Positions 1-64,000 of a stretch of 64,000 nt of DNA are shown here, piece after piece (position 1 is the stretch's first letter; the number at the start of each line of letters is the position of its first letter). Both the position numbers and the translations under genes were made by a program. Source of the stretch: an uncultured Flavobacteriales bacterium (lineage in GTDB: Bacteria > Bacteroidota > Bacteroidia > Flavobacteriales_G > Salibacteraceae); contig CAKZKD010000011.1 in the NCBI GenBank assembly GCA_937121175.1, positions 1 through 64,000 on the forward strand. The letters run 5' to 3'. The notes under the pieces were generated by a model. That model saw nothing but the letters and a program-made list of their open reading frames with translations, searched no databases and had not been told where the DNA came from.

Positions 1-68
1 CCGAACTTCCCAGTTAAATTATGACCTCTTTGAATATCTTTTAGAACTATTCCCGTAAAACGGGGCGG

Positions 69-76
69 CAAAAGTA
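69..76 (-). promoter_or_regulatory. Putative leftward promoter -7 box at the window edge
   Basis: Read on the minus strand this is TACTTTTG, an exact match to the Bacteroidota -7 consensus TAnnTTTG. Transcription would run off the left edge of the window. No start codon lies between it and position 1, so the first 60 bases would be untranslated leader of a gene that cannot be seen. No clear -33 TTTG element was found. Confidence 0.35.
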
Positions 77-163
77 ATAATACTTTTCATTAGACAATGA
101 AATAAAAAATATTTTTTTTCGCCACTTAAATATTCAGAACTTCTCCGTTTCAAAAACGGTTGG

Positions 164-171
164 CAAATGTA
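164..171 (-). promoter_or_regulatory. Second putative leftward promoter -7 box
   Basis: The minus strand reads TACATTTG, matching TAnnTTTG, with a TTG about 21 bases upstream that could serve as the -33 element. It points the same way as the box at 69-76, so the gene left of the window may have tandem promoters. A short hairpin (CCGTTT / AAACGG) lies just downstream. Confidence 0.4.
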
Positions 172-201
172 TGAGTTTTCTTAAACGTGCATCAACTTTA
201 T

Positions 202-226
202 CTAATATTTTTTAGAAAAATATTAG
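202..226. repeat. Perfect AT-rich palindrome between tsaB and the leftward promoters
   Basis: An 11-bp perfect inverted repeat (CTAATATTTTT / AAAAATATTAG) with a 3-base loop lies 42 bases beyond the tsaB stop. It could end the tolC-hlyD-tsaB transcript, although no T-run follows on the minus strand. It could equally be an operator for the leftward promoter at 164-171. The rest of 1-267 holds no gene that I can see. Confidence 0.45.
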
Positions 227-267
227 AGCCGCATTACACACTAAAAACCAATTGATTATATATATAA

Positions 268-978
268 TTAGGGGATTAAAATATTCTTTTTTGGTTTTCC
301 AGCATTAAACTCTTTGAGGTAGAAGGGCTCGAAGTATGCCACATCTTCATATTGACCCAAATTAAATTTTGAGTGGACCAATTTCCCCAAAGCCAAAACC
401 GAAGGAAAAACACCAGGAAGACATACCAAGGTTTCGCCTATTTGAGTCAATCTCTTAATTTTTTCGGCTCCTGAACCAAATACTATAACTTGGTTGTATT
501 TTGAATATTCAGTAAAACTTTGAGAATCAATCACCTTAGGGCAAGTATTACTCAAGGGTTTGCCTGTGACATCATAAACCCGACAATAAACTTCATCTCT
601 TCTAGCATCTACAGCACTAATAAGAATAGAGTCGTTCATTACATTGATCAAATTATTATTAATAATCTGAAGCATCATACTATCTAAGCTGTTAAAGGAA
701 ATTAAATGCGTATTACTTTGGTAGCACAGTCCTTTTGCAAAGGCAACTCCAATTCTTAAACCAGTATAAGAACCCGGTCCCTCTCCGACCGCAAGGGCAG
801 AAATATCATGCATCGACAATGCGTTTGATTGCAATATATCATTCACCATTGTAGCTAACGACTCACTATGGCTATAGCCTTCGTTAAAATCTTTATTTGC
901 AATTAAATCATCCTCGGAGAAGAGACCAACTGAGCAATTTGTGGAGGAAGACTCAATAGCTAGAAAATAATCTGCCAT
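268..978 (-). CDS. tsaB: tRNA threonylcarbamoyladenosine biosynthesis protein TsaB
   Basis: TsaB is the non-catalytic partner of TsaD in making the t6A modification at position 37 of ANN-decoding tRNAs; it is cytoplasmic and normally essential. The 236-residue product has the ASKHA-fold N-terminus with LAIESSSTNCSVGL near residues 6-19, and the family signature GEGPGSYTGLRIGV near 65-78. Length matches the usual 220-240 residues. The start codon follows directly on the hlyD stop with no gap, so it is almost certainly co-transcribed as the last gene of the tolC-hlyD-tsaB operon. The conserved front half makes the call secure; the C-terminal half is more variable, as is normal for TsaB. Confidence 0.93.
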   Translation of the reverse strand: MADYFLAIESSSTNCSVGLFSEDDLIANKDFNEGYSHSESLATMVNDILQSNALSMHDISALAVGEGPGSYTGLRIGVAFAKGLCYQSNTHLISFNSLDSMMLQIINNNLINVMNDSILISAVDARRDEVYCRVYDVTGKPLSNTCPKVIDSQSFTEYSKYNQVIVFGSGAEKIKRLTQIGETLVCLPGVFPSVLALGKLVHSKFNLGQYEDVAYFEPFYLKEFNAGKPKKNILIP

Positions 979-2271
979 TTACTTCTCTTCTTTTACCTCA
1001 TCCAACACTTCAACACCTTCACCATCGCGAAGTTTTCTACTAACAGTAGCATAGGGTCCATCTACTACTTCGCCTGACAGTTCTATTGGTGATAAGACTT
1101 GAATGAAATCATCGTCTTGAATCCCCGTTTTCACAAATACTTTTTTCGCCTTACCTTCTTCTACCAAGAAAACACATTCTTTTAATTTTTCTTGATCTAC
1201 AGAAGACAATATCTCCCCTGGCTTTAGAGTATCTGGTCTAAGAACAACAGCTTGAATAGGAACGCTTAGCACTCCTGACTTCCTATTAGTGATAATGTCA
1301 ACAGTAGCGGACATACCAGGGCGCATTGGGAATTTTTTACCGTTAAGTGAATCAATTAAATCTGCGTACGAACTGTTGAGGATATGGATTTTCACTTCGA
1401 AAGTCGTTACTTGATCCGCTCCTCCCATGTTGTCTTTTGCCGAACTGGCTATTTCGGAAACCTTACCTTTAAAAACTCTATCTAAATACGCATCGAGTTC
1501 TATTTCAACCTCATCGCGGAGGGAGACTTTCACAATATCGCTCTCATTTACCTCCACAGCTACCTCCATATTGTACATATCTGCAATTCGAAGTAATTCT
1601 GTTCCTTCCATTTGGGCTGTTCCTACTACACGCTCGCCTTGTTCTACTGCCAACTTTGAAACCGTGCCCGTGGTTGGTGCATAAATAGAAGTCCTACTTA
1701 GATTATCATTGGCTTCTTTAACCGTTGCCTCAGCAGTCTTGACATTAAATTCTGCCGCACTCACATTTTCTTTGGCAGCTTGCACATCAGCTTCAGCAAC
1801 TTCAAAGTTTGCAGTGATTTGATCCATTTCAGCTTGCGCAATTGCTCCATCTTTCAATAATTTATCGCTTCTATCAAATTCCTTCTTCGATTGAACCAAA
1901 CGAGATTTAGCTTGCGTTAGTCGAGCTTTTGAGTTTAATAAATTAGCCTTGCTGCTGTTTAAATTGGCTTGAGCTCTTTGAACCACGGAAGTGAGCAAAT
2001 CTGGATTTATTCGAAGCAACAGGTCTCCTTCATTAACCTTTTGGCCTTCTACGATGTTTACTTCAATGACTTCCCCGCTGACTTCTGAACTTATTTTTAC
2101 TTCTGTTTCTGGCTGAACTTTCCCGTTGGCTGCCACCTTTTCTACGATTGTCCTATTCTCTAAGGTAGAAGCTTCAATTTCGATAGTATCCCCAGTACGT
2201 CCCTTCATTACCGCTAAAGCAATTAAGACCGCCACAAGCACAATGCTTCCGATAATCACTTTTTTATTCAT
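979..2271 (-). CDS. RND/ABC efflux periplasmic adaptor (HlyD/MacA-like)
   Basis: This is a membrane-fusion protein linking an inner-membrane transporter to a TolC-type outer-membrane channel. It has an N-terminal membrane anchor at residues 5-21, a split lipoyl-like domain (first half near 45-90, second half near 195-225), a long alpha-hairpin between them rich in Ala, Lys, Asn and Glu (about 95-190), and a beta-barrel/membrane-proximal part ending in VPIQAVV near residue 340. At 430 residues it is normal for the MacA branch. It sits one base after the tolC-like gene and directly before tsaB. No pump gene (MacB or RND) lies in the operon, so its transporter partner must be encoded elsewhere. 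Substrate cannot be inferred. Confidence 0.88.
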   Translation of the reverse strand: MNKKVIIGSIVLVAVLIALAVMKGRTGDTIEIEASTLENRTIVEKVAANGKVQPETEVKISSEVSGEVIEVNIVEGQKVNEGDLLLRINPDLLTSVVQRAQANLNSSKANLLNSKARLTQAKSRLVQSKKEFDRSDKLLKDGAIAQAEMDQITANFEVAEADVQAAKENVSAAEFNVKTAEATVKEANDNLSRTSIYAPTTGTVSKLAVEQGERVVGTAQMEGTELLRIADMYNMEVAVEVNESDIVKVSLRDEVEIELDAYLDRVFKGKVSEIASSAKDNMGGADQVTTFEVKIHILNSSYADLIDSLNGKKFPMRPGMSATVDIITNRKSGVLSVPIQAVVLRPDTLKPGEILSSVDQEKLKECVFLVEEGKAKKVFVKTGIQDDDFIQVLSPIELSGEVVDGPYATVSRKLRDGEGVEVLDEVKEEK

Positions 2272-2272
2272 A

Positions 2273-3613
2273 TCACTTTAAAGTTAAAGGTTTTCCTTGG
2301 TAAAACTCTAATATTTTGAATTTGAACAAGTAATCGTATTTGGCCTGAACTAAATCAGCTTCGGCTCTTGCTAAATTGGTTTTTGACTGGTTATATTCTA
2401 CTCCATTAATATTTCCAACTTCGTACCTTTTGGTAGCATACTTGAACGATTCCTTAATTGCTTGCACCGCTTTAACATTCGCTTCGTATTTCTTTTTTGA
2501 CGCATTAGCATCAAAATACGCCTGTTTTACGGTTTCGTTTACTTGGTTTTTTGCTTGTTGTAACTCTACAGCTCTTATTTCTTGAGTGACTTTTGCACGA
2601 CTTACTGCAGTATGCGTGGAAAGTGAGTTTAGAATCGGCATGGTTAAACTTACGCCAATAGATTGATTGAAATTGTCGGTTACTTGTGTACCAAAATCTT
2701 TAGTCTGACCTGTGGTAAAGTCAATATTCTTTCCTGAATATCCTGACCCAACACTTCCCCGCAGCGAAATTGTTGGACTTATTCTTCCACGCTCCGCATT
2801 CAGCCCTTTTTCACTTGCTTCATATTTTATTTCTGCGCTTTTTATTTCTGGTAAACTCTCTAGAGCTTTGTAGTATATAAATGATGAAGTTGCTTCATTT
2901 TTTTGTAAATCTTCAACGTTTAAAATTGGTTTTTGAACCGAAAAGTCTTCAATAGAATCTACCCTCATGATTAGGAGTAATCTTAATTTAGAAATATCCA
3001 AATTATTAGAAGCGTTAACTACGTTCAACTCTTCTCGCGCCAATTGCGCCTCTAGATCCAACAAATCGCCTTTTGATATTCTACCAGCCGCAACAAATTG
3101 TTTTGACCGTTTGACTTGACCTTGACTCAGGTTTACTTGTTGTTCCGCAATTGAAAGTAGTTCTTGATTAAAAAGTATTTGAAGGTAAGCCGAGGTAATG
3201 TTAAGCGAAACATCATTTCTTGCCTTATCGGAATCGTATCTAGATGCTGCAACACCCATATTCGCCTGCTTGTATCTATTGTAGCGTGATGCGCCTGAAA
3301 AAATATCCCAACGTCCTTGAATTCCGTATGCATCAGAACGTACCTCGTCAGTCGCAAATGTATTGGTGAAGGGGTCAATAGTTCTTCCAAAGTTAAAATC
3401 GCTTTGCAGGAACAAATTAACGGAAGGTAAATGCTGACCTTTTGCAGAAACCAAATCTTGCTTTGCTAATTCTGCGTTTAACCTTGCCCGCTGTACGTTT
3501 AAGTTATTCCTTAGACCTAATTCGATGCAATCTTGCAAACTGAACACATCTTGGGTAAAAGCTTTGATAGATACAAAAGCAAAAAAAAGTACGGCTACAA
3601 GTTTCAATTTCAT
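2273..3613 (-). CDS. TolC-family outer-membrane efflux channel
   Basis: An outer-membrane factor of the TolC superfamily, the exit duct for efflux or type I secretion. Residues 1-20 form a signal peptide ending in AFTQ. The remainder shows two OEP-type repeats with the alternating helical and beta segments of TolC, including the family-like stretches LGLRNNLNVQRARL (about 33-46) and, in the second repeat, SIGVSLTMPILN. Length 446 residues is typical. It is the first gene of the leftward operon with the HlyD-like adaptor. A TAnnTTTG box ends only seven bases before its ATG, so the message may be essentially leaderless. Confidence 0.9.
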   Translation of the reverse strand: MKLKLVAVLFFAFVSIKAFTQDVFSLQDCIELGLRNNLNVQRARLNAELAKQDLVSAKGQHLPSVNLFLQSDFNFGRTIDPFTNTFATDEVRSDAYGIQGRWDIFSGASRYNRYKQANMGVAASRYDSDKARNDVSLNITSAYLQILFNQELLSIAEQQVNLSQGQVKRSKQFVAAGRISKGDLLDLEAQLAREELNVVNASNNLDISKLRLLLIMRVDSIEDFSVQKPILNVEDLQKNEATSSFIYYKALESLPEIKSAEIKYEASEKGLNAERGRISPTISLRGSVGSGYSGKNIDFTTGQTKDFGTQVTDNFNQSIGVSLTMPILNSLSTHTAVSRAKVTQEIRAVELQQAKNQVNETVKQAYFDANASKKKYEANVKAVQAIKESFKYATKRYEVGNINGVEYNQSKTNLARAEADLVQAKYDYLFKFKILEFYQGKPLTLK

Positions 3614-3620
3614 TCAAGTA

Positions 3621-3628
3621 CAAAACTA
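3621..3628 (-). promoter_or_regulatory. -7 box of the tolC-hlyD-tsaB operon
   Basis: The minus strand reads TAGTTTTG, an exact TAnnTTTG. It lies seven bases upstream of the tolC-like start codon, leaving an expected leader of only a few bases. Confidence 0.5.
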
Positions 3629-3716
3629 AGTATTGAATCGAGCAATAACTCGTATTTTCAACGAGAGGGTGATTGCGAAATTTATTGGAACAAGGAGCGG
3701 ATGATTGGTTCTCTAT

Positions 3717-4601
3717 TTAGTATTCTTCAATCATTTTAGTGAACAATTGATTAAAGTGTTTTTGGCTAACCTCCGAAATGCCATGCATATTATTAGCATC
3801 GAAGGCTTGATTTCTACAATATTCCAAAAACTCAGTCTCCATTTCTGCTGCTTTTAACGCTTTGGCGTATTTAATAGAATAAATAATGTTATTGGGGAAT
3901 TCTTTGAGTAAAATCTTACAATATTTCATAGACTCCGAGGGGTCTTCTTCAGATTCTAGATAGATTTTTGCTAAAAAATAAGTCGATTCTGCTGAAACAG
4001 CCCAATTACTTTGTTGCGCCAATTCCTTTAAACTGTCTAACCCCTTTGTCATATTTCCATCTGGGTATCCCATTAAAATTGGTCGGAGCAAATAATAATT
4101 CTGGTAGGCAAAGTCGTGATAATAGTTATACAAAGCGTTTACTAATTTCAGTTCATCTGCCTTGTACTGTCGTTCGTTTAATTCTTCTAGCAAGAGAATA
4201 CATTTTCTCAAGTCTTTCAGTCCCGAGAAATAATTATCGTCTAACAATTGCACCCTAGACCTAAAAGTATATCCATTTAAGAGCCTCAGCAGAATTTCGT
4301 TACTTACCGAATCTGTTCGATAGGACTCGAGCTGATTAATATAGGTCTCGATAAGTTCATTTGAGGTTTCCAAGAAATCTTTTTGCTCACTATAACCCGA
4401 AATTAGTTTCCACCAATTTAGGTGAATCTGGCAAAGCTGTAAATCCTCTTTGGAAAAGGAACTCGCCTCTTGTTTAAGCACGTTTTCGCTTGAAATCAAA
4501 TCGAATGCATAAAGTGGTTGAAAAAAACGTTTTGTCACCAAGTTTTGCGATTGCAAATCGGTCAGTATAAATGTGATTATAATTGCTAGCAAAGCCCTCA
4601 T
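3717..4601 (-). CDS. Exported tetratricopeptide-like protein of unknown function
   Basis: I do not recognise a named family with certainty. The frame is open to an ATG at 4634, but the internal ATG at 4601 is preferred because it gives a clean signal peptide, MRALLAIIITFILTDLQSQ. The 294-residue product is otherwise helical, with TPR-like spacing: a segment around GLDSLKELAQ followed by AESTYFLAKIYLESEEDPSESMKY, then a segment on neighbouring-cell-size helices. This resembles the TPR39/Iml2-like secreted proteins of Bacteroidota, but that is inference. It is transcribed divergently from the LolA-like gene across a 54-base gap and may share regulation with that cluster. It is probably periplasmic. 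Confidence 0.6.
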   Translation of the reverse strand: MRALLAIIITFILTDLQSQNLVTKRFFQPLYAFDLISSENVLKQEASSFSKEDLQLCQIHLNWWKLISGYSEQKDFLETSNELIETYINQLESYRTDSVSNEILLRLLNGYTFRSRVQLLDDNYFSGLKDLRKCILLLEELNERQYKADELKLVNALYNYYHDFAYQNYYLLRPILMGYPDGNMTKGLDSLKELAQQSNWAVSAESTYFLAKIYLESEEDPSESMKYCKILLKEFPNNIIYSIKYAKALKAAEMETEFLEYCRNQAFDANNMHGISEVSQKHFNQLFTKMIEEY

Positions 4602-4640
4602 TGTTGATTCTTTACGAAAAAAAAGAAGCTGCAAATAAAC

Positions 4641-4648
4641 TACATTTG
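4641..4648 (+). promoter_or_regulatory. -7 box of the LolA-like/YidD cluster
   Basis: TACATTTG exactly matches TAnnTTTG and ends seven bases before the ATG at 4656. The spacing equals that at tolC and suggests a leaderless or nearly leaderless transcript. Confidence 0.5.
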
Positions 4649-4655
4649 ACGACCC

Positions 4656-5396
4656 ATGAAAAATTTAAATTTCACCCTAATTGGGCTAATCACTGGCCTA
4701 ACAGTAATTCTTGCCAATTCTGCATTTTATGTTCCGTTAAGAATCGATCAGATTCAACTGGATATGCTAATTCAAACTGTAAGTAAAGGAAAAAAAATAA
4801 CTACACGTGGCAAGCTTTATTACGAAACTGCTAATTCAAAGCTGGTAACAAGATTTACATACCCACATGAGATAATTTCTATTACCAATGGGTTAGGTGA
4901 AATGAAAACTTATGACGCAAAACAAAATAGTTTATTTCAAAAAAATGGAAGCCAGCATAGCTCCAAGCAATCATTTCTGTATCATTTTACAAGTGGCAGA
5001 TATGGTGATATGGGTTTGCAAGAAAATGGATTTGCCATGATAAAGAGTAGGATTGAAGATGGAATGGTAATTTCAAACTGGCAGGCTAAAAAGGATGCTG
5101 ATAAACAAAGTAAAAATCTAAACATTGAACTCGTGGTGGAAAACCGTTTACCCATTTTCATGAGTTATAGTAACAACGGTTCTATTGAATCGAAAACTTA
5201 CTTTACGAATTACCAAAATATTGGAGATAATTTGGTTCCGTTTAACATAACCGAGATACAATATTCTAATCAAGGTATGGATTCCGTTATCATACGAAAA
5301 AAGTATTCGAATTTATTGGTTAACAGTCAGGTTGATTTAAAATACTTAAACTTCAAGATACCTTCAACTGCCAAACTAATTGAGATTGATAAATGA
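4656..5396 (+). CDS. LolA-like outer-membrane lipoprotein carrier homolog
   Basis: LolA-type proteins carry lipoproteins or other hydrophobic cargo across the periplasm. This 246-residue protein has an N-terminal hydrophobic segment (about residues 8-25) that acts as signal peptide or anchor. It continues with the beta-rich pattern of the LolA fold: GKLYYETANSKLVTRFTYP near 52-70, then ISITNGLGEMKTYDAKQN, then strands around ISNWQAK and LPIFMSYSNNG. Identity to canonical LolA is weak and rests on strand pattern and the kind of motifs, so the fold is more certain than the cargo. Its stop overlaps the start of the YidD-like gene (ATGA), which ties the two in one transcript. Confidence 0.6.
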   Translation: MKNLNFTLIGLITGLTVILANSAFYVPLRIDQIQLDMLIQTVSKGKKITTRGKLYYETANSKLVTRFTYPHEIISITNGLGEMKTYDAKQNSLFQKNGSQHSSKQSFLYHFTSGRYGDMGLQENGFAMIKSRIEDGMVISNWQAKKDADKQSKNLNIELVVENRLPIFMSYSNNGSIESKTYFTNYQNIGDNLVPFNITEIQYSNQGMDSVIIRKKYSNLLVNSQVDLKYLNFKIPSTAKLIEIDK

Positions 5397-5854
5397 TTAG
5401 ACTAATTTTCATCTTAGCTGTTTTCCTCTGTTCATTTTCAAATCGTGGCATTAGTCAAGTTGAAAAAACGAATCTTGAAATTATACAAACAAAAAAACTT
5501 GCCAATGAACATAAGTACCAATCAAGAAAGGTTTCGTATCTCTTTAAAGAAAAATCATTTTTAGTAAAGTATAATCCGGTCTCTTTGGCCTTTGGTGGAT
5601 TATTGGCGTTCTATCAGAAGGTGATATCACAGCAACTTGCCTCTCATTGTCCTTACGAAATAAGTTGTTCCGAATTTAGCAAATTGTGTATTTCGGAGTA
5701 TGGATTAATAAAAGGTACAGCACTCACTGCTGATAGACTCACCCGATGTACTGAATTCACTCAAGTTGACATGCACCCGCTCTGGATGAACGAACACAAC
5801 CAAATTATTGACCCTATCCACAAGTACCAGCATCATAAAAAACACAAGCATTGA
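5393..5854 (+). CDS. YidD-like protein with an N-terminal signal peptide
   Basis: YidD is a small peripheral inner-membrane protein that aids YidC-dependent membrane-protein insertion. The YidD core is visible from about residue 62: FYQKVISQQL, then HCPYEISCSEF, then YGLIKGTALTADRLTRC. This keeps the family's three cysteines, the CSE/F turn and the helix ending in RC. Ordinary YidD is about 70-90 residues and begins near that core. This one is 153 residues, and its first 21 residues (LIFILAVFLCSFSNRGISQ) look like a cleavable signal peptide followed by a charged linker. That would place the domain in the periplasm, not the cytosol. It overlaps its neighbours by four bases on both sides (ATGA and TTGA). 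Confidence 0.8.
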   Translation: MIRLIFILAVFLCSFSNRGISQVEKTNLEIIQTKKLANEHKYQSRKVSYLFKEKSFLVKYNPVSLAFGGLLAFYQKVISQQLASHCPYEISCSEFSKLCISEYGLIKGTALTADRLTRCTEFTQVDMHPLWMNEHNQIIDPIHKYQHHKKHKH

Positions 5855-6786
5855 AATCATTATCCACAGTGTTTGTTGTTTTTACTTTATTACTGCATTG
5901 CTCAATATCCTTGCGCTCACAAAATGACGCCAACATTTCTACAAATGATTCGACGGCTGATTGTGACGTAACTAAAGAATTTCTTAGTGGAGAGTTAAAC
6001 TTTATAAAACACCTAATTACCAATGAGGAATTTGAGAATACCATTGAAACTCGGTTAAATTTAAAACTCAATTGTCCAACGTTTATTGACATAAAAGACA
6101 GTATTCATTATTTCTCCGGCTGGTCGGGATATCGACTGAAGAAATTAGATTTTGCGATATCGGAATTACTTCAAGTTTCTGAAACTTCTCCTTTCTATGT
6201 TAAATCTCAATTTTACTCCTCATTTTGCTACGCGTTTGACGGGGACAACAAAAACGCCATACAGACACTCGCTGAAATTCCAATTGAAATAAACAATTTG
6301 GAATTAATGAATATCAAGAATCTTCAACTTGCTGGCACTTATTTATTGGAACGGGACTATCAGAACTATTCGAAAAGTTTAAATCAATTGGATACGAACA
6401 ATTACCTTATCAAAAACGAGACAGAAAGATTAAAGTATCATAGGTCAAGCTTGCAGAAAATCAAAAATAAATCTCAGTTTTTAGCTGGTCTTTTTTCTGC
6501 GGTAATTCCTGGTAGTGGAAAATTTTATGCGGGATATAAAGGTCAGGCAATTGCTGCAGCCATACCGACAATACTATTTGGAGCGGTTGCCACAGAACAA
6601 TATTTTAAATCCGGACCAAAGAGCTTTCAGTTTATTTCTTTTGCGTCATTGTTTTCGATTTTTTATGTAGGAAATATTTGGGGAAGTGTAATTAGTGTAA
6701 GAACCTATAGAGATGACATTAATAATAAAATTGACAACGGTATTTTGGTTGACATGCATATTCCATTGCGTCGGTTTTTCGACTAG
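5851..6786 (+). CDS. Exported TPR-like protein with C-terminal PG-G-Y-G membrane domain
   Basis: Start is TTG at 5851, overlapping the YidD-like stop as TTGA; it opens directly with a signal peptide (LSTVFVVFTLLLHCSISLRSQ). The middle (about 40-200) is helical with TPR-like features (FAISELLQVSETSPFYVKSQ). The C-terminal part (about 205-290) carries VIPGSGKFYAGYKGQAIAAA followed by two or three hydrophobic stretches, resembling the DUF5683/TM2-like glycine-rich hairpin domain seen in small Bacteroidota membrane proteins. Specific function unknown. The next gene repeats the same architecture, so the two are probably an ancient tandem duplication that act as a pair. The last 74 bases also encode the signal peptide of that next gene in another frame. 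Confidence 0.65.
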   Translation: MKSLSTVFVVFTLLLHCSISLRSQNDANISTNDSTADCDVTKEFLSGELNFIKHLITNEEFENTIETRLNLKLNCPTFIDIKDSIHYFSGWSGYRLKKLDFAISELLQVSETSPFYVKSQFYSSFCYAFDGDNKNAIQTLAEIPIEINNLELMNIKNLQLAGTYLLERDYQNYSKSLNQLDTNNYLIKNETERLKYHRSSLQKIKNKSQFLAGLFSAVIPGSGKFYAGYKGQAIAAAIPTILFGAVATEQYFKSGPKSFQFISFASLFSIFYVGNIWGSVISVRTYRDDINNKIDNGILVDMHIPLRRFFD

Positions 6787-7591
6787 CAATGTTTCGGATT
6801 ATGAGCATGAAGCTAGAATAGCCGCGCAGGCAAATAAGTACAAAGACGCTGCATTATTGTATGAGCGTTGCGTATTTCTATCGACTGAAACGGAAAAGCA
6901 AGCAGAATTTCTGATTGAAAAAGCGAAATGCTATTGGGCAATAAATGATTTTGAACGTTCTTTATCAGCATTAAAAAGAATAACGACCTACAATCTTTCA
7001 GATTCCACACGGTTTGAGACCGAGTATTGTCTGGCAAGCAACCATTACATGCAGGGAAATTACCAAAATGCGCTGGCAGAACTTCAGCAAATACAAGCAT
7101 TTACCTCAGACATTAACCTCGTAGAGAAAACACACTTTCTTGCCGGACTCACTTTTATTCAACTAAAGGAATGGCAAAAGGCTAAGCTTCAATTTGTGAG
7201 TTGGGCAAACACCTTAGATGAAACCGACTCAATTAAAAGTGTGATTACGACCGAAATTACTTCTTTGTTAATGGAAGAAAATCTACCTAAATACAAAAAC
7301 CCAGAAACAGCTAAAATTTTAAGTATGTACCTGCCGGGTGCAGGCCAACTGTACTCTGGCTTTTTTTGGGAAGGAGCCGCTAGTCTTACTTTTCAACTTG
7401 CAGGTTTAGCTATATTAGGTTACGGAATTTATAGCCAGTACTATGTTACCGGCGGTGTTGTTGGGTTTGGAATCTTTCAACGGTTTTATTCTGGAGGTGT
7501 AAAAAGAGCTCAATTTCTGGCTGAAAAAAGAAACTTTAGAAACATCAAAACCCTTATTGAAAAAGCTGAAGAGGTTAAGCGTAAACATTGA
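6713..7591 (+). CDS. Paralogous TPR-like protein with C-terminal PG-G-Y-G membrane domain
   Basis: Same architecture as the preceding gene: signal peptide, TPR-like helices (ALLYERCVFL, then FERSLSALKRI, then YQNALAELQQI), then a C-terminal membrane hairpin domain with MYLPGAGQLYSGFFWEGAA and two hydrophobic stretches. The start lies inside the upstream gene; ATG 6713 or the in-frame TTG at 6731 both give a good signal peptide (LTTVFWLTCIFHCVGFSTS), and no start outside the overlap keeps it. This makes translational coupling likely. Product 292 residues. Function unknown; by context it may act with the LolA-like and YidD-like proteins in envelope assembly, which is inference only. Confidence 0.65.
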   Translation: MTLIIKLTTVFWLTCIFHCVGFSTSNVSDYEHEARIAAQANKYKDAALLYERCVFLSTETEKQAEFLIEKAKCYWAINDFERSLSALKRITTYNLSDSTRFETEYCLASNHYMQGNYQNALAELQQIQAFTSDINLVEKTHFLAGLTFIQLKEWQKAKLQFVSWANTLDETDSIKSVITTEITSLLMEENLPKYKNPETAKILSMYLPGAGQLYSGFFWEGAASLTFQLAGLAILGYGIYSQYYVTGGVVGFGIFQRFYSGGVKRAQFLAEKRNFRNIKTLIEKAEEVKRKH

Positions 7592-7649
7592 AATTTTAGT
7601 AATCGTATTGATTACATCATCCAAGAAGTGGGAAATCCAGTACTTTAAC

Positions 7650-8537
7650 TTATCCATTCAAAGCTTCAGCTCCACCAACAATTTCTAAGATTTCGGTAGT
7701 AATTGCTGTTTGACGTGCTTTGTTATATGTCAATTTTAAATCCCCTAATAAATCAGAAGCGTTATCTGTTGCTTTATGCATTGCGGTCATACGTGCGCCG
7801 TGCTCTGAAGCTAAAGAGTCTTTAAGTCCTTTGTAAAAAGCAGTTCTTAAAGCGTTTGGAATCAAAACTTCCAACAACTCTTCTTTTCCAGGTTGGAAAA
7901 TGTAGTCGTTGTTTTCAGATTCTGTTTCAGTCGCTTCTTCCGCCTTAATAGGAAGAAGGGTTTCAGTAGTTACAATTTGTGTAGCAGCGTTCTTAAACTG
8001 GTTGTAAATGATTCTTACCTCATCAAACTCCCCGTTTGCAAACGCATCCATTGCAGGTTGAAAAATATCCGCAGCTTTTTGATAATTCATATCATCAAAA
8101 ATGGCATACGCCTCTTCAAGATTCATGAATGCATCACTAGAACACAATCTACTATCTTTCTTATATGAATCTGAAGCTTTTTTACCTATTGGATAAATTG
8201 TGACCTCTTTTCCTGCTAATTCTCCAGCAGATAAACGCGCTACTTCTTTAATGATGTTGGCGTTAAAACCTCCACAAAGTCCTCTGTTCGAGTTAATTGG
8301 AATAACCAACACTTTGTTCGCTGGACGTTCTGTTGCGTATGGATTCTCCATTTCCAACATAGTCTCAGTAAGGTTGCCCATCATTTGCTTCACCTTTGCC
8401 GCATAAGGTCTCATTTGAGTAATACTATCCTGCGCTCTTTTCAGTTTTGCAGCAGAAACCATTTTCATGGCAGAGGTAATTTGCATGGTAGAATTTACCG
8501 ATGTAATCCTCGTTCGTATTTCTTTCAAATTTGCCAT
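7650..8537 (-). CDS. atpG: F1 ATP synthase gamma subunit
   Basis: The gamma subunit is the central rotor shaft of F1, turning inside the alpha3beta3 ring. The 295-residue product starts with the conserved ANLKEIRTRITSVNSTMQIT and reaches SAMKMVSAAKLKRAQ by residue 37. It ends with the classic C-terminal rotor helix, including ARMTAMHKATDNASDL and NKARQTAITTEILEIVGGAEAL. Length matches the 285-295 of the family. It is the last gene of the leftward atp operon and converges on the TPR-membrane gene across a 58-base gap that contains only a weak short hairpin. Confidence 0.97.
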   Translation of the reverse strand: MANLKEIRTRITSVNSTMQITSAMKMVSAAKLKRAQDSITQMRPYAAKVKQMMGNLTETMLEMENPYATERPANKVLVIPINSNRGLCGGFNANIIKEVARLSAGELAGKEVTIYPIGKKASDSYKKDSRLCSSDAFMNLEEAYAIFDDMNYQKAADIFQPAMDAFANGEFDEVRIIYNQFKNAATQIVTTETLLPIKAEEATETESENNDYIFQPGKEELLEVLIPNALRTAFYKGLKDSLASEHGARMTAMHKATDNASDLLGDLKLTYNKARQTAITTEILEIVGGAEALNG

Positions 8538-8558
8538 ATCGCCTAAATTAAAAGGTTA

Positions 8559-10142
8559 CTATTTTGTTTTGTATTTCAAAGAAAGGTCGTGACTCACGTC
8601 TTCAAGAACATCAGTAATTCCTTCGTGGATTTTACCCGACTTTAATTCCAATAAAACACTATGATGCTTTTCTTCCATAAAGTTTAAGAACTCTTCTTCA
8701 AATTCTTTGATTCGGTTCACCGGAATATTTCCTAACAATCCTTTACTTCCTAAGTAAATGATAGCCGTTTGCTTCTCAACAGACATTGGAGACCCTTCTC
8801 TTTGCTTAAGGATTTCAACGTTACGCTTTCCTTTTTCAAGAACACGAGTAGTAGCAGCATCAAGGTCAGAACCAAATTTAGAGAATGCCTCTAATTCACG
8901 ATACTGTGCTTGGTCTAACTTCAGTGTACCTGCAACTTTTTTCATTGCCTTTATTTGAGCGTTACCACCTACACGAGATACAGAAATACCTACGTTAATT
9001 GCTGGACGTACACCTGAAAGGAATAAATCTGATTCTAAGAAAATTTGACCGTCAGTAATCGAAATTACGTTGGTAGGAATATATGCAGAAACGTCACCTG
9101 CTTGTGTTTCAATAATTGGCAATGCCGTTAAAGAACCACCACCTTTTACCTTGTCTTTCAAAGAAGCTGGTAAATCGTTCATTTGAGCAGCAATCGTATC
9201 ATCATTAATAACTTTTGCAGCACGCTCTAATAATCTAGAGTGAAGGTAGAATACATCACCTGGGTAAGCCTCACGTCCTGGAGGTCTTCTAAGAAGAAGA
9301 GAAACCTCACGGTAAGCTACCGCTTGTTTTGATAAATCATCATATACAATCAAAGCTGGACGACCAGTATCTCTGAAATACTCACCTACAGCTGCTCCGG
9401 TAAATGGAGAGTAAAACTGCATTGGAGCAGGGTCAGAAGCATTAGCAGCAACTACAGTGGTATAAGCCATTGCGCCTGCGTCTTCTAATTTCTTTACGAT
9501 TAATGCAACCGTAGAAGCTTTTTGGCCAGAAGCAACGTAAATACAGTAAACTGGCTCACCAGCATCGTAAAATTCTTTTTGGTTAATGATAGCGTCAATC
9601 GCAACGGTAGTTTTACCTGTTTGACGGTCACCAATTATTAATTCACGTTGTCCTCTACCTACAGGAATCATAGCATCAACTGCTTTTATTCCCGTTTGCA
9701 TTGGCTCTGTTACTGGCTCGCGATAGATAACTCCTGGTGCCTTTCTTTCAATTGGCATTTCAAAAGTTTCGCCTTGAATTGGTCCTTTGCCGTCGATTGG
9801 GTTACCCAATGCGTCAATAACACGACCAACAATTCCTTCACCAACATTGATAGAAGCAATTAATCCAGTTCTTTTTACAGTAGCACCTTCTCTAATTCCA
9901 GTAGATTGTCCTAAAAGTACAGCTCCTACGTTATCCTCTTCAAGGTTAAGTACGATTCCTTTTAGTCCAGTTTGGAACTCGATAAGCTCACCAGCCTGTA
10001 CATTAGACAAACCATAAATACGAGCAATACCATCTCCAACTTGGAGTACAGTACCCACTTCTTCTAATTCAGCCTCTGTTCTAAATCCAGCTAACTCTTC
10101 TCGTAGTATTGCTGAAACTTCTGCAGGTTTTAAATCCGCCAT
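8559..10142 (-). CDS. atpA: F1 ATP synthase alpha subunit
   Basis: The alpha subunit forms the nucleotide-binding, non-catalytic half of the F1 hexamer. At 527 residues it is slightly longer than the usual 505-515. The Walker A motif GDRQTGKT lies near 170, [12 protein letters not shown] follows near 262-273, and the family signature [14 protein letters not shown] occurs near 370. The N-terminal barrel domain carries [10 protein letters not shown]. It lies 21 bases downstream of atpH and upstream of atpG. No frameshift or missing motif was seen. Confidence 0.98.
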
Positions 10143-10163
10143 GATGTATCAATTAACTTGGGA

Positions 10164-10724
10164 CTAGCCCAACTTGTTTTTATAATTCGTTTCTTGTAAT
10201 TCTATCTTCAATTCTTGCAATTGTCTTGCAACGGAAGCATCGATTTGAGAGTCACCGACTCTTAAAACAATACCACCGATTAATTCTGCATCAACTTCTT
10301 CTACCAACTCAATTGAGTTGTGGTCCATTGTTGCAATAATGCTTTTGATTTTTGCTCTTAGGCTATCGTCTAAAGCAGTTGCAGATTTCACATTCGCTAC
10401 AATTACCTTGTTGTGCATGTTATAAAGGTCAGTAAGACCAACCGCAATTTCTTCTAGAATATCCGCTCTGCTGTTTTCTGTAATGATTTTAACAAAACCT
10501 TTAACAAGGCCCGAAATGTCTTTACCAAAAATCAACTCAATTACGTTCAGCTTTTTGTAGGTTTTGATTACCGGACTTTTAAGCATTGCTCTTAAATCGC
10601 GATTATCGCCAACTACTTTCTGAATCAATTGCATATCAGCCAATGCTCTGTCTAGCTCGTTTCTTTCTTGAGCTAAAAGCATTAGTGACTTTGCGTATCT
10701 TCTGGCAACCTTGCTAGCAACCAT
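10164..10724 (-). CDS. atpH: F1 ATP synthase delta subunit
   Basis: Delta (OSCP-like) ties the peripheral stalk to the top of F1. The 186-residue product begins VASKVARRYAKSLMLLAQE, typical of the family's N-terminal helical bundle. It ends with the conserved C-terminal GGIVLRVGDSQIDASVARQL. Length is as expected. It begins two bases after the atpF stop, consistent with coupled translation in the order atpF-atpH-atpA. Confidence 0.95.
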   Translation of the reverse strand: MVASKVARRYAKSLMLLAQERNELDRALADMQLIQKVVGDNRDLRAMLKSPVIKTYKKLNVIELIFGKDISGLVKGFVKIITENSRADILEEIAVGLTDLYNMHNKVIVANVKSATALDDSLRAKIKSIIATMDHNSIELVEEVDAELIGGIVLRVGDSQIDASVARQLQELKIELQETNYKNKLG

Positions 10725-10726
10725 AA

Positions 10727-11227
10727 TTAGTTCAATTTAATATCAGCAACTAATTCGTTTGCCAAAGACTTCTGTTTATCGTCACTTGACAATTCTTTAC
10801 GAATAATTTTTTCAGCGATTGAAATTGAAAGGCTTGCCATTTCAGTTTTCATTTCTGCAATTGCGCTTGCTTTTTCAGCTTCGATAGCAGCGTGAGCAGC
10901 TTGAACAATCTTGTCCGCTTCTTCTTTCGCTTCACCTTTTGCTTCGCCAACAATCTTGTCTTTCAATTCTCTTGCTTCTTTCAGTAAAGCGTCTCTTTCG
11001 ATTTTCGCTTCAGCAATTAAATTTTCGTTTTTAGACTGTAACTCAGCTAATTCTTTTTTTGCATTTTCAGCAGAATCTAATGATTCACGAATGGTGTTTT
11101 CTCTTTCTGAAACTGAATCCAAAATTGGCTTCCAAGCATACTTTTTAAGTATGAATAAAAGGATTAAGAATAAAATAGTTTGCCAAAAGAAAAGGCCTAC
11201 TGAAAACTGTTCGATTAATTTTTCCAA
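10727..11227 (-). CDS. atpF: F0 ATP synthase subunit b
   Basis: Subunit b is the peripheral stalk. It has one N-terminal membrane helix (FFWQTILFLILLFILKKYAW, about 13-32) followed by a long charged, heptad-rich helix with the family-typical segment SVSERENTIRESLDSAENAK, ending in SISIAEKIIRKEL. The 166-residue length is typical of single-b enzymes. No b-prime gene is present, so a homodimer is expected. Confidence 0.96.
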   Translation of the reverse strand: MEKLIEQFSVGLFFWQTILFLILLFILKKYAWKPILDSVSERENTIRESLDSAENAKKELAELQSKNENLIAEAKIERDALLKEARELKDKIVGEAKGEAKEEADKIVQAAHAAIEAEKASAIAEMKTEMASLSISIAEKIIRKELSSDDKQKSLANELVADIKLN

Positions 11228-11298
11228 AACAAATTGTTTTTTAAAATGAATTTAAAAACAACACCTCCAGCCAACCGCTGGAAGTGTTGAATACTAAA

Positions 11299-11490
11299 TT
11301 AAACTGCAAATAATGCAGCGAATCCGATACCTTCGATAAGTGCCGCAGCAATCAACATCGCAGTTTGGATTTTGTTAGTAGCTTCTGGTTGACGAGCGAT
11401 AGCTTCCATCGCTGACCCACCAATTCTACCAATACCAATACCTGCTCCGATAACAACTAATCCTGCACCTACAATAGCTGGAATTTCCAT
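11299..11490 (-). CDS. atpE: F0 ATP synthase subunit c
   Basis: The ring-forming proteolipid: two membrane helices in 63 residues. The first helix has the glycine ladder GAGIGIGRIGG, followed by the loop ARQPEA. The second helix has the ion-carrying glutamate in ALIEGIGF. The residue after this Glu is Gly, and the Gln of sodium-binding rings is absent from helix 1, so proton coupling is the likelier reading. It is shorter than most c subunits (70-80 residues) because the N-terminus is trimmed, as is usual in this phylum. Confidence 0.96.
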   Translation of the reverse strand: MEIPAIVGAGLVVIGAGIGIGRIGGSAMEAIARQPEATNKIQTAMLIAAALIEGIGFAALFAV

Positions 11491-11523
11491 AACAATTCTA
11501 ATTTAAATTAACAATAATCTTTA

Positions 11524-12639
11524 TTAATGATGTTCATGCTCTGCGACTGCACTACCGAAGTAAAGTGCGGTTAACATAGTAAATATATATGCCTGCAAAG
11601 CAGCAACAAGTAATTCTAACAATGACAATGAAACAGCTAGCGCAAATGAAAGCGAACTTCCTATCCAGCTGTGGAAAATGAACATTAAACCAATTAAACT
11701 CATAAGTACTACGTGACCCGCAGTAATGTTTGCGTACAAACGAATAAGCAATGCAAACGGCTTAATGAATATTCCTAATAATTCGATTGGGGCTAATAAT
11801 ATTTTCATTGGTACTGGCACGCCTGGCATCCAGAAAATGTGCTTCCAATATTCCGCTTTACCCGATACTTGAGTAATTATGAATGTCATAATTGCTAAAG
11901 CAAATGTTACCGAAATACTGTTGGTTACATTAATTCCGAGCGGTGTAAGGCCGAACAAGTTTACGAACCATATAAAGAAGAATACAGTAAGTAAGTAACT
12001 CATGAATTTTTTGTAGTGCTTTTCGCCAATATTTGGGATCGCAATTTCATCTCTTACAAAAATCACTAGCGGCTCTAAGAACCTTGCTGTTCCAGTAGGA
12101 ACCAAACTCTTCTTGTAAGATTTGGCCGCCCCCATAAACAAAAGCACTAACAAAAATGAAAGCACCATAATACTGAACACGTTCTTTGTGATAGAAAAGT
12201 CTAAAGGCTTTTCATTGTGAACGTGACCGTCGTGCATTGGCATAAAACCCGACTCGTCAGTTTTGTAAATTTTACCGTGATATAATGTGTAATAATTACC
12301 ATTACTTTCTGCTACCGATTCACCGTGGTGAAATTTAGAGGAGGAAAAAATTTGAAGACCGTTATCGATGAGAATAACTGGCAATGGAAAACCGTAATGC
12401 GTATTAGTTTCAGTATCTGTAAACAAATGAAATCCATACGAATCTTGCAAGTGATGCGAGATATGCGCTTTGATTTCCTCTTTCATAGTCATCGCTTCAT
12501 GACCTTCAGAATGAGAATGCTCAATTGGTGTGTTTTGGATTGAATCGGCGGCATGTTCTGCATGCCCTGAAGCGTTTAGGAGTACTGGTTGGCTTAAAAC
12601 TAAAACAGCTAGAAAAAATAAGGCTCTTGTGAACTGCAT
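11524..12639 (-). CDS. atpB: F0 ATP synthase subunit a with long His-rich N-terminal extension
   Basis: Subunit a forms the proton half-channels beside the c ring. The frame opens at 12720, but ATG 12639 is chosen: it gives a signal peptide (FTRALFFLAVLVLSQPVLLNA) and sits sensibly below the promoter at 12674-12681. The 371-residue product has a histidine- and acid-rich exported region (about 25-150) before the membrane domain. The essential arginine is in PFALLIRLYANITAGH, and the last helices read LELLVAALQAYIFTML. The extension is known for Bacteroidota AtpB, but its role is not. It is the first large gene of the operon and has its own promoter. Confidence 0.95.
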   Translation of the reverse strand: MQFTRALFFLAVLVLSQPVLLNASGHAEHAADSIQNTPIEHSHSEGHEAMTMKEEIKAHISHHLQDSYGFHLFTDTETNTHYGFPLPVILIDNGLQIFSSSKFHHGESVAESNGNYYTLYHGKIYKTDESGFMPMHDGHVHNEKPLDFSITKNVFSIMVLSFLLVLLFMGAAKSYKKSLVPTGTARFLEPLVIFVRDEIAIPNIGEKHYKKFMSYLLTVFFFIWFVNLFGLTPLGINVTNSISVTFALAIMTFIITQVSGKAEYWKHIFWMPGVPVPMKILLAPIELLGIFIKPFALLIRLYANITAGHVVLMSLIGLMFIFHSWIGSSLSFALAVSLSLLELLVAALQAYIFTMLTALYFGSAVAEHEHH

Positions 12640-12673
12640 AATTACCTGTCTGATGACGTTTCTAAATTTTGTG

Positions 12674-12702
12674 CAAAAGTAGTTGATTTTTTTAGTCAAC
12701 AA
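12674..12702 (-). promoter_or_regulatory. Promoter of atpB-E-F-H-A-G
   Basis: The minus strand carries TTG (12700-12702), an 18-base spacer, then TACTTTTG (12674-12681), an exact -7 box. The spacer contains a 5-bp inverted repeat (GTTGA / TCAAC, 12682-12700), a possible operator. The expected leader is about 30 bases. Confidence 0.6.
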
Positions 12703-12750
12703 TGCACTTCTGCATTGCATTTTTTTTTGCTCTTAATTTTTTTTGAAAAT

Positions 12751-13128
12751 TTATTCCGAAAGATTGTTAATCAGGCACTTAGCCTCCATGGTGAGCGCAA
12801 CCGCATAGGGGGTGAAAAATGCGAAAAACTCTGGTCGCTCGATAGTACCATTTGCCTTGAAATTAGAGTAAAACACTAAAAAGAAAAAACCGAACTTCAA
12901 AAAGCTACCTAAAAGGAATAAAAACCCCAAACTGTTTTGGTATTTGGGTGGCGCCTTAAGCAAGGCAATTACTATAACTATTGCGAGAATAATATTTCCA
13001 ACATAGGCAACAATAATTTGATTGTCGAATAAGGGTAGATTTAGGAATTGTAGGACTGTTACATGAACAATGAATCCCAGAGCACATACTAGGATAATCT
13101 GGGAATTGAATTTAATGAGTTGACCCAT
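12751..13128 (-). CDS. Small four-helix membrane protein, DUF6168-like, ATP synthase-associated
   Basis: The frame extends to 13182, but ATG 13128 is preferred, because the longer form overlaps atpZ by 53 bases. From 13128 the 125-residue product opens GQLIKFNSQIILVCALGF and has four hydrophobic segments, near 9-29, 38-58, 65-85 and 96-114. Its position between atpZ and atpB, with a one-base gap to atpZ, matches the small membrane protein (AtpI/DUF6168-like) often found there in Flavobacteriia. By position it could help c-ring assembly as AtpI does elsewhere; that role is inference. Confidence 0.6.
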   Translation of the reverse strand: MGQLIKFNSQIILVCALGFIVHVTVLQFLNLPLFDNQIIVAYVGNIILAIVIVIALLKAPPKYQNSLGFLFLLGSFLKFGFFFLVFYSNFKANGTIERPEFFAFFTPYAVALTMEAKCLINNLSE

Positions 13129-13129
13129 T

Positions 13130-13363
13130 CTAATTGTTCCATTTATTGAGCGCGCGAATTGTATAGGCCATAGACAAACCAACCGAAAGCAAAATTAAAC
13201 CGAGTGTAAACCAGTTTTTGTCCAATTGGTATTTGTCGTCTAGTAAACTGCCGAGGTAGGCTCCTAACCCGATAATAACCACCGTTTGTAGCCCCAGCCC
13301 AGAATAGTTGATAAACGAGGGCTTGTTTTTTTCGTTGTCTTTATTGTCTTCTTTATTATCCAT
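13130..13363 (-). CDS. AtpZ/AtpI-family ATP synthase accessory protein
   Basis: A 77-residue protein with a charged, Lys/Asp/Asn-rich N-terminus (about 1-14). Two membrane helices follow: LGLQTVVIIGLGAYLGSLLD (about 23-42) and FTLGLILLSVGLSMAYTIRAL (about 52-72). The glycine-rich first helix and the LDDKYQ turn are typical of the AtpZ/AtpI family, which assists c-ring assembly or cation supply to F0. It heads the atp gene set and has a -7 box just upstream. Confidence 0.8.
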   Translation of the reverse strand: MDNKEDNKDNEKNKPSFINYSGLGLQTVVIIGLGAYLGSLLDDKYQLDKNWFTLGLILLSVGLSMAYTIRALNKWNN

Positions 13364-13373
13364 AGGTTAGCCG

Positions 13374-13381
13374 CAAAACTA
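13374..13381 (-). promoter_or_regulatory. -7 box of atpZ
   Basis: The minus strand reads TAGTTTTG, an exact TAnnTTTG, ten bases before the atpZ start. It is divergent from the tatA promoter box at 13393-13400. Confidence 0.5.
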
Positions 13382-13392
13382 GGTATATTTAC

Positions 13393-13400
13393 TACCTTTG
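13393..13400 (+). promoter_or_regulatory. -7 box of tatA
   Basis: TACCTTTG exactly matches TAnnTTTG. It lies 33 bases before the preferred tatA start and back to back with the atpZ box. The longer frame start at 13398 would fall inside this box, which supports the internal ATG at 13434. Confidence 0.5.
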
Positions 13401-13433
13401 ACGCTTCATTATTCACAGTATAAAACGTCTAAT

Positions 13434-13598
13434 ATGGCAATTGGTCCTTGGCAAATCGTACTCATAGTAGTTGTAGTTCTTCTTTTATTTGGAGGGAAAA
13501 AGATTCCTGAATTAATGAAGGGGCTAGGTAGCGGAATGAAAGAATTTAAAAATGCGTCTAAGGAAGACGATAGCGATAAAAAAGAAACGGATAAGTAA
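13434..13598 (+). CDS. tatA: Sec-independent translocase TatA/E-type subunit
   Basis: TatA oligomers form the pore of the twin-arginine pathway that exports folded proteins. The frame opens at 13398, but ATG 13434 gives the canonical start [20 protein letters not shown] and lies downstream of the promoter box. The 54-residue product has the membrane helix (about 4-19), the hinge [16 protein letters not shown], then an amphipathic helix and a short acidic/basic tail (EDDSDKKE). It is smaller than E. coli TatA (89 residues) but normal for Bacteroidota. tatC is not in the window. Confidence 0.92.
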
Positions 13599-13623
13599 AT
13601 TACTTATCAAATTCAGATAACTG

Positions 13624-13652
13624 AGGGCAGTTCGATAATCTCGAAATGCCCT
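13624..13652 (+). terminator. Terminator after tatA
   Basis: A hairpin AGGGCA-G-TTCGA / TCGAA-A-TGCCCT with a five-base loop and a single G.A mismatch is followed by TTTT (to 13655). It separates tatA from gatA and abuts the gatA promoter box. Confidence 0.6.
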
Positions 13653-13654
13653 TT

Positions 13655-13662
13655 TATATTTG
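13655..13662 (+). promoter_or_regulatory. -7 box of gatA
   Basis: TATATTTG exactly matches TAnnTTTG and ends six bases before the ATG at 13669. The alternative TTG start at 13660 lies within the box and is therefore unlikely. The leader would be only about three bases. Confidence 0.5.
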
Positions 13663-13668
13663 GTACAA

Positions 13669-15075
13669 ATGGAATTCCCTAAATCACTTTCAGCAGTTCA
13701 ATCTAGTATAAAAAATGGTGAATACACTCTTCTCCAATTGGTAGAAGCGTATTTGACTGAAGCCGAAAAAACTGCTGACCTCAACATATTTCTTGAAGTT
13801 TGGAAAGAAGAAGCATTGGAAAAGGCTGCTGTAATTCAACAAAAAATAGATAGTGGTTCTGCTGGTAAATTAGCAGGAATGGTAATCGGATTGAAGGATA
13901 ACATTTGCTACAAAGGGCATAAAGTTTCTGCTTCGAGTAAAATTTTAGAAGGTTTTGAATCGGTTTATTCGTCAACAGTAGTTAAGCGGTTGCTGGCTGA
14001 TGACGCCATTTTTATCGGCCGATTAAACTGCGACGAATTTGCCATGGGTTCTTCAAACGAGAACTCAGCTTATGGTCCGGTAAAAAACCCACTTGACCCC
14101 AATCGAGTTCCAGGTGGAAGTTCTGGTGGTTCTGCAGCTTCGGTTGCAGCAAATACTTGTTTAGTTGCTCTGGGTTCTGATACCGGAGGAAGTATTCGTC
14201 AACCAGCCTCTTTTTGTGGGGTTTTCGGCATCAAGCCCACTTATGGAACCATTTCCAGACACGGATTAATTGCCTACGCTTCGTCATTAGACCAAATTGG
14301 TCCTTTTGCACATTCGGTGGAAGACTTGTCGGCAGTAATTGAGGTTATGGCTGGCCCAGACGAATTTGATAGTACACTGAGTACAAATCAACTAAACCTA
14401 AAAGCCGATACTAAAAAACATAGAATTGCTTATTTGCAAGAATGTTTTGACGCTGAAGGGCTCGACCCAGAGGTAAAAAAAGCACACTTGGATAAAATTG
14501 AAGAATTAAAGGCAGCTGGCCATACAGTAGAAGCTGTTTCGTTTCCTTATTTAGACCAATTGGTACCTTGCTATAATGTACTTACCAATGCTGAGGCTTC
14601 GAGTAACTTAGCTCGTTTTGACGGAATGCGTTATGGTTACCGTTCAGAAAATGCGGTGGATTTAGAAACTACTTACACCAAGTCGCGCTCGGAAGGTTTT
14701 GGCCCAGAGGTGAAGCGTAGAATTATGCTAGGAACTTTTGTTTTGAGTGCCGGATATTATGATGCGTACTACTCAAAAGCTCAAAAAGTTCGTCGATTGA
14801 TTCAAGACAAAACTTTTGAAATTTTTCAGGATTACGATTTTATTCTCACTCCCACTACACCGCATACAGCTTTCGAACTAGGAGCGCATGGGGACGATAT
14901 GGTGGCGATGTATTTAGAAGATATTTTTACGGTTCAAGCGCCGTTAGCAGGTGTTCCCGCAATGTCGATTCCACTTTTTACGCATAGCAACGGCATGCCT
15001 TTCGGCTTGCAATTAATTGCGAATAAGTTTGAAGAAGGGAAGATGTTGCAGTTTGCTGAGGAGTTGGCTGGTTAG
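13669..15075 (+). CDS. gatA: Glu-tRNA(Gln)/Asp-tRNA(Asn) amidotransferase subunit A
   Basis: GatA hydrolyses glutamine to supply ammonia for converting misacylated Glu-tRNA(Gln) to Gln-tRNA(Gln) in the GatCAB complex. ATG 13669 is chosen over the TTG at 13660, giving 468 residues. The amidase-signature triad is visible: Lys in GLKDNICYKG (near 75), the cis-Ser in PGGSSGGSAASVAA and the nucleophile in GSDTGGSIRQPASFCG. The C-terminal PLAGVPAMSIP is also typical. Length is a little below the usual 475-490. It stands alone, between a terminator and a REP-like element. Confidence 0.95.
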   Translation: MEFPKSLSAVQSSIKNGEYTLLQLVEAYLTEAEKTADLNIFLEVWKEEALEKAAVIQQKIDSGSAGKLAGMVIGLKDNICYKGHKVSASSKILEGFESVYSSTVVKRLLADDAIFIGRLNCDEFAMGSSNENSAYGPVKNPLDPNRVPGGSSGGSAASVAANTCLVALGSDTGGSIRQPASFCGVFGIKPTYGTISRHGLIAYASSLDQIGPFAHSVEDLSAVIEVMAGPDEFDSTLSTNQLNLKADTKKHRIAYLQECFDAEGLDPEVKKAHLDKIEELKAAGHTVEAVSFPYLDQLVPCYNVLTNAEASSNLARFDGMRYGYRSENAVDLETTYTKSRSEGFGPEVKRRIMLGTFVLSAGYYDAYYSKAQKVRRLIQDKTFEIFQDYDFILTPTTPHTAFELGAHGDDMVAMYLEDIFTVQAPLAGVPAMSIPLFTHSNGMPFGLQLIANKFEEGKMLQFAEELAG

Positions 15076-15091
15076 CCTAATTTCTAAACGA

Positions 15092-15205
15092 CGTCATTCC
15101 TGCGAAGGCGGGAATCTGTAGTAAGCTGTTTTAATAGATTCCGCACAGAAGTTTCGCAATACTTTTCTTTCAGAAAACCAACTCAACTAATCTTACGGAA
15201 TGACG
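15092..15205. repeat. REP/MITE-like imperfect palindrome
   Basis: Ends are exact inverted copies CGTCATTCC (15092-15100) and GGAATGACG (15197-15205). Inside the left end is TGCGAAGGCGGGAATCT, the form of a dispersed palindromic repeat found between genes in many bacteria; GATTCCGCA near 15138 is a further inner match. The element fills most of the 177-base gap between convergent gatA and the receptor gene, a usual site for such repeats. Whether other copies exist cannot be seen from this window. Confidence 0.55.
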
Positions 15206-15252
15206 AACTTGGATTGGAAAATTGACTAATCGCTTAATTATCAAATTAATAT

Positions 15253-17688
15253 CTATCTTCCACCGTCCTCACCACCAAAGCCTCCTCGCTGAGGTCGCTT
15301 CTTTTGGTTTAATCGATAAGAGAAGGTAAGTATTCCATACCTAGACATCCACTGAAATTCAGTTTCATCATAAAAATCTGGTCCATTGGTAATGTTGATT
15401 CTTTTTCGTGTGTTCAATAAATCTCGAACCGAAAGCGTAATGGTTCCATTTCCTTTAAGTACATCTACCGAACCAGCTAAGTCAATATTATATCGCGGTA
15501 ACTGTTCTCCTTGAGTTGTTTTTTCTTTCGACCGGTAATTAATAGAGGATTGAAAAGAGACCTTATCCCAAATCTTCCACTTACTGACTACTCGAGTCGA
15601 CCAGGCGTATGTGTCTGCAGAAAACTGCTGTCCTTGATATTCCCCATCGGTAATAGCTCTAAAGAAATTGAAACTTCCATTTACGTTCCACCATTTTTTA
15701 ATCTCTTTGCTTCCCGAAATTTCAAGTCCGAAGGAATTTCTGATACCTAAGTTTATAGGAAATCGGTAATTGATTCCAGCCGAGTCGGCTTGTAAAATTC
15801 GTTCTATAGTACCTGTGGAATATCGGTAGTAAGGACTAACCAAAAGATTAGCTTTTTCCCAGCGTTTCATGTAACCCACCTCAAATGCATCGGTGAAAAC
15901 AGGATTCAAATTGGGGTTACCTGTTGAAATATTTCGGTTATCACTCAGGTTATAAAACGGGTATAAAAACCAGTGCATCGGTCTAGAGATTCTTTTTGAA
16001 TAACTGGATTGTACAAATTGATTTTTCTTGAATTCATAGGATAGATTGACACTCGGAAAAAGGTTGAGGTAGTCCCTTTGATTGCGTTCATTGGTGCGCT
16101 TAAATTCGGTGACAATATCGGTGTATTCCACTCTCAACCCCAATTGATAGGAGAAGTTTTTGGTTTTATTTCCGGCCATTGCGTAGGCTGCGTACACATC
16201 TTCGGTGTAGGACATTTCATTATTAAAAATTGGGTCAGGCACAAAGACAGCTCCGTCAAATTCAGATATATCGAAGTTGTTGTCAATTGCGCGCAGGTTT
16301 CCTTTCACGCCAAACTCACCCTTACCATCCTCTAAAAATGGAAATACAAAATCGGACTGCATTGTTAGGTTACTTCCTTGCTCTTCGGTAATTGCTTTTT
16401 GAATTACATCTGTTGTAGTGGGATTGGTACTTACTTCGGTAAGGTCTGCGTCTTCGTAGCTGTAATTAGCGAACCCCGAAACATCCACCGTCCACTTCAT
16501 TTCTTTTTTCTTGAAGGTTCGTGTATAGTTGAATTGGCCACGACTCCGGTTGTTTTTCTGTTCCTCAATTTCATCGCGATTTACAATTTGGCTAATCTCA
16601 TTATTGATTCCAAAGTCTTCATAAACTAGCTGAGCATCGTTGGTTCCTGCTCCGTTGCTGTAATTTCCAGAAATGGTAATGGAGTTGTATTTGTTGAATT
16701 GATAGCCGAAACCAAGTCTAATGTTCTGGTTAAATCCATTTCGGCTATGGTTTCTTTCAGAACGATAACCAAAGGTGGTATCGGGTCTATAAAATTCATG
16801 GTACGTTGTTCCTTGTCCCGGTCGTTCGCGATAATTAAGGCCATAGCCAGTAAAGAAATTCAATTTCTTTTTTCGATAGTTCAAGGTGTAACTTATTCCT
16901 CCATTAAGCGGGTAGCCGGCTCTTGCTTCGAATACTCCATTGAGCCCTTTTTTCTTTTCTTTTTTGAGCACAATATTTATAATGCCTACTTCGCCCTCAG
17001 CATCGTATCGAGCGGATGGATTGGTGATAATTTCAACTTTCTCCACATTATCTCCTTGAATAAGTCGTAATGCTTCGCCATTACTCATTCCCATGAGTGC
17101 CGCAGGTTTCCCGTCGATTAGAATGCGAACATTTTGGCTGTTTCTAAGGCTTACATTCCCCTCTACATCAACGTCAACAGAAGGAATGTTCTCCAAAATG
17201 TTAGATACCGTTTGGCCGCGGTTTGAAAGGTCTTTATCTACATTAAATACTCGTTTGTCCAATTTGAGTTCCATTTGTGGACGTTCTGCCTCAATTGTGA
17301 CAGCCTCTAACGAGGTACTAGAGGGGTTGAGTGTTATTTTTTTTAGGTTGATATCGGCATTTGTCACATTTAGGTCGGGTATCAATTTAGTCTCGAAAGA
17401 AATGAAACTAATTTGTACGTAATATGCACCAGACTTAACCTTCACTTCAAAGAACCCATCTACATCAGAAGCAAGTCCAGACGACAGCGTAGAATCTTTG
17501 GCATTGTAAACAGCGATTGAAGCATAGGGAATGGGGTTTTTGTCTTCATCGATGAGTTTACCTAGAATGGAGAATGTTAGAGCACCTTTTTTGCCTTGCG
17601 GTCGGCCGCCTTGAGCAAAGATGTTTGCCGTAAACAGGATAAAGACTAGATATAAAAAATAATGTCGCAAACCTTTTGGTCCTTTCAA
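15253..17688 (-). CDS. Outer-membrane beta-barrel receptor (TonB-dependent type, CarboxypepD_reg-like N-domain)
   Basis: An 811-residue outer-membrane protein. Layout: signal peptide (about 8-25, ending IFAQ); a carboxypeptidase-regulatory-like beta-sandwich at about 40-115 (GKLIDEDKNPIPYASIAVYN); a plug domain at about 130-240 with NVRILIDGKPAALMG and ITNPSARYDAEGEVGIINI; then an OMP_b-brl_3-type barrel. The tail is Arg/Gly rich (QRGGFGGEDGGR). The start is TTG at 17688 (an in-frame TTG at 17670 also keeps the signal peptide); no ATG precedes the signal peptide. A TonB box is not evident, and no SusD partner is present, so the ligand is unknown and may be a peptide or metal complex. Confidence 0.85.
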   Translation of the reverse strand: MKGPKGLRHYFLYLVFILFTANIFAQGGRPQGKKGALTFSILGKLIDEDKNPIPYASIAVYNAKDSTLSSGLASDVDGFFEVKVKSGAYYVQISFISFETKLIPDLNVTNADINLKKITLNPSSTSLEAVTIEAERPQMELKLDKRVFNVDKDLSNRGQTVSNILENIPSVDVDVEGNVSLRNSQNVRILIDGKPAALMGMSNGEALRLIQGDNVEKVEIITNPSARYDAEGEVGIINIVLKKEKKKGLNGVFEARAGYPLNGGISYTLNYRKKKLNFFTGYGLNYRERPGQGTTYHEFYRPDTTFGYRSERNHSRNGFNQNIRLGFGYQFNKYNSITISGNYSNGAGTNDAQLVYEDFGINNEISQIVNRDEIEEQKNNRSRGQFNYTRTFKKKEMKWTVDVSGFANYSYEDADLTEVSTNPTTTDVIQKAITEEQGSNLTMQSDFVFPFLEDGKGEFGVKGNLRAIDNNFDISEFDGAVFVPDPIFNNEMSYTEDVYAAYAMAGNKTKNFSYQLGLRVEYTDIVTEFKRTNERNQRDYLNLFPSVNLSYEFKKNQFVQSSYSKRISRPMHWFLYPFYNLSDNRNISTGNPNLNPVFTDAFEVGYMKRWEKANLLVSPYYRYSTGTIERILQADSAGINYRFPINLGIRNSFGLEISGSKEIKKWWNVNGSFNFFRAITDGEYQGQQFSADTYAWSTRVVSKWKIWDKVSFQSSINYRSKEKTTQGEQLPRYNIDLAGSVDVLKGNGTITLSVRDLLNTRKRINITNGPDFYDETEFQWMSRYGILTFSYRLNQKKRPQRGGFGGEDGGR

Positions 17689-17838
17689 AGCGCGAAAGTC
17701 GGGGTATTTTTTCGATTAAGGATTAAAGATGGGTTGGATTAACGTATTTTGAGGATGGATGGTGAAAAGCACTGTGGACTTCTTCAGAAAGTGCCGGTTT
17801 CCAGTACATTTACGTCGAAATAAAACATCTTATGACCG

Positions 17839-18549
17839 ATGGTGGAAAATGAAAAACCTCGACTTTCAAGATTAACCGCAATTATTACTCAGTTGCAGTC
17901 TAAAAGACTGATTACTGCTAAGTATCTGGCCGAAAAACATAGTGTTAGCATTCGCACTATCTATAGAGATATTCGAACCCTAGAAAGGTCTGGTATTCCA
18001 ATATTAACTGAGGAAGGGAAAGGTTACTCGTTAATGGAAGGTTATCGATTGCCTCCTGTTTTTTTTACTGAAGAGGAAGCAAATGCATTGATAACGGCAG
18101 AGCAAATTATTCTGAAAAATAAAGACTTATCGTTTAGCGAAACCTACACCAATGTTGTAACTAAAATCAAATCGGTGCTAAAACAAACTCAAAAAGGAAA
18201 AACAGATTTACTAGCCGGCCGAATTCACTTTAGGGAAAATGACACCTTCAATCAGTCGAGTAATTATTTAATGGAAATTCAATTGGCTATTACGAACTTT
18301 CAATTACTCAACATGGAATACAAATCGCTAGAACATAATACCACAATAAGAGATATTGAACCTTTCGCTGTATACAACACTAACGGAAACTGGCTATTAA
18401 TCGCTTTTTGTCTTCTAAGACAAGAATTTCGCGCATTTCGAATTGATTTAATTCAAAAATTAACTCCCCTAGACAGAGTGTTCGACCCACATAATATGAC
18501 GTTGGAACAGTATTTTGAAATCTGCAAAGAAAAAACACAACACCCCTGA
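17839..18549 (+). CDS. HTH/WYL-domain transcriptional regulator (YafY/DeoR-like)
   Basis: The N-terminal winged helix (about 8-62) includes RLITAKYLAEKHSVSIRTIYRDIRTLERSGIPI, a standard HTH_11 layout. Next comes the linker TEEEANALITAEQIIL, then a WYL-type effector domain (about 130-215) with the segment NTNGNWLLIAFCLLRQEFRAFRIDLIQ in place of the strict WYL triplet. At 236 residues it is on the short side, without the C-terminal extension of many WYL proteins. It lies 62 bases upstream of the GyrI-like gene and reads the same way, so it may control that pair; the WYL domain suggests a nucleic-acid or small-molecule signal. Confidence 0.85.
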   Translation: MVENEKPRLSRLTAIITQLQSKRLITAKYLAEKHSVSIRTIYRDIRTLERSGIPILTEEGKGYSLMEGYRLPPVFFTEEEANALITAEQIILKNKDLSFSETYTNVVTKIKSVLKQTQKGKTDLLAGRIHFRENDTFNQSSNYLMEIQLAITNFQLLNMEYKSLEHNTTIRDIEPFAVYNTNGNWLLIAFCLLRQEFRAFRIDLIQKLTPLDRVFDPHNMTLEQYFEICKEKTQHP

Positions 18550-18611
18550 CATACCTCTGTCACTACACCGCTTTACTATTGCCTCAAATTAATAATTGAA
18601 AAAGCAATAAA

Positions 18612-19070
18612 ATGGAAATTTTAAAGAAAGATAGCTTCAAAGTAATTGGCATTAAAGTAAGAACTACAAATGAAAACGGTCAGGCCGCAAAGGATATAGG
18701 CGAATTGTGGAATCGATTTATGTCTGAAAATGTTGGTGCAAATATTCCAAATAAGGTGAACGAGTCCATCTTGTCAATTTACACGAATTACGAATCCGAC
18801 CATACTAAACCATACGATACCATTCTGGGTTGTATTGTCAGCAGTTTGGATGAAATTCCAGAAGGAATGGTTGGCCACGAGTTTAATCAGAGCAATTATG
18901 TTCCATTTAAAGCGCAAGGCAACTTATCAGAGGGTGTTGTTTATTCTAAATGGACCGAAATATGGAATCAAGATTTAGACAGAACTTATTCTGGTGATTT
19001 TGAGGTTTACGGGGAAAAGGCTCAAGACCCTACAAATGCAGAAGTAGAAATTTTTATCGCCGTTAAATAA
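18612..19070 (+). CDS. GyrI-like/effector-binding domain protein
   Basis: A stand-alone 152-residue effector-binding domain of the kind fused to AraC or MerR regulators (BmrR C-terminal, SbmC/GyrI, Cass2). Typical features are the opening strand FKVIGIKVRTTNENG, the middle strand YDTILGCIVSSLDEIPEGM, the VPFKAQG turn and the tail VEIFIAVK with the DFEVYGE strand before it. It has no DNA-binding part. The neighbouring WYL regulator and DUF1801 protein form a small same-direction group. Members bind hydrophobic or cationic small molecules; the ligand here is unknown. Confidence 0.8.
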   Translation: MEILKKDSFKVIGIKVRTTNENGQAAKDIGELWNRFMSENVGANIPNKVNESILSIYTNYESDHTKPYDTILGCIVSSLDEIPEGMVGHEFNQSNYVPFKAQGNLSEGVVYSKWTEIWNQDLDRTYSGDFEVYGEKAQDPTNAEVEIFIAVK

Positions 19071-19076
19071 TTCAAC

Positions 19077-19418
19077 ATGAATCCAATAGACAGCTTTTAT
19101 CTTGACCAAAAAGAACCGGTAAAAAGCTGTCTATTGGCTTTAAAAACCGTCATTACAAACTATAATTCGGAGCTTGTGCCCAGGTGGTATTATCGACTGC
19201 CGTGTTTTATGCTTAACAAGCATATTTTTTGTTATTTATGGATTGATAAAAAAACTCAATTCCCATACATCGCAATTGGTAATGGGGTAAAAATTGAACA
19301 TCCTGACCTAATTCAAGGGAAAAGAACTTTTACCAAACTCCTAATGATTGACCCGAATGAAGATATTCCGAAAGAAAAGATTCATGAAATCTTTGATTTA
19401 GTTTCAGCAACATACTGA
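19077..19418 (+). CDS. DUF1801 domain protein (YdhG-like)
   Basis: The 113-residue product matches the DUF1801 pattern of small single-domain proteins: an N-terminal helix (QKEPVKSCLLALKTVITN), then strand-rich PRWYYRLPCFMLNKHIFCYLWI, and the basic IQGKRTFTKLLMI segment near the end. The gap from the GyrI-like gene is six bases, so the two are co-transcribed. DUF1801 proteins have no agreed function. The family call is good and the role unknown. Confidence 0.7.
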   Translation: MNPIDSFYLDQKEPVKSCLLALKTVITNYNSELVPRWYYRLPCFMLNKHIFCYLWIDKKTQFPYIAIGNGVKIEHPDLIQGKRTFTKLLMIDPNEDIPKEKIHEIFDLVSATY

Positions 19419-19838
19419 GTCGGTTGTTTTACTATTCGTCAAAGAATTTTGCTGCATTAAGTATTACAATTAAAATTTATAAAAACACTTCACCAGTTTA
19501 AGCTCACAGGTACAACTTTGTATCAAAAACCAATTTCGTACTGGTAAGCCTCAAAGACTTGAAGGTTACCTCGCCTAAATTCCGCAAAACATTTAATCTC
19601 GTAAGCTTAAATCTATACCCTTTGTCCTGCAGAGGAATATAAAGCAGTTTTTCCAAATGGCTCATTTGAAGGGAATTAGCAAAGCACAAGCTTACTGTTA
19701 GTTTTTAGAGCGTCTGCTACCAAAGTTGCAGTGAAGTTTATAAAAAAGAATGTGCAAATGGAATCGATTGGATTTTGAGTAGCTACCAAACGAAAAAAAG
19801 AGGCTTAGTATGAAAAAAAGAATCTAAAATAAAAGCAT
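19419..19838. other. Intergenic stretch without a supported gene
   Basis: About 420 bases between the DUF1801 gene and the TM2 terminator. It holds a 61-codon minus-strand frame (19504-19689) that has no signal peptide, no recognisable motif and no matching promoter box, so I do not call it a gene. It may be the remains of a decayed gene. No tRNA-like fold, repeat or strong hairpin was seen. Confidence 0.4.
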
Positions 19839-19862
19839 AAAAAAAGCCGGGCGAACCCAGCT
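19839..19862 (-). terminator. Terminator after the TM2 gene
   Basis: Read on the minus strand: AGCTGGG, loop TTCG, CCCGGCT, then seven T. The stem closes a stable UUCG tetraloop with one G.U pair. It lies 24 bases beyond the TM2 stop codon. Confidence 0.85.
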
Positions 19863-19886
19863 TTCAATTTCATTGAGCGTAAATTA

Positions 19887-20291
19887 CTACCACACTACAA
19901 ATTCATCAGCGCTGTAATCACCAACTTCAGTTCCACCAAATAATACAGAAGCGAAATCTACTTGCGCCACTATACCACCTGTACAGAAATAAAACCCACA
20001 ATACTTAAGTCCGTCAACTCCAGCATAGTATCTGTGAATACCAAATTGTCCGCAAAAGAAAGCCGCAATTAAGAAAACTGCTTTTGAGTCACCACCAGCT
20101 TTCACACTTGTTGCATTAAGACTACTAAGTCCCATTTCGTCTAAAGACTCAAAAGATGAAATTGTTACATCTTCTGCATTTTCAATTGTAGTTTCGATTG
20201 CCTTTTCATCAATCTTGTAATTTCCAGCCGATACATTCATCGCAAACGCTCCGAATACCAGCATGGCCAAGCACACTTTTAACTTCTTCAT
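19887..20291 (-). CDS. Exported TM2-domain protein
   Basis: A 134-residue protein with a clear signal peptide (LKVCLAMLVFGAFAMNVSAG, about 4-23) and a low-complexity linker rich in Glu, Ser and Thr (about 25-65). A TM2-type hairpin follows (about 70-115): AVFLIAAFFCGQFGIHRYYAG with the GIHRYYAG turn, then a second hydrophobic stretch around YFCTGGIVAQVDF. TM2 domains normally have two membrane helices joined by a DxF/HRFY-like turn; here the second helix is weak and contains cysteines. Function unknown. It has its own promoter box over the metH stop and a strong terminator, so it is a single-gene transcript. Confidence 0.65.
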   Translation of the reverse strand: MKKLKVCLAMLVFGAFAMNVSAGNYKIDEKAIETTIENAEDVTISSFESLDEMGLSSLNATSVKAGGDSKAVFLIAAFFCGQFGIHRYYAGVDGLKYCGFYFCTGGIVAQVDFASVLFGGTEVGDYSADEFVVW

Positions 20292-20321
20292 AAATTGGAT
20301 TTTAATAAATTAAACAATACC

Positions 20322-20329
20322 CAAATTTA
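20322..20329 (-). promoter_or_regulatory. -7 box of the TM2 gene, overlapping the metH stop codon
   Basis: The minus strand reads TAAATTTG, an exact TAnnTTTG. Its first three bases are the TAA stop codon of the downstream metH half-gene. It lies 30 bases before the TM2 start. Confidence 0.5.
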
Positions 20330-22972
20330 GTAATTCAGAATTGGTGACAACCATTTCTCCGCAACTTCTTTTGACCAATTTTTTCTTAATGCATAATCTT
20401 CTACTTGGTCTCGAGCGATTTTTCCAACATTAAAATAGGCAGATCCAGGATGCGTAAAATAAAAACCACTTACCGCAGCACCCGGCTGCATGGCCATGCT
20501 TTCGGTTAATTCAATTCCAACAGAATTAGCATCTAACAATTCAAATAAGGTTTCTTTTTCAGTATGTTCAGGGCAAGCTGGATAACCCGGTGCTGGGCGA
20601 ATTCCTTGATATTTTTCTTTTATCAATTCTTCATTTGACAACATTTCTTCAGTTTGATATCCCCAGATTTCTTTTCGAACTTTTTCGTGCATAAATTCAG
20701 CAAAGGCTTCGGCTAATCTATCGGCTAGTGCTTTTAGCATTATCGAAGAATAGTCATCATGGTCTTCCTCAAATTTGGCCAAATGTTTTTCAATTCCAAT
20801 TCCTGTCGTGACAGCAAAACCTCCCAAAAAATCATTCTCTGGAGCAATAAAATCACTCAAGCATTTATTGGGTTTACCCTTTGTAAATTCGTTTTGCTGG
20901 CGAAGAAAATGAAATTGCTTATTTTCATTTTCTACAGAAACTTCAACTGAATCGCCAATTCGCTTGGCATTCCAAATACCAATAACTCCGTTAGCTTTTA
21001 GCCATTTTTCTTCAACAATTTTCGAAAGCATGGCTTTAGCATCAGCGAATAACTGGGTCGCTTGTTCTCCTACAACCTCATCTGATAATATTTTCGGATA
21101 CCGACCTGCGAGTTCCCAAGTCTGAAAAAAGGGAGTCCAATCAATATAATCGGTCAATTCATTTAAATCTACATCGACAAATTGCTTGGTTCCTTTAAAA
21201 TTTGGTTCCTTAATATCAAAAAAGTCAACTGTTGGAGAATTGGCTCTTGCTTTATCTAACGTCAAGTACTTTTTTGCTGACTGACGCTCTAAAAATTGCT
21301 CACGAACACGATCATATTCGGTATTAATTTCTGAAACGTATCCGTCTTTTTTTTCTCCCAATAGCTTTTCAACTACGGTTACAGAACGAGACGCATCCAA
21401 AACATGAATTGAAGGCGAAGAATAGTGTTGGTCAATCTTTACTGCGGTATGTGCTTTCGACGTTGTTGCACCACCAATGAGTAATGGAACATCAATTTCT
21501 GAACGTTCCAATTCTTTAGCCACATGAACCATCTCATCTAAAGACGGGGTAATAAGTCCACTTAATCCTATTACATCAACCTGATGTTCAATGGCAGCCT
21601 CTAGAATTTTATTCGCAGGAACCATGACGCCCAAATCAATTACTTCGTAATTATTGCACCCTAGCACTACTCCAACAATGTTTTTTCCAATGTCATGAAC
21701 ATCACCTTTAACGGTAGCCATTAGTACTTTTCCGGCTGTGGATTTATCGCCTTCTCGCTTGTCCGCCTCAATGTAGGGCAGCAAATAAGCGACAGCTTTT
21801 TTCATTACTCGTGCACTCTTTACAACTTGTGGTAAAAACATCTTTCCGGAACCAAACAAATCACCAACTACATTCATTCCGTCCATCAACGGACCTTCAA
21901 TTACTTGCAAAGGTCTTTCTACTGTGTGTCTCGCTTCTTCAGTATCTGCCTCAATAAAATCGGTTATTCCCTTTACTAATGAATGCGTAATTCTTTCCTG
22001 GACAGGATTTTCTCTCCAAGTTAAATCTGCACCTTTTTCTTTTGAAGTCCCCGAAACAGTTTCCGCAAAATCCAATAAGGCTTGGGTTGCGTCCTCTTTT
22101 CGATTCAAAAGAACATCTTCAACTTTTTCTAATAAGTCTTTTGGAATATCATCATATACTTCAAGAATTGCTGGGTTCACAATTCCCATATCCATTCCAT
22201 TTTGAATGGCGTGGTATAAAAATGCCGAGTGCATTGCTTCTCGCACGGTTTGATTTCCTCTGAACGAAAAGGAAACGTTACTCACGCCACCACTAACTTT
22301 AGCACCGGGTAGGTTTTCTTTTATCCATTTGGTTGCTTTAAAAAAGTCAACTGCATAATTATTATGCTCTTCAATACCCGTAGCTATTGGAAAAATGTTC
22401 GGGTCGAAAATGATGTCTTGCCTTGGAAAATGAACTTCATCAACCAAAATATCATAGGATTTTTTGCAAATTTCTATTCTTCTTTCATAGGTATCCGCTT
22501 GCCCATCTTCATCAAAAGCCATAACAATGACGGCCGCTCCATACATTTTAAGCTTCTTAGCCTGCTGAACAAAAGAATCTTTTCCTTCTTTTAAGCTGAT
22601 TGAGTTTACAACACATTTTCCTTGAACACATTTAAGTGCTTCCTCAATAATTTCCCATTTACTGGAATCAATCATTACGGGAATCCGAGAAATATCTGGC
22701 TCACTCGCAATTAAATTTAGGAAAGTGCGCATGGCATCCACACCATCCAACATTCCTTCATCCATATTAATATCAAGAATTTGAGCCCCACCTTCTACTT
22801 GGTGACGAGCAACAGAAATAGCCTCTTCGTAATTCCCTTCTTTAATTAGACGCAAAAATTTTCTTGAGCCTGTAACATTGGTTCGTTCACCAACATTTAC
22901 AAAATTTGAGAGCTCGTTTATTACAAGTGGTTCGAGTCCACTTAGGACTAAAGGTTCAATTTTATGACTCAT
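20327..22972 (-). CDS. metH: Methionine synthase, pterin-, cobalamin-binding and activation part
   Basis: The C-terminal two thirds of cobalamin-dependent methionine synthase as a separate 881-residue protein. Domains in order: methyltetrahydrofolate-binding TIM barrel (about 20-290; [16 protein letters not shown]); B12-binding cap (about 320-415); Rossmann B12-binding domain (about 420-560) with DVHDIGKN, whose His is the lower axial cobalt ligand; and the SAM-dependent reactivation domain (about 600-880) with [15 protein letters not shown]. It lacks the homocysteine domain, which is encoded by the adjacent gene; the junction is TAATG, so the halves are translationally coupled. The split is common in this phylum and is not a frameshift. 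Confidence 0.95.
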
Positions 22973-23991
22973 TATGCTACAGTATCAGTCTTAGTGTTTA
23001 CTACTCTTGGTTGGTATTTTTCGGCCGTTTTAGAAATGGCTCTAATGTGATCCGGCGAAGTTCCGCAACATCCTCCAACAATATTCAAAAGTCCTTCTTT
23101 TAAAAATACTTCAATCTGACCTGCCATATCCTGAGGGGTTTGGTCATACTCACCAAATTCGTTTGGCAAACCAGCATTTGGATGTGCCGAAACCATAAAA
23201 GGTGCTTTTTGATTTAAAGTCTGAAGATATGGTCGAAGCTGTTCTGCACCTAAAGCACAATTTAATCCAATACTCAATAGATTTACATGCGACATTGAAA
23301 TTAAAAAAGCCTCTGTGGTTTGACCCGAAAGCGTTCTGCCACTGGCATCGGTTATTGTACCTGAAACCATTACTGGCAAATCCATGTTATTATCGATAAA
23401 GAACTGTTGTATTGCATAAAGAGCGGCCTTGGCGTTTAATGTGTCAAATACCGTTTCTACCAACAATAAATCGACTCCACCATCAACCAAACCTTGAACC
23501 TGCTGAGTGTATGCCGTTACTAATTCGTCGAATGTAACGTTACGAAATCCAGGATCGTTTACGTCCGGTGAAAGTCCTGCAGAACGATTAGTAGGCCCAA
23601 TAGAACCCGCTACATAGCGTGGTTTATTCGGCTCATTTTTCGAGAATTTGTCTGCTACTTCTTTCGCAATTTTCGCCGATTCAAAGTTTAATTCATAAAC
23701 AATATCCTCTAAACTGTAATCTGCTTGAGCGATTGTAGTTCCACTAAACGTATTTGTTTCAGCTATATCAGCTCCAGCTTCAAAGTACGCAGCATGAATT
23801 TCCTTAATTACATCGGGTCGAGTAATAGAAAGCAAATCATTATTCCCCTTTAAGCTCCCTGGGCGGTCTTTCAGTTTATCTCCTCGAAAATCTTCTTCTT
23901 CCAATTTGTAACGCTGAATCATTGTACCCATTGCACCATCAAGTACCAGGATTTTTTCTTTGAGTCGTGACTTTATATTCGGCTTCTCCAT
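22972..23991 (-). CDS. metH: Methionine synthase, homocysteine-binding part
   Basis: The 339-residue N-terminal unit of MetH, which activates homocysteine through a Zn-thiolate. It has the family opening [20 protein letters not shown] (near 14-33) and the three zinc cysteines: one in [10 protein letters not shown] and two in [12 protein letters not shown]. It is expressed behind a SAM-I riboswitch, so excess S-adenosylmethionine should reduce synthesis of both halves. Homocysteine domains of BHMT-type enzymes look similar, but direct coupling to the pterin/B12 half settles the identity. Confidence 0.95.
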
Positions 23992-24032
23992 AATTTATGT
24001 TTCTGGCTTAGAAGAAGAATGAGGTATGGATT

Positions 24033-24153
24033 GATAAGTACGGTTTCGGAAGAAACGCGGTACTTATCATAGCCAATCGGCAGGTATTGGCACCTTGATA
24101 AATTCAGGTTGCCAAGGTTTCAAAGGGCCATTCCCTCCACCTTTCTTAATAAG
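24033..24153 (-). promoter_or_regulatory. SAM-I (S-box) riboswitch controlling metH
   Basis: The minus strand has all the S-box core elements: CTTAT opening P1 (24149-24153), AAGGTGGAGGGA, TGGCCC, TGAAACC, GGCAACC, then AAGGTGCCAATACCTGC and the closing ATAAG of P1 (24063-24067). A following hairpin (24033-24068, GATAAGTAC / GTACTTATC with a second short stem and a TTCC loop) reuses the 3' strand of P1, so the two folds are mutually exclusive. No T-run follows; the start codon is 41 bases on. Control may therefore be translational or Rho-linked. Confidence 0.93.
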
Positions 24154-24158
24154 CATTG

Positions 24159-24166
24159 CAAAGGTA
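24159..24166 (-). promoter_or_regulatory. -7 box of the metH riboswitch transcript
   Basis: The minus strand reads TACCTTTG, an exact TAnnTTTG. The predicted transcription start is only a few bases before the P1 stem of the riboswitch, which is consistent with the aptamer being the very 5' end of the mRNA. Confidence 0.6.
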
Positions 24167-24199
24167 ATTCGAAAGTTTTGACTTTTCTATAAATTGTAA

Positions 24200-24424
24200 T
24201 TATTTCATGATATTCTTTCTAAAAAGAATGATTCCGCCACCAAGTAATAGGATATAAGGTATTCCCATTATATACATTATACCCCCGTTCAGTCCCCTGC
24301 CTATTTCTGAACCACTTTTGTAACTGTTTTCAGCCATTAGTCTGCACATACTGCATTGAGCCTCTAACAATTCTGGCAAAAGAATGAACGTCAAACAAAA
24401 AATAGGTACTAGAAATCTATGCAT
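24200..24424 (-). CDS. Small CxxC membrane protein of the oxidase-assembly cluster
   Basis: A 74-residue product with a signal peptide or first helix (about 4-21, ending EAQ), directly followed by the motif CSMC, then a short hydrophilic segment RLMAENSYKSGSEIGRGLNGG and one membrane helix (about 49-68) with the basic end RKNIMK. I know no experimentally defined function. Similar tiny proteins stand beside SCO and DUF420 genes in other Bacteroidota. The exported CxxC next to oxidase biogenesis genes suggests metal or thiol handling at the periplasmic face, which is inference. It overlaps the DUF420 gene by eight bases. Confidence 0.7.
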   Translation of the reverse strand: MHRFLVPIFCLTFILLPELLEAQCSMCRLMAENSYKSGSEIGRGLNGGIMYIMGIPYILLLGGGIILFRKNIMK

Positions 24425-24935
24425 AATATGGAGCTAGAAACCAATAAACAATTACTCCTGTAAACGTTACGTACAACCATACCGGATATACAAATCGAAC
24501 CATTTTTTTATGCTTCGGAACATTACCAATAAAACCGTGATAATACGCAAGTAGGATAAACGGGAGGGACAAGCCGGCTAATAATATATGAGTCAGTAAA
24601 ATGAAATAGTATATTGATTTGTATTCGCCCAAATAAGCTGTATCTCCAGCAAAAAAATGATAAACAACGTAGCTTAACAGGAAGACAAGTGACAGCAACA
24701 TTGCTCCTGTGTTTAACTTTTTATGCAATTGTACATTCTTGTTTTTAATAGCGATTAGAGCTCCAATTAAAAACAAAAAACACGTTCCGTTGATAATAGC
24801 ATGTGTCAATGGTTGAAACTGTACAAAAGAAGGTATTTCACTAGCCCCGGGTAGTTCGTGCAGCACTATAACCAAGGCATAAACTGCAGCAGAAAAAGCG
24901 TAAATCCCACGAATTATGTTCTTATTCGGATTCAT
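24417..24935 (-). CDS. DUF420 family membrane protein, oxidase-associated
   Basis: A 172-residue integral membrane protein with five hydrophobic segments (about 8-27, 42-62, 75-95, 107-130 and 145-167). It keeps the DUF420 histidines in QPLTHAIINGTCFLF, NKKNVQLHKKLNTGAML, ILLTHILLAGLSLPF and VPKHKKMVRFVYPVWLYV. DUF420 proteins are CtaG/CtaM-like factors found beside cytochrome oxidase genes and are thought to help copper- or heme-centre assembly. It overlaps both neighbours slightly, which supports an operon with the SCO-like gene. Confidence 0.85.
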   Translation of the reverse strand: MNPNKNIIRGIYAFSAAVYALVIVLHELPGASEIPSFVQFQPLTHAIINGTCFLFLIGALIAIKNKNVQLHKKLNTGAMLLSLVFLLSYVVYHFFAGDTAYLGEYKSIYYFILLTHILLAGLSLPFILLAYYHGFIGNVPKHKKMVRFVYPVWLYVTFTGVIVYWFLAPYYA

Positions 24936-25581
24936 TTTTTTTCTTTTTTTTAGGAATGAACTCCTCTGCTTTTAAAATTTTTAAATCATCTATCAAAGCC
25001 CGTTCTTCAACGTATTGGATGGCATCTCTGTATGTTCGGATTCTTCCCTTTTTGTCTAATAACACAAATAAATTAGTCCATTTGTTTTGTGTAATGTCTT
25101 CAGGTAAATCAAATATCAATTGATTTTTTAAACCTTCATATTCCCCTTTGAAATTATAGGCTTGCCAAGAGTCTGAAATTAAACTATACTCTTCGTTAAA
25201 CTTGCAAGTCCCGTTCAAATCATTCAATAAAAAAGTAACTATCTTAATGTCGCTTTTTTCTTTAAATCTATCGTTCAGTGCTATAAGTTGACTGGCTTTT
25301 CTTTTTTCTTCCAGCTCGTCATCGTTGGTTACAAAATGACACAGCACCAAATTTCCGCGAAACTGAGTAAAGTCAATCTTTTGTCCATCGCAATTTTCAA
25401 GAACTATGTCTTGAACAGAATAAAATAAAGTATCTCCAGAATTTTCGGCAACGGTTTTTGGGCCGAAGAATGGTCGCTTGATGAAGTTGTGTGACCCAGT
25501 AGAAAGAATCACATATAACAATGAGGGGAATAAAAGAATGGTAAGCAGCATCAGCGACTTACCATTCAGAAACTTTTTCAT
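24922..25581 (-). CDS. SCO1/SenC-like protein lacking the copper-binding cysteines
   Basis: A 219-residue protein with an N-terminal membrane anchor (about 8-27) and a thioredoxin-like fold of the SCO type (LENCDGQKIDFTQFRGNLVL, then IKIVTFLLND, later WTNLFVLLDKKGRIR). SCO proteins deliver copper to the CuA site through a CxxxC pair plus a His. Here the CxxxC position reads LCHFVTNDD, with one Cys only, and the expected His before the last strands is replaced by NKWTN. Copper transfer by the classic mechanism is therefore doubtful; it may act as a thiol or structural factor. Context (oxidase subunits IV and III upstream, DUF420 downstream) supports the family call. The tail is strongly basic (PKKKKKNESE). 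Confidence 0.75.
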   Translation of the reverse strand: MKKFLNGKSLMLLTILLFPSLLYVILSTGSHNFIKRPFFGPKTVAENSGDTLFYSVQDIVLENCDGQKIDFTQFRGNLVLCHFVTNDDELEEKRKASQLIALNDRFKEKSDIKIVTFLLNDLNGTCKFNEEYSLISDSWQAYNFKGEYEGLKNQLIFDLPEDITQNKWTNLFVLLDKKGRIRTYRDAIQYVEERALIDDLKILKAEEFIPKKKKKNESE

Positions 25582-25592
25582 ACGTTAGGCTT

Positions 25593-25952
25593 CTATGATA
25601 GAAGTGTAGGAACCAATGCGTTTGCTTCGAAAAACAATAAAAACAGTAGGTATAAAATAAATGCAGCGTATGGAAGTAGAATAAAGTACTTCATCATCTT
25701 ACGCTCATCGCCTAGATGCATAAACACCATTACAATGTAGCCGGCTTTAACAACCGTCATGACAATGAAAGCGAACTTAACAACCGTCCAAGCCAATCCC
25801 ATGCTACCCCAAAAAACTCCAAGTAGCACTTCAACTGCAGTTACAACTGAAAGCACAGCTGTTACAAACCAAATCTTTTTTCTTATCTGAGTTCCTTCTT
25901 CTTCGCTGTGTCCAGCACCTAAAGAATATTCAATTATATCGTCTCTTTTCAT
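25593..25952 (-). CDS. Cytochrome c oxidase subunit IV family protein
   Basis: A 119-residue protein with three membrane helices (about 28-48, 52-72 and 90-110) and the prokaryotic subunit-IV features KIWFVTAVLSVVTAVEVLLG and AGYIVMVFMHLGDERKMMKY. It belongs to the small non-catalytic subunits that stabilise aa3-type oxidases. It sits between the larger subunit III gene and the SCO-like gene with short spacers (21 and 11 bases). Confidence 0.88.
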   Translation of the reverse strand: MKRDDIIEYSLGAGHSEEEGTQIRKKIWFVTAVLSVVTAVEVLLGVFWGSMGLAWTVVKFAFIVMTVVKAGYIVMVFMHLGDERKMMKYFILLPYAAFILYLLFLLFFEANALVPTLLS

Positions 25953-25973
25953 AATTAACTTGGCTTAAGACTA

Positions 25974-26699
25974 TTATACTAAGTAGTAGAATGTGAATAC
26001 AAATACCCATACAAGGTCAACAAAGTGCCAGTACAGTCCTACTTTTTCAACCATTTCGTAATGACCGACTCCCTCGTACTTTCCTTTAAGTACGTTAAGT
26101 AAAATGATGAAATTTAAAATTACACCACTCAAAACGTGAGTTCCGTGAAAGCCCGTTACAAAAAAGAAAAATTGAGAGTATTGAACAGGACCTGCAATAG
26201 GATTATCTGCTGTAAATCCTCTTCCATAAAAATGTTGAGTTAAGGTCGCATTATCAGCCCATGTGGTAATATCCCCATCAGGACCAGCAATAAACGTTGA
26301 CCATTCCCATGCTTGAGATCCTAAGAAAATTGCTCCGCCAATTACAGTCCAAAACAACCACTTTGTTACACCTTTTCTGTCCATTCTATGACCAGCCTCA
26401 ACCGCAAGCACCATAGTTACCGAACTTACAATGAGAATAAAGGTCATGAATGCTACGTACATCAGAGGTAAATGAGCATGTGTCAATGGAAAGTGAGTAA
26501 AGATTGCTTCACTAATTGGCCAAGTATCAATGTACTTATGACGCATAAAACCAAGTGAACCTAATAGGCTACCAAAAGTTAATGCATCCGAGATGAGGAA
26601 AAACCACATCATCATTTTACCATAACTAACACTAAATGGTGAGCGTCCGCCTTCCCACAGTGTTTCTTGATCAATTACTTTAGATACTTCTCCAGACAT
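25974..26699 (-). CDS. Cytochrome c oxidase subunit III (longer copy)
   Basis: A 241-residue subunit III with the family motifs WFFLISDALTFGSLLGSLGF near 30-49, FFFVTGFHGTHVLSGVILN (about 176-194) and the C-terminal GLYWHFVDLVWVFVFTFYYLV. An inserted loop with DGDITTWADNATLTQHFYGRG (about 134-155) precedes the conserved part. It follows a second, shorter subunit III gene by 14 bases; such tandem copies are normal for the Bacteroidota caa3/aa3-type assembly. It contributes to proton uptake and stability of the CoxA/CoxB core encoded at 56-59 kb. Confidence 0.92.
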   Translation of the reverse strand: MSGEVSKVIDQETLWEGGRSPFSVSYGKMMMWFFLISDALTFGSLLGSLGFMRHKYIDTWPISEAIFTHFPLTHAHLPLMYVAFMTFILIVSSVTMVLAVEAGHRMDRKGVTKWLFWTVIGGAIFLGSQAWEWSTFIAGPDGDITTWADNATLTQHFYGRGFTADNPIAGPVQYSQFFFFVTGFHGTHVLSGVILNFIILLNVLKGKYEGVGHYEMVEKVGLYWHFVDLVWVFVFTFYYLV

Positions 26700-26713
26700 T
26701 CTACTTATTTATA

Positions 26714-27331
26714 TTACCTGATATACATCAAAAACAAGAACAAATAAACCCACAACAGACCTAAAAAATGCCAATAGAGTGAGCACAATTCTAGCCCCAA
26801 TTTTCCAGTAGAGTTATACTTCCCCTGCACTGAACGAGCAAATGTATAAATCAAACTGAGAAAACCAGCAAAAAGGTGTGCCAAATGCACGCCTGTAATT
26901 ACATACATAAACGACCCGGCTGCATTGCTTTCTTTTCCGGCAAAAAACACTCCTTGATCCATTAGTTGGCCCCAACCTTGAAATTGAAAAATGGTAAACA
27001 ACAATCCCAAAACAAATGTGCTCAGTAAACCAATTTTAACTCCTGAATTGTTGTCAATTTTAGCGCTTCTATTCGCCCAAATAAGCCCACAGCTACTCAG
27101 TAAAATAAAAATAGTACTATAATAAAATGCATTTGGAACATCAAAAACCAACCATTGACCTTCAGCTTGCCTTACAATATAAGCACTCGTAAGCCCGGCA
27201 AAAAGCATGATTATACTGAGTATTCCAACCCAAAGTACATTCTTAGCCGTTTTTTTGCGAATTTCTTGCTCTTCTATTTCTTTACGTTCATCTGAACTAA
27301 GCCCTGATTCATTTAACTCTATTGTCTCCAT
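26714..27331 (-). CDS. Cytochrome c oxidase subunit III (shorter copy)
   Basis: A 205-residue heme-copper oxidase subunit III with five membrane helices. It carries FAGLTSAYIVRQAEGQW near 41-57, FMYVITGVHLAHLFAGFLSL (about 140-159) and the C-terminal CSLYWHFLGLLWVYLFLFLM. The extended acidic N-terminus (TIELNESGLSSDERKEIEEQ) is cytoplasmic. It begins one base after the ctaB stop and precedes the longer subunit III. The two copies differ enough to be ancient paralogs. Confidence 0.9.
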   Translation of the reverse strand: METIELNESGLSSDERKEIEEQEIRKKTAKNVLWVGILSIIMLFAGLTSAYIVRQAEGQWLVFDVPNAFYYSTIFILLSSCGLIWANRSAKIDNNSGVKIGLLSTFVLGLLFTIFQFQGWGQLMDQGVFFAGKESNAAGSFMYVITGVHLAHLFAGFLSLIYTFARSVQGKYNSTGKLGLELCSLYWHFLGLLWVYLFLFLMYIR

Positions 27332-27332
27332 T

Positions 27333-28220
27333 CTAAAAACTCATTAGGTAAGCCAGCTGTACAACTGGCAAATAGATAAATGTGCTAAACATTAAAACTG
27401 TAGCACTTTTCATGTCTCTTCTTAGAAACAAACGAGCAGCCAAAAAAGCTGAAACAATTCCAGAAATTGCTACAATGGAAATCGCAATCCACCCACCTAC
27501 TCCAAACCAGAAAGGCGCTAACGAAATGGGGATAAGAAAAAGTGAATAAACAACAATTTGACTAGCACTAATTTTATCGCGTTTTCTTGTAGGAAGTAGC
27601 TGGTATCCAGCCAATGCATAATCGTCGTGAAGTTTCCACGCTATACTCCAAAAGTGAGGGAATTGCCAAATAAACTGCGTAGCAAACAACAGCCCAGGAA
27701 TTAAACCAAACGTTCCTGTTTCTGCCACATAGCCCAGCATTGGAGGAATTGCCCCAGGAAAAGCTCCAACAAATACTGCAATTGGCCCAACTTTCTTTAA
27801 AGGAGTATATAAAAACACATAAATAAAAAGGCTAAGTGCAGCTAAAATTCCACTTAGAGGATTTAATCCAAACCATAACAATGCTATTCCTAAAACGCCC
27901 CAAATTGAAGCAACAATTGTGGCTTCGGTAATCCCCATTCTACCCGCAGGTATAGGGCGGTCACTGGTTCGCTTCATCTTTTTGTCGGCCTCTCGTTCAA
28001 TAACTTGATTAAAAGCATTCGAAGCACCAGTAACCAAAAAGCCACCAATAATGAGGTAGGTTAATGACCAATAATTGACTTGTGAAGCAGCCATAAAATA
28101 GCCCAATACTGCGCTAAACACAACCAAAGATGCTAGTCTTAACTTAGCTAACGCCAAATAATCCTTCACTTTAGATGGTGACTTTACTTCTTCCAATATT
28201 GCAGTTCTATCTGTACTCAA
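27333..28220 (-). CDS. ctaB: Protoheme IX farnesyltransferase (heme O synthase)
   Basis: CtaB/CyoE attaches a farnesyl chain to heme B to give heme O, the precursor of heme A for the aa3 oxidase. The 295-residue integral membrane protein has the prenyl-diphosphate/Mg motif NAFNQVIEREADKKMKRT with RPIPAGR following, and the second conserved region YTPLKKVGPIAVFVGAFPGA. It opens with a TTG start (28218-28220), and a TAnnTTTG box lies 18 bases upstream, so it is the first gene of the cluster ctaB-cox3-cox3-cox4-SCO-DUF420-CxxC. Heme A synthase (CtaA) is not in the window. Confidence 0.94.
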   Translation of the reverse strand: MSTDRTAILEEVKSPSKVKDYLALAKLRLASLVVFSAVLGYFMAASQVNYWSLTYLIIGGFLVTGASNAFNQVIEREADKKMKRTSDRPIPAGRMGITEATIVASIWGVLGIALLWFGLNPLSGILAALSLFIYVFLYTPLKKVGPIAVFVGAFPGAIPPMLGYVAETGTFGLIPGLLFATQFIWQFPHFWSIAWKLHDDYALAGYQLLPTRKRDKISASQIVVYSLFLIPISLAPFWFGVGGWIAISIVAISGIVSAFLAARLFLRRDMKSATVLMFSTFIYLPVVQLAYLMSF

Positions 28221-28238
28221 ACCTTGCTAACCGAGCGG

Positions 28239-28246
28239 CAAAAATA
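28239..28246 (-). promoter_or_regulatory. -7 box of the ctaB-led cluster
   Basis: The minus strand reads TATTTTTG, an exact TAnnTTTG, 18 bases before the TTG start of ctaB. Confidence 0.5.
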
Positions 28247-28290
28247 GCAATGTTTAAGGCTCATAATAAGTTGCCTTACCAAGAATATTT

Positions 28291-29892
28291 CTAAATATCG
28301 GTGTATCTGTTGGTAATATTGGAACGAATTCCCACCGAAAGGAAAATATCCGTTCTAGTAACCTTTGATTTTTGATTGCGAATGGTAAAATCACCAAATA
28401 AACGTAAGTTGGTTTCGGGGACTAATATGTAGTTATAAGTTAAACCTATTGCAGTAATTGTTCTGTTTACTCCTTGTCCAAGATAGTTCCCATATTCGCT
28501 TCTTCTGGACTGGTATGGCTTAAAAATATCCTCGCCAAAATTCGTCGAATCCGTACTTAAGCCTTGCTGATAATATTGAAATTTCAATTCAGCCAAGGAA
28601 TTATTATTGCTGTAGCTCAAAAATGAAATGGATTCCACAAAATTTGCTTCTAATGGATGTGCCAAGGCCCTGTTTAAATGTCCATAATTTTGCTTAGAAT
28701 TTCCATGAGAATAAGTAAAAGGACGAGCTAAGTTCATTTCCGTTTGAAACCCAATTCCTTTCAGACCAAACAAATCAAATGTTTTTAACCCCAACTGGAT
28801 AGCATACTTATTTGCCCACCAACCACTTTGCCGAGCCACATCTGGTTTCACCAAATCCTTGGCATCAGCAACCAATTCGTCCAATAAAAATTCATCTAGA
28901 ACAAACTGACTGTAAAACACCCGGTTGTCTTTTGGTTTATAGTTAAATGACATACCAAGCAGCGAGTTGTCTGATGAACCAGTAGAATACTCAACTGGGC
29001 GCATAAAAATGACTGGATTTAAGTAGTTAACATCCATTCCTCGGTCAATGAGCGTATCTCTGCCTGGCCAAACAACCGATTCGAAAAAACCGAGATTAAA
29101 TTTCTTAGTAATGTTCCAGCTCAAATAATGAATGGTTGCGAACTTACTTTCAAGGTTCATATAATTTCTGCTCGCGCTATTACCCATATCTTTTAAATGA
29201 GCATACAACACCATGTATTTCATACGCCAGACATCAGCGGTTATTCTGCCGTAACTATAGTTTCCAGCATTATCGGAGAGCATCATTGATCGATAACCTT
29301 CACCAATAAAATTCCTTCCATGTCCCGCTCGAAATGAAAAAACCTCACCAGGTTTGTAATCCAAAAAGCCATTCAAATTGGTTGAGTGGTAGCCTTTATT
29401 GTATTGATGGTAGAGCTGACCATCAGCACCAATTGCGCTCCTTCTTACTTCTGATTCTACATATAGCGGATACTGAAACCTAGAAGCCGAAAACTCGATT
29501 CTACCGTTGAAAGATTCGCCAACCCTAAGAACGCCAGCTGCGCCAATTCCTAAATCAAAAACTGTAGTATCGATAACATCTGAAATGACTTTTGCTGCAA
29601 TTTCGGCTATCGGATAAAAACCCAACTGTACTTTATGGTTTTGACCAGAAGCCTCATTTAGCTTTTTAAAAGGGCTTCCAAATTCGTACTCAATAGAAGT
29701 GTCTTTAATATCGTTTGTAGTAAGCGGCTTAATAGAAGAATGATTGTATAAACTCTGCTTACTCAAATGTGACTGAAACTTGTAGTCGTAATTTCTAGAA
29801 ATGAAAATTTCGTGGGATTGACCACTAAGCAGACCGCTTAATAGGATACCAATCGAGGAACAAAAAAACAACCTAAGACTTGGCTGCAACAT
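28291..29892 (-). CDS. RemB/Wzi-like outer-membrane protein (copy 2)
   Basis: A large outer-membrane beta-barrel candidate. ATG 29892 is preferred to 29913: it gives a better signal peptide (LRLFFCSSIGILLSGLLSG) and less overlap with the transferase gene. The product is about 533 residues. The signature AGHGRNFIGEGYRSMMLSDNAG (split here as AGHGRNFIGEGYR and SMMLSDNAGNYSY, near 195-220) recurs in the 510-residue protein at 30965-32497, so the two are paralogs. Proteins of this type are annotated as capsule-assembly Wzi or as gliding-motility RemB. With SprA and polysaccharide genes nearby, a role in surface polysaccharide attachment or gliding is plausible but unproven. Confidence 0.7.
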   Translation of the reverse strand: MLQPSLRLFFCSSIGILLSGLLSGQSHEIFISRNYDYKFQSHLSKQSLYNHSSIKPLTTNDIKDTSIEYEFGSPFKKLNEASGQNHKVQLGFYPIAEIAAKVISDVIDTTVFDLGIGAAGVLRVGESFNGRIEFSASRFQYPLYVESEVRRSAIGADGQLYHQYNKGYHSTNLNGFLDYKPGEVFSFRAGHGRNFIGEGYRSMMLSDNAGNYSYGRITADVWRMKYMVLYAHLKDMGNSASRNYMNLESKFATIHYLSWNITKKFNLGFFESVVWPGRDTLIDRGMDVNYLNPVIFMRPVEYSTGSSDNSLLGMSFNYKPKDNRVFYSQFVLDEFLLDELVADAKDLVKPDVARQSGWWANKYAIQLGLKTFDLFGLKGIGFQTEMNLARPFTYSHGNSKQNYGHLNRALAHPLEANFVESISFLSYSNNNSLAELKFQYYQQGLSTDSTNFGEDIFKPYQSRRSEYGNYLGQGVNRTITAIGLTYNYILVPETNLRLFGDFTIRNQKSKVTRTDIFLSVGIRSNITNRYTDI

Positions 29893-30934
29893 TTTTGTTC
29901 TTGAGATAAACAAGGAAAGATGGCAACTGAGCGAGTAAAAACACCATTAGGGTTAAAATTGCAAACTTTAAATTCGCTTCCATTACCAATAATACTGCTT
30001 GGCTTATTACCAATAAAGTATATGTAAATATGATAGCAACAGACGCCCTGTGCGAGAGACCTAAGTCGATTAATTTATGATGAATATGATTTCTATCGGC
30101 AGAAAAAGGACTTCTTCCTCGGAAAATACGATAAATAAATATACGCATTGTATCCATCAACGGATATACAATAGCAGCCATTACAAAAATTGGTTTTGAA
30201 ATAAAAAGCAATTCCGTTGGAAGCTTATTGGTATCATACTCTATGAGTTTAATTGCTAAAACAGAAACAACTAAACCAATGATAAGGGACCCTGAATCAC
30301 CCATAAATATTTTTGCCGGTTCAAAATTGAACACTAAAAACCCCATAAGTGCCCCTGCCAATGCAAACCCAAGGATTGCATTTTCTATTGACCCCGCCAA
30401 ATAAAACCAACCGCCATAAGCAATACAGGCAATACTAGCAACACCTGCAGCAAGTCCATCAATTCCATCAATAAGATTGAAGGCATTTACAACTACGGTA
30501 TAGGTGAAAACCGATAGCAGAATACTTGCCCAATCCGGTAGTTCATATACCCCAAAAAGTCCATACATGTCGGTAATTCTAATGTCAGCCATTATTACCA
30601 GAATAAAGGCTACAACCAAGTGACCCGCTAACTTTTTGACAGGTGCTGTACCAACTAAATCATCCTTTATTCCAATAAAAAAAAGGATAAGCATAGAAGC
30701 TGCTATGTACTTAAAATCAGCATTTTCAACTACTGGATACCACAGTAAATAGGAAAAGAGTGTTCCTGCAAAAATTAATATGCCTCCAATAGTTGGAATA
30801 TGTCGAGTATGAACTTTTCTTTCATCTCCGGGTGCATCGACGAGTTTCTTAAGATAGGCGACCCTAATAAGGGCTGGTGTTGCTAATAAAACAACGACGA
30901 AAGACGTGGCAATTGCTAGTAAAATCTTAATCAA
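29873..30934 (-). CDS. WecA/TagO/MraY-family undecaprenyl-phosphate sugar-1-phosphate transferase
   Basis: Transfers a sugar-1-phosphate (probably N-acetylglucosamine) to undecaprenyl phosphate, the first step in building surface glycans. The 353-residue protein has about ten membrane helices and all cytosolic catalytic motifs: FFIGIKDDLVG (first aspartate pair), NAFNLIDGIDGLAAG, FMGDSGSLIIG, and the HIHH motif in RNHIHHKLIDLGLSHR. The HIHH motif fits the WecA side of the family rather than MraY, and no peptidoglycan genes are near. It lies between two RemB/Wzi-like genes and overlaps the downstream one by 20 bases. Confidence 0.9.
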   Translation of the reverse strand: MIKILLAIATSFVVVLLATPALIRVAYLKKLVDAPGDERKVHTRHIPTIGGILIFAGTLFSYLLWYPVVENADFKYIAASMLILFFIGIKDDLVGTAPVKKLAGHLVVAFILVIMADIRITDMYGLFGVYELPDWASILLSVFTYTVVVNAFNLIDGIDGLAAGVASIACIAYGGWFYLAGSIENAILGFALAGALMGFLVFNFEPAKIFMGDSGSLIIGLVVSVLAIKLIEYDTNKLPTELLFISKPIFVMAAIVYPLMDTMRIFIYRIFRGRSPFSADRNHIHHKLIDLGLSHRASVAIIFTYTLLVISQAVLLVMEANLKFAILTLMVFLLAQLPSFLVYLKNKNVAAKS

Positions 30935-30964
30935 ATCCGTGTGTTTTAATAGTACTCAAATGTA

Positions 30965-32497
30965 TCAAAAATCGTAGTAAAGGTTTTGCAATTCTGTTCT
31001 AAAAGAAACATACACCCATTGAGAGTTAGTGGCTGATAACACACTTTCTTCGGCTCTATTTTGAACGCCAAATAAAACCATCATATTGTTTCTCTTATTA
31101 AATAAATAACCCAATTCAGCACTGGTAATATCAATTGCTTTTAAGGTATTGGTCACCACCGAAACTGAATTTGCGATAGTAGTGATTGACTGATTTCGAT
31201 TTTGATGATTGTATTTAAATCGGACAAAGACATCACGAAAAGAATAATTAACTCGCGCAATTACTTCATTTGAAGCTCCTAAATCGAAATTGGCAATCCC
31301 TTCGTTGTAATGGTTGTAGTTTAATGCAGGGTCTAGAGAATGGCTGTAAACACCATTATCAATAGTGTTGTACTCACCATGAATAAATAGATTTTCTACT
31401 TTAAAAGCATCGAAATACTTTACTCCTATTTGGCTTGCAAACCGAGAAGTTCCTTGATTTGACATTCCTATTTGTCCATATAAGGCTAGTGTTTTTAAAG
31501 GGCTTACTCTTCCATTTAACCCAACAATCCCTTTATAATTCGCGGACTCTAAACCATTTATTCCAGAATTCAAGAATGCAATTGGCACATAAAAGTTGGC
31601 GGGAAGCTGCACTGTGCCATTCGAATCCCAGTTTTGCCAAACACCACCTTCAAACAAACCAATTTCAACTCTTGAGTGTGGCTGAAAATTAAGCACATGA
31701 AACGTACCAGCCTTTCGAACAAATTGAGCTTCTGAAGACGTGGTTGCGGGTAATCTTTGAAGGTGTTGAAGTGACGCAATTGAAGGCTGATACAACAATT
31801 TTCCATCAAAAAGTGAAAGTCCTACTTTCAGGTACGGGTAGTTAAATGCGTAGTCCGATTGTAATAAACTGCGATAACCGTTTCCATAGAAGTTTTTACC
31901 GTGGCCTCCTTGCACAAACAACCATTTTGTTGGTGCGTAATGTAGCACAGCACTTGAACGAGCGTAATCGAAGCCAATTTTCTTAAACGGCTTCACCCTT
32001 CCTTGCCCAGGTACAATTCCATTCGATGCGATATAATTAGTTATATAAGCCGGAAAAAAGGATTGATTTTCCCAAAAGGAAGTATAGAATCCAAATTTTT
32101 TCCCAACTGTGGCTTCTATCAAGATACCCCTCGAGTTAGTGCTTAATCTTTGACCAGTTGTATCCTCGTTATCCACTCCAAATTGGAAATTAACTAAGGG
32201 GTTTATCTTGAGCGAAAAATTTGTGGTGTCAACCTTCAGTAGATCTTCATTGAACAACTTTCGGCCAAACCATTTTTCGTATTTCTTCTTTTGCCAATGG
32301 TTTCCAATGTTTTCAAGAGAATCATCACCAATGTTAATCACCCATTGTTGGACACTTGGGTGCCGTACAACATCGAATTGGTAAATCTTTCTTTCTAAAT
32401 CGAGGTTGGCGTTTTTCTGAAACTGCGTAATACTAATTTGAGCCTGCCCAAAAAGACTAGTCCCAACCAATACTGCAAGAAAAAAAGCACGAAACAC
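30965..32497 (-). CDS. RemB/Wzi-like outer-membrane protein (copy 1)
   Basis: A 510-residue exported protein: signal peptide (AFFLAVLVGTSLFGQAQ, about 4-20), then a beta-rich barrel pattern to a C-terminal Phe (NLYYDF), typical for outer-membrane insertion. The signature GGHGKNFYGNGYRSLLQSD (near 195-213) is shared with the paralog at 28291-29892 and is characteristic of Wzi/RemB-like proteins. It lies eight bases after the fcl gene in the gmd-fcl set, so it probably acts on or anchors a fucose- or related GDP-sugar-containing surface polymer. Substrate not proven. Confidence 0.72.
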   Translation of the reverse strand: MFRAFFLAVLVGTSLFGQAQISITQFQKNANLDLERKIYQFDVVRHPSVQQWVINIGDDSLENIGNHWQKKKYEKWFGRKLFNEDLLKVDTTNFSLKINPLVNFQFGVDNEDTTGQRLSTNSRGILIEATVGKKFGFYTSFWENQSFFPAYITNYIASNGIVPGQGRVKPFKKIGFDYARSSAVLHYAPTKWLFVQGGHGKNFYGNGYRSLLQSDYAFNYPYLKVGLSLFDGKLLYQPSIASLQHLQRLPATTSSEAQFVRKAGTFHVLNFQPHSRVEIGLFEGGVWQNWDSNGTVQLPANFYVPIAFLNSGINGLESANYKGIVGLNGRVSPLKTLALYGQIGMSNQGTSRFASQIGVKYFDAFKVENLFIHGEYNTIDNGVYSHSLDPALNYNHYNEGIANFDLGASNEVIARVNYSFRDVFVRFKYNHQNRNQSITTIANSVSVVTNTLKAIDITSAELGYLFNKRNNMMVLFGVQNRAEESVLSATNSQWVYVSFRTELQNLYYDF

Positions 32498-32505
32498 GGG
32501 GCAAA

Positions 32506-33438
32506 TTAAGCGAATTCTGATTGTAAAAAATCAGCATACACTTTTTCTATTCCTTCTTTGAGGTTAATTCTATGTTTCCAGCCCAATTTATGAAGCCTTG
32601 AAACATCCATTAATTTTCGCGGGGTGCCATCTGGTTTTGAGCTATCGAAAGTAAGCTCACCCTCAAATCCAACAATTGATTTTATGAGCAGTGCCAAATC
32701 TTTTATTGAAATATCTTCTCCCGTACCAATATTTAACCAATCGGTACCACTGTAATCGTTCATGAGAAAAACACAAGCTTGTGCTAAATCATCTACGTGC
32801 AAAAATTCTCGTTTTGGTGAACCACTTCCCCAAACCTCAACACTTGTAGCATTACTCTTTTTTGCTTCGTGAAACTTGCGCAATAACGCTGGTAATACAT
32901 GCGAATTTTGCAGGTCATAATTATCGTTTGGCCCATACAAATTAGTTGGCATTGCTGAAATAAAATTAGCGTCATACTGATCTCTGTAAGACTCACACAA
33001 TTTAATCCCGGCAATTTTGGCAATGGCGTATGGTTCATTGGTTGGCTCCAATTCTCCCGTCAATAAATAATCTTCGTTTAGTGGCTGAGGCGCTAGTTTG
33101 GGGTAAATACACGAAGAACCAAGAAACAACAGCTTCTCCACCTTGTGTGTATAAGCTGCATTGATAATATTAGCCTCAATCATGAGGTTATCGTACAAAA
33201 ATTCGGCTCTGTAAATGTTATTGGCTTGAATCCCTCCAACTTTCGCCGCTGCTAAAAAAACGTAATCTGGTTTTTCAGTTTCAAAGAAGGTGTTTACGGC
33301 GTTTTGGTTTCTTAAATCTAACTCTTTTGAAGATCGAACAACCAAGTTATTGTGACCTAATTCTTTTAGCCTACGCACTATTGCCGACCCAACCATTCCG
33401 TTGTGTCCTGCTACATATATTTTGTTTTCAGCTTTCAC
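32506..33438 (-). CDS. fcl: GDP-L-fucose synthase
   Basis: Epimerises and reduces GDP-4-keto-6-deoxymannose to GDP-L-fucose with NADPH. The 310-residue SDR has the cofactor motif [14 protein letters not shown] (near 8-21), the family triplet SSCIYPK with its catalytic Ser/Cys, and the YxxxK pair in [10 protein letters not shown] (near 136-145). [14 protein letters not shown] is also typical. The gene begins directly at the end of gmd (33439), forming the classical gmd-fcl pair that makes GDP-L-fucose for surface glycans. Confidence 0.96.
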
Positions 33439-34527
33439 TTATTCTTGGCTTAAATTCACTTGGTGACCACCATCCATTAAATATTTCTTTTGGCCAAAAT
33501 GATCTAAATCAGCTGCAACCATCTCTTTTACGAGCGCATCGATATCGTAACTTGGCTCCCAACCTAATTCTTCTTTAGCTTTTGCAGCGTCTCCAATAAG
33601 TAATTCAACCTCAGCAGGTCTATAATATCTTGGGTCAACCTCCACTAAAACTTTCCCAGTTTCTGAACAAGTACCCTTTTCGTTTTCATTCTTACCTGTC
33701 CATTCCAAAGTAATTCCTACTTCATTAAATGAGCGGTTTACAAAATCTCGAACGGTGTACATTTTACCAGTAGCCAACACGTAATCATCAGGAGTGTCTT
33801 GCTGCAGCATTCTCCACATTCCTTCAACGTAATCTTTAGCGTGACCCCAATCTCGCTGAGCATCCATATTACCCAAATAAAGTTTTTCGCTAAGTCCTAA
33901 CTTTATTTGAGCCGCAGCTCGAGTAATTTTTCGGGTCACAAAAGTTTCCCCTCTAAGTGGACTTTCATGATTGAATAAAATTCCGTTGCAAGCAAACAAA
34001 TTGTACGATTCTCGATAATTTTTAATGATCCAAAAGCCATACAATTTTGCTACTCCATAAGGCGACCGCGGGTAAAACGGTGTTTTTTCAGTTTGTGGAA
34101 TTTCTTGCACTTTACCGTACAATTCGGAAGTAGAAGCTTGGTACAATTTAGTTTTTTTCTCCAATCCTAAAATACGAATGGCTTCCAGCATTCTTAATGT
34201 TCCAAGACCATCCGCATTAGCTGTATATTCTGGCATATCAAAACTCACCTTCACGTGACTCATTGCCGCCAGATTATAAATTTCGTCGGGTTGTGTTTCT
34301 TGAATGATTCGAATCAGGTTGGTTGAATCCGTTAAATCTCCATAGTGTAAAAAGAACTTTACGCCTTTTTTATGAAAATCTTGATACAAATGGTCAATTC
34401 TGTCGGTATTGAAAAGCGAACTTCTTCTTTTAATTCCGTGAACGGTGTATCCTTTTTCCAATAATAATTCGGCAAGATAGGCTCCGTCTTGACCTGTTAC
34501 ACCTGTAATTAATGCGACTTTACTCAT
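33439..34527 (-). CDS. gmd: GDP-mannose 4,6-dehydratase
   Basis: Converts GDP-D-mannose to GDP-4-keto-6-deoxy-D-mannose, first step to GDP-fucose or related sugars. The frame opens at 34536, but ATG 34527 is chosen: the longer start lies within the promoter box, and [18 protein letters not shown] is the usual opening. The 362-residue product has the Rossmann motif [14 protein letters not shown], the arginine loop HGIKRRSS, and the catalytic Y-K in [14 protein letters not shown] (near 150). Followed without gap by fcl. Confidence 0.96.
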
Positions 34528-34533
34528 AGCGCG

Positions 34534-34541
34534 CAAATCTA
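34534..34541 (-). promoter_or_regulatory. -7 box of gmd-fcl-RemB-WecA-RemB genes
   Basis: The minus strand reads TAGATTTG, an exact TAnnTTTG, six bases before the preferred gmd start. It overlaps the alternative start at 34536, which can thus be excluded. Confidence 0.5.
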
Positions 34542-34565
34542 GGAAATTTGGTTGTTAGTTAGCCA

Positions 34566-35438
34566 CTAATAACTTGATCCAGCAGCACCAATTTTTTCAA
34601 CAGGATGCCAAGTAGTTTTCACCTCGTTAAGGTCAGAAATCAAATATGGACTCTCCCCTTTTTCTCCTAAAATTCTTTCTTCGGCATAAGCGCGTATTCG
34701 TTTCAAATTATCAGCCGATGTTTCTTTCAACTTCAAAATCTTTTTACTGTCATTTCCGCAATAAACTAGTGCATTTACATCCATATGACTCGAAAAATGG
34801 GATAAAAGCTCATCAGCTTTTCCGGTAAGAAAATTTACCACGCCTCCAGGAACATCCGAATCGTTTAGCACTTCCGCCAAGGTAATCGAACATAACGGCT
34901 TTGACTCAGAAGCTAATGCAACCACCGAGTTTCCACCAGCAATTGCTGTGGCAATAAGGGTAGAAAGCCCTAACAATGAACTAGATTCTGAAGCGATTGC
35001 AGCAACAACTCCCATAGGCTCTAATTGTGAAAAATTGAAATGGCTACTTGCCACTGGATTCACGGAACTAAACAACTGTTGGTATTTATCGCACCAACCA
35101 GCGTAATACACCCATCTATCAATTGTAGCGTTCACTTCATCTTCCGCAGACTTTTTAGTGCTTCCCTGCTGGAGTAGTTCTTCAATAAACTGAGCACGAC
35201 GACCTTCCATTATTTCCGCAATTCGATATAGGATTTGAGAACGATTATATGCCGAACGTCCAGCCCAAGAACTTTGCGCAGCTCTTGCAGCGACAACCGC
35301 GTTTCTGAAGTCTTTTCTAGAACTCAAACACACATTCACATCAATTCCTTTTGGGTTATAAAACCGTCCCGATTCAGTTCTTGGGAACTTTCCACCAATG
35401 TAAATCTTGTATGTTTTCTTAATTTCCAAACGTGCCAT
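34566..35438 (-). CDS. Truncated, non-catalytic aldehyde dehydrogenase homolog
   Basis: A 290-residue protein homologous to the N-terminal NAD-binding region of aldehyde dehydrogenases (IYIGGKFPRTESGRFYNP; ARAAQSSWAGRSAYNRSQIL; EPMGVVAAIASESSS). The family's catalytic Cys domain is missing: the product ends where that domain would begin, and the catalytic Glu region is replaced by ALVYCGNDSKKI. This resembles the inactive second ALDH unit of ALDH16-type enzymes, here as a separate gene one base after the full-length ALDH. A structural or regulatory role for its neighbour is likely. The intact frame and close coupling argue against a random pseudogene. Confidence 0.75.
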   Translation of the reverse strand: MARLEIKKTYKIYIGGKFPRTESGRFYNPKGIDVNVCLSSRKDFRNAVVAARAAQSSWAGRSAYNRSQILYRIAEIMEGRRAQFIEELLQQGSTKKSAEDEVNATIDRWVYYAGWCDKYQQLFSSVNPVASSHFNFSQLEPMGVVAAIASESSSLLGLSTLIATAIAGGNSVVALASESKPLCSITLAEVLNDSDVPGGVVNFLTGKADELLSHFSSHMDVNALVYCGNDSKKILKLKETSADNLKRIRAYAEERILGEKGESPYLISDLNEVKTTWHPVEKIGAAGSSY

Positions 35439-35439
35439 A

Positions 35440-36894
35440 TTAGTCGTTAAATTTTAGATAAGCCTCTAACCCATGAATTCCACCTTCCCTGCCAAAGCCA
35501 CTTTCTTTATAGCCACCAAATGGACTTGTGGGGTCAAATTTATTGAACGTATTTGCCCAAATCACTCCGGCTCTTAGTTGACTAGTCAAGTTAAATATCT
35601 TAGATCCTTTATCCGTCCAGACTCCTGCAGACAAACCATAAGGGGTGTTGTTTGCCTTTTGTACCACTTCACTAATGGTTCTAAAAGTTTGAACCGCCAA
35701 AACGGGTCCAAAAATCTCCTCCTGAACAATTCTGTTACTTTGAGCAGCACCAGTAAAAATAGTCGGCTTGCACCAAAAACCTTTTTTTGGAACAGCGCAA
35801 CTCGATTGGAACATTTCTAATCCTTCGTCTTTTCCAATTTCCAGATATTTGTTTATAGTTTCTAATTGTCCTTTTGAATTAATCGCACCAATGTCCGTGT
35901 TCTTGTCCAATGGATCACCAACAACAAGGTTCTCAATTCTCGCCTTCAGTTTTGTGGTTACCTCGTCAAAAACAGACTCTTGCACAAATAGTCTTGAGCC
36001 AGCACAACAAACGTGACCTTGATTGAAATAGATGCCGTTAATTACACCTTCCACTGCTTGATTGATAGCCGCATCTTCAAATATTATATTAGCGGCTTTT
36101 CCGCCCAATTCCAATGTCAATTTTTTATCTGATGCCGCTGTAGCTCTTTGAATAAGCTTACCAACTTCCGTTGAACCAGTAAATGCAATTTTATTCACGT
36201 CTGGGTGATTTACGATGGCAGCTCCCGTTTTACCTGCTCCAGTCACAATATTTACCACACCTTCAGGAAAGCCCGCTTCTTCAATTATTTCAGCCAACTT
36301 TAATGCAGTAAGTGGCGTTGTTTCAGCAGGTTTTAGCACCACAGTATTTCCACATGCAAGTGCTGGGGCCAATTTCCAAGCGGCCATTAATAAAGGAAAA
36401 TTCCAAGGAATAATTTGACCTGCAACTCCTAAAGGCTCAACCGAACGATTTGGAAAAGCATAGTCCAATTTATCTGCCCAACCGGCGTGATAAAAGAAAT
36501 GCGCCGCAGCTAAAGGAATATCAATATCTCTGGATTCTCGAATTGGCTTTCCTCCATCTAACGACTCTATTACCGCCAATTCCCGTGCTTTTTCTTGAAT
36601 TAGTCGAGCTAAACGGAACAGGTACTTCCCTCGTTCACGTGCAGGTAATTGTGACCAACCCTTAAATGCCTTTCGAGCGGCTTTAACAGCTAAGTCCACA
36701 TCTTTTTCGCTGGCATCAGCTACTGTAGCAATCTGTTTTTCGGTTGCTGGGTTTATGGTTTTAAAGTACTTACCGCTTTTCGGCTTTATCCATTTCCCAC
36801 CAATAAATAAATCGTACTGGTCTCTTAATTGGATGTGCCCAGTGCTTTCTGGTGCAGGAGCAAATTCAAATGTATTTTTATTCTTTGTTGCCAT
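35440..36894 (-). CDS. Full-length NAD-dependent aldehyde dehydrogenase
   Basis: A 484-residue ALDH oxidising an aldehyde to its acid. Visible: substrate/NAD motifs QIIPWNFPLLMAAWKLAPAL near 155-174, the general-base Glu in LTLELGGKAANIIF (near 255-268), and the nucleophile in GHVCCAGSRLFVQ (near 295). It follows deoC by four bases. Together these genes suggest deoxynucleoside or deoxyribose breakdown: DeoC gives acetaldehyde, which the ALDH could oxidise to acetate. That pathway reading is inference from the order deoC-ALDH-ALDH. Confidence 0.92.
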   Translation of the reverse strand: MATKNKNTFEFAPAPESTGHIQLRDQYDLFIGGKWIKPKSGKYFKTINPATEKQIATVADASEKDVDLAVKAARKAFKGWSQLPARERGKYLFRLARLIQEKARELAVIESLDGGKPIRESRDIDIPLAAAHFFYHAGWADKLDYAFPNRSVEPLGVAGQIIPWNFPLLMAAWKLAPALACGNTVVLKPAETTPLTALKLAEIIEEAGFPEGVVNIVTGAGKTGAAIVNHPDVNKIAFTGSTEVGKLIQRATAASDKKLTLELGGKAANIIFEDAAINQAVEGVINGIYFNQGHVCCAGSRLFVQESVFDEVTTKLKARIENLVVGDPLDKNTDIGAINSKGQLETINKYLEIGKDEGLEMFQSSCAVPKKGFWCKPTIFTGAAQSNRIVQEEIFGPVLAVQTFRTISEVVQKANNTPYGLSAGVWTDKGSKIFNLTSQLRAGVIWANTFNKFDPTSPFGGYKESGFGREGGIHGLEAYLKFND

Positions 36895-36898
36895 GTTC

Positions 36899-37795
36899 TT
36901 AGTCTATAGAAAAATAATCTGGAGATTGATAACCACCTACTTGCGCCTTTCGGTATTGAAGCAAAACGTCGTTGGCTAAACTTGAAGCACCAAATCGGAA
37001 CCACTCATTGGTAAGCCATTTATCGCCTAAAACCTCCTTAACCAACATTAAATAATGCAAGGCTAGTTTAGATTTGGATATTCCTCCAGCGGGTTTCATT
37101 GCAATCATTTTTCCGGTAGTGAGATAATAATCTCTTATAGCCTCTAACATAACACAAGTAACGTGCAGAGTAGCTGCCTTGGGTATTTTACCCGTTGAAG
37201 TTTTAATGAAATCTGCTCCATTATAAATGGCAATGTCACTGGCCTTTCTTACTTGGTCTAAACTCCCCAATTCTCCTGTTTCCAAAATTACTTTGAGTCT
37301 GGCTTTTCCACAGGCTTCTTTAATTGTTGCAATTTCATCGGCTACAAAATTGCATTCGCCTTGCAAGAATTTTCCTCTTGAGATAACCATGTCAATTTCA
37401 TCGGCACCATTATCAAGCGCCAATTTAGTATCAGTCAATTTTACTTCCAACGAAGATTGACCAGAAGGAAAAGCAGTTGCAACGGCTGCTACTTTAACTC
37501 CAGATTCACCCAGTGCTTGTTTGGCCACATTAACCATTGATGGATATACACAAATGGCAGCCACGTTTGGCAATTCTGGAAATTCGTCGCACAAATGTTG
37601 AGCTTTGGTACAAAGTTGAGTTACTTTACCCACTGTATCCGCACCCTCAAGAGTGGTAAGGTCAATCATGCTCAAAGCCATTTTTAGACCTTCAACTTTC
37701 ATGGAAGACTTTATGCTGCGTGCAGTAATTCTCGCAATCCTATCCTCAATTCCAACTTGATCTACTGGTGGTGAACTATATTTTGATGTTTGCAT
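36899..37795 (-). CDS. deoC: Deoxyribose-phosphate aldolase
   Basis: Cleaves 2-deoxyribose 5-phosphate to glyceraldehyde 3-phosphate and acetaldehyde. The 298-residue product is longer than E. coli DeoC (259) because of an extra N-terminal stretch of about 35 residues. Active-site signatures are present: AAICVYPSMV, NGADEIDMVI, the Schiff-base lysine in GADFIKTSTGK (near 205), and the second lysine in IAMKPAGGIS. It leads the set with two ALDH genes. Upstream (37796-37952) no clear promoter box was seen. Confidence 0.95.
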   Translation of the reverse strand: MQTSKYSSPPVDQVGIEDRIARITARSIKSSMKVEGLKMALSMIDLTTLEGADTVGKVTQLCTKAQHLCDEFPELPNVAAICVYPSMVNVAKQALGESGVKVAAVATAFPSGQSSLEVKLTDTKLALDNGADEIDMVISRGKFLQGECNFVADEIATIKEACGKARLKVILETGELGSLDQVRKASDIAIYNGADFIKTSTGKIPKAATLHVTCVMLEAIRDYYLTTGKMIAMKPAGGISKSKLALHYLMLVKEVLGDKWLTNEWFRFGASSLANDVLLQYRKAQVGGYQSPDYFSID

Positions 37796-37952
37796 TTAAT
37801 TCAATTGTCGAGTAAAAGTATAAAAAGGAACATGTTGGCCATAAAAAAGCAGGAGTTACCAATGAAAGTTCAATGCTCGAATTTGTTTTCGATACTAATT
37901 TCTTCGAAATTCACTCAAACTGAAAGGCCATATTTTAATTACATAGAGGCAT

Positions 37953-37983
37953 AAAAAAAGCCTTTCTGGAAATCCAGAAAGGC
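37953..37983 (-). terminator. Terminator after tonB
   Basis: On the minus strand a perfect 10-bp stem (GCCTTTCTGG / CCAGAAAGGC, loop ATTT) is followed by seven T (37953-37959). It lies 25 bases beyond the tonB stop and separates it from deoC. Confidence 0.9.
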
Positions 37984-38007
37984 CTTCAATATTTTAATTC
38001 CTAAAAA

Positions 38008-38685
38008 TTACTTAAGTACAAATCGCACGGGAAGATTGTACTGAACTCTTACAGACTTTCCTCTTTGCTTTCCAGGACTCCAATTTGGCATTTTTTCTAC
38101 CACAGCAATTGCTGCTTCATCACATCCTCCGCCAATTCCACGAAGAACACGAACGCCATCTATTTTACCATCTTCTTTTACTACAAAAGTTACGAAAACG
38201 ATACCTTGAATATTGGCATCCTTAGCCATTGCAGGGTACTTTAGGTTTTTACCTAAGTACTTATACAATTCGCCTTCTCCACCAGGAAACTCTGGCATAT
38301 CTTCAACAATCGTGAAAATCTCAGGTTCTACATATTCCTCTTCTTCTTCAATATCTTGAATTTCGATTTCAGTGTCTTCGTCCATCTCGGTGTCTTCCAA
38401 CTCAAGTTCATCTTCGATTTCCTCATCATCTTCAACGATGTCAATAATGGTAGTTTGAGGTGGAGGAGGCGGAGGTGGCGGTGGAGGCGGTGCTTGTTGT
38501 GTTAGCGGAATCATTTCTTCTTCCTCAATATCAAGGTTCAATGAACCTAAATCAGAGTTGGTTTTATCAAATATTGCCCATTCAAAGCTAACTAGCACAA
38601 GCGCAAGAGCAAACACCAACCCAACCTGAAATAACAGACCTTTTCTGTTTTCCAAGTCAACTCCGGGGTTCTTTTTGTTTTCCAT
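38008..38685 (-). CDS. TonB-family energy transducer with acidic linker
   Basis: A 225-residue TonB: membrane anchor LLFQVGLVFALALVLVSFEW (about 18-37), then a linker, then a C-terminal TonB domain (about 135-225) with EFPGGEGELYKYLGKNLKYP and GKIDGVRVLRGIGGGCDEAA. The linker starts with a run of about ten prolines near 68-77. Unlike E. coli TonB, it continues with almost only Glu/Asp (EDDEEIEDELELEDTEMDED and so on) in place of Lys-Pro repeats. It transfers proton-motive energy to outer-membrane receptors such as the barrel at 15253-17688. No exbBD genes are nearby. Confidence 0.9.
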   Translation of the reverse strand: MENKKNPGVDLENRKGLLFQVGLVFALALVLVSFEWAIFDKTNSDLGSLNLDIEEEEMIPLTQQAPPPPPPPPPPPQTTIIDIVEDDEEIEDELELEDTEMDEDTEIEIQDIEEEEEYVEPEIFTIVEDMPEFPGGEGELYKYLGKNLKYPAMAKDANIQGIVFVTFVVKEDGKIDGVRVLRGIGGGCDEAAIAVVEKMPNWSPGKQRGKSVRVQYNLPVRFVLK

Positions 38686-38758
38686 TTTATTTAAAAATTT
38701 GAATAAAGGTAATGAGAAAAAATGCTCAACACATTTCTTGCCAAATCTTTACGTTTTA

Positions 38759-39139
38759 TTAACCTACCAAACTGGTGTAATCATCTGCTGAAAGTAAACC
38801 TTCTAACTGACTTTCATCACTTGGTTTAATTTTCACCATCCAACCATCTTCGTACGGATTAGCGTTTACTGTTTCTGGTGCAGCTTCTAATTCACTATTA
38901 AAAGAAAGAATTTCACCTGAAATTGGCATAAACAAATCAGATACTGTTTTTACTGCTTCGATGGTTCCAAAAACTTCTTCTTGGTCTAAAGATTCTCCCT
39001 CAGTTTCAATTTCTACATATACGATATCACCTAATTCGCCTTGAGCAAAATCGGTAATACCAACAGTTAGAGAACCGTCACTTTCTAATCGAATCCACTC
39101 GTGGTCTTTGGTATATTTTAAATCTGCAGGAATGTTCAT
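38759..39139 (-). CDS. gcvH: Glycine cleavage system H protein
   Basis: The lipoyl carrier of the glycine cleavage complex. The 126-residue product has the conserved opening [14 protein letters not shown], the lipoylated lysine in [18 protein letters not shown] (near 63) and the C-terminal [14 protein letters not shown]. Length is standard. It follows sprA and precedes tonB, an order common in Flavobacteriia, but it has its own promoter box. Confidence 0.96.
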
Positions 39140-39165
39140 TTCTTTCTATTAAATAATAAGGTTGA

Positions 39166-39173
39166 CAAATATA
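39166..39173 (-). promoter_or_regulatory. -7 box of gcvH
   Basis: The minus strand reads TATATTTG, an exact TAnnTTTG, 26 bases before the gcvH ATG. Confidence 0.5.
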
Positions 39174-39214
39174 ATTTTTCTGCTAGAACACTAGGTCTGC
39201 GGTTGATAAATTGT

Positions 39215-42200
39215 TTACGAAATAGTAAATCGGAAACTAACCCCAAAGTTGGTATTTGAAGTCTTGAAACTATTAGAGATTACGGGGATGTTTAGCACAT
39301 AATCGTAAAACAATCGAAGGTTTAAGTTGGTAGAAAGGGCGTAATCACCGGTAATTTTTAATGAAAATACATTTTGCCCAGATGTCGGGGTATGTTCATT
39401 GTTCTGTATGGTTCTTACCATTGCTCGGTTTTCTCGATAGCTACCATCAGCCCGGAGTTTTAAATCTGAATTAAGTTTTTTGCCATTTATTTGCCAAGGC
39501 AGAGCCAACGGAAAGCTATAACCTGCTCCAACGGTATAAGTTCTATTCTTTTGTTCCAGAATTTGACCTGTTCCTACATTCAATGCAACCGTTCTACCTG
39601 TTTTGTATTCCGCCCGAGCCGAAACTCCATTTTTAAACTGAAAATCAAAATTTACTAGCGGTGAAAACTGTTCGGAAAGTGTGACACTATTAAATTGATG
39701 CCTGCCAATAAAGTTACTATCTAAATCTCGCTCTACAATATCCTGTAATATACTTTCCTTTAGGTCGTCGCTCAAATTATCTAAGTCTGCGAATTGCTGA
39801 TCTGTTGGATACCGCTGATTGTTAATGTATCCTCCAACGGTTAAATTTGAGGTGTAACCTGAACTTGTCGTTACTGTTTTAAAGTACTTTTTCAAGGCGG
39901 GTATTTTACTTAATCCATTATAGGTTATTCTCCAGTTGATTTTTGGTAAGACATCCAATACGTTTAAACGTTGAGTATTGGGGCTGCCGCCTGAATATGC
40001 CGCTAAAAAAGCAGGAATTAACACATCGGCAGACGTTGGCCCAAAACCATCAGGATAATCTTCATATTGCTCACTTTCTCCTTGTGACGCAAGTCCAATT
40101 TCAGAACTTTCAACTACCCTCTTGGCCATTTGTTCACGGTATTCGAGCATCTTATCAAAAATAGCATTTCCATTGTCCTCATCTCTATCACGCACCAAAC
40201 TGGTTCTTATCATGTTGTACGATACGGTATAGTTTCCAGCCAAAACTGAACTCTGTTCTTGCCAACCCCAGTCTCCGAATGATGAGTCTGGCTGCAATTC
40301 TCTTTGGTAACGGTAAAAGAATGTCTCGTTTTGGGTTTTATTGTAACTCGCAGTAAAGTTGATTCTTACATCTCTAATTGGTTCAGCAGTTGCCCTTAGG
40401 GTAACCCTATTACTGTTCATTAAACTAATCTGATTATTCAAGTTTGGATTACGCACAAGCCAATCTTCACGTGAGGCGTGTTCCCAAAATTGAAGTGTGT
40501 CTCCTGGGCCAAACCCGCTTTGTTTTCCAAATAAAAACCCAAGGCCAGGGGCTCCATTAAATTCATTCCCCCAATCGCCGCCTATATACTGACTTTGAGG
40601 CCTAAAACCCGGAACCAACATTCCTTTGCCTTTTTGGTAGGCAACATTAGCATTGGTAAAACTCATCAGTAGTTTGGCGGCTCTGTCCGTTACGGTGTAT
40701 TTGTTCACATTCTTTTTCTTCTTTGGTTTCTCTTCGGCTTCTTCACCATCTGCATTTTCGGTAAGTTCTTTTTGAGCTTCCTTATCTCTTTCTTTTTGAG
40801 CACGTTCTCTAGCTTTTTGCTGTTGATGCCGTCTTTGCCTAGTCTGAACACCCTTTAAGTAGTCAGATTTCGTATAAAGTTTTCTCAAGTTCAAGCTGTT
40901 TGAAAGGCTAATAGAATTGTTGTTTTGAATGGTATTTCCCAACTGACTAGTTGTAGTATCTCCAAATTTATAATCAGCGGTATCTCTGCCAAGTGGTGCC
41001 CTTGTCCATGTATATCCTGCTGAGTAGTCTAGTGTTGAGTTTATCCAATCGGTTGCCGGTATTTTATCTAATGGTATTTTGTAATTGAAGGCAGAATTAT
41101 GGTTGTAGTTCATGTTGGTTCCAAGCCTCGATATATTATTCCAGACAGAGTCTTTCCAATGATCCCAATAGCCTGCTTGCTGTCCTTCCTCTATTAGCTC
41201 TGTCGGTCTCGAATCGTTTCTAGCTCTTTCCGCCGGTCCTTCAGGCTCAATAATCAAAGCATTATTATTCGCAGTAAACGTATATCCAAGGTTTTTTGTA
41301 ATGTCGTATTTAAAGTTATAGTTCCGTGACCAAGTAAAGTTTTTATTGTAAAACTCAGGTAGCCTGGCCGTTAGTCCTGGATTATTATTTCTTATTTTAT
41401 AAGCATTGTACAGTCTATTCATGCTGGATGTCATCGAAAAGGACTTTGGCAGTAAATAAAAATTCATCTCGCGAGCCAACTTCAAGTAATCCGACTCTTT
41501 AAGAAACTTAACCTTGGATAATGGTTTTATAGCCTTTGGTGATAATCCGTATTGATAAGTTAGTGCCAATTTTTGATTTCGTGTTAAATCTCGTTCTGTC
41601 TCAAAGTTTGTTCGCAGTTCTTCAGACCAAGCATACGTAGCTGAGAAGTTCGAGATATCATAGGGCATAGGTTTTTTACCTTCTTTAGTCGATTTTTCTT
41701 TTCTGACATTCGTAAAATTGACCGAACGTCGCACTAAACGATCTTGGGTAATTAGTTTTACAGAATCTCGTTGCTGCGGCGTTTCCCATGCTTCTACATA
41801 ATCTTGAAATTCAATATCTGGCGCCAATGGAGAATACCTAGGCTCCTCAATCTCAACTCCATAACTGGCGTACATAGGTACTTTTACACCCCAATCTTTT
41901 GGTAAAAACTTATCCAGATTCATTGCGGCAGTAGTACTGAACTGCTTTTTGGTTTCCTGTTGCCTTTCGGCTACAATTTGGTCGATAGAACCCCAACCTG
42001 GAGTACTCATTCCGGCAGTTACATTGAAGTTAACCAAATCCGCCATTTTAAGATTTGCGTTACCTATTGTAGCCCAGCCTTTGGTTTGATCAAAATTCGA
42101 CATCCTAAGCTCGTTTACCCAAACCTCAGCACATTTTGGCAATCCATCGTCGTTTTCTGATGTTGGCGTTTTTCTAGGATTTCGAATACCAATCATTACA

Positions 42201-45200
42201 GTTTGAACCTCACCTAAATTAGGGTTTCCAACCACGTATATTGTGCCCGTTTTATAGGTTCCGAAAAAACGTCGTCTTCGGTTGGTTTCTGAGCCACCAT
42301 CAAGGATGACCTTATCTCTTTCCAGCTTTAAATCGGTAAGTACGTTTAAGTCAATCTCGATATCATTTGCTAAGGGCCATACTTCGCGTTGGCTAGACTG
42401 TACTTCTGTATTATACACGCCTTCGGGAGTTATCTGAACTGGAATTTCATACTCATAATAGTGATTGGTAAAATCTGTTCCCAAGCGAATAAATACATTA
42501 ACATCTCCGCTTTCAATAGGATCACTTTCGGCCAAAGAACTTGCATGCACAAACATTTTTAGAGTTCCATATTGCCTTAAGTCCAGTTGAACATTTCTGA
42601 AACTAGACACGCCTTGTCCGTCATCCAGCCCACAAACTGTCATTTGCAAGGCCTGCTCATTAACTTGTTGCAAATTAGTGGTGTTGATGTTTTGCTCTCG
42701 TTGAATATCTGGAGGAAGAACATAGTTGACAGGTTTTTTACTGGCGTTTTCTTCAATGTTTACTGCCCCAACCTGAAAATCTATTTCAGAATCTGTGGTG
42801 ATGCCTTCAGGATTATTATCAATCTCACCAAGGTACTTTCTCCATTCTCCACGAACCAATTCCAGTCTTGCAAAACGCAGGTGCATCGGATTTGAGAAAC
42901 CCTTCATAAACATTCTCATAAATCGAATTGAGCGGAAATCACTTATTTCCCCATGTCTTGTTTTCTTGGGTGTTCTTACGGGAATTCTAAATTGATACCA
43001 AGTAATTTCTCGTTTTCTGCCATCTGCTGTTGTTACAGTAGTAGTAAGTGCATCAGAAATAAAATTAGCCCCAATATTATCTGGACTAATGGCGTTTTCA
43101 GAAATATCTACGGCGTACTGATAATAGGCCTCTACCGGATTAACAATGTTATCGGCGTTTATGTCCTCCTTATCAGGTCGTATTGATGAAGCGGTTGAAT
43201 AACCTGCTGCATTTTGTTCTCTATAAATTTCTTCAGTCGGAGAATTCCCTTCAGTACCGTTAAAATTCTTGTACCGATCTAAGATATTGAGCTCAGCATC
43301 GTCGTAGTCATCGTCTCTAAAAAAACGGTAATCATCGGAAGAAGGGTCGGCTTGGAGTCTTTCTAATTCTGCTTGAGCTTCTGGGCTAGGGTCAGTAATC
43401 ACATTAGATATTTCTGTAATAAAATCCTCGTAAAAATCTAACTCCGGAGTACTACCATCATCAGTTATTCCGGGAAGTCCATCCAAACCAGCATCTTGAA
43501 ATTGCCTTGTTCCAGCCAAATTATCAAACCCATCTGCAAACGGAGTCCCTTGTGTTGTTCTTCCCCAGACCGAATTTGAATCGTTTTCGATAGTTGTTGC
43601 CTCTTCTGCATTGTCCGGCAACAATTGCTCATACAAATTGAGCCCATCAGTCATTACATCCTCAGATACATTACCTAAGTTAAAGTACAGTTTTCCGCTT
43701 TGTGGCGCACCTTCGTAATCTTCGTTATAAGGATCCATCATCCAAAACTGAATGTACTCCACATTCGCTGCTTCAAAATCGTTTTGGTCGATTCTTCTCA
43801 TGATACCTCCCCATCTGGTATCTGGTTGCAAAAGACTACCATCCGCACCTGTACCAGCTGAAAATCTTCGACCATCTTCCGTTCCATCTACATCAAAGTT
43901 GTACATCCCTCTTTCTGATGGATAAAGAGACAAGTCCAAAACAGTTGTATTGGTTGGCGTACCAGCGGCAATTTCTTTATTTGGAAAAATTTCTGTTTCT
44001 AATACCTGACGCATAAAATGATTCGATAATGTAATCTCATCATTAGTTCCAGGTGGAGCATCGTTTGTATAAAACAATGGATCTACAATTCTCCAAGACA
44101 TTTTGGCTCTATTAAAGCCTGAGGCCTTTTTATTAAACAACTCCCCCTCCGGAAATTCATCCCCTTGAAATTTTGGCGTACTTGCCAAAAACCAATTCGT
44201 GAAAGAGCGCAAATCAATGGTGTTTTGACTCCCCTCAAAATCGTCGATGTACGCGTTTCCTTCATCCCCAATTGCCTTTGAATGCCCAGGAAGTATTTGA
44301 GCAAATTCACCGCTTACCGACAGTGATGAAGTTTCTTTTGTATCGATAAGTGGAATCGCATCAATTACTCTGGTAAGCCATGGTAATTCAGTATCATAGG
44401 TTGCATCAATACCATACACCCAGTTTGAAATTGGTTCGTATCCAATGTCAACTTTTTGGGAAAGTGGTCGTTCCCATAAATGCAAAAGACTACCTCCAAC
44501 AACAAAATTGTCTGCGACTTGAAAATCCATTCGATGACCAAAAAAGCTTTTTTGCTGTTGCGCAAAAAGCTGGTTACTTTCCAAGGCAACTTTTACCGGA
44601 ACACCAGATTCGATAATGGATTGATTAATGATTTTTACTCTACCCAACGTGTAATCTACGGTGTAATCTTGGTTTTCAGTCAATTGCCGCCCACCAGCTG
44701 TTACGGTTACAGAGCCTTCCGGTACGTTCAATGCGTTCAAAGAAATTTCGTTACTCGATTCCGACTGGTATTGTCCCTTCAGACTGAATCGGTTTCGTTC
44801 AGGAAATCGCACTTTGGCATCAGCTTGGGTGTTATCGTACAAACTATCGAAACCATAAATTTCCATGAGTTCATCGGTTCGAGTTTCATTATTGGTTTTG
44901 GCCTGAATGGCATCTCTCATACCGTCACCAAATGGTTCTAGCTTCGGAATAATGACCCGCCCAGTATTCGTATTGATAGTAATGTTCGGTACAAAATCAA
45001 ACAATCCATCTTGAGACGGTTGCCCATTAAAATTTACTACATCCATACCCAGTAACTGAACTAGGCTATTGTCGTTTAATTCTGGTTGTGGAATGAAATT
45101 AATATCAACTCCTTTATCTTGGTCCAGATACCAAACATTGAACTTGAACCCATCCTTTTTTACTCGATAAGCTCCAATTGAGTAAATATTTTTCATCATC

Positions 45201-46795
45201 AAATCCCACATTGGAATCTTAGTGTTTAATTCAGTACTCTTCAACATTTTCACCAAAAGTGGTTTTGGTTGTGCAACTTCGTTCGAGAATTCACCAACAC
45301 GAAATATTTCTCCATTCAATGTGTATTCATAGGCTACTGATAGTACTTGATTGGAATTAATTTGCTGCTTAAGTGAGATATAACCCAACTGAGCATTCAA
45401 TTCGTAATCATTAGGCCCAAGTAATCTGGCCAATTCTACTTTCTGAAAATCTAATCGAGGATCTAAACCCATCTCGGCTTGTAAAACTGGGATGGTTCTT
45501 TCTATAGTCCTACCGTCAATTCCACCCATATTATTGAATACATCAGCGTAAAGGTTATTGGATTGATTGTCAACTATTCCCGCACCTCTTGGGTTAGGCC
45601 GAACTACATATCCGGAGGTCGGAGAAGGGTTATTACCACCTCTGTAAACAAAATCTGGATTGGCTGTCGCTAAATCCTGAAATGCAATAATATCACGCGC
45701 CGTTGGATCGGTACGGGTATTTGTTACCCAAACTTCTATTCGAGTCACCACATAGGCGGATTGCAAAAACAAAGGATCAGCGATTGCAGCTTCATAATTG
45801 TTTCGAAACAATTCATTAAGGAAAAAGTGTTTGTTTGCTTCATAGTTATCTCCCCTAACCTCAAACTCGCTAATTTGTGCGCCTCCTTTAGATTCTACTT
45901 CACTCTTTTGGCCTCTGTCTTGCGACAATACGGTTGTCATAGTCAATCTCCCAAATTTGGTTTTGGCCTTAACTCCAAACAAACTTTGGCTACCGGTAAT
46001 AAGTTGACTATTTAGAGGCATGGAAACGTTTCCGAGTTCTACTTTTTGAAGAATTTCGTCTTCGTAACCTGTATATTCTATTTTAAATTGATTTTGAAAA
46101 TCGAAAGTTGCTTGCGTATTGTAGTTGGCACTTACCTTTAATTTATCCCCAATGTTTCCGATTAGGTTTAGCTGCATATTTTGGTCAAACTGGAAAGTAG
46201 TTATTCTTCGGCTTCGAATTGGTATTACCGGATTGTCTGTCTTAGAAATTCTTCCTCCAAATGAAACTTCTGCTGAACCTGAAGGACGAATGTCGATATT
46301 ATTACCTCCAAAAATTCTATCGAATGTTCTGGATTTAATCTTCAACTGCGGTGCAAATGGAGTATTTCCACCCTCCTCTTCAAATTCTTTTTCCGCTGAT
46401 TTTTTATCCTTCCAATAATCCGACATGCTTTTCTTTTTCTGCATTTCGAGGTATTCATCAAAATCCATGTAAGAGGGTGGCTTATAATCTATTCGATCCC
46501 CCATCTTTTGCTGAACTTCATACTTACCAGTCTCTGGATTGTACTTTACTGATGACTTTATATTTGAAGGGTCCTTCAAATCCATTTTTGAAGGTTCTGC
46601 ACCCGTTTCTGGAGAATTAGAAATGGGATATTTTAGGTCAATTTTATCAGAATCACCTGAGTCTATGGGCAGTATTTGGTAGTCAAAATTTAGGCTGTAT
46701 TTATCTGGCTTTACCTCAGAATGAATCCGGCCAAATAAAAATATGGGCAAAAAGCCCAAAAATATGAGTGCGTTGCTACGCCAGTTTAACCACAC
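39215..46795 (-). CDS. sprA: SprA/Sov, outer-membrane translocon of the type IX secretion system
   Basis: SprA is the giant beta-barrel through which type IX substrates cross the outer membrane; it is required for gliding adhesin secretion where gliding exists. Translation starts with GTG at 46795; a signal peptide follows (NALIFLGFLPIFLFGRIHS, about 8-26). At 2526 residues it is close to the roughly 2400-residue SprA of Flavobacterium johnsoniae. The body is beta-rich with SprA-like blocks: SGSAEVSFGGRIS near 170, LIGNIGDKLKVSANYNTQA near 210-228, and a long Lys/Glu/Gln coiled stretch (RQRRHQQQKARERAQKERDK) near 1975-1995. It ends in aromatic-rich strands (FGVSFRFTIS). Gene order ruvA-sprA-gcvH fits other Flavobacteriia. 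PorV, GldK-N are not in this window. Confidence 0.95.
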   Translation of the reverse strand: MWLNWRSNALIFLGFLPIFLFGRIHSEVKPDKYSLNFDYQILPIDSGDSDKIDLKYPISNSPETGAEPSKMDLKDPSNIKSSVKYNPETGKYEVQQKMGDRIDYKPPSYMDFDEYLEMQKKKSMSDYWKDKKSAEKEFEEEGGNTPFAPQLKIKSRTFDRIFGGNNIDIRPSGSAEVSFGGRISKTDNPVIPIRSRRITTFQFDQNMQLNLIGNIGDKLKVSANYNTQATFDFQNQFKIEYTGYEDEILQKVELGNVSMPLNSQLITGSQSLFGVKAKTKFGRLTMTTVLSQDRGQKSEVESKGGAQISEFEVRGDNYEANKHFFLNELFRNNYEAAIADPLFLQSAYVVTRIEVWVTNTRTDPTARDIIAFQDLATANPDFVYRGGNNPSPTSGYVVRPNPRGAGIVDNQSNNLYADVFNNMGGIDGRTIERTIPVLQAEMGLDPRLDFQKVELARLLGPNDYELNAQLGYISLKQQINSNQVLSVAYEYTLNGEIFRVGEFSNEVAQPKPLLVKMLKSTELNTKIPMWDLMMKNIYSIGAYRVKKDGFKFNVWYLDQDKGVDINFIPQPELNDNSLVQLLGMDVVNFNGQPSQDGLFDFVPNITINTNTGRVIIPKLEPFGDGMRDAIQAKTNNETRTDELMEIYGFDSLYDNTQADAKVRFPERNRFSLKGQYQSESSNEISLNALNVPEGSVTVTAGGRQLTENQDYTVDYTLGRVKIINQSIIESGVPVKVALESNQLFAQQQKSFFGHRMDFQVADNFVVGGSLLHLWERPLSQKVDIGYEPISNWVYGIDATYDTELPWLTRVIDAIPLIDTKETSSLSVSGEFAQILPGHSKAIGDEGNAYIDDFEGSQNTIDLRSFTNWFLASTPKFQGDEFPEGELFNKKASGFNRAKMSWRIVDPLFYTNDAPPGTNDEITLSNHFMRQVLETEIFPNKEIAAGTPTNTTVLDLSLYPSERGMYNFDVDGTEDGRRFSAGTGADGSLLQPDTRWGGIMRRIDQNDFEAANVEYIQFWMMDPYNEDYEGAPQSGKLYFNLGNVSEDVMTDGLNLYEQLLPDNAEEATTIENDSNSVWGRTTQGTPFADGFDNLAGTRQFQDAGLDGLPGITDDGSTPELDFYEDFITEISNVITDPSPEAQAELERLQADPSSDDYRFFRDDDYDDAELNILDRYKNFNGTEGNSPTEEIYREQNAAGYSTASSIRPDKEDINADNIVNPVEAYYQYAVDISENAISPDNIGANFISDALTTTVTTADGRKREITWYQFRIPVRTPKKTRHGEISDFRSIRFMRMFMKGFSNPMHLRFARLELVRGEWRKYLGEIDNNPEGITTDSEIDFQVGAVNIEENASKKPVNYVLPPDIQREQNINTTNLQQVNEQALQMTVCGLDDGQGVSSFRNVQLDLRQYGTLKMFVHASSLAESDPIESGDVNVFIRLGTDFTNHYYEYEIPVQITPEGVYNTEVQSSQREVWPLANDIEIDLNVLTDLKLERDKVILDGGSETNRRRRFFGTYKTGTIYVVGNPNLGEVQTVMIGIRNPRKTPTSENDDGLPKCAEVWVNELRMSNFDQTKGWATIGNANLKMADLVNFNVTAGMSTPGWGSIDQIVAERQQETKKQFSTTAAMNLDKFLPKDWGVKVPMYASYGVEIEEPRYSPLAPDIEFQDYVEAWETPQQRDSVKLITQDRLVRRSVNFTNVRKEKSTKEGKKPMPYDISNFSATYAWSEELRTNFETERDLTRNQKLALTYQYGLSPKAIKPLSKVKFLKESDYLKLAREMNFYLLPKSFSMTSSMNRLYNAYKIRNNNPGLTARLPEFYNKNFTWSRNYNFKYDITKNLGYTFTANNNALIIEPEGPAERARNDSRPTELIEEGQQAGYWDHWKDSVWNNISRLGTNMNYNHNSAFNYKIPLDKIPATDWINSTLDYSAGYTWTRAPLGRDTADYKFGDTTTSQLGNTIQNNNSISLSNSLNLRKLYTKSDYLKGVQTRQRRHQQQKARERAQKERDKEAQKELTENADGEEAEEKPKKKKNVNKYTVTDRAAKLLMSFTNANVAYQKGKGMLVPGFRPQSQYIGGDWGNEFNGAPGLGFLFGKQSGFGPGDTLQFWEHASREDWLVRNPNLNNQISLMNSNRVTLRATAEPIRDVRINFTASYNKTQNETFFYRYQRELQPDSSFGDWGWQEQSSVLAGNYTVSYNMIRTSLVRDRDEDNGNAIFDKMLEYREQMAKRVVESSEIGLASQGESEQYEDYPDGFGPTSADVLIPAFLAAYSGGSPNTQRLNVLDVLPKINWRITYNGLSKIPALKKYFKTVTTSSGYTSNLTVGGYINNQRYPTDQQFADLDNLSDDLKESILQDIVERDLDSNFIGRHQFNSVTLSEQFSPLVNFDFQFKNGVSARAEYKTGRTVALNVGTGQILEQKNRTYTVGAGYSFPLALPWQINGKKLNSDLKLRADGSYRENRAMVRTIQNNEHTPTSGQNVFSLKITGDYALSTNLNLRLFYDYVLNIPVISNSFKTSNTNFGVSFRFTIS

Positions 46796-46814
46796 AACGA
46801 GCGAATCGTAGTAT

Positions 46815-47399
46815 TTATAATTGCTTTAAAGCTTCTTTAATTACCTGTTCTACAGTGAGTTCCGAAGATTGTCCTCTGTAGATTTTCTGCAATACCTTGG
46901 CGCTTCGGTTTCTATCGAACCCAAGAACTGCGAGGGCGGATAACGCCTCTTCCTTAGTTGTATTGTCCTCAAGTGAAGAAATTTCTAACTGTGGTATGTC
47001 TTTAGCAACTTTATCTTTTAAATCAATAACGATTCGTTGGGCTGTCTTTGCTCCAATTCCTTTAATACTCTTTAGCAAATCGACATTTTCATTGGCAATT
47101 GCAGCAATAACATCTTCTGATTTATAAGAGGATAAAATTATTCTGGCAGTGTTTGGCCCAATTCCCGAAACAGAAATCAAATGGCGAAACAACTGTCGCT
47201 CTTGTGGCCCGGCAAATCCGTATAGTGAATGAGCGTCTTCACGAACTACCATGTGGGTGAATAATTTGCACGATTCAGAGTTACCCATTCCTTCGAAAGT
47301 CTGCAACGAAATATTCACATAATAACCCACTCCGTTGCATTCCACCACTGCGTAAGCCGGATTTTTTTCAATTAACCTACCATTCAGAAATTCGATCAT
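46815..47399 (-). CDS. ruvA: Holliday junction DNA helicase subunit RuvA
   Basis: RuvA binds four-way junctions and loads RuvB. The 194-residue product has the OB-fold opening IEFLNGRLIEKNPAYAVVEC, two helix-hairpin-helix motifs (LISVSGIGPNTARIILSS and LKSIKGIGAKTAQRIVIDLK), and the RuvB-binding C-terminal three-helix domain (EEALSALAVLGFDRNRSAKV). Length is normal. It overlaps the malic enzyme stop by four bases and precedes sprA by 19. ruvB is at 55-56 kb, not adjacent. Confidence 0.96.
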   Translation of the reverse strand: MIEFLNGRLIEKNPAYAVVECNGVGYYVNISLQTFEGMGNSESCKLFTHMVVREDAHSLYGFAGPQERQLFRHLISVSGIGPNTARIILSSYKSEDVIAAIANENVDLLKSIKGIGAKTAQRIVIDLKDKVAKDIPQLEISSLEDNTTKEEALSALAVLGFDRNRSAKVLQKIYRGQSSELTVEQVIKEALKQL

Positions 47400-49705
47400 A
47401 GAACTGTTCTCTTTGCTTTTTTATACTCTTGAATTTTGTGACTTCTTTGCTGAGCATCAACCGCTGCAATGGTTACCATATTTACAATTTCCCGAACCGA
47501 ACTGCCTAGTTGTAGCACGTGAACTGGTTTTTTCATACCCAACAAAACAGGACCCATGGTTTCTACATCACTAACTTCCTGCATCAATTTGTACGCAATA
47601 TTTCCTGAAGCAAGGTTTGGAAATATCAACGTATTTACTCGGTGCTTAGACAATAATGAGAACGGAAAAAGTTCACCAGTAAGATCTCTATTCAAGGCGA
47701 AATTTGCTTGAATTTCTCCATCTACAATAATGTCAGGATGGTTTTTATGTAAAATTCGAACTGCCTCTTGAACTTTTTTAGAATCCTCCCCATCCGAAGA
47801 TCCAAAATTTGAATAGCTCAGTAACGCGATTCTGGGTTTCAGTTTATACCCTCGAATTGCTTCTGCCGTAAGTACGGTTATGTTAACCAATTCTTGAGCA
47901 GTTGGATTAAAATTAATGGTTGTATCCGCTAAAAACAATGGCCCTTTTTTGGTGTTTAGAATATACATTCCTGTAATGTTCTTGTGCTTTGCTTGAGAGC
48001 CAATTATTTGCAAAGCTGGGCGTAACGTATCTGGGTAGTTTCTTGTAATTCCAGAAATAAACGCATCTGCCTCACCCCATCTCACCAATGCCGTTCCGAA
48101 ATAATTTCGTTCGCGCATTATTTTTTTGGCTTCGTGAAGGGTATATCCTTTTCGCTGGCGTAATTCATAGAAGTTTTGACCAAATTTGTTTCTAAGCTCT
48201 TCCTGCTTTCTACTTCGTGGGTCTAATATTGGAACGTCATCCAAATCCAATTCATAGGTTTCAATCAATTCTTTGATTTTAACCACCTTACCCAACAAAA
48301 TTGGTTCGGCAATGCCTTCGTCACGAACGATTTGAGCGGCTTTTAGAATCTTGTAATTATCGGCTTCTGCAAAAACCACTTTTTGCGGGTCTTTTCTTGC
48401 ACGATCAACCAGGCTAGTAACGATTTTATTATCAAGACCCAAACGTTGCTCCAGTTCTTCTATGTACTTGTCCCAATCTTTTATAGGCTTTTTGGCAACT
48501 CCTGAATCCATTGCGGCTTTAGCAACAGCAGGAGAAACCCTAGTGATTAGTCTGTGGTCCATTGGTTTTGGAATTATGTATTCAGTACCAAAAGATAGAA
48601 TTTTTTCCTTGTAAACAATGTTTACCTCTTCCGGAACCATCTCCTTGGCCAACTCAGCAATAGCTTTTACTGCGGCCAGTTTCATTTCTTCATTTATAGC
48701 CGTGGCTTGAACATCGAGCGCTCCTCTAAATATAAAAGGAAACCCAAGTACATTGTTCACTTGATTAGGATGATCTGACCGACCAGTAGCGACAATAATG
48801 TCTTCTCTAACCGAAATAGCATCAGCATAAGGGATCTCTGGGTTTGGATTTGCCAAAGCGAACACTATACAGTCTTTTGCCATGCTCTTCACCATCTTTT
48901 TAGACACCAAATCGGCACGTGACAAGCCAAGAAAAACATCTGCATTTACCAAAGCGTCTTCCAAAGTATTGGCCTCAACTTCATTAGCAAAGCGTGCTTT
49001 ACTTTCAGCTAAATCTCCGCGTGAGGTTTTAATTACTCCTTTGCTATCGCACATGATTAAATTTTTGTGCTGAGCGCCCAAAGCAATGTATAAAGTTGCA
49101 CAGGATATTGCACTGGCTCCAGCACCACTAACAACAATTTTTACATCCTCAATTTTTTTGTTGCTAAGTTCTAGTGCATTCAAAAGCGCTGCCGCAGAAA
49201 TAATTGCCGTTCCATGCTGGTCATCATGCATAACAGGAATATCGAGTTCTTCTTTTAATCTTCTTTCAATCTCAAAAGCTTCTGGTGCTTTTATATCCTC
49301 AAGGTTTATCCCTCCAAAGGTCGGTGCAATATTTTTAACCGTATTCACGAATTCATCAACGTCAGTCGCATCCACTTCAATATCAAACACGTCAATATCA
49401 GCAAAGATTTTGAACAACAGTCCTTTCCCTTCCATTACAGGCTTGGAAGCAGCTGGACCAATGTCTCCAAGACCCAAGACCGCTGTTCCATTAGAAATTA
49501 CGGCAACTAAATTTCCTTTTGCGGTATAATCAAAAACAGTTTCAGGTTTATCAGCGATTTCTAAACAAGGTTCTGCAACACCTGGCGAATAAGCTAAACT
49601 TAAATCTCGCTGCGAAGAATATGGTTTTGAAGGCTTTACTTCAATCTTCCCTTTTCTTCCTTGTGAATGATAATCTAGAGCTTCTTGCTTCCTTGTTTTA
49701 CGCAT
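47396..49705 (-). CDS. maeB: NADP-dependent malic enzyme with phosphotransacetylase-like domain
   Basis: Decarboxylates malate to pyruvate with NADP, giving NADPH. The 769-residue product is the hybrid bacterial form: malic enzyme part (about 1-430) with YSPGVAEPCLEI, LEDIKAPEAFEIE, HDDQHGTAIISAAALLNAL and the NAD-site VSGAGASAISCA; then a phosphotransacetylase-like domain (about 440-760), with ITGMYILNTKKGPLFLADTT and GNIAYKLMQEVSDVE. In such hybrids the second domain usually regulates the enzyme by sensing acetyl-CoA and is not thought to act as Pta. First gene of maeB-ruvA-sprA. Confidence 0.95.
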   Translation of the reverse strand: MRKTRKQEALDYHSQGRKGKIEVKPSKPYSSQRDLSLAYSPGVAEPCLEIADKPETVFDYTAKGNLVAVISNGTAVLGLGDIGPAASKPVMEGKGLLFKIFADIDVFDIEVDATDVDEFVNTVKNIAPTFGGINLEDIKAPEAFEIERRLKEELDIPVMHDDQHGTAIISAAALLNALELSNKKIEDVKIVVSGAGASAISCATLYIALGAQHKNLIMCDSKGVIKTSRGDLAESKARFANEVEANTLEDALVNADVFLGLSRADLVSKKMVKSMAKDCIVFALANPNPEIPYADAISVREDIIVATGRSDHPNQVNNVLGFPFIFRGALDVQATAINEEMKLAAVKAIAELAKEMVPEEVNIVYKEKILSFGTEYIIPKPMDHRLITRVSPAVAKAAMDSGVAKKPIKDWDKYIEELEQRLGLDNKIVTSLVDRARKDPQKVVFAEADNYKILKAAQIVRDEGIAEPILLGKVVKIKELIETYELDLDDVPILDPRSRKQEELRNKFGQNFYELRQRKGYTLHEAKKIMRERNYFGTALVRWGEADAFISGITRNYPDTLRPALQIIGSQAKHKNITGMYILNTKKGPLFLADTTINFNPTAQELVNITVLTAEAIRGYKLKPRIALLSYSNFGSSDGEDSKKVQEAVRILHKNHPDIIVDGEIQANFALNRDLTGELFPFSLLSKHRVNTLIFPNLASGNIAYKLMQEVSDVETMGPVLLGMKKPVHVLQLGSSVREIVNMVTIAAVDAQQRSHKIQEYKKAKRTVL

Positions 49706-49803
49706 AAAAGTAAAGTCAAATTAAGCCCGTAAAAGTAATACTTTGGTTTCCTTTGAGGAGTTGAAAAGCTGACTGTGTTGGGAGTAATCTAAAAATTAAA
49801 GAA

Positions 49804-50487
49804 ATGAAAATAGTGGTATTCAGCGGCGCAGGAATTTCTGCAGAAAGTGGCATTTCTACCTTTAGAGACAACGGGGGATTATGGGACAAATTCAAGATTG
49901 AAGATGTGGCAACTCCGGATGCATTTAGCAAAAACCCGGAGTTGGTACTGGAATTCTACAATGAACGTAGAAAAAATATTTCGGAGGTAAATCCAAATGC
50001 GGCGCATATTACCATTACAAAACTTGAGCAAAAATTTGATGTTACCATTATCACTCAAAATATAGACGACCTGCACGAAAGGGCGGGTTCAAAAAATGTA
50101 CTTCACTTGCACGGTTGTATTACAGTTGCAAAAAGCTCTAAAATTGATGGGCATTATAAATATATCGCATACGACGATATTAAAATTGGAGATTTAGCAG
50201 AAGACTACTCCCAACTTCGTCCACACGTAGTTTGGTTTGGAGAGGAGGTTCCTGAATTAGAAAATGCTGCAGCGATAATTCAACAAGCTGACATTATGAT
50301 TACGGTTGGAAGTTCGCTTAACGTATATCCGGCTGCGGGTTTAATACATGCATCTAAGACAGATTGCCAACATTTTGTAATAGACCCAAACGTGGAAGAA
50401 TTAAAGCTACCTGAAAATTTTACTCTGATTAAAAAAAATGCAGGTGAAGGGATGTCAGATTTGGTACAGCGTTTGACATTAGGCTGA
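49804..50487 (+). CDS. Sir2-family NAD-dependent protein deacylase, zinc-less type
   Basis: A 227-residue sirtuin with the NAD-binding signatures VVFSGAGISAESGISTFRDN, TQNIDDLHERAG, the catalytic His in LHLHGCI, and ITVGSSLNVYPAAGL. Tyr and Arg in EFYNERRKN match the pair that class III sirtuins (CobB/SIRT5) use to bind acidic acyl groups, so desuccinylase activity is plausible. The four zinc cysteines (two CxxC pairs) are absent: after the catalytic His the region reads CITVAKSSKIDGHYKY. The same trimmed form is known in other Bacteroidota. Divergent from maeB, single gene. Confidence 0.88.
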   Translation: MKIVVFSGAGISAESGISTFRDNGGLWDKFKIEDVATPDAFSKNPELVLEFYNERRKNISEVNPNAAHITITKLEQKFDVTIITQNIDDLHERAGSKNVLHLHGCITVAKSSKIDGHYKYIAYDDIKIGDLAEDYSQLRPHVVWFGEEVPELENAAAIIQQADIMITVGSSLNVYPAAGLIHASKTDCQHFVIDPNVEELKLPENFTLIKKNAGEGMSDLVQRLTLG

Positions 50488-50564
50488 AAAACTTTTTATA
50501 ATCTGAGATTGCGAATAATGTTGAAGTGAAATCCTTAAATTCGTTGCCTCACAATTTTTAACAC

Positions 50565-51071
50565 ATGAAGAAATTAATTTTAATCGCGTTTGCAGCAGTC
50601 ACAGCACTAACAACTGTTGGACAAACTAGAACTATACCTTCTATAGAATTACAAGATATCGATGGTAATTCATTTAATACCTCAGAAATTTTGAATGAAG
50701 GGAAACCAATTCTAATAAATTTTTGGGCAACTTGGTGCAGCCCATGTAAGAGAGAACTAAATAACATTGCTGAAGTTTATGATGATTGGGTTGAAGAAAC
50801 CGGTGTTGTGGTTTATGCTATTTCTATTGATGATGCACGTAACGCTCCAAAAGTAAAGCCGTATGTTGATGGTGTTGCATGGGATTATACGGTTCTGTTG
50901 GATGTTAACTCCGACTTTAGAAGACAAATGGGTGTTGTTAATGTACCACATTCCTTTTTGGTCGACAAAAATGGAAAAATCGTTCACCAGCACACTTCGT
51001 ATCAGGAAGGTGATGAAATTGAGCTTTACGAAAAAATAAAAAAACTTTCAAAAGGAGAAACACTAGACTAG
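50565..51071 (+). CDS. TlpA-like periplasmic thioredoxin
   Basis: A 168-residue exported thioredoxin. Signal peptide at about 1-18 (ILIAFAAVTALTTVGQ); fold begins at PSIELQDIDGNSFNTSEIL; active site NFWATWCSPCKREL near 58-71 with the WCSPC pair; cis-proline in VVNVPHSFLVDKNGK. It is probably periplasmic and reduces or carries disulfides. An intrinsic-terminator hairpin is built into its last codons, and the next gene starts 31 bases after its stop, so coupling is only partial. Context with the Omp28-like lipoprotein (which has its own CxxC) suggests a shared thiol function, which is inference. Confidence 0.9.
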   Translation: MKKLILIAFAAVTALTTVGQTRTIPSIELQDIDGNSFNTSEILNEGKPILINFWATWCSPCKRELNNIAEVYDDWVEETGVVVYAISIDDARNAPKVKPYVDGVAWDYTVLLDVNSDFRRQMGVVNVPHSFLVDKNGKIVHQHTSYQEGDEIELYEKIKKLSKGETLD

Positions 51072-51085
51072 TGTTTCTTTTTTTT
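51057..51085 (+). terminator. Terminator overlapping the end of the TlpA-like gene
   Basis: A perfect inverted repeat GAAACACTAG / CTAGTGTTTC around one central base (51057-51077) is followed by eight T (51078-51085). The stop codon TAG at 51069-51071 lies within the right arm, so the hairpin is partly coding (last codons and stop). Confidence 0.8.
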
Positions 51086-51102
51086 ATCTCTATACTCCCC
51101 GA

Positions 51103-52779
51103 ATGCTAAAACTCCGTTACTTCATTGTATTTGTATCAACCTTACTTACCTATTCCAGTAATTTATTTGGCCAAAATGTTCTTCAAGAAGCGGCAAAAGA
51201 TCCTCTTGAAGTTCATGGCAATTTTAACCTTACAGGTCAGTATTATTTGACGGATAGTGCAATTGCGGCTCCGCCTGTAACAGAAAAGTTTCTATATAAT
51301 GGCTATGCCAACGTAATTGCAACCAAAGGAGCATTTACAGCAGGGCTTAGATATGAAAGTTATGAAAATGTCCTCCTTGGATTCGACCCACGTTTTCAGG
51401 GAAGTGGAATTCCTTATCGATATTTTGGATTTGACAACAAAGGATTGAGTATTACCGTTGGTAATTTCTACGAACAATTTGGCACTGGTATGCTTTTACG
51501 AGCCTATGAAGAACGAGATTTAGGTTTGGATAATGCCATCGACGGTATTCGTATAAAGTATGACCTAGGAAATGGAATAAGAGTGAAAGGAATTGCCGGA
51601 CGTCAGCGATTTTTCTTTGATAAGGGTCCTGGTATTCTGAGAGGGATTGATGGAGAAATTTACTTAAATGAGTTCTTATCTTCTTGGAAGGAGAATAAAT
51701 TTAAACTTACCCTAGGCGCTAACTTTTTGAGTAAGTACCAAGAAGACAATAACCCCGACTTGGTTCTTCCCGAAAATGTAGGCTCATACAGTGGACGATT
51801 TACCGCGAGGTACAAGAATTTCTCTCTCACGTCTGAATATTCCTACAAAGGAAACGATCCTTCGTTTGACAATGGATATATCTATAAAGAAGGGCAAGGA
51901 CTTTTCGTTTCGGCGTCCTACTCCAAAAAGGGTTTTGGTATAAATTTAAGTGCTAAGCACATTGATAATATGAGTTTTAGAACTGACCGAGATGAATCAT
52001 TGACCAACTTATTGACCAACTTTTTACCGGCTTTAACTAAACAACATACCTATAACCTTGCAGCAACGCTTTATCCTTATGCAACCCAACCCACTGGTGA
52101 AGTTGCGTTTCAAGGAGACGTAACCTTCCGATTAAAGAAAAAAACTTGGTATGGTGGTAAATATGGCACGCGTATTATGATTAATGGTTCTGCCGCATTT
52201 GGATTAGATTCAACTAGACTAAATGATTTGGATAGTGCACGAAAAGGTTATACAGCAAATTTCTTTTCTCCTGGCGAGGAGGAGTACTTTCAGGATTTCA
52301 ACATAACAATAGAAAGAAAGTTGAACAAAAAACTGAAGCTGAAGGGTATGTATATGAATATGATGGTGAATAATGACATTACTCAATACTCTGGACTAAA
52401 CGGACCTTTTAAGGGCAAACTATACGCAGATATTGCTGTATTAGATGTACTAGTGAAACTAAATCCTAAAAATTCAATTCGAACAGAACTTCAGGGACTT
52501 TGGTCTAAACAAGATATGGGTGATTGGGCAACATTAATTATTGAATACACATACTCTCCGCATTGGTTTGTGGCAGTGATGGATCAGTACAATTACGGAA
52601 ATCCAGTAGAGAATAACCAATTGCATTATCCTTATGCAACCTTTGGCTATATCAAGGGAGCTAACCGGGTATCTATTGGTTACGGCCGTCAAAAGGCTGG
52701 GCTTTTCTGCGTCGGTGGTGTTTGTAGGGTTGTTCCATCATCAAATGGTATGTCAATTACCGTAACTTCAAGTTTTTAA
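51103..52779 (+). CDS. DUF6029-like outer-membrane beta-barrel protein
   Basis: A 558-residue exported protein: signal peptide (FIVFVSTLLTYSSNLFGQ, about 7-24), then continuous alternating strands with aromatic girdles up to the end TSSF. Segments such as KGLSITVGNFYEQFGTGMLL, RAYEERDLGLDNAIDGIRIK and KGIAGRQRFFFDKGPG match what I recall for the DUF6029 group of Bacteroidota, whose function is unknown. Its stop abuts the Omp28-like start with one base between, so the pair is co-translated. It probably resides in the outer membrane as a barrel. Confidence 0.7.
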   Translation: MLKLRYFIVFVSTLLTYSSNLFGQNVLQEAAKDPLEVHGNFNLTGQYYLTDSAIAAPPVTEKFLYNGYANVIATKGAFTAGLRYESYENVLLGFDPRFQGSGIPYRYFGFDNKGLSITVGNFYEQFGTGMLLRAYEERDLGLDNAIDGIRIKYDLGNGIRVKGIAGRQRFFFDKGPGILRGIDGEIYLNEFLSSWKENKFKLTLGANFLSKYQEDNNPDLVLPENVGSYSGRFTARYKNFSLTSEYSYKGNDPSFDNGYIYKEGQGLFVSASYSKKGFGINLSAKHIDNMSFRTDRDESLTNLLTNFLPALTKQHTYNLAATLYPYATQPTGEVAFQGDVTFRLKKKTWYGGKYGTRIMINGSAAFGLDSTRLNDLDSARKGYTANFFSPGEEEYFQDFNITIERKLNKKLKLKGMYMNMMVNNDITQYSGLNGPFKGKLYADIAVLDVLVKLNPKNSIRTELQGLWSKQDMGDWATLIIEYTYSPHWFVAVMDQYNYGNPVENNQLHYPYATFGYIKGANRVSIGYGRQKAGLFCVGGVCRVVPSSNGMSITVTSSF

Positions 52780-52780
52780 T

Positions 52781-53659
52781 ATGAGATATTTAAGTTTAAT
52801 CCTCGTTTGTCTTATACTAATTGGTTGTGATAAAGTTGAAGATCCTTATGAAGGAATTCGTGTAGTATCGGAATGTGCTGGTACGATAAGCGACCCTAAT
52901 GGCAATGACACCACTGAGTTTAAGTCTGAGTCGGGCTTTGCCAAAGCATTAATTGAAGAATATACAGGACATACCTGTAAAAATTGCCCTCCTCAAGCCC
53001 AGAGATTATTTGACTGGGCCGAAAATGAATTCGAAGGCAAACTCGTTGTGTTAGGAGTTCATGCAGGAAATTTCGCAGAATTAGTGCCTGATGAAGGTTA
53101 CGTTACAGATTTACGCGTTCCTGCGGGTTACGATTTACAAGAAAAATATGAAGGTGGTAATTCAGCACCAAGTATTACCATAAACAGGTCCCAAAATCCA
53201 CTCACTCCCGGCAAATGGAATACAACTATGGATTCATTGGCAAACTCGTCCTATTTCACTTCTCCAAGATTTGATATTTCTGCTACTAGTATTGTCAATA
53301 AAAATGAAAACAAGGGTATCGTAGAGGTTAGAGTTTCAGCCCTTACCGATATTGATGTCGAAAATATTGGATTAGGTATTTATGTAAGTGAAGATTCTGT
53401 TATTGCGCAACAGTTACACAGAGATAAAGGTGTAATTCCCGACTATGCTCACAGGCATGTTTTACGGAAAGCTATTACAGGAACTTTCGGAAATTCATTC
53501 GTAACGGGTTCTTTTCCTCAAGATACAGTTATCAGTCAAACTTTATGTTATGACCTAGATCCAATCTGGAATGCTGACAACTGCAGCTTAATATTCTTTA
53601 TTTCCAACTTAGATAATAGCCAATTACTCCAAGCTGAAGAAATGCACATGATAAAATAG
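52781..53659 (+). CDS. Omp28-like lipoprotein with thioredoxin-fold CxxC
   Basis: A 292-residue lipoprotein: lipobox in LILVCLILIGCDKVEDP (Cys near 17). The main domain (about 45-160) has LIEEYTGHTCKNCPPQAQRLF, an Omp28-type CxxC in a thioredoxin-like context, then KLVVLGVHAGNF and SAPSITINRSQNP with a likely cis-proline. A C-terminal beta-sandwich follows (ISATSIVNKNENKGIVEVRV and on). Omp28 proteins are surface or outer-membrane lipoproteins first described in Porphyromonas; their substrate is unknown. It is joined to the DUF6029-like gene and the small barrel gene. Confidence 0.85.
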   Translation: MRYLSLILVCLILIGCDKVEDPYEGIRVVSECAGTISDPNGNDTTEFKSESGFAKALIEEYTGHTCKNCPPQAQRLFDWAENEFEGKLVVLGVHAGNFAELVPDEGYVTDLRVPAGYDLQEKYEGGNSAPSITINRSQNPLTPGKWNTTMDSLANSSYFTSPRFDISATSIVNKNENKGIVEVRVSALTDIDVENIGLGIYVSEDSVIAQQLHRDKGVIPDYAHRHVLRKAITGTFGNSFVTGSFPQDTVISQTLCYDLDPIWNADNCSLIFFISNLDNSQLLQAEEMHMIK

Positions 53660-53663
53660 TAGA

Positions 53664-54281
53664 GTGCGATTAAGGATAGCAAAACTATTTTCAATTTCAA
53701 TTTTTCTTTGGTCAACCGTCGTGTTTGCCCAAGACGAAAAACCTTTCAAAGCAGGTATTAAACTCGGCCTAAATACCTCTCAAATGATAGGTGACGGCTA
53801 TTCAGGTTATAATAAATTGAATGTACTTGGCGGTTTTTTTCTTCAAAAAGAATTAAGTAACAACGATCAACTCCAGTTTGAACTCATGTACATCCAAAAA
53901 GGCTCGAGAGACCCTGGTGACCCAGATAACGGAAATTTTCAAACGTATAGAATTCATATGGATTATATAGAAGTACCTCTTCTATATCAAAGAGAATGGA
54001 AAAAATTTCTGTTTGAAATTGGCCCTGGAATTGGTGTTCTGTTCAATACAAAAGAAGAAAACTCATTTGGGGTAGTTCCGGCCAGTGGTTTTAAATGGAG
54101 ACCATTTGAAATCGATGCTATGGTTGGAGTGAATTATTTTATTTCAGATAAAATTTTCGCAAATGTGCGGATCCACCAATCACTCCTTTCTACTGTATCA
54201 ACAACTATAATTACTCCTTATGGAACATTTGGGGGTGCATTCAACTCGGTAATTGGTGCAAGTTTAAACTTTGTGTTCTAG
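53664..54281 (+). CDS. PorT-like outer-membrane beta-barrel protein
   Basis: A 205-residue protein with GTG start at 53664, four bases after the Omp28-like stop. Signal peptide at about 1-23 ([16 protein letters not shown]). It then shows the small eight-strand barrel pattern of PorT/OmpW-like proteins: [20 protein letters not shown] near 28-47, [21 protein letters not shown] and the terminal strands [13 protein letters not shown] conserved function cannot be named; generic beta-barrel is safe. The stop is shared, in a CTAG tetranucleotide, with that of queG on the other strand. Confidence 0.75.
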
Positions 54282-55201
54282 TTCGAAATAAACTTAATAT
54301 TTCGCTTCAATCCTTCAAATTTTGTTCGCTTTACCGCTGACTTTTTGAAAATTTCTCGGAAGACCTCTTCACTTAATTCTGCCCAATCTTCTCCTTCAAA
54401 AGACAATAATTTAGGGTGCGGTTTAAACGCACTTTCAGAATGGGGCTGACTAAATTTATTCCATGGGCAGACGTCTTGGCAAATATCACAGCCAAATGCC
54501 CAATTCTCAAATTTTCCTTTTTGGGTTATTGGAATGTCAGATTTTAACTCAATTGTGAAATAAGATATGCACTTACTGCCATCAACGACATAAGGCTCAA
54601 CAATAGCATCTGTAGGACATTCATCTATACACTTTGTACAAGTTCCGCAGTAGTCCTTAATGCCTGAATCGTAATCTAATTCAATATCCAGCAATAGTTC
54701 AGCGACAAAAAAAAACGACCCCATTTTTGGGTGAATTAAGTTGGTGTTTTTACCAACCCAACCTAGGCCAGAGCGTTGTGCCCACACTTTATCCATAACT
54801 GGCGCACTATCCACAAATGCACGTGCTTGCACATCTCCTATTTCATCTTGTAAAACCTTGATTAGCTCTTTTAACTTTCGTTTAATTACAAAATGATAGT
54901 CTTCACCATAAGCGTATTTAGATATATTGATTTCATCGTTAGACATTTCTTCATCCGGAAAGTAGTTTAGCGTGAAACTAACAATCGATTTGGTACCGGG
55001 CAATAATACAGTTGGATCGATTCGCTTATCAAAATGATTTTCCATCCATGACATTGTACCATGAAAGCCCTTATTAAGCCATTTTTCAAGCCTTGGAACT
55101 TCTTTCTCCAGTTTCTCCGCCTTCGATATCCCTATTTGATTAAAACCGAGTTCAAACCCTTTAGATTTCACCAAATTACTCAAGCGGGTTTGCTCAAGCA
55201 T
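54278..55201 (-). CDS. queG: Epoxyqueuosine reductase
   Basis: QueG reduces epoxyqueuosine to queuosine in the wobble position of GUN tRNAs, using cobalamin and two 4Fe-4S clusters. The 307-residue product has the family block [16 protein letters not shown], the catalytic-aspartate region [24 protein letters not shown], and the clusters [16 protein letters not shown] and [13 protein letters not shown]. It is shorter than E. coli QueG (379 residues) since it lacks the C-terminal HEAT-like repeats; this is usual in Bacteroidota. Start overlaps the ruvB stop as TAATG. Confidence 0.95.
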
Positions 55202-56223
55202 TAAAACAATGAATTTTGAGAAGCCTGAGGCGCAATCCCAAGATGTTTATATGCCTTTTCGGTTACTTCTCTTCCTCGGGGCGTTCGCATCAGAAAACCT
55301 TCTTGTATTAAGAAAGGCTCATACACTTCTTCTATAGTTCCAGAATCTTCTCCTACCGCAGTTGCAACAGTATTAAGACCAACCGGCCCACCCTTGAATT
55401 TTGAAATAATTGTGGTCAGGATTTTATTATCCATTTCATCCAATCCCGACTGATCGACATTTAAGGCATCCAAAGAATAGTGAGAAATCTTTTGATCGAT
55501 GAACCCATCACCTTTTATTTGAGCAAAATCCCTTACTCTTCTTAGAAGAGCATTGGTTATTCTTGGCGTTCCCCTACTTCTACTGGCTATTTCTTTAGCA
55601 GCTAAATCTTCAATTTCTATTTCTAAGATGCCGGCACTTCGCTTAATAATTTGACTTAGAATTTTTGAATTGTAATATTCCAATCTCGAATTTATTCCGA
55701 ATCGTGCACGGAGAGGCGAAGTCAATAAGCCAGAACGGGTTGTTGCACCGACTAAGGTAAATGGTTCCAATTCGATTTGAACACTTCTGGCATTCGGACC
55801 TGTATCAATCATTATATCGATCCTATAATCTTCCATGGCCGAGTATAAAAACTCTTCGACGATAGGACTCAATCTATGGATTTCATCAATAAATAAAACA
55901 TCGTTACGACCTAGATTGGTAAGCAGCCCTGCTAAGTCCCCTGGCTTGTCTAAAACCGGACCAGAAGTAATCTTAATATCAACACCCAATTCGTTTGCCA
56001 ATATTAAAGCGAGCGTCGTTTTTCCTAGACCAGGAGGGCCGTGTAATAGCACATGATCTAATGCCTCTTGTCTTTGCAAGGCTGCCTGAACGAAAACTTT
56101 CAGGTTTTCTAGTACTTTATCTTGTCCAGTAAAGTCACCAAACTGAGCTGGTCTTAATACCTTTTCAATGTCCTTATCTGTAGGACTTAGGTTATCGGAT
56201 TCTGGATTTAAGTTATCGTTCAT
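55201..56223 (-). CDS. ruvB: Holliday junction branch-migration ATPase RuvB
   Basis: The AAA+ motor of the RuvABC resolvasome. ATG 56223 is chosen over the upstream codons because the promoter box at 56239-56246 touches the ATG at 56238, which would then precede the transcription start. The 340-residue product has Walker A in [17 protein letters not shown], Walker B in [15 protein letters not shown], the sensor-1 region [20 protein letters not shown] and the winged-helix domain with [16 protein letters not shown]. Pairs with queG in one transcript; ruvA is in another operon. Confidence 0.97.
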
Positions 56224-56238
56224 ACTATTCGAGAACAT

Positions 56239-56246
56239 CAAAATTA
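56239..56246 (-). promoter_or_regulatory. -7 box of ruvB-queG
   Basis: The minus strand reads TAATTTTG, an exact TAnnTTTG, 15 bases before the preferred ruvB ATG at 56223. Confidence 0.5.
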
Positions 56247-56250
56247 AGAC

Positions 56251-56287
56251 AAAAAAAAGCCCTTTTTCTTTTCGAAAAAGGGCTTTT
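56251..56287 (-). terminator. Terminator of the act-cox operon
   Basis: On the minus strand an 11-bp stem (AGCCCTTTTTC / GAAAAAGGGCT) with a five-base loop is followed by eight T (56251-56258). It lies 20 bases beyond the coxA stop. On the plus strand the stem is followed only by TTTT, so it is weakly bidirectional. Confidence 0.85.
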
Positions 56288-56306
56288 CAACTATCTAATA
56301 TTATTT

Positions 56307-58088
56307 TTAATGGCCTTCGCCATCTATCTCACCTTCTTCCAAAGGAACTGTTTGAGGAACAAAATCTTGTCCTGGTATTCTGTAATCAGTTCCATCTTTA
56401 CTTGGTTTACTGAAATCATACGCCCATCTGTGAACCACAGGTAAATCACCTGGCCAGTTTCCATGAATATGCTCTACTGGTGTTGTCCATTCTAACGTGT
56501 TTGCACTCCATGGATTCTGAGGAGCTTTTGGCCCTTTGAACATAGAATAAATTAAGTTGAATGCAAAAATCAGTTGAGCCAACCCTCCAATCATTGCGAA
56601 AATCGTTACCATCAGACTAATATCACTTAATCCATCAAAAATAGGGAACTCTGTATTTGCGTAGTACCGTCTCGGTACACCTGCAAGACCTTGAAAATGC
56701 TGAGGGAAGAATACCCCGTATGCACAAATAAACGTTATCCAGAAATGAACATAACCTAGCTTCTTATTCAACATTCTTCCCCACATTTTTGGGAACCAAT
56801 GGTAAACACCTGCAAACATTGCCATCACAGCAGATAAACCCATTACAATATGGAAGTGAGCTACAACAAAGTAGGTATCGTGCAAGTTAACATCTAATGC
56901 AGCATCGGCAAGAATAATTCCTGTTACACCACCGGTAATAAAAGTTGAAACCATTGCAATTGCAAACATCATTGCAGGAGTATAACGAATAGAACCTTTC
57001 CACAAAGTGGATAGATAGTTAAACGCTTTTACTGCAGATGGAATCGCAATTAAGAGAGTTGTAAACGTAAATACGGCTCCTACAAATGGATTCATACCAG
57101 TAATGAACATATGGTGACCCCAAACGATAAACGAAAGAAAACCAATTGCTAGAATTGAACCCACCATAGCACGATAGCCAAAAATTGGTTTACGTGCATT
57201 AGTCGAAATTACTTCTGAGGTAATACCCAATGCAGGTAAGAGAATTATGTAAACCTCAGGGTGACCTAAAAACCAGAATAAATGCTGAAACAATAAAGGA
57301 CTACCACCGGTGTGATCAAGTGCTTCACCAGCAATGTAAATATCTGAAAGATAAAATGACGTTCCGAATGTTCTATCAAAAATCAATAACAAAGCTGCTG
57401 CAAATAAAACTGGGAATGATAATACTCCTAGGATAGCAGTAACAAATAGCGCCCAGATACTCAACGGTAAACGGGTCATTTTCATACCCTTTGTTCTCAA
57501 GTTGATTACTGTAACAATGTAGTTCAAGCCACCTAACAACGACGAAACAATGAAAAAGGACATGCTGACTAACCATAGGGTCATTCCAGCCCCTGAACCC
57601 GGCATTGCTTGAGGCAATGCGCTTAATGGTGGATAAACCGTCCAGCCAGCTGCTGCAGGACCACTTTCAACGTAAAGTGAAGCGATCATAACTACAGAAG
57701 ACAAAAAGAAAAACCAATACGATAACATATTAATCATTCCCGAAGCCATATCACGTGCACCTATTTGCAACGGAATTAACAAGTTGGCAAATGTTCCACT
57801 CAATCCAGCTGTTAACAGGAAGAATACCATTATTGTTCCATGGATAGTAACAAGAGCCAAATACATATTTGGATCTAACACACCACCTGGAGCCCATTTA
57901 TCTCCAAGGAAAAAATTCAAAACTCCAAAACTCTCCCCAGGGAATGCCAGTTGAAGTCTAAATAATAAAGACATAATCATTCCGATAAATGCCATTACAG
58001 TACCCGTTAAAAGGAACTGTCGCGATATCATCTTATGATCGTAACTAAATAAATACTTTGTAATAAACGTCTCTTTATGTCCAGCCAT
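56307..58088 (-). CDS. coxA: Cytochrome c oxidase subunit I
   Basis: The catalytic subunit with heme a, heme a3 and CuB. The 593-residue product has twelve or more membrane helices. Ligand motifs: HGTIMVFFLL (heme a His near 83), WFLGHPEVYIILLPALGI (CuB His and cross-linked Tyr), GHHMFITGM (CuB His pair) and HDTYFVVAHFHIVMG (heme a3 and heme a His). Presence of the GHPEVY tyrosine and of proton-channel residues marks an A-type oxidase. It is the last gene of the leftward act-cox operon, followed by a terminator. The C-terminus is long, acidic and soluble (VPLEEGEIDGEGH). Confidence 0.97.
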   Translation of the reverse strand: MAGHKETFITKYLFSYDHKMISRQFLLTGTVMAFIGMIMSLLFRLQLAFPGESFGVLNFFLGDKWAPGGVLDPNMYLALVTIHGTIMVFFLLTAGLSGTFANLLIPLQIGARDMASGMINMLSYWFFFLSSVVMIASLYVESGPAAAGWTVYPPLSALPQAMPGSGAGMTLWLVSMSFFIVSSLLGGLNYIVTVINLRTKGMKMTRLPLSIWALFVTAILGVLSFPVLFAAALLLIFDRTFGTSFYLSDIYIAGEALDHTGGSPLLFQHLFWFLGHPEVYIILLPALGITSEVISTNARKPIFGYRAMVGSILAIGFLSFIVWGHHMFITGMNPFVGAVFTFTTLLIAIPSAVKAFNYLSTLWKGSIRYTPAMMFAIAMVSTFITGGVTGIILADAALDVNLHDTYFVVAHFHIVMGLSAVMAMFAGVYHWFPKMWGRMLNKKLGYVHFWITFICAYGVFFPQHFQGLAGVPRRYYANTEFPIFDGLSDISLMVTIFAMIGGLAQLIFAFNLIYSMFKGPKAPQNPWSANTLEWTTPVEHIHGNWPGDLPVVHRWAYDFSKPSKDGTDYRIPGQDFVPQTVPLEEGEIDGEGH

Positions 58089-58110
58089 CTTCTTTCCGCT
58101 TATCTATTTC

Positions 58111-59265
58111 TTATTGTGCTTGCGCTACATTAAACCTTGGTTGTTCTGCCAACCATTTGTTATACTCTTCTTCTGTTTCTACTATGATATTCATCTGCAT
58201 ATTATAATGAGCTGCCCCGCAGATTTTATTACATAGTAATAAGTACTCGAAATCAGGATTTCCAGTTATTTCCTTCATTTCCTTGGTTGTCACGATTGGT
58301 GTGAAATACAAACTTGTTATTACTCCTGGTACAGCATTCATTTGTGCTCTAAAATGAGGCATGAATGCAGAATGGATTACATCTTGACTTCTGATAGAGA
58401 AATTCACAGATTTGTTCACTGGAATGTGAAACTCCACTTTTGTGATAATGTCATCATTTGCGACATCAAAATTCTCAGTTTTACTCTGTTCTTTATATTG
58501 TACTACAGCAGCACGATTCTTTTTAACGAGTTTAATCTGCTCCAATATATCCTCATCACTAGCACCGCCAGGATAAACTTTAGCTCTACTCTCTTCTAAT
58601 TCTTGAAGCTTTTCATCATATTGATTTAATCGCTCATCAATAGTATTTTTGTTAATTATACCCAAGGCATTGGTTGCAGAAATCATTCGATAATTAGCTT
58701 TTCCTAGAGTATTATCTTCACCAGCATAACGTGCCGTCCAATCAAATTGACGAGCATATAATTCAATATTTATTGAATCTTTTGGCTTATCCATTGTCAT
58801 TGAATTCCAAGTAGAGATTCCGTAAATAATTATTATGGTAAGAACTATTGCTGGCGTTGTAGTCCAAATTAACTCTAATCTATTGTTATGCGTAACGAAT
58901 GTTGCTTTTGGGCTTACCGTTTTTGCATACTTCACTACAAAAACCATAAGTATAATGTGGGTTACCACAAAAACTATGGTGATGATAATCATATTAAAGT
59001 TCATCAACCAATCGTATTCTACACCATGTTCGGAAGCGGAAACGGGCAATAATTGATCACCGAATGCGACAACTAGATAGATGAAAAAAGCAAAGAATCC
59101 CAAAAAGAACACAACAAATGCCCATCGAATATTATTGGTTTCTTGATTATTTACCTGAATTTCATCTTCACCTTTTAGGGAATTAGACAAATCAAATACG
59201 CGTAGCATTTGAACTATGGCAACAATTCCAAGAATTATGACTAAAGAAAGTAACAAAGCCGTCAT
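58111..59265 (-). CDS. coxB: Cytochrome c oxidase subunit II with a coiled-coil insert
   Basis: Carries the CuA centre that accepts electrons from cytochrome c. The 384-residue product has three membrane helices (about 5-22, 50-69 and 87-108). The CuA ligands are present: IHSAFMPHF near 293 and LCNKICGAAHYNM near 345-357. Between the first cupredoxin strand (FDWTARYAGEDN) and the second (KVEFHIPVNKSVNF) lies an insert of about 60-70 residues (about 205-270) rich in Glu, Lys and Leu, probably a helical hairpin (NQYDEKLQELEESRAK). Typical CoxB has only a short loop there. No fused cytochrome c domain is present. Confidence 0.95.
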   Translation of the reverse strand: MTALLLSLVIILGIVAIVQMLRVFDLSNSLKGEDEIQVNNQETNNIRWAFVVFFLGFFAFFIYLVVAFGDQLLPVSASEHGVEYDWLMNFNMIIITIVFVVTHIILMVFVVKYAKTVSPKATFVTHNNRLELIWTTTPAIVLTIIIIYGISTWNSMTMDKPKDSINIELYARQFDWTARYAGEDNTLGKANYRMISATNALGIINKNTIDERLNQYDEKLQELEESRAKVYPGGASDEDILEQIKLVKKNRAAVVQYKEQSKTENFDVANDDIITKVEFHIPVNKSVNFSIRSQDVIHSAFMPHFRAQMNAVPGVITSLYFTPIVTTKEMKEITGNPDFEYLLLCNKICGAAHYNMQMNIIVETEEEYNKWLAEQPRFNVAQAQ

Positions 59266-59300
59266 GTCAATTTTTATTTTTTATCTTAACTGTAAATCAA

Positions 59301-60587
59301 TTAATGAATTTCGTGATGCACACTTTCCTCGAAGAAAGGGTGATTCTTAGCAACTAGGGGTGCCGAAGCGAGCGTTTTTGTGATAACAAATGCAAACAAT
59401 CCGACAAAACCTACAGCCATTCCTACTTCTAATAATCCAATGTGACCACCTTCTTTCATCGTTCCTGGTGCTACTAACATGTAGGTATCAACCCAGTGTC
59501 CACAGAATAAAATGATGCCCATGATAGTCAACATCATTCTGTTTCGCTTCTTATCTCTATCCATCAAGGAAATCATTGGAAAAATGAAGTTAACGAAGAA
59601 CATACCCCAATATAGTACTGGATAGTGTTCAATCCTAGCCTGGAAATACACAACCTCCTCTGGAATGTTTGCATACCAAATCAACATGAATTGTGAAAAG
59701 AATAAATACGACCATAAAAAGGAAATTGCAAACATCCATTTTCCTAAGTCATGAATATGACTATCGTTAACTTCTCTCAAATGTCCAAGACTCTTCAGCC
59801 AAACTACCATAAGAATCGCAACAATCATAGCACTTAGCCACAGACCAGAGAATACATACCAACCAAATAGGGTTGAGAACCAGTGCGTGTCAATAGACAT
59901 GATAAAATCCCAAGGAACAAATGTTGAAATTGGATATCCGAATGCCACTAAGAAAATTGCAGCATGACGAACATTTTTGAAATGTCGATCTCTATCAAAA
60001 CCCAAATCTTCTTCGAGAGATCTACTTCTAAACACCTTCCAAAACCAATACCAACCACCGAAAATTACAATGATTCTAATTCCCATAAATATTTCATTCA
60101 AATAAGGGCGCTTTCCAGCAATGATTTCATCAAAATGTGGATTTCTTATCGCCCCTTCAACTTGCTCAGAAAGATATTTAACTCCTTCCGCAGATTCAAT
60201 CATAAACTCGCTATACACAGAAGCATCCATCCAATGCCATAAGTGATGCATATGGAAGGCTCCGGCTAAGAAAACGATAAACAACAAGACTCCTGCATAA
60301 GGCATGAAACTACCTATTGCTTCTAAGATTCTTTTGATTACAACCCACCATCCTGATTCAGCAGCATAGTTTACCGCCATGAAGAATGTTGCACATGCTG
60401 CAATTCCAAAAAAGAAGAATCCATTTATCAATAAGTTAGACCAAAATCTGGCAACCGCATGATGGTGTGCATGTTCATCACCTCCCATAAATAGAGATGC
60501 AATTCCAAAGATGAGCGCAAGTCCACCTATAGCCATGAACATCATTGACCATCTTTTGACTTTATCTGGTATCGTAAATTGTTCCAT
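59301..60587 (-). CDS. actF: Alternative complex III subunit ActF (NrfD-like)
   Basis: ActF is the second NrfD-like, quinone-side integral subunit of alternative complex III, a menaquinol:cytochrome c oxidoreductase. The 428-residue product has about ten membrane helices, starting FTIPDKVKRWSMMFMAIGGL. It contains the family blocks FWSNLLINGFFFFGIAACATF near 48-68, NYAAESGWWVVIKRILEAI and SFLWSYLFFSQFMLIWYANIPEE near 285-307. It ends in an exposed His/Glu tail (FFEESVHHEIH). It lies between actE and coxB, as in the conserved act-cox cluster. Confidence 0.93.
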   Translation of the reverse strand: MEQFTIPDKVKRWSMMFMAIGGLALIFGIASLFMGGDEHAHHHAVARFWSNLLINGFFFFGIAACATFFMAVNYAAESGWWVVIKRILEAIGSFMPYAGVLLFIVFLAGAFHMHHLWHWMDASVYSEFMIESAEGVKYLSEQVEGAIRNPHFDEIIAGKRPYLNEIFMGIRIIVIFGGWYWFWKVFRSRSLEEDLGFDRDRHFKNVRHAAIFLVAFGYPISTFVPWDFIMSIDTHWFSTLFGWYVFSGLWLSAMIVAILMVVWLKSLGHLREVNDSHIHDLGKWMFAISFLWSYLFFSQFMLIWYANIPEEVVYFQARIEHYPVLYWGMFFVNFIFPMISLMDRDKKRNRMMLTIMGIILFCGHWVDTYMLVAPGTMKEGGHIGLLEVGMAVGFVGLFAFVITKTLASAPLVAKNHPFFEESVHHEIH

Positions 60588-60601
60588 TTAAAAAACGCTT
60601 T

Positions 60602-61252
60602 TTATTTAGATTCTTCTTGTTCTTTAGTATCTTCCTTAACCTCTTCGGTCTTAGACTTCCCTTCCGGATATTGCAAAGTTTGCACGTAGAAAATAACTTT
60701 CCAACGTTCAGTTTTGGTTAACTGCGATGCATGCGAGCCCATTAAGTTTTTACCGTGAGTAAGTGTGTGAAACATTTTTCCTTCTGGCAAATCTTTCAAT
60801 CCCTTCGAGTAAGACGGTGGTGGTGGGTATTCACTGTTCGTTGGAACTGTTCCTTCGCCCATTCCTTTTTTACCATGACAATGCACGCAAAAACGAGTGT
60901 AAAGTACTTTTCCTTCAGCTAAATTTTCTTCCGATGCTTTTAATGGATTTTTAAGGTTGGCACCTGCCGCTTCGTACCCCTCAAATGTATTTGGGTAAGG
61001 ATAAGGTAAATTATCTGAGCCTCTAGGAATTGTGTTCGAAGCAGGAACACGGGCACTCATAATTTTCTGTCCATATACCTCGTTTTCACCATAAGTTTCA
61101 AACGAAGGTGAACGATACATATCTGGCATGTATTCGATTCCTGGACTATTCGGGTCTGATTTACATGCCCCAAACAACATTCCTGAAACCGCCATAACCA
61201 TAAAGGCTCTAAATGCGTTTTTTGCTGATAACATATGCTTAATTCTAGTCAT
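60602..61252 (-). CDS. actE: Alternative complex III cytochrome c subunit ActE
   Basis: A mono-heme cytochrome c lipoprotein. The frame is open to 61357, but ATG 61252 is preferred because it starts after the actD stop (61257) and gives a lipoprotein signal (FMVMAVSGMLFGACKSD, Cys near 29). The 216-residue product has MYRSPSFETYGENEVYGQ, PVPRGSDN-like PRGSDNLPYPYP, and the heme site RFCVHCHGKKGMGEG near 124-138, with a downstream Met (GKMFHTLTHGKNLMGSHA) as likely second ligand. The C-terminal tail is a run of Glu and Lys (EEVKEDTKEQEESK), which may help dock the oxidase. Confidence 0.92.
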   Translation of the reverse strand: MTRIKHMLSAKNAFRAFMVMAVSGMLFGACKSDPNSPGIEYMPDMYRSPSFETYGENEVYGQKIMSARVPASNTIPRGSDNLPYPYPNTFEGYEAAGANLKNPLKASEENLAEGKVLYTRFCVHCHGKKGMGEGTVPTNSEYPPPPSYSKGLKDLPEGKMFHTLTHGKNLMGSHASQLTKTERWKVIFYVQTLQYPEGKSKTEEVKEDTKEQEESK

Positions 61253-61256
61253 GTTT

Positions 61257-61787
61257 CTATTTTTCAAAAACTTCAACTGTTCCCGTTTCTTTAAGAATAC
61301 CTTGAATTTCTTCAACTGACATCGAAGTGTTTTCTGATGGATCAATTTCCATTGCAAAATGATCGTCAGTGGTTCTAGGATGAGGATTCTTAGCAGAAAC
61401 TCCTGGCAAAGTCCAGTTTCTTAAGAAGTATGTTAATGCCATTCCGTGTGCGGCGCACAGTACAGTGAATTCAAACATAATAGGCACGAAAGAAGGCAAA
61501 TTTTGTAAAAAGTATTGATTTGGCTTACCACCAATATCCATAGGCCAATCTACTATCATGAAATAGTACATACCTAATATAGCTAGTGAAGTGCCCGTAA
61601 TACCGTACATGAATGCACAGATTGCAATTCGAGTCCACTTTATACCAATAATTTTTTCAATTCCGTGAATTGGGAAAGGAGAATAAGTATCGCTCACCTT
61701 GATTCCTTTGGCTACAACAGTTTTTGCCCCTTCAACAAGGATAGCATCATCATTGTATAAACCGTATATTTTTTTTCCAACACTCAT
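61257..61787 (-). CDS. actD: Alternative complex III subunit ActD (DUF3341)
   Basis: A 176-residue DUF3341 membrane subunit of alternative complex III, anchoring cytoplasmic and membrane parts. It has an N-terminal soluble domain (KKIYGLYNDDAILVEGAKTV, then YSPFPIHGIEKIIGIKWTR), and two membrane helices (about 55-78 and 96-118) with the family's FVPIMFEFTVLCAAHGMAL. Four bases separate its stop from the actE ATG. The characteristic order B-C-D-E-F makes this secure. Confidence 0.93.
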   Translation of the reverse strand: MSVGKKIYGLYNDDAILVEGAKTVVAKGIKVSDTYSPFPIHGIEKIIGIKWTRIAICAFMYGITGTSLAILGMYYFMIVDWPMDIGGKPNQYFLQNLPSFVPIMFEFTVLCAAHGMALTYFLRNWTLPGVSAKNPHPRTTDDHFAMEIDPSENTSMSVEEIQGILKETGTVEVFEK

Positions 61788-61801
61788 TTTAAAACCAAAT
61801 T

Positions 61802-63175
61802 TTAATGTTGTTGTTTTTTGTAATTATCACCTGATGACTTTAGAATAGACTTCAATTCGTTTAGAGCCAATACCGGGAAAGTCCTTGCATACAGTAAGAA
61901 AAGCACGAAGAAAATACCAATCGTTCCAATGAAGATTCCTATATCTACGAATGTTGGGTGAAACATTGTCCAGTTTGACGGAATGAAATCACGGTGTAAC
62001 GAAGTAACGATAATTACAAATCGTTCGAACCACATACCAATGTTTACGAAAATTGAAATAATAAATGAAATCACGATACTCTTTCTAACTTTCTCAACAA
62101 AGAAAATCAAAGGAGTAACTACGTTACAAGTCATCATCATAGCATAAGCCCACCAATAAGGACCTGTAGCTCTGTTCAAGAATGCATATTGCTCAAACTC
62201 CACACCTGAATACCAAGCAATAAACAACTCAGTCAAGTATGCGATGCCAACCATTGAACCTGTAATTACAATTACAATGTTCATTGATTCAATATGCTTT
62301 CTAGTTATATAAGACTCAAGACTAACAACCTTTCTCGCAATAATCAATAGCGTTTGCACCATTGCAAAACCAGAGAAAATCGCACCCGCCACGAAGTATG
62401 GGGGAAATATAGTAGTATGCCAACCTGGAACAACCGAAGTTGCAAAATCCATAGATACAATTGAGTGCACAGAGAATACAAGTGGTGTTGCTAATCCTGC
62501 AAGAACCAGTGATACTTCTTCAAAACGAATCCATTGCTTTGCTTTACCACTCCATCCAAATGCAAGCACTGAATAAATTGTTTTCGGAATAATTCTAGTT
62601 GCTCTATCTCTAATTGTTGCAAAATCAGGAATAAGTCCAATGTACCAGAATACTAATGAAACAGAGAAATATGTAGAAATTGCAAATACATCCCAAAGAA
62701 GTGGTGAGTTGAAGTTCACCCAAAGAGAACCAAATTGATTTGGCAAAGGAAGTACCCAATACGCCATCCAAATCCTTCCCATGTGAATACCTGGGAAAAG
62801 TGCTGCCATCATTACAGCGAAAATTGTCATTGCTTCAGCAGAACGGTTAATTGCCATTCTCCATTTTTGACGGAACAACAACAGTACTGCTGATATCAAA
62901 GTACCAGCATGACCAATACCTACCCACCAAACGAAATTGGTAATATCCCAAGCCCAATCAACGGTTGTGTTTAACCCCCAAACTCCAATACCTCTACCTA
63001 TTGTGTACATGATACAACCAAGGCCCCATAAGGCAACTACAACCGATATTGTAAAAGCAGCATACCAAAGCTTGTTTGCTCTTCCTTCAACAGGAGCACA
63101 AACGTCTTCAGTAATCTGATGGTACGTTTTGTCTCCTAATATGAGCGGATATCTTATTTCTGATTCCTGATGCAT
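61802..63175 (-). CDS. actC: Alternative complex III subunit ActC (NrfD-like quinol site)
   Basis: ActC is the main quinol-binding NrfD-like membrane subunit. The 457-residue product has ten predicted membrane helices. Family blocks: WVGIGHAGTLISAVLLLFRQ near 87-106, IFAVMMAALFPGIHMGR near 118-134, LPNQFGSLWVNFNSPLLWD, and GWHTTIFPPYFVAGAIFSGF near 255-275. The N-terminus carries the conserved YPLILGDKTYHQITEDV. It follows actB by 24 bases and precedes actD by 14. Confidence 0.95.
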   Translation of the reverse strand: MHQESEIRYPLILGDKTYHQITEDVCAPVEGRANKLWYAAFTISVVVALWGLGCIMYTIGRGIGVWGLNTTVDWAWDITNFVWWVGIGHAGTLISAVLLLFRQKWRMAINRSAEAMTIFAVMMAALFPGIHMGRIWMAYWVLPLPNQFGSLWVNFNSPLLWDVFAISTYFSVSLVFWYIGLIPDFATIRDRATRIIPKTIYSVLAFGWSGKAKQWIRFEEVSLVLAGLATPLVFSVHSIVSMDFATSVVPGWHTTIFPPYFVAGAIFSGFAMVQTLLIIARKVVSLESYITRKHIESMNIVIVITGSMVGIAYLTELFIAWYSGVEFEQYAFLNRATGPYWWAYAMMMTCNVVTPLIFFVEKVRKSIVISFIISIFVNIGMWFERFVIIVTSLHRDFIPSNWTMFHPTFVDIGIFIGTIGIFFVLFLLYARTFPVLALNELKSILKSSGDNYKKQQH

Positions 63176-63199
63176 GGATTATTATTTTTCTTAATTCTA

Positions 63200-64000
63200 T
63201 TATGCTAAATTCTCAGTATTTCTAACTTTAGTCATGTATGCAACATTTGGCTGCGTACCCACTTCTTCCGCCATAAAATATGAACGGTCATCATCAAAAT
63301 TCGCACGAACTGAAGATTTACTGTCGTTCAAATCACCAAACTGAATTGCGTTTGTAGGACATGCTTCTGAACATGCACTAACAACATCACCATCCTTAAC
63401 CGGTCTTCCAGCTTTCTTGGCCGTCAATTTTCCAGATTGAATCTTCTGAACACAGAAGCTACATTTTTCAATAACACCTCTAGAACGTACAACAACATCT
63501 GGGTTTAATACCATTCGTTGTAATTCATTTTGTGCAGGGTTAATTCCTGTAAACTTTGAATCTTTATTGTAGTTAAACCAGTTGAATCTTCTTACTTTAT
63601 ATGGACAGTTGTTTGCACAATAACGTGTTCCAACACATCTGTTATATGTCATCTGGTTCAACCCTTCTTCACTATGTGTTGTTGCAGCTACAGGGCATAC
63701 AGTTTCGCAAGGAGCGTGATTACAATGCTGACACATTACAGGTTGAAAAACTACTTGCGGATAATCAGAAGGGTTTTCCATCTGCTTATACATAGAAACT
63801 ACACCAACATCATCCGTTTTCCCTTTTTCTTTGGTCATGTCACTAGAGAAGTAACGGTCAATTCTTAACCAAAACATTGATCTAGTACGACGAATCTCAT
63901 CCTTTCCAACAACAGGAACATTGTTTTCAATGTGACAAGCAGTTACACATGCCCCACAACCTGTACATGAGTTTAAATCTATTGACATTCCCCAACGGTG
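63200..64000 (-). CDS. actB: Alternative complex III subunit ActB, C-terminal part (cut by window edge)
   Basis: The open frame runs through the right edge (HRWG precedes the apparent start at 63988), so only the last 266 codons of a much larger protein (about 1000 residues in the family) are seen. This part is the iron-sulfur domain: CTGCGACVTACHIENN, CQHCNHAPCETVCPVAA, CVGTRYCANNCPYKVRRFN and CSFCVQKIQ with CSEACPTNAI, enough for three 4Fe-4S clusters and one 3Fe-4S or 4Fe-4S. The missing front half is a molybdopterin-oxidoreductase-like domain without cofactor. ActB passes electrons from the ActC quinol site to the heme subunits; actA lies beyond the window. Confidence 0.95.
   Translation of the reverse strand, partial: HRWGMSIDLNSCTGCGACVTACHIENNVPVVGKDEIRRTRSMFWLRIDRYFSSDMTKEKGKTDDVGVVSMYKQMENPSDYPQVVFQPVMCQHCNHAPCETVCPVAATTHSEEGLNQMTYNRCVGTRYCANNCPYKVRRFNWFNYNKDSKFTGINPAQNELQRMVLNPDVVVRSRGVIEKCSFCVQKIQSGKLTAKKAGRPVKDGDVVSACSEACPTNAIQFGDLNDSKSSVRANFDDDRSYFMAEEVGTQPNVAYMTKVRNTENLA

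Follow-up and report, generated by a model that had tools for sequence, protein, structure and literature searches.

We describe a conserved gene cassette, A-B-C-D, in which an exported member of the YidD family is encoded together with a protein of predicted LolA/LolB fold and two TPR-hairpin paralogs, and which is strongly associated with genes for small exported hairpin proteins (gene F and its counterparts). The cassette was recognized in a stretch of 64,000 nucleotides from an uncultured Flavobacteriales bacterium of the Salibacteraceae (GenBank assembly GCA_937121175.1, contig CAKZKD010000011.1, positions 1 to 64,000), hereafter the window; its features are collected in Table 1. Its components are of known kinds, and no description of the exported YidD module with its linked hairpin proteins was found in the literature that could be searched (subscription papers being mostly outside reach), nor one of an exported YidD with TPR, LolA or T9SS proteins. 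As a tentative working model, to which we give somewhat less than even confidence, we propose that A-B-C-D acts at the periplasmic face of the envelope as a machine dedicated to small Sec-exported hairpin proteins (F and its counterparts), which it would receive and then insert or sort.

Table 1. Position, strand and supporting evidence of the cassette genes, their parts and associated features in the window.
Feature	Position	Strand	Evidence
Gene E, divergent exported protein without family	3717..4601	-	ATG at 4601; longest frame starts at TTG 4634
TACATTTG (TAnnTTTG) box, possible -7 element	4641..4648	+	7 nt upstream of A start codon
Gene A, exported protein of predicted LolA/LolB fold, 246 aa, without lipobox cysteine	4656..5396	+	AlphaFold2, Foldseek, VIA
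Gene B, 153 aa, the genome's second YidD, with a signal peptide of cleavable type	5393..5854	+	PF01809, TIGR00278
B, putative signal peptide, about residues 1-21 (...GIS/Q cleavage)	5393..5455	+	Hydropathy and cleavage pattern conserved in orthologs
B, YidD domain, residues 69-127; Cys86, Cys92 and Cys119 invariant	5597..5773	+	Profile match, alignment
Gene C, begins at TTG; signal peptide, then TPR-like helices and a pair of membrane helices forming the C-terminal hairpin	5851..6786	+	AlphaFold2, alignment
C/D frame overlap, 74 nt, coding for C tail and D signal peptide	6713..6786	+	Both proteins conserved there
Gene D, paralog of C, TPR and C-terminal hairpin, weak DUF5683	6713..7591	+	TPR_2, DUF5683, hhalign
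Gene F, TM2-type hairpin protein, small and exported, with FVVW at its C-terminus	19887..20291	-	TM2 E 8.7e-4, family alignment, linkage

Conservation and layout of the cassette

The initial annotation of this DNA had described four nested frames overlapping by 4, 4 and 74 bases, and both the coordinates and the A/B, B/C and C/D overlaps were confirmed from the open reading frames of the window, all four lying on the forward strand. The start of D inside C is credible because the long overlap is kept at 65-74 nt in all six genomes in which it was measured. The gene order recurs both within the order and at loci elsewhere in the phylum: the main cassette is present, with the same arrangement, in 15 of 42 genomes of the order, including two (G026 and G023) in which it is broken off at a contig end. 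Since order and identity recur across the order, the four-gene set does not represent a chance grouping. A diverged second cassette accompanies the main one in G018 and G011, the diverged type occurs alone in G028, and B-C-D lies near a contig end in G032. Outside the order, a sample of 395 genomes of the phylum yielded A-B-C-D in three genomes (G231 of family f13; G154 and G177 of f28); many genomes of f20, f38 and f49 have B-C-D but no A. B-C-D is accordingly the conserved core in several families of the phylum, joined by A in some. Four of the loci with B-C-D only (L096:9228-10571, L099, L101 and L105) continue with LemA-like and TPM-like genes, as judged by eye, and the LemA-like protein of L096 matches MamQ below the cut-off.

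All 20 C-type loci fetched from outside the order carry an exported B beside C/D (known in L095 from a match) or, in L103, fused to it. This is the sole fusion among the candidates fetched, B and C/D being separate frames in L110; in G150, a single protein of 400 aa comprises a signal peptide, PF01809 at residues 35-87 and the C/D (TPR-hairpin) profile at 134-377. Other potential YidD-hairpin fusions, among the 380-394 aa matches to the C model, were rejected as DUF5683/TM2-like proteins devoid of YidD. Given the natural fusion and the conserved gene order, a functional link between B and C/D is very likely.

The set had also been placed behind a TAnnTTTG box. The box, TACATTTG, is present immediately before A; beyond the window it is common to the sister species only. 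A conserved promoter was therefore ruled out, and the promoter role is weakly backed, the string being a common one and its conservation ending at the sister species. TAnnTTTG is depleted in the window (42 occurrences observed versus 84 expected from shuffles). The copies at 4641 and 13655 end no more than 7 nt from the start of an annotated frame, which a leaderless transcript, or one with a very short leader, would require.

An exported YidD

YidD proteins are nearly universal yet poorly understood; the cytosolic form is thought to aid hairpin insertion together with YidC, by a canonical mechanism that is itself poorly understood. By sequence, gene B is a true member of the family, matching PF01809 (E 2.2e-15; 56.6 bits against a cut-off of 27) and TIGR00278 (E 4.3e-17; 61.7 bits against a cut-off of 40). 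It is not the only YidD of its genome, for a canonical copy resides on another contig (G000:C3:171998-172189), and a second, longer YidD is frequent among the 42 genomes of the order. In every complete exported B examined, the YidD domain follows a signal-peptide-like start, as the initial annotation had claimed for the window, consisting of a hydrophobic stretch and an Ala/Ser-Gln-type end; here, as in the other exported proteins, signal peptides were called from hydropathy and alignment pattern, and the trimmed B sequence of L105 was left out of the assessment. Because mature B contains no membrane-spanning stretch behind this start, the protein is likely located in the periplasm. The same cleavage pattern and the membrane-segment-free mature part disfavour the possibility of an uncleaved cytosolic anchor.

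The exported and canonical forms also differ in architecture. Canonical copies in the order mostly begin 12-25 residues ahead of the YQ motif, the few exceptions having over-long called starts, and the cysteine motif of the exported B proteins of the order is found at about residues 74-90. A GGxGxDPVP/GYDPVP tail is present in all 30 canonical copies and absent from exported B.

A predicted LolA/LolB fold and two hairpin paralogs

The window protein encoded by gene A matches no family, and one of its orthologs matches PF17131 (LolA_like) only below the cut-off (E 1.3e-3; 18.8 bits against a cut-off of 30). The designation of A as LolA-like in the initial annotation, merely suggestive at this level, was nevertheless borne out by the predicted structure. 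With the AlphaFold2 model (pLDDT 89.3; alignment of 15 sequences) as the query, the top 36 Foldseek rows are all LolA/LolB-superfamily or DUF1329 structures, with an E-value of 1.8e-11 to LolA, and VIA-align gives Z-scores of 15.8 to the LolB and 14.8 to the LolA3 of Porphyromonas gingivalis. The model thus supports a LolA/LolB fold for A. The lipobox cysteine is absent from the A orthologs, so that A would resemble LolA rather than LolB in its export.

The fold by itself does not establish the function of A, and it bears on the alternative that survives best, itself improbable, namely, that the cassette is a Lol-like lipid or lipoprotein route, in which A would carry acyl chains over the periplasm, B, C and D would form a loading dock at the inner membrane, and F would be a passenger or adaptor. 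Both the fold and the lipobox-free signal peptide of A fit such a route, and Lol-fold proteins dedicated to a single locus have a precedent in the LolA2/LolB2 pair of Flavobacterium johnsoniae, whose genes belong to the flexirubin operon and which is believed to be devoted to it (PMC11885536). However, A is missing from many B-C-D loci, the aligned F proteins have no lipobox cysteine, no LolCDE-like or LolB gene adjoins the cassette in the loci examined, and lipoproteins with PEGA domains adjoin B in few loci only (L103 and L109).

Profile comparison identifies C and D as paralogs (hhalign probability 99.3%), each ending in a PGxGx(F/L)Y(A/S)G hairpin, in agreement with the N-terminal helical repeat and C-terminal glycine hairpin previously ascribed to both. 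The AlphaFold2 model of C (pLDDT 89.9) has a helical repeat and, after it, two long helices at the C-terminus (residues 230-254 and 259-310); its TPR matches in the PDB are generic and weak (E about 0.09), one of them being to a PpiD-YfgM structure. In D, TPR_2 is matched with an E-value of 8.7e-8 and DUF5683, under the cut-off, with 4.2e-4. None of the cassette proteins belongs to a T9SS family of NCBIfam, the generic TPR similarity to PorE/PorW falling far under the cut-offs.

Small hairpin proteins linked to the cassette

The initial account of the gene set overlooked the linked F family, along with the canonical YidD, gene E, the duplicated cassettes, the fusion and the absence of A from many lineages. 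PF05154 (TM2) scores 19.9 bits on the F protein of the window, against a cut-off of 27.9, and 39.7 bits, above the cut-off, on the ortholog in L044. The family combines a conserved N-terminal NYKLNDxxIExAF segment, a TM2-type hairpin with an invariant HR and a C-terminal FxxW (Phe-x-x-Trp); there is no profile match that would make it a homolog of the C/D hairpin.

The genetic association between small exported hairpin proteins and the cassette is strong. Full-length F is encoded in all 15 genomes of the order with the main cassette and in none of the other 27 (Fisher p 2.8e-10, calculated before G023 was resolved and uncorrected for the relatedness of the genomes); G023, which had appeared to carry F without a cassette, was rejected as such when C and D were found at its contig end. 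F genes sit beside D, often also past the divergent gene E, and of the 31 strong F genes, 29 are no more than 2.2 kb away from the cassette, the other two being a second copy in G011 and the copy in the window. Here, the ATP synthase operon and other genes (7592-19886) separate D from F, whereas in the sister species (L048) F directly follows D and is itself followed by metH, so that a rearrangement has separated the two in the window. At full length, F is not a phylum-wide TM2 family: among the 395 genomes, it is encoded in only two, G000 and G231, the same two that possess a strong A of this type.

The diverged second-type cassettes (L035:5375-8577, L036:5031-8153 and L037:5709-8797) are accompanied by a different family of small exported two-helix proteins (WGC/WGF type), and a phylogeny of the concatenated B, C and D sequences places them in a clade of their own, outside the TM2-linked cassettes, with modest support (62). 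The small neighbours in f28 (L092 and L095) were rejected as homologs of these second-copy proteins, HMMs failing to detect a relationship that is apparent by eye only. When TM2-type F was compared by hhalign with a profile of the second-copy and f28 small proteins, the probability was 95.9% over 124 columns, a value obtained for a single pair and inclusive of the signal peptide.

From the linkage we infer an interaction of F with A-D, F being likely a partner or client of the cassette. It could instead be a structural subunit, such that A-B-C-D-F would make up a single fixed complex of the envelope (sensor, channel or scaffold) without client transfer. This reading, which comes second among the alternatives and is likewise unlikely, would account for the tight match between the presence of F and that of the cassette and for the similar hairpins of C, D and F. 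Nonetheless, F is present in one to four copies per cassette while A-D are single, and F gene fragments occur in G019, a pattern that more closely resembles client turnover and thus suggests clients rather than fixed subunits.

Neighbouring genes

Homologs of gene E, which has no Pfam or NCBIfam match, adjoin the main cassette in most of the relatives, namely, in L034, L035, L040-L043 and L045-L048 (E 1e-25 to 1e-115). In G013 and G014, the end of gldN overlaps the start of A by 13 nt (L044:6816-6828 and L049:903-915), so that in this genus the gldKLMN operon seems to continue into the cassette, which in G011 likewise follows gldLMN. SprA, the T9SS outer-membrane translocon (TIGR04189, 2342 bits), is encoded on the reverse strand of the window at 39215-46795, 32 kb away. 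These neighbours would be consistent with an accessory or assembly role in the type IX secretion or gliding machine, a doubtful explanation that we place third: the cassette is patchily distributed (15 of 42 genomes), adjoins gld genes in two genera only and also occurs in families with no gld gene nearby. It is highly improbable that F proteins are small membrane-active effectors, directed against neighbours or used for envelope remodelling, that A-D export or restrain, for, although short exported hairpins with paralog expansion and fragments near one machine could be so interpreted, no immunity-like or secretion gene was seen at the loci, both ends of F are strongly conserved, and no toxin family was matched in profile searches.

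A working model of the cassette

We return to the dedicated machine proposed at the outset. Because the signal peptides are presumed to be cleaved, C and D would be anchored in the inner membrane and expose their TPR domains to the periplasm, where the latter may recognize the N-terminal NYKLNDxxIExAF segment of F, its C-terminal FxxW, or both. B would bind the membrane through an amphipathic helix and promote insertion of the hairpin, in the manner envisaged for cytosolic YidD and YidC, and A might shield the hydrophobic hairpin or ferry it elsewhere, possibly to the outer membrane. Against this machine stand the many B-C-D loci of f20, f38 and f49 that lack A and beside which no small hairpin gene was seen. 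Of the envelope lipid or protein insertion system with a periplasmic YidD that had been suggested earlier, the conserved order, exported YidD, LolA fold and paralogous partners hold, and the insertion role is one that we infer.

A broader conjecture, to which we attach still less weight than to the type IX explanation, is that YidD-type insertion aid also operates outside the cytosol, the module and its LolA-fold carrier moving alpha-helical hairpins through the periplasm into a target membrane, possibly the outer one, separately from YidC, Lol and BAM. An exported YidD that is clustered or fused with TPR-hairpin proteins and paired with small hairpins constitutes a compact, genetically separable system, in which the role of the YidD domain, and the possibility of aiding insertion from the periplasmic side, can be examined, with F proteins as candidate clients for direct testing.

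Comparison with known systems

YidD is described as a membrane protein insertion efficiency factor of Escherichia coli (Yu et al., 2011, as cited in PMC8082313). B shares with canonical YidD (TIGR00278/PF01809) the domain, the three invariant cysteines, the YQ...ISP amphipathic start and RLxRC, but has a signal peptide, lacks the GGxGYDPVP tail and is encoded with TPR-hairpin proteins rather than being cytosolic. A shares its predicted fold with the LolA/LolB proteins of Bacteroidota (F. johnsoniae LolA1-3 and LolB1-2 and P. gingivalis LolA, LolA3 and LolB) and its lipobox-free export with LolA, but is only 9-10% identical to the best structures and has different neighbour genes. The PpiD-YfgM complex at SecYEG, in which a membrane-anchored periplasmic TPR domain receives exported proteins (PMC8082313), offers a possible functional analogy for C/D; these, however, combine a signal peptide with a C-terminal hairpin as membrane anchor and have no PPIase, and the TPR similarity is generic. 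Finally, C, D and F share with TM2/DUF5683 proteins a two-helix membrane hairpin of the PGxGxxYxG or TM2 type, from which C and D are set apart by scores under the Pfam cut-offs and F by its conserved N-terminal segment and C-terminal FxxW.
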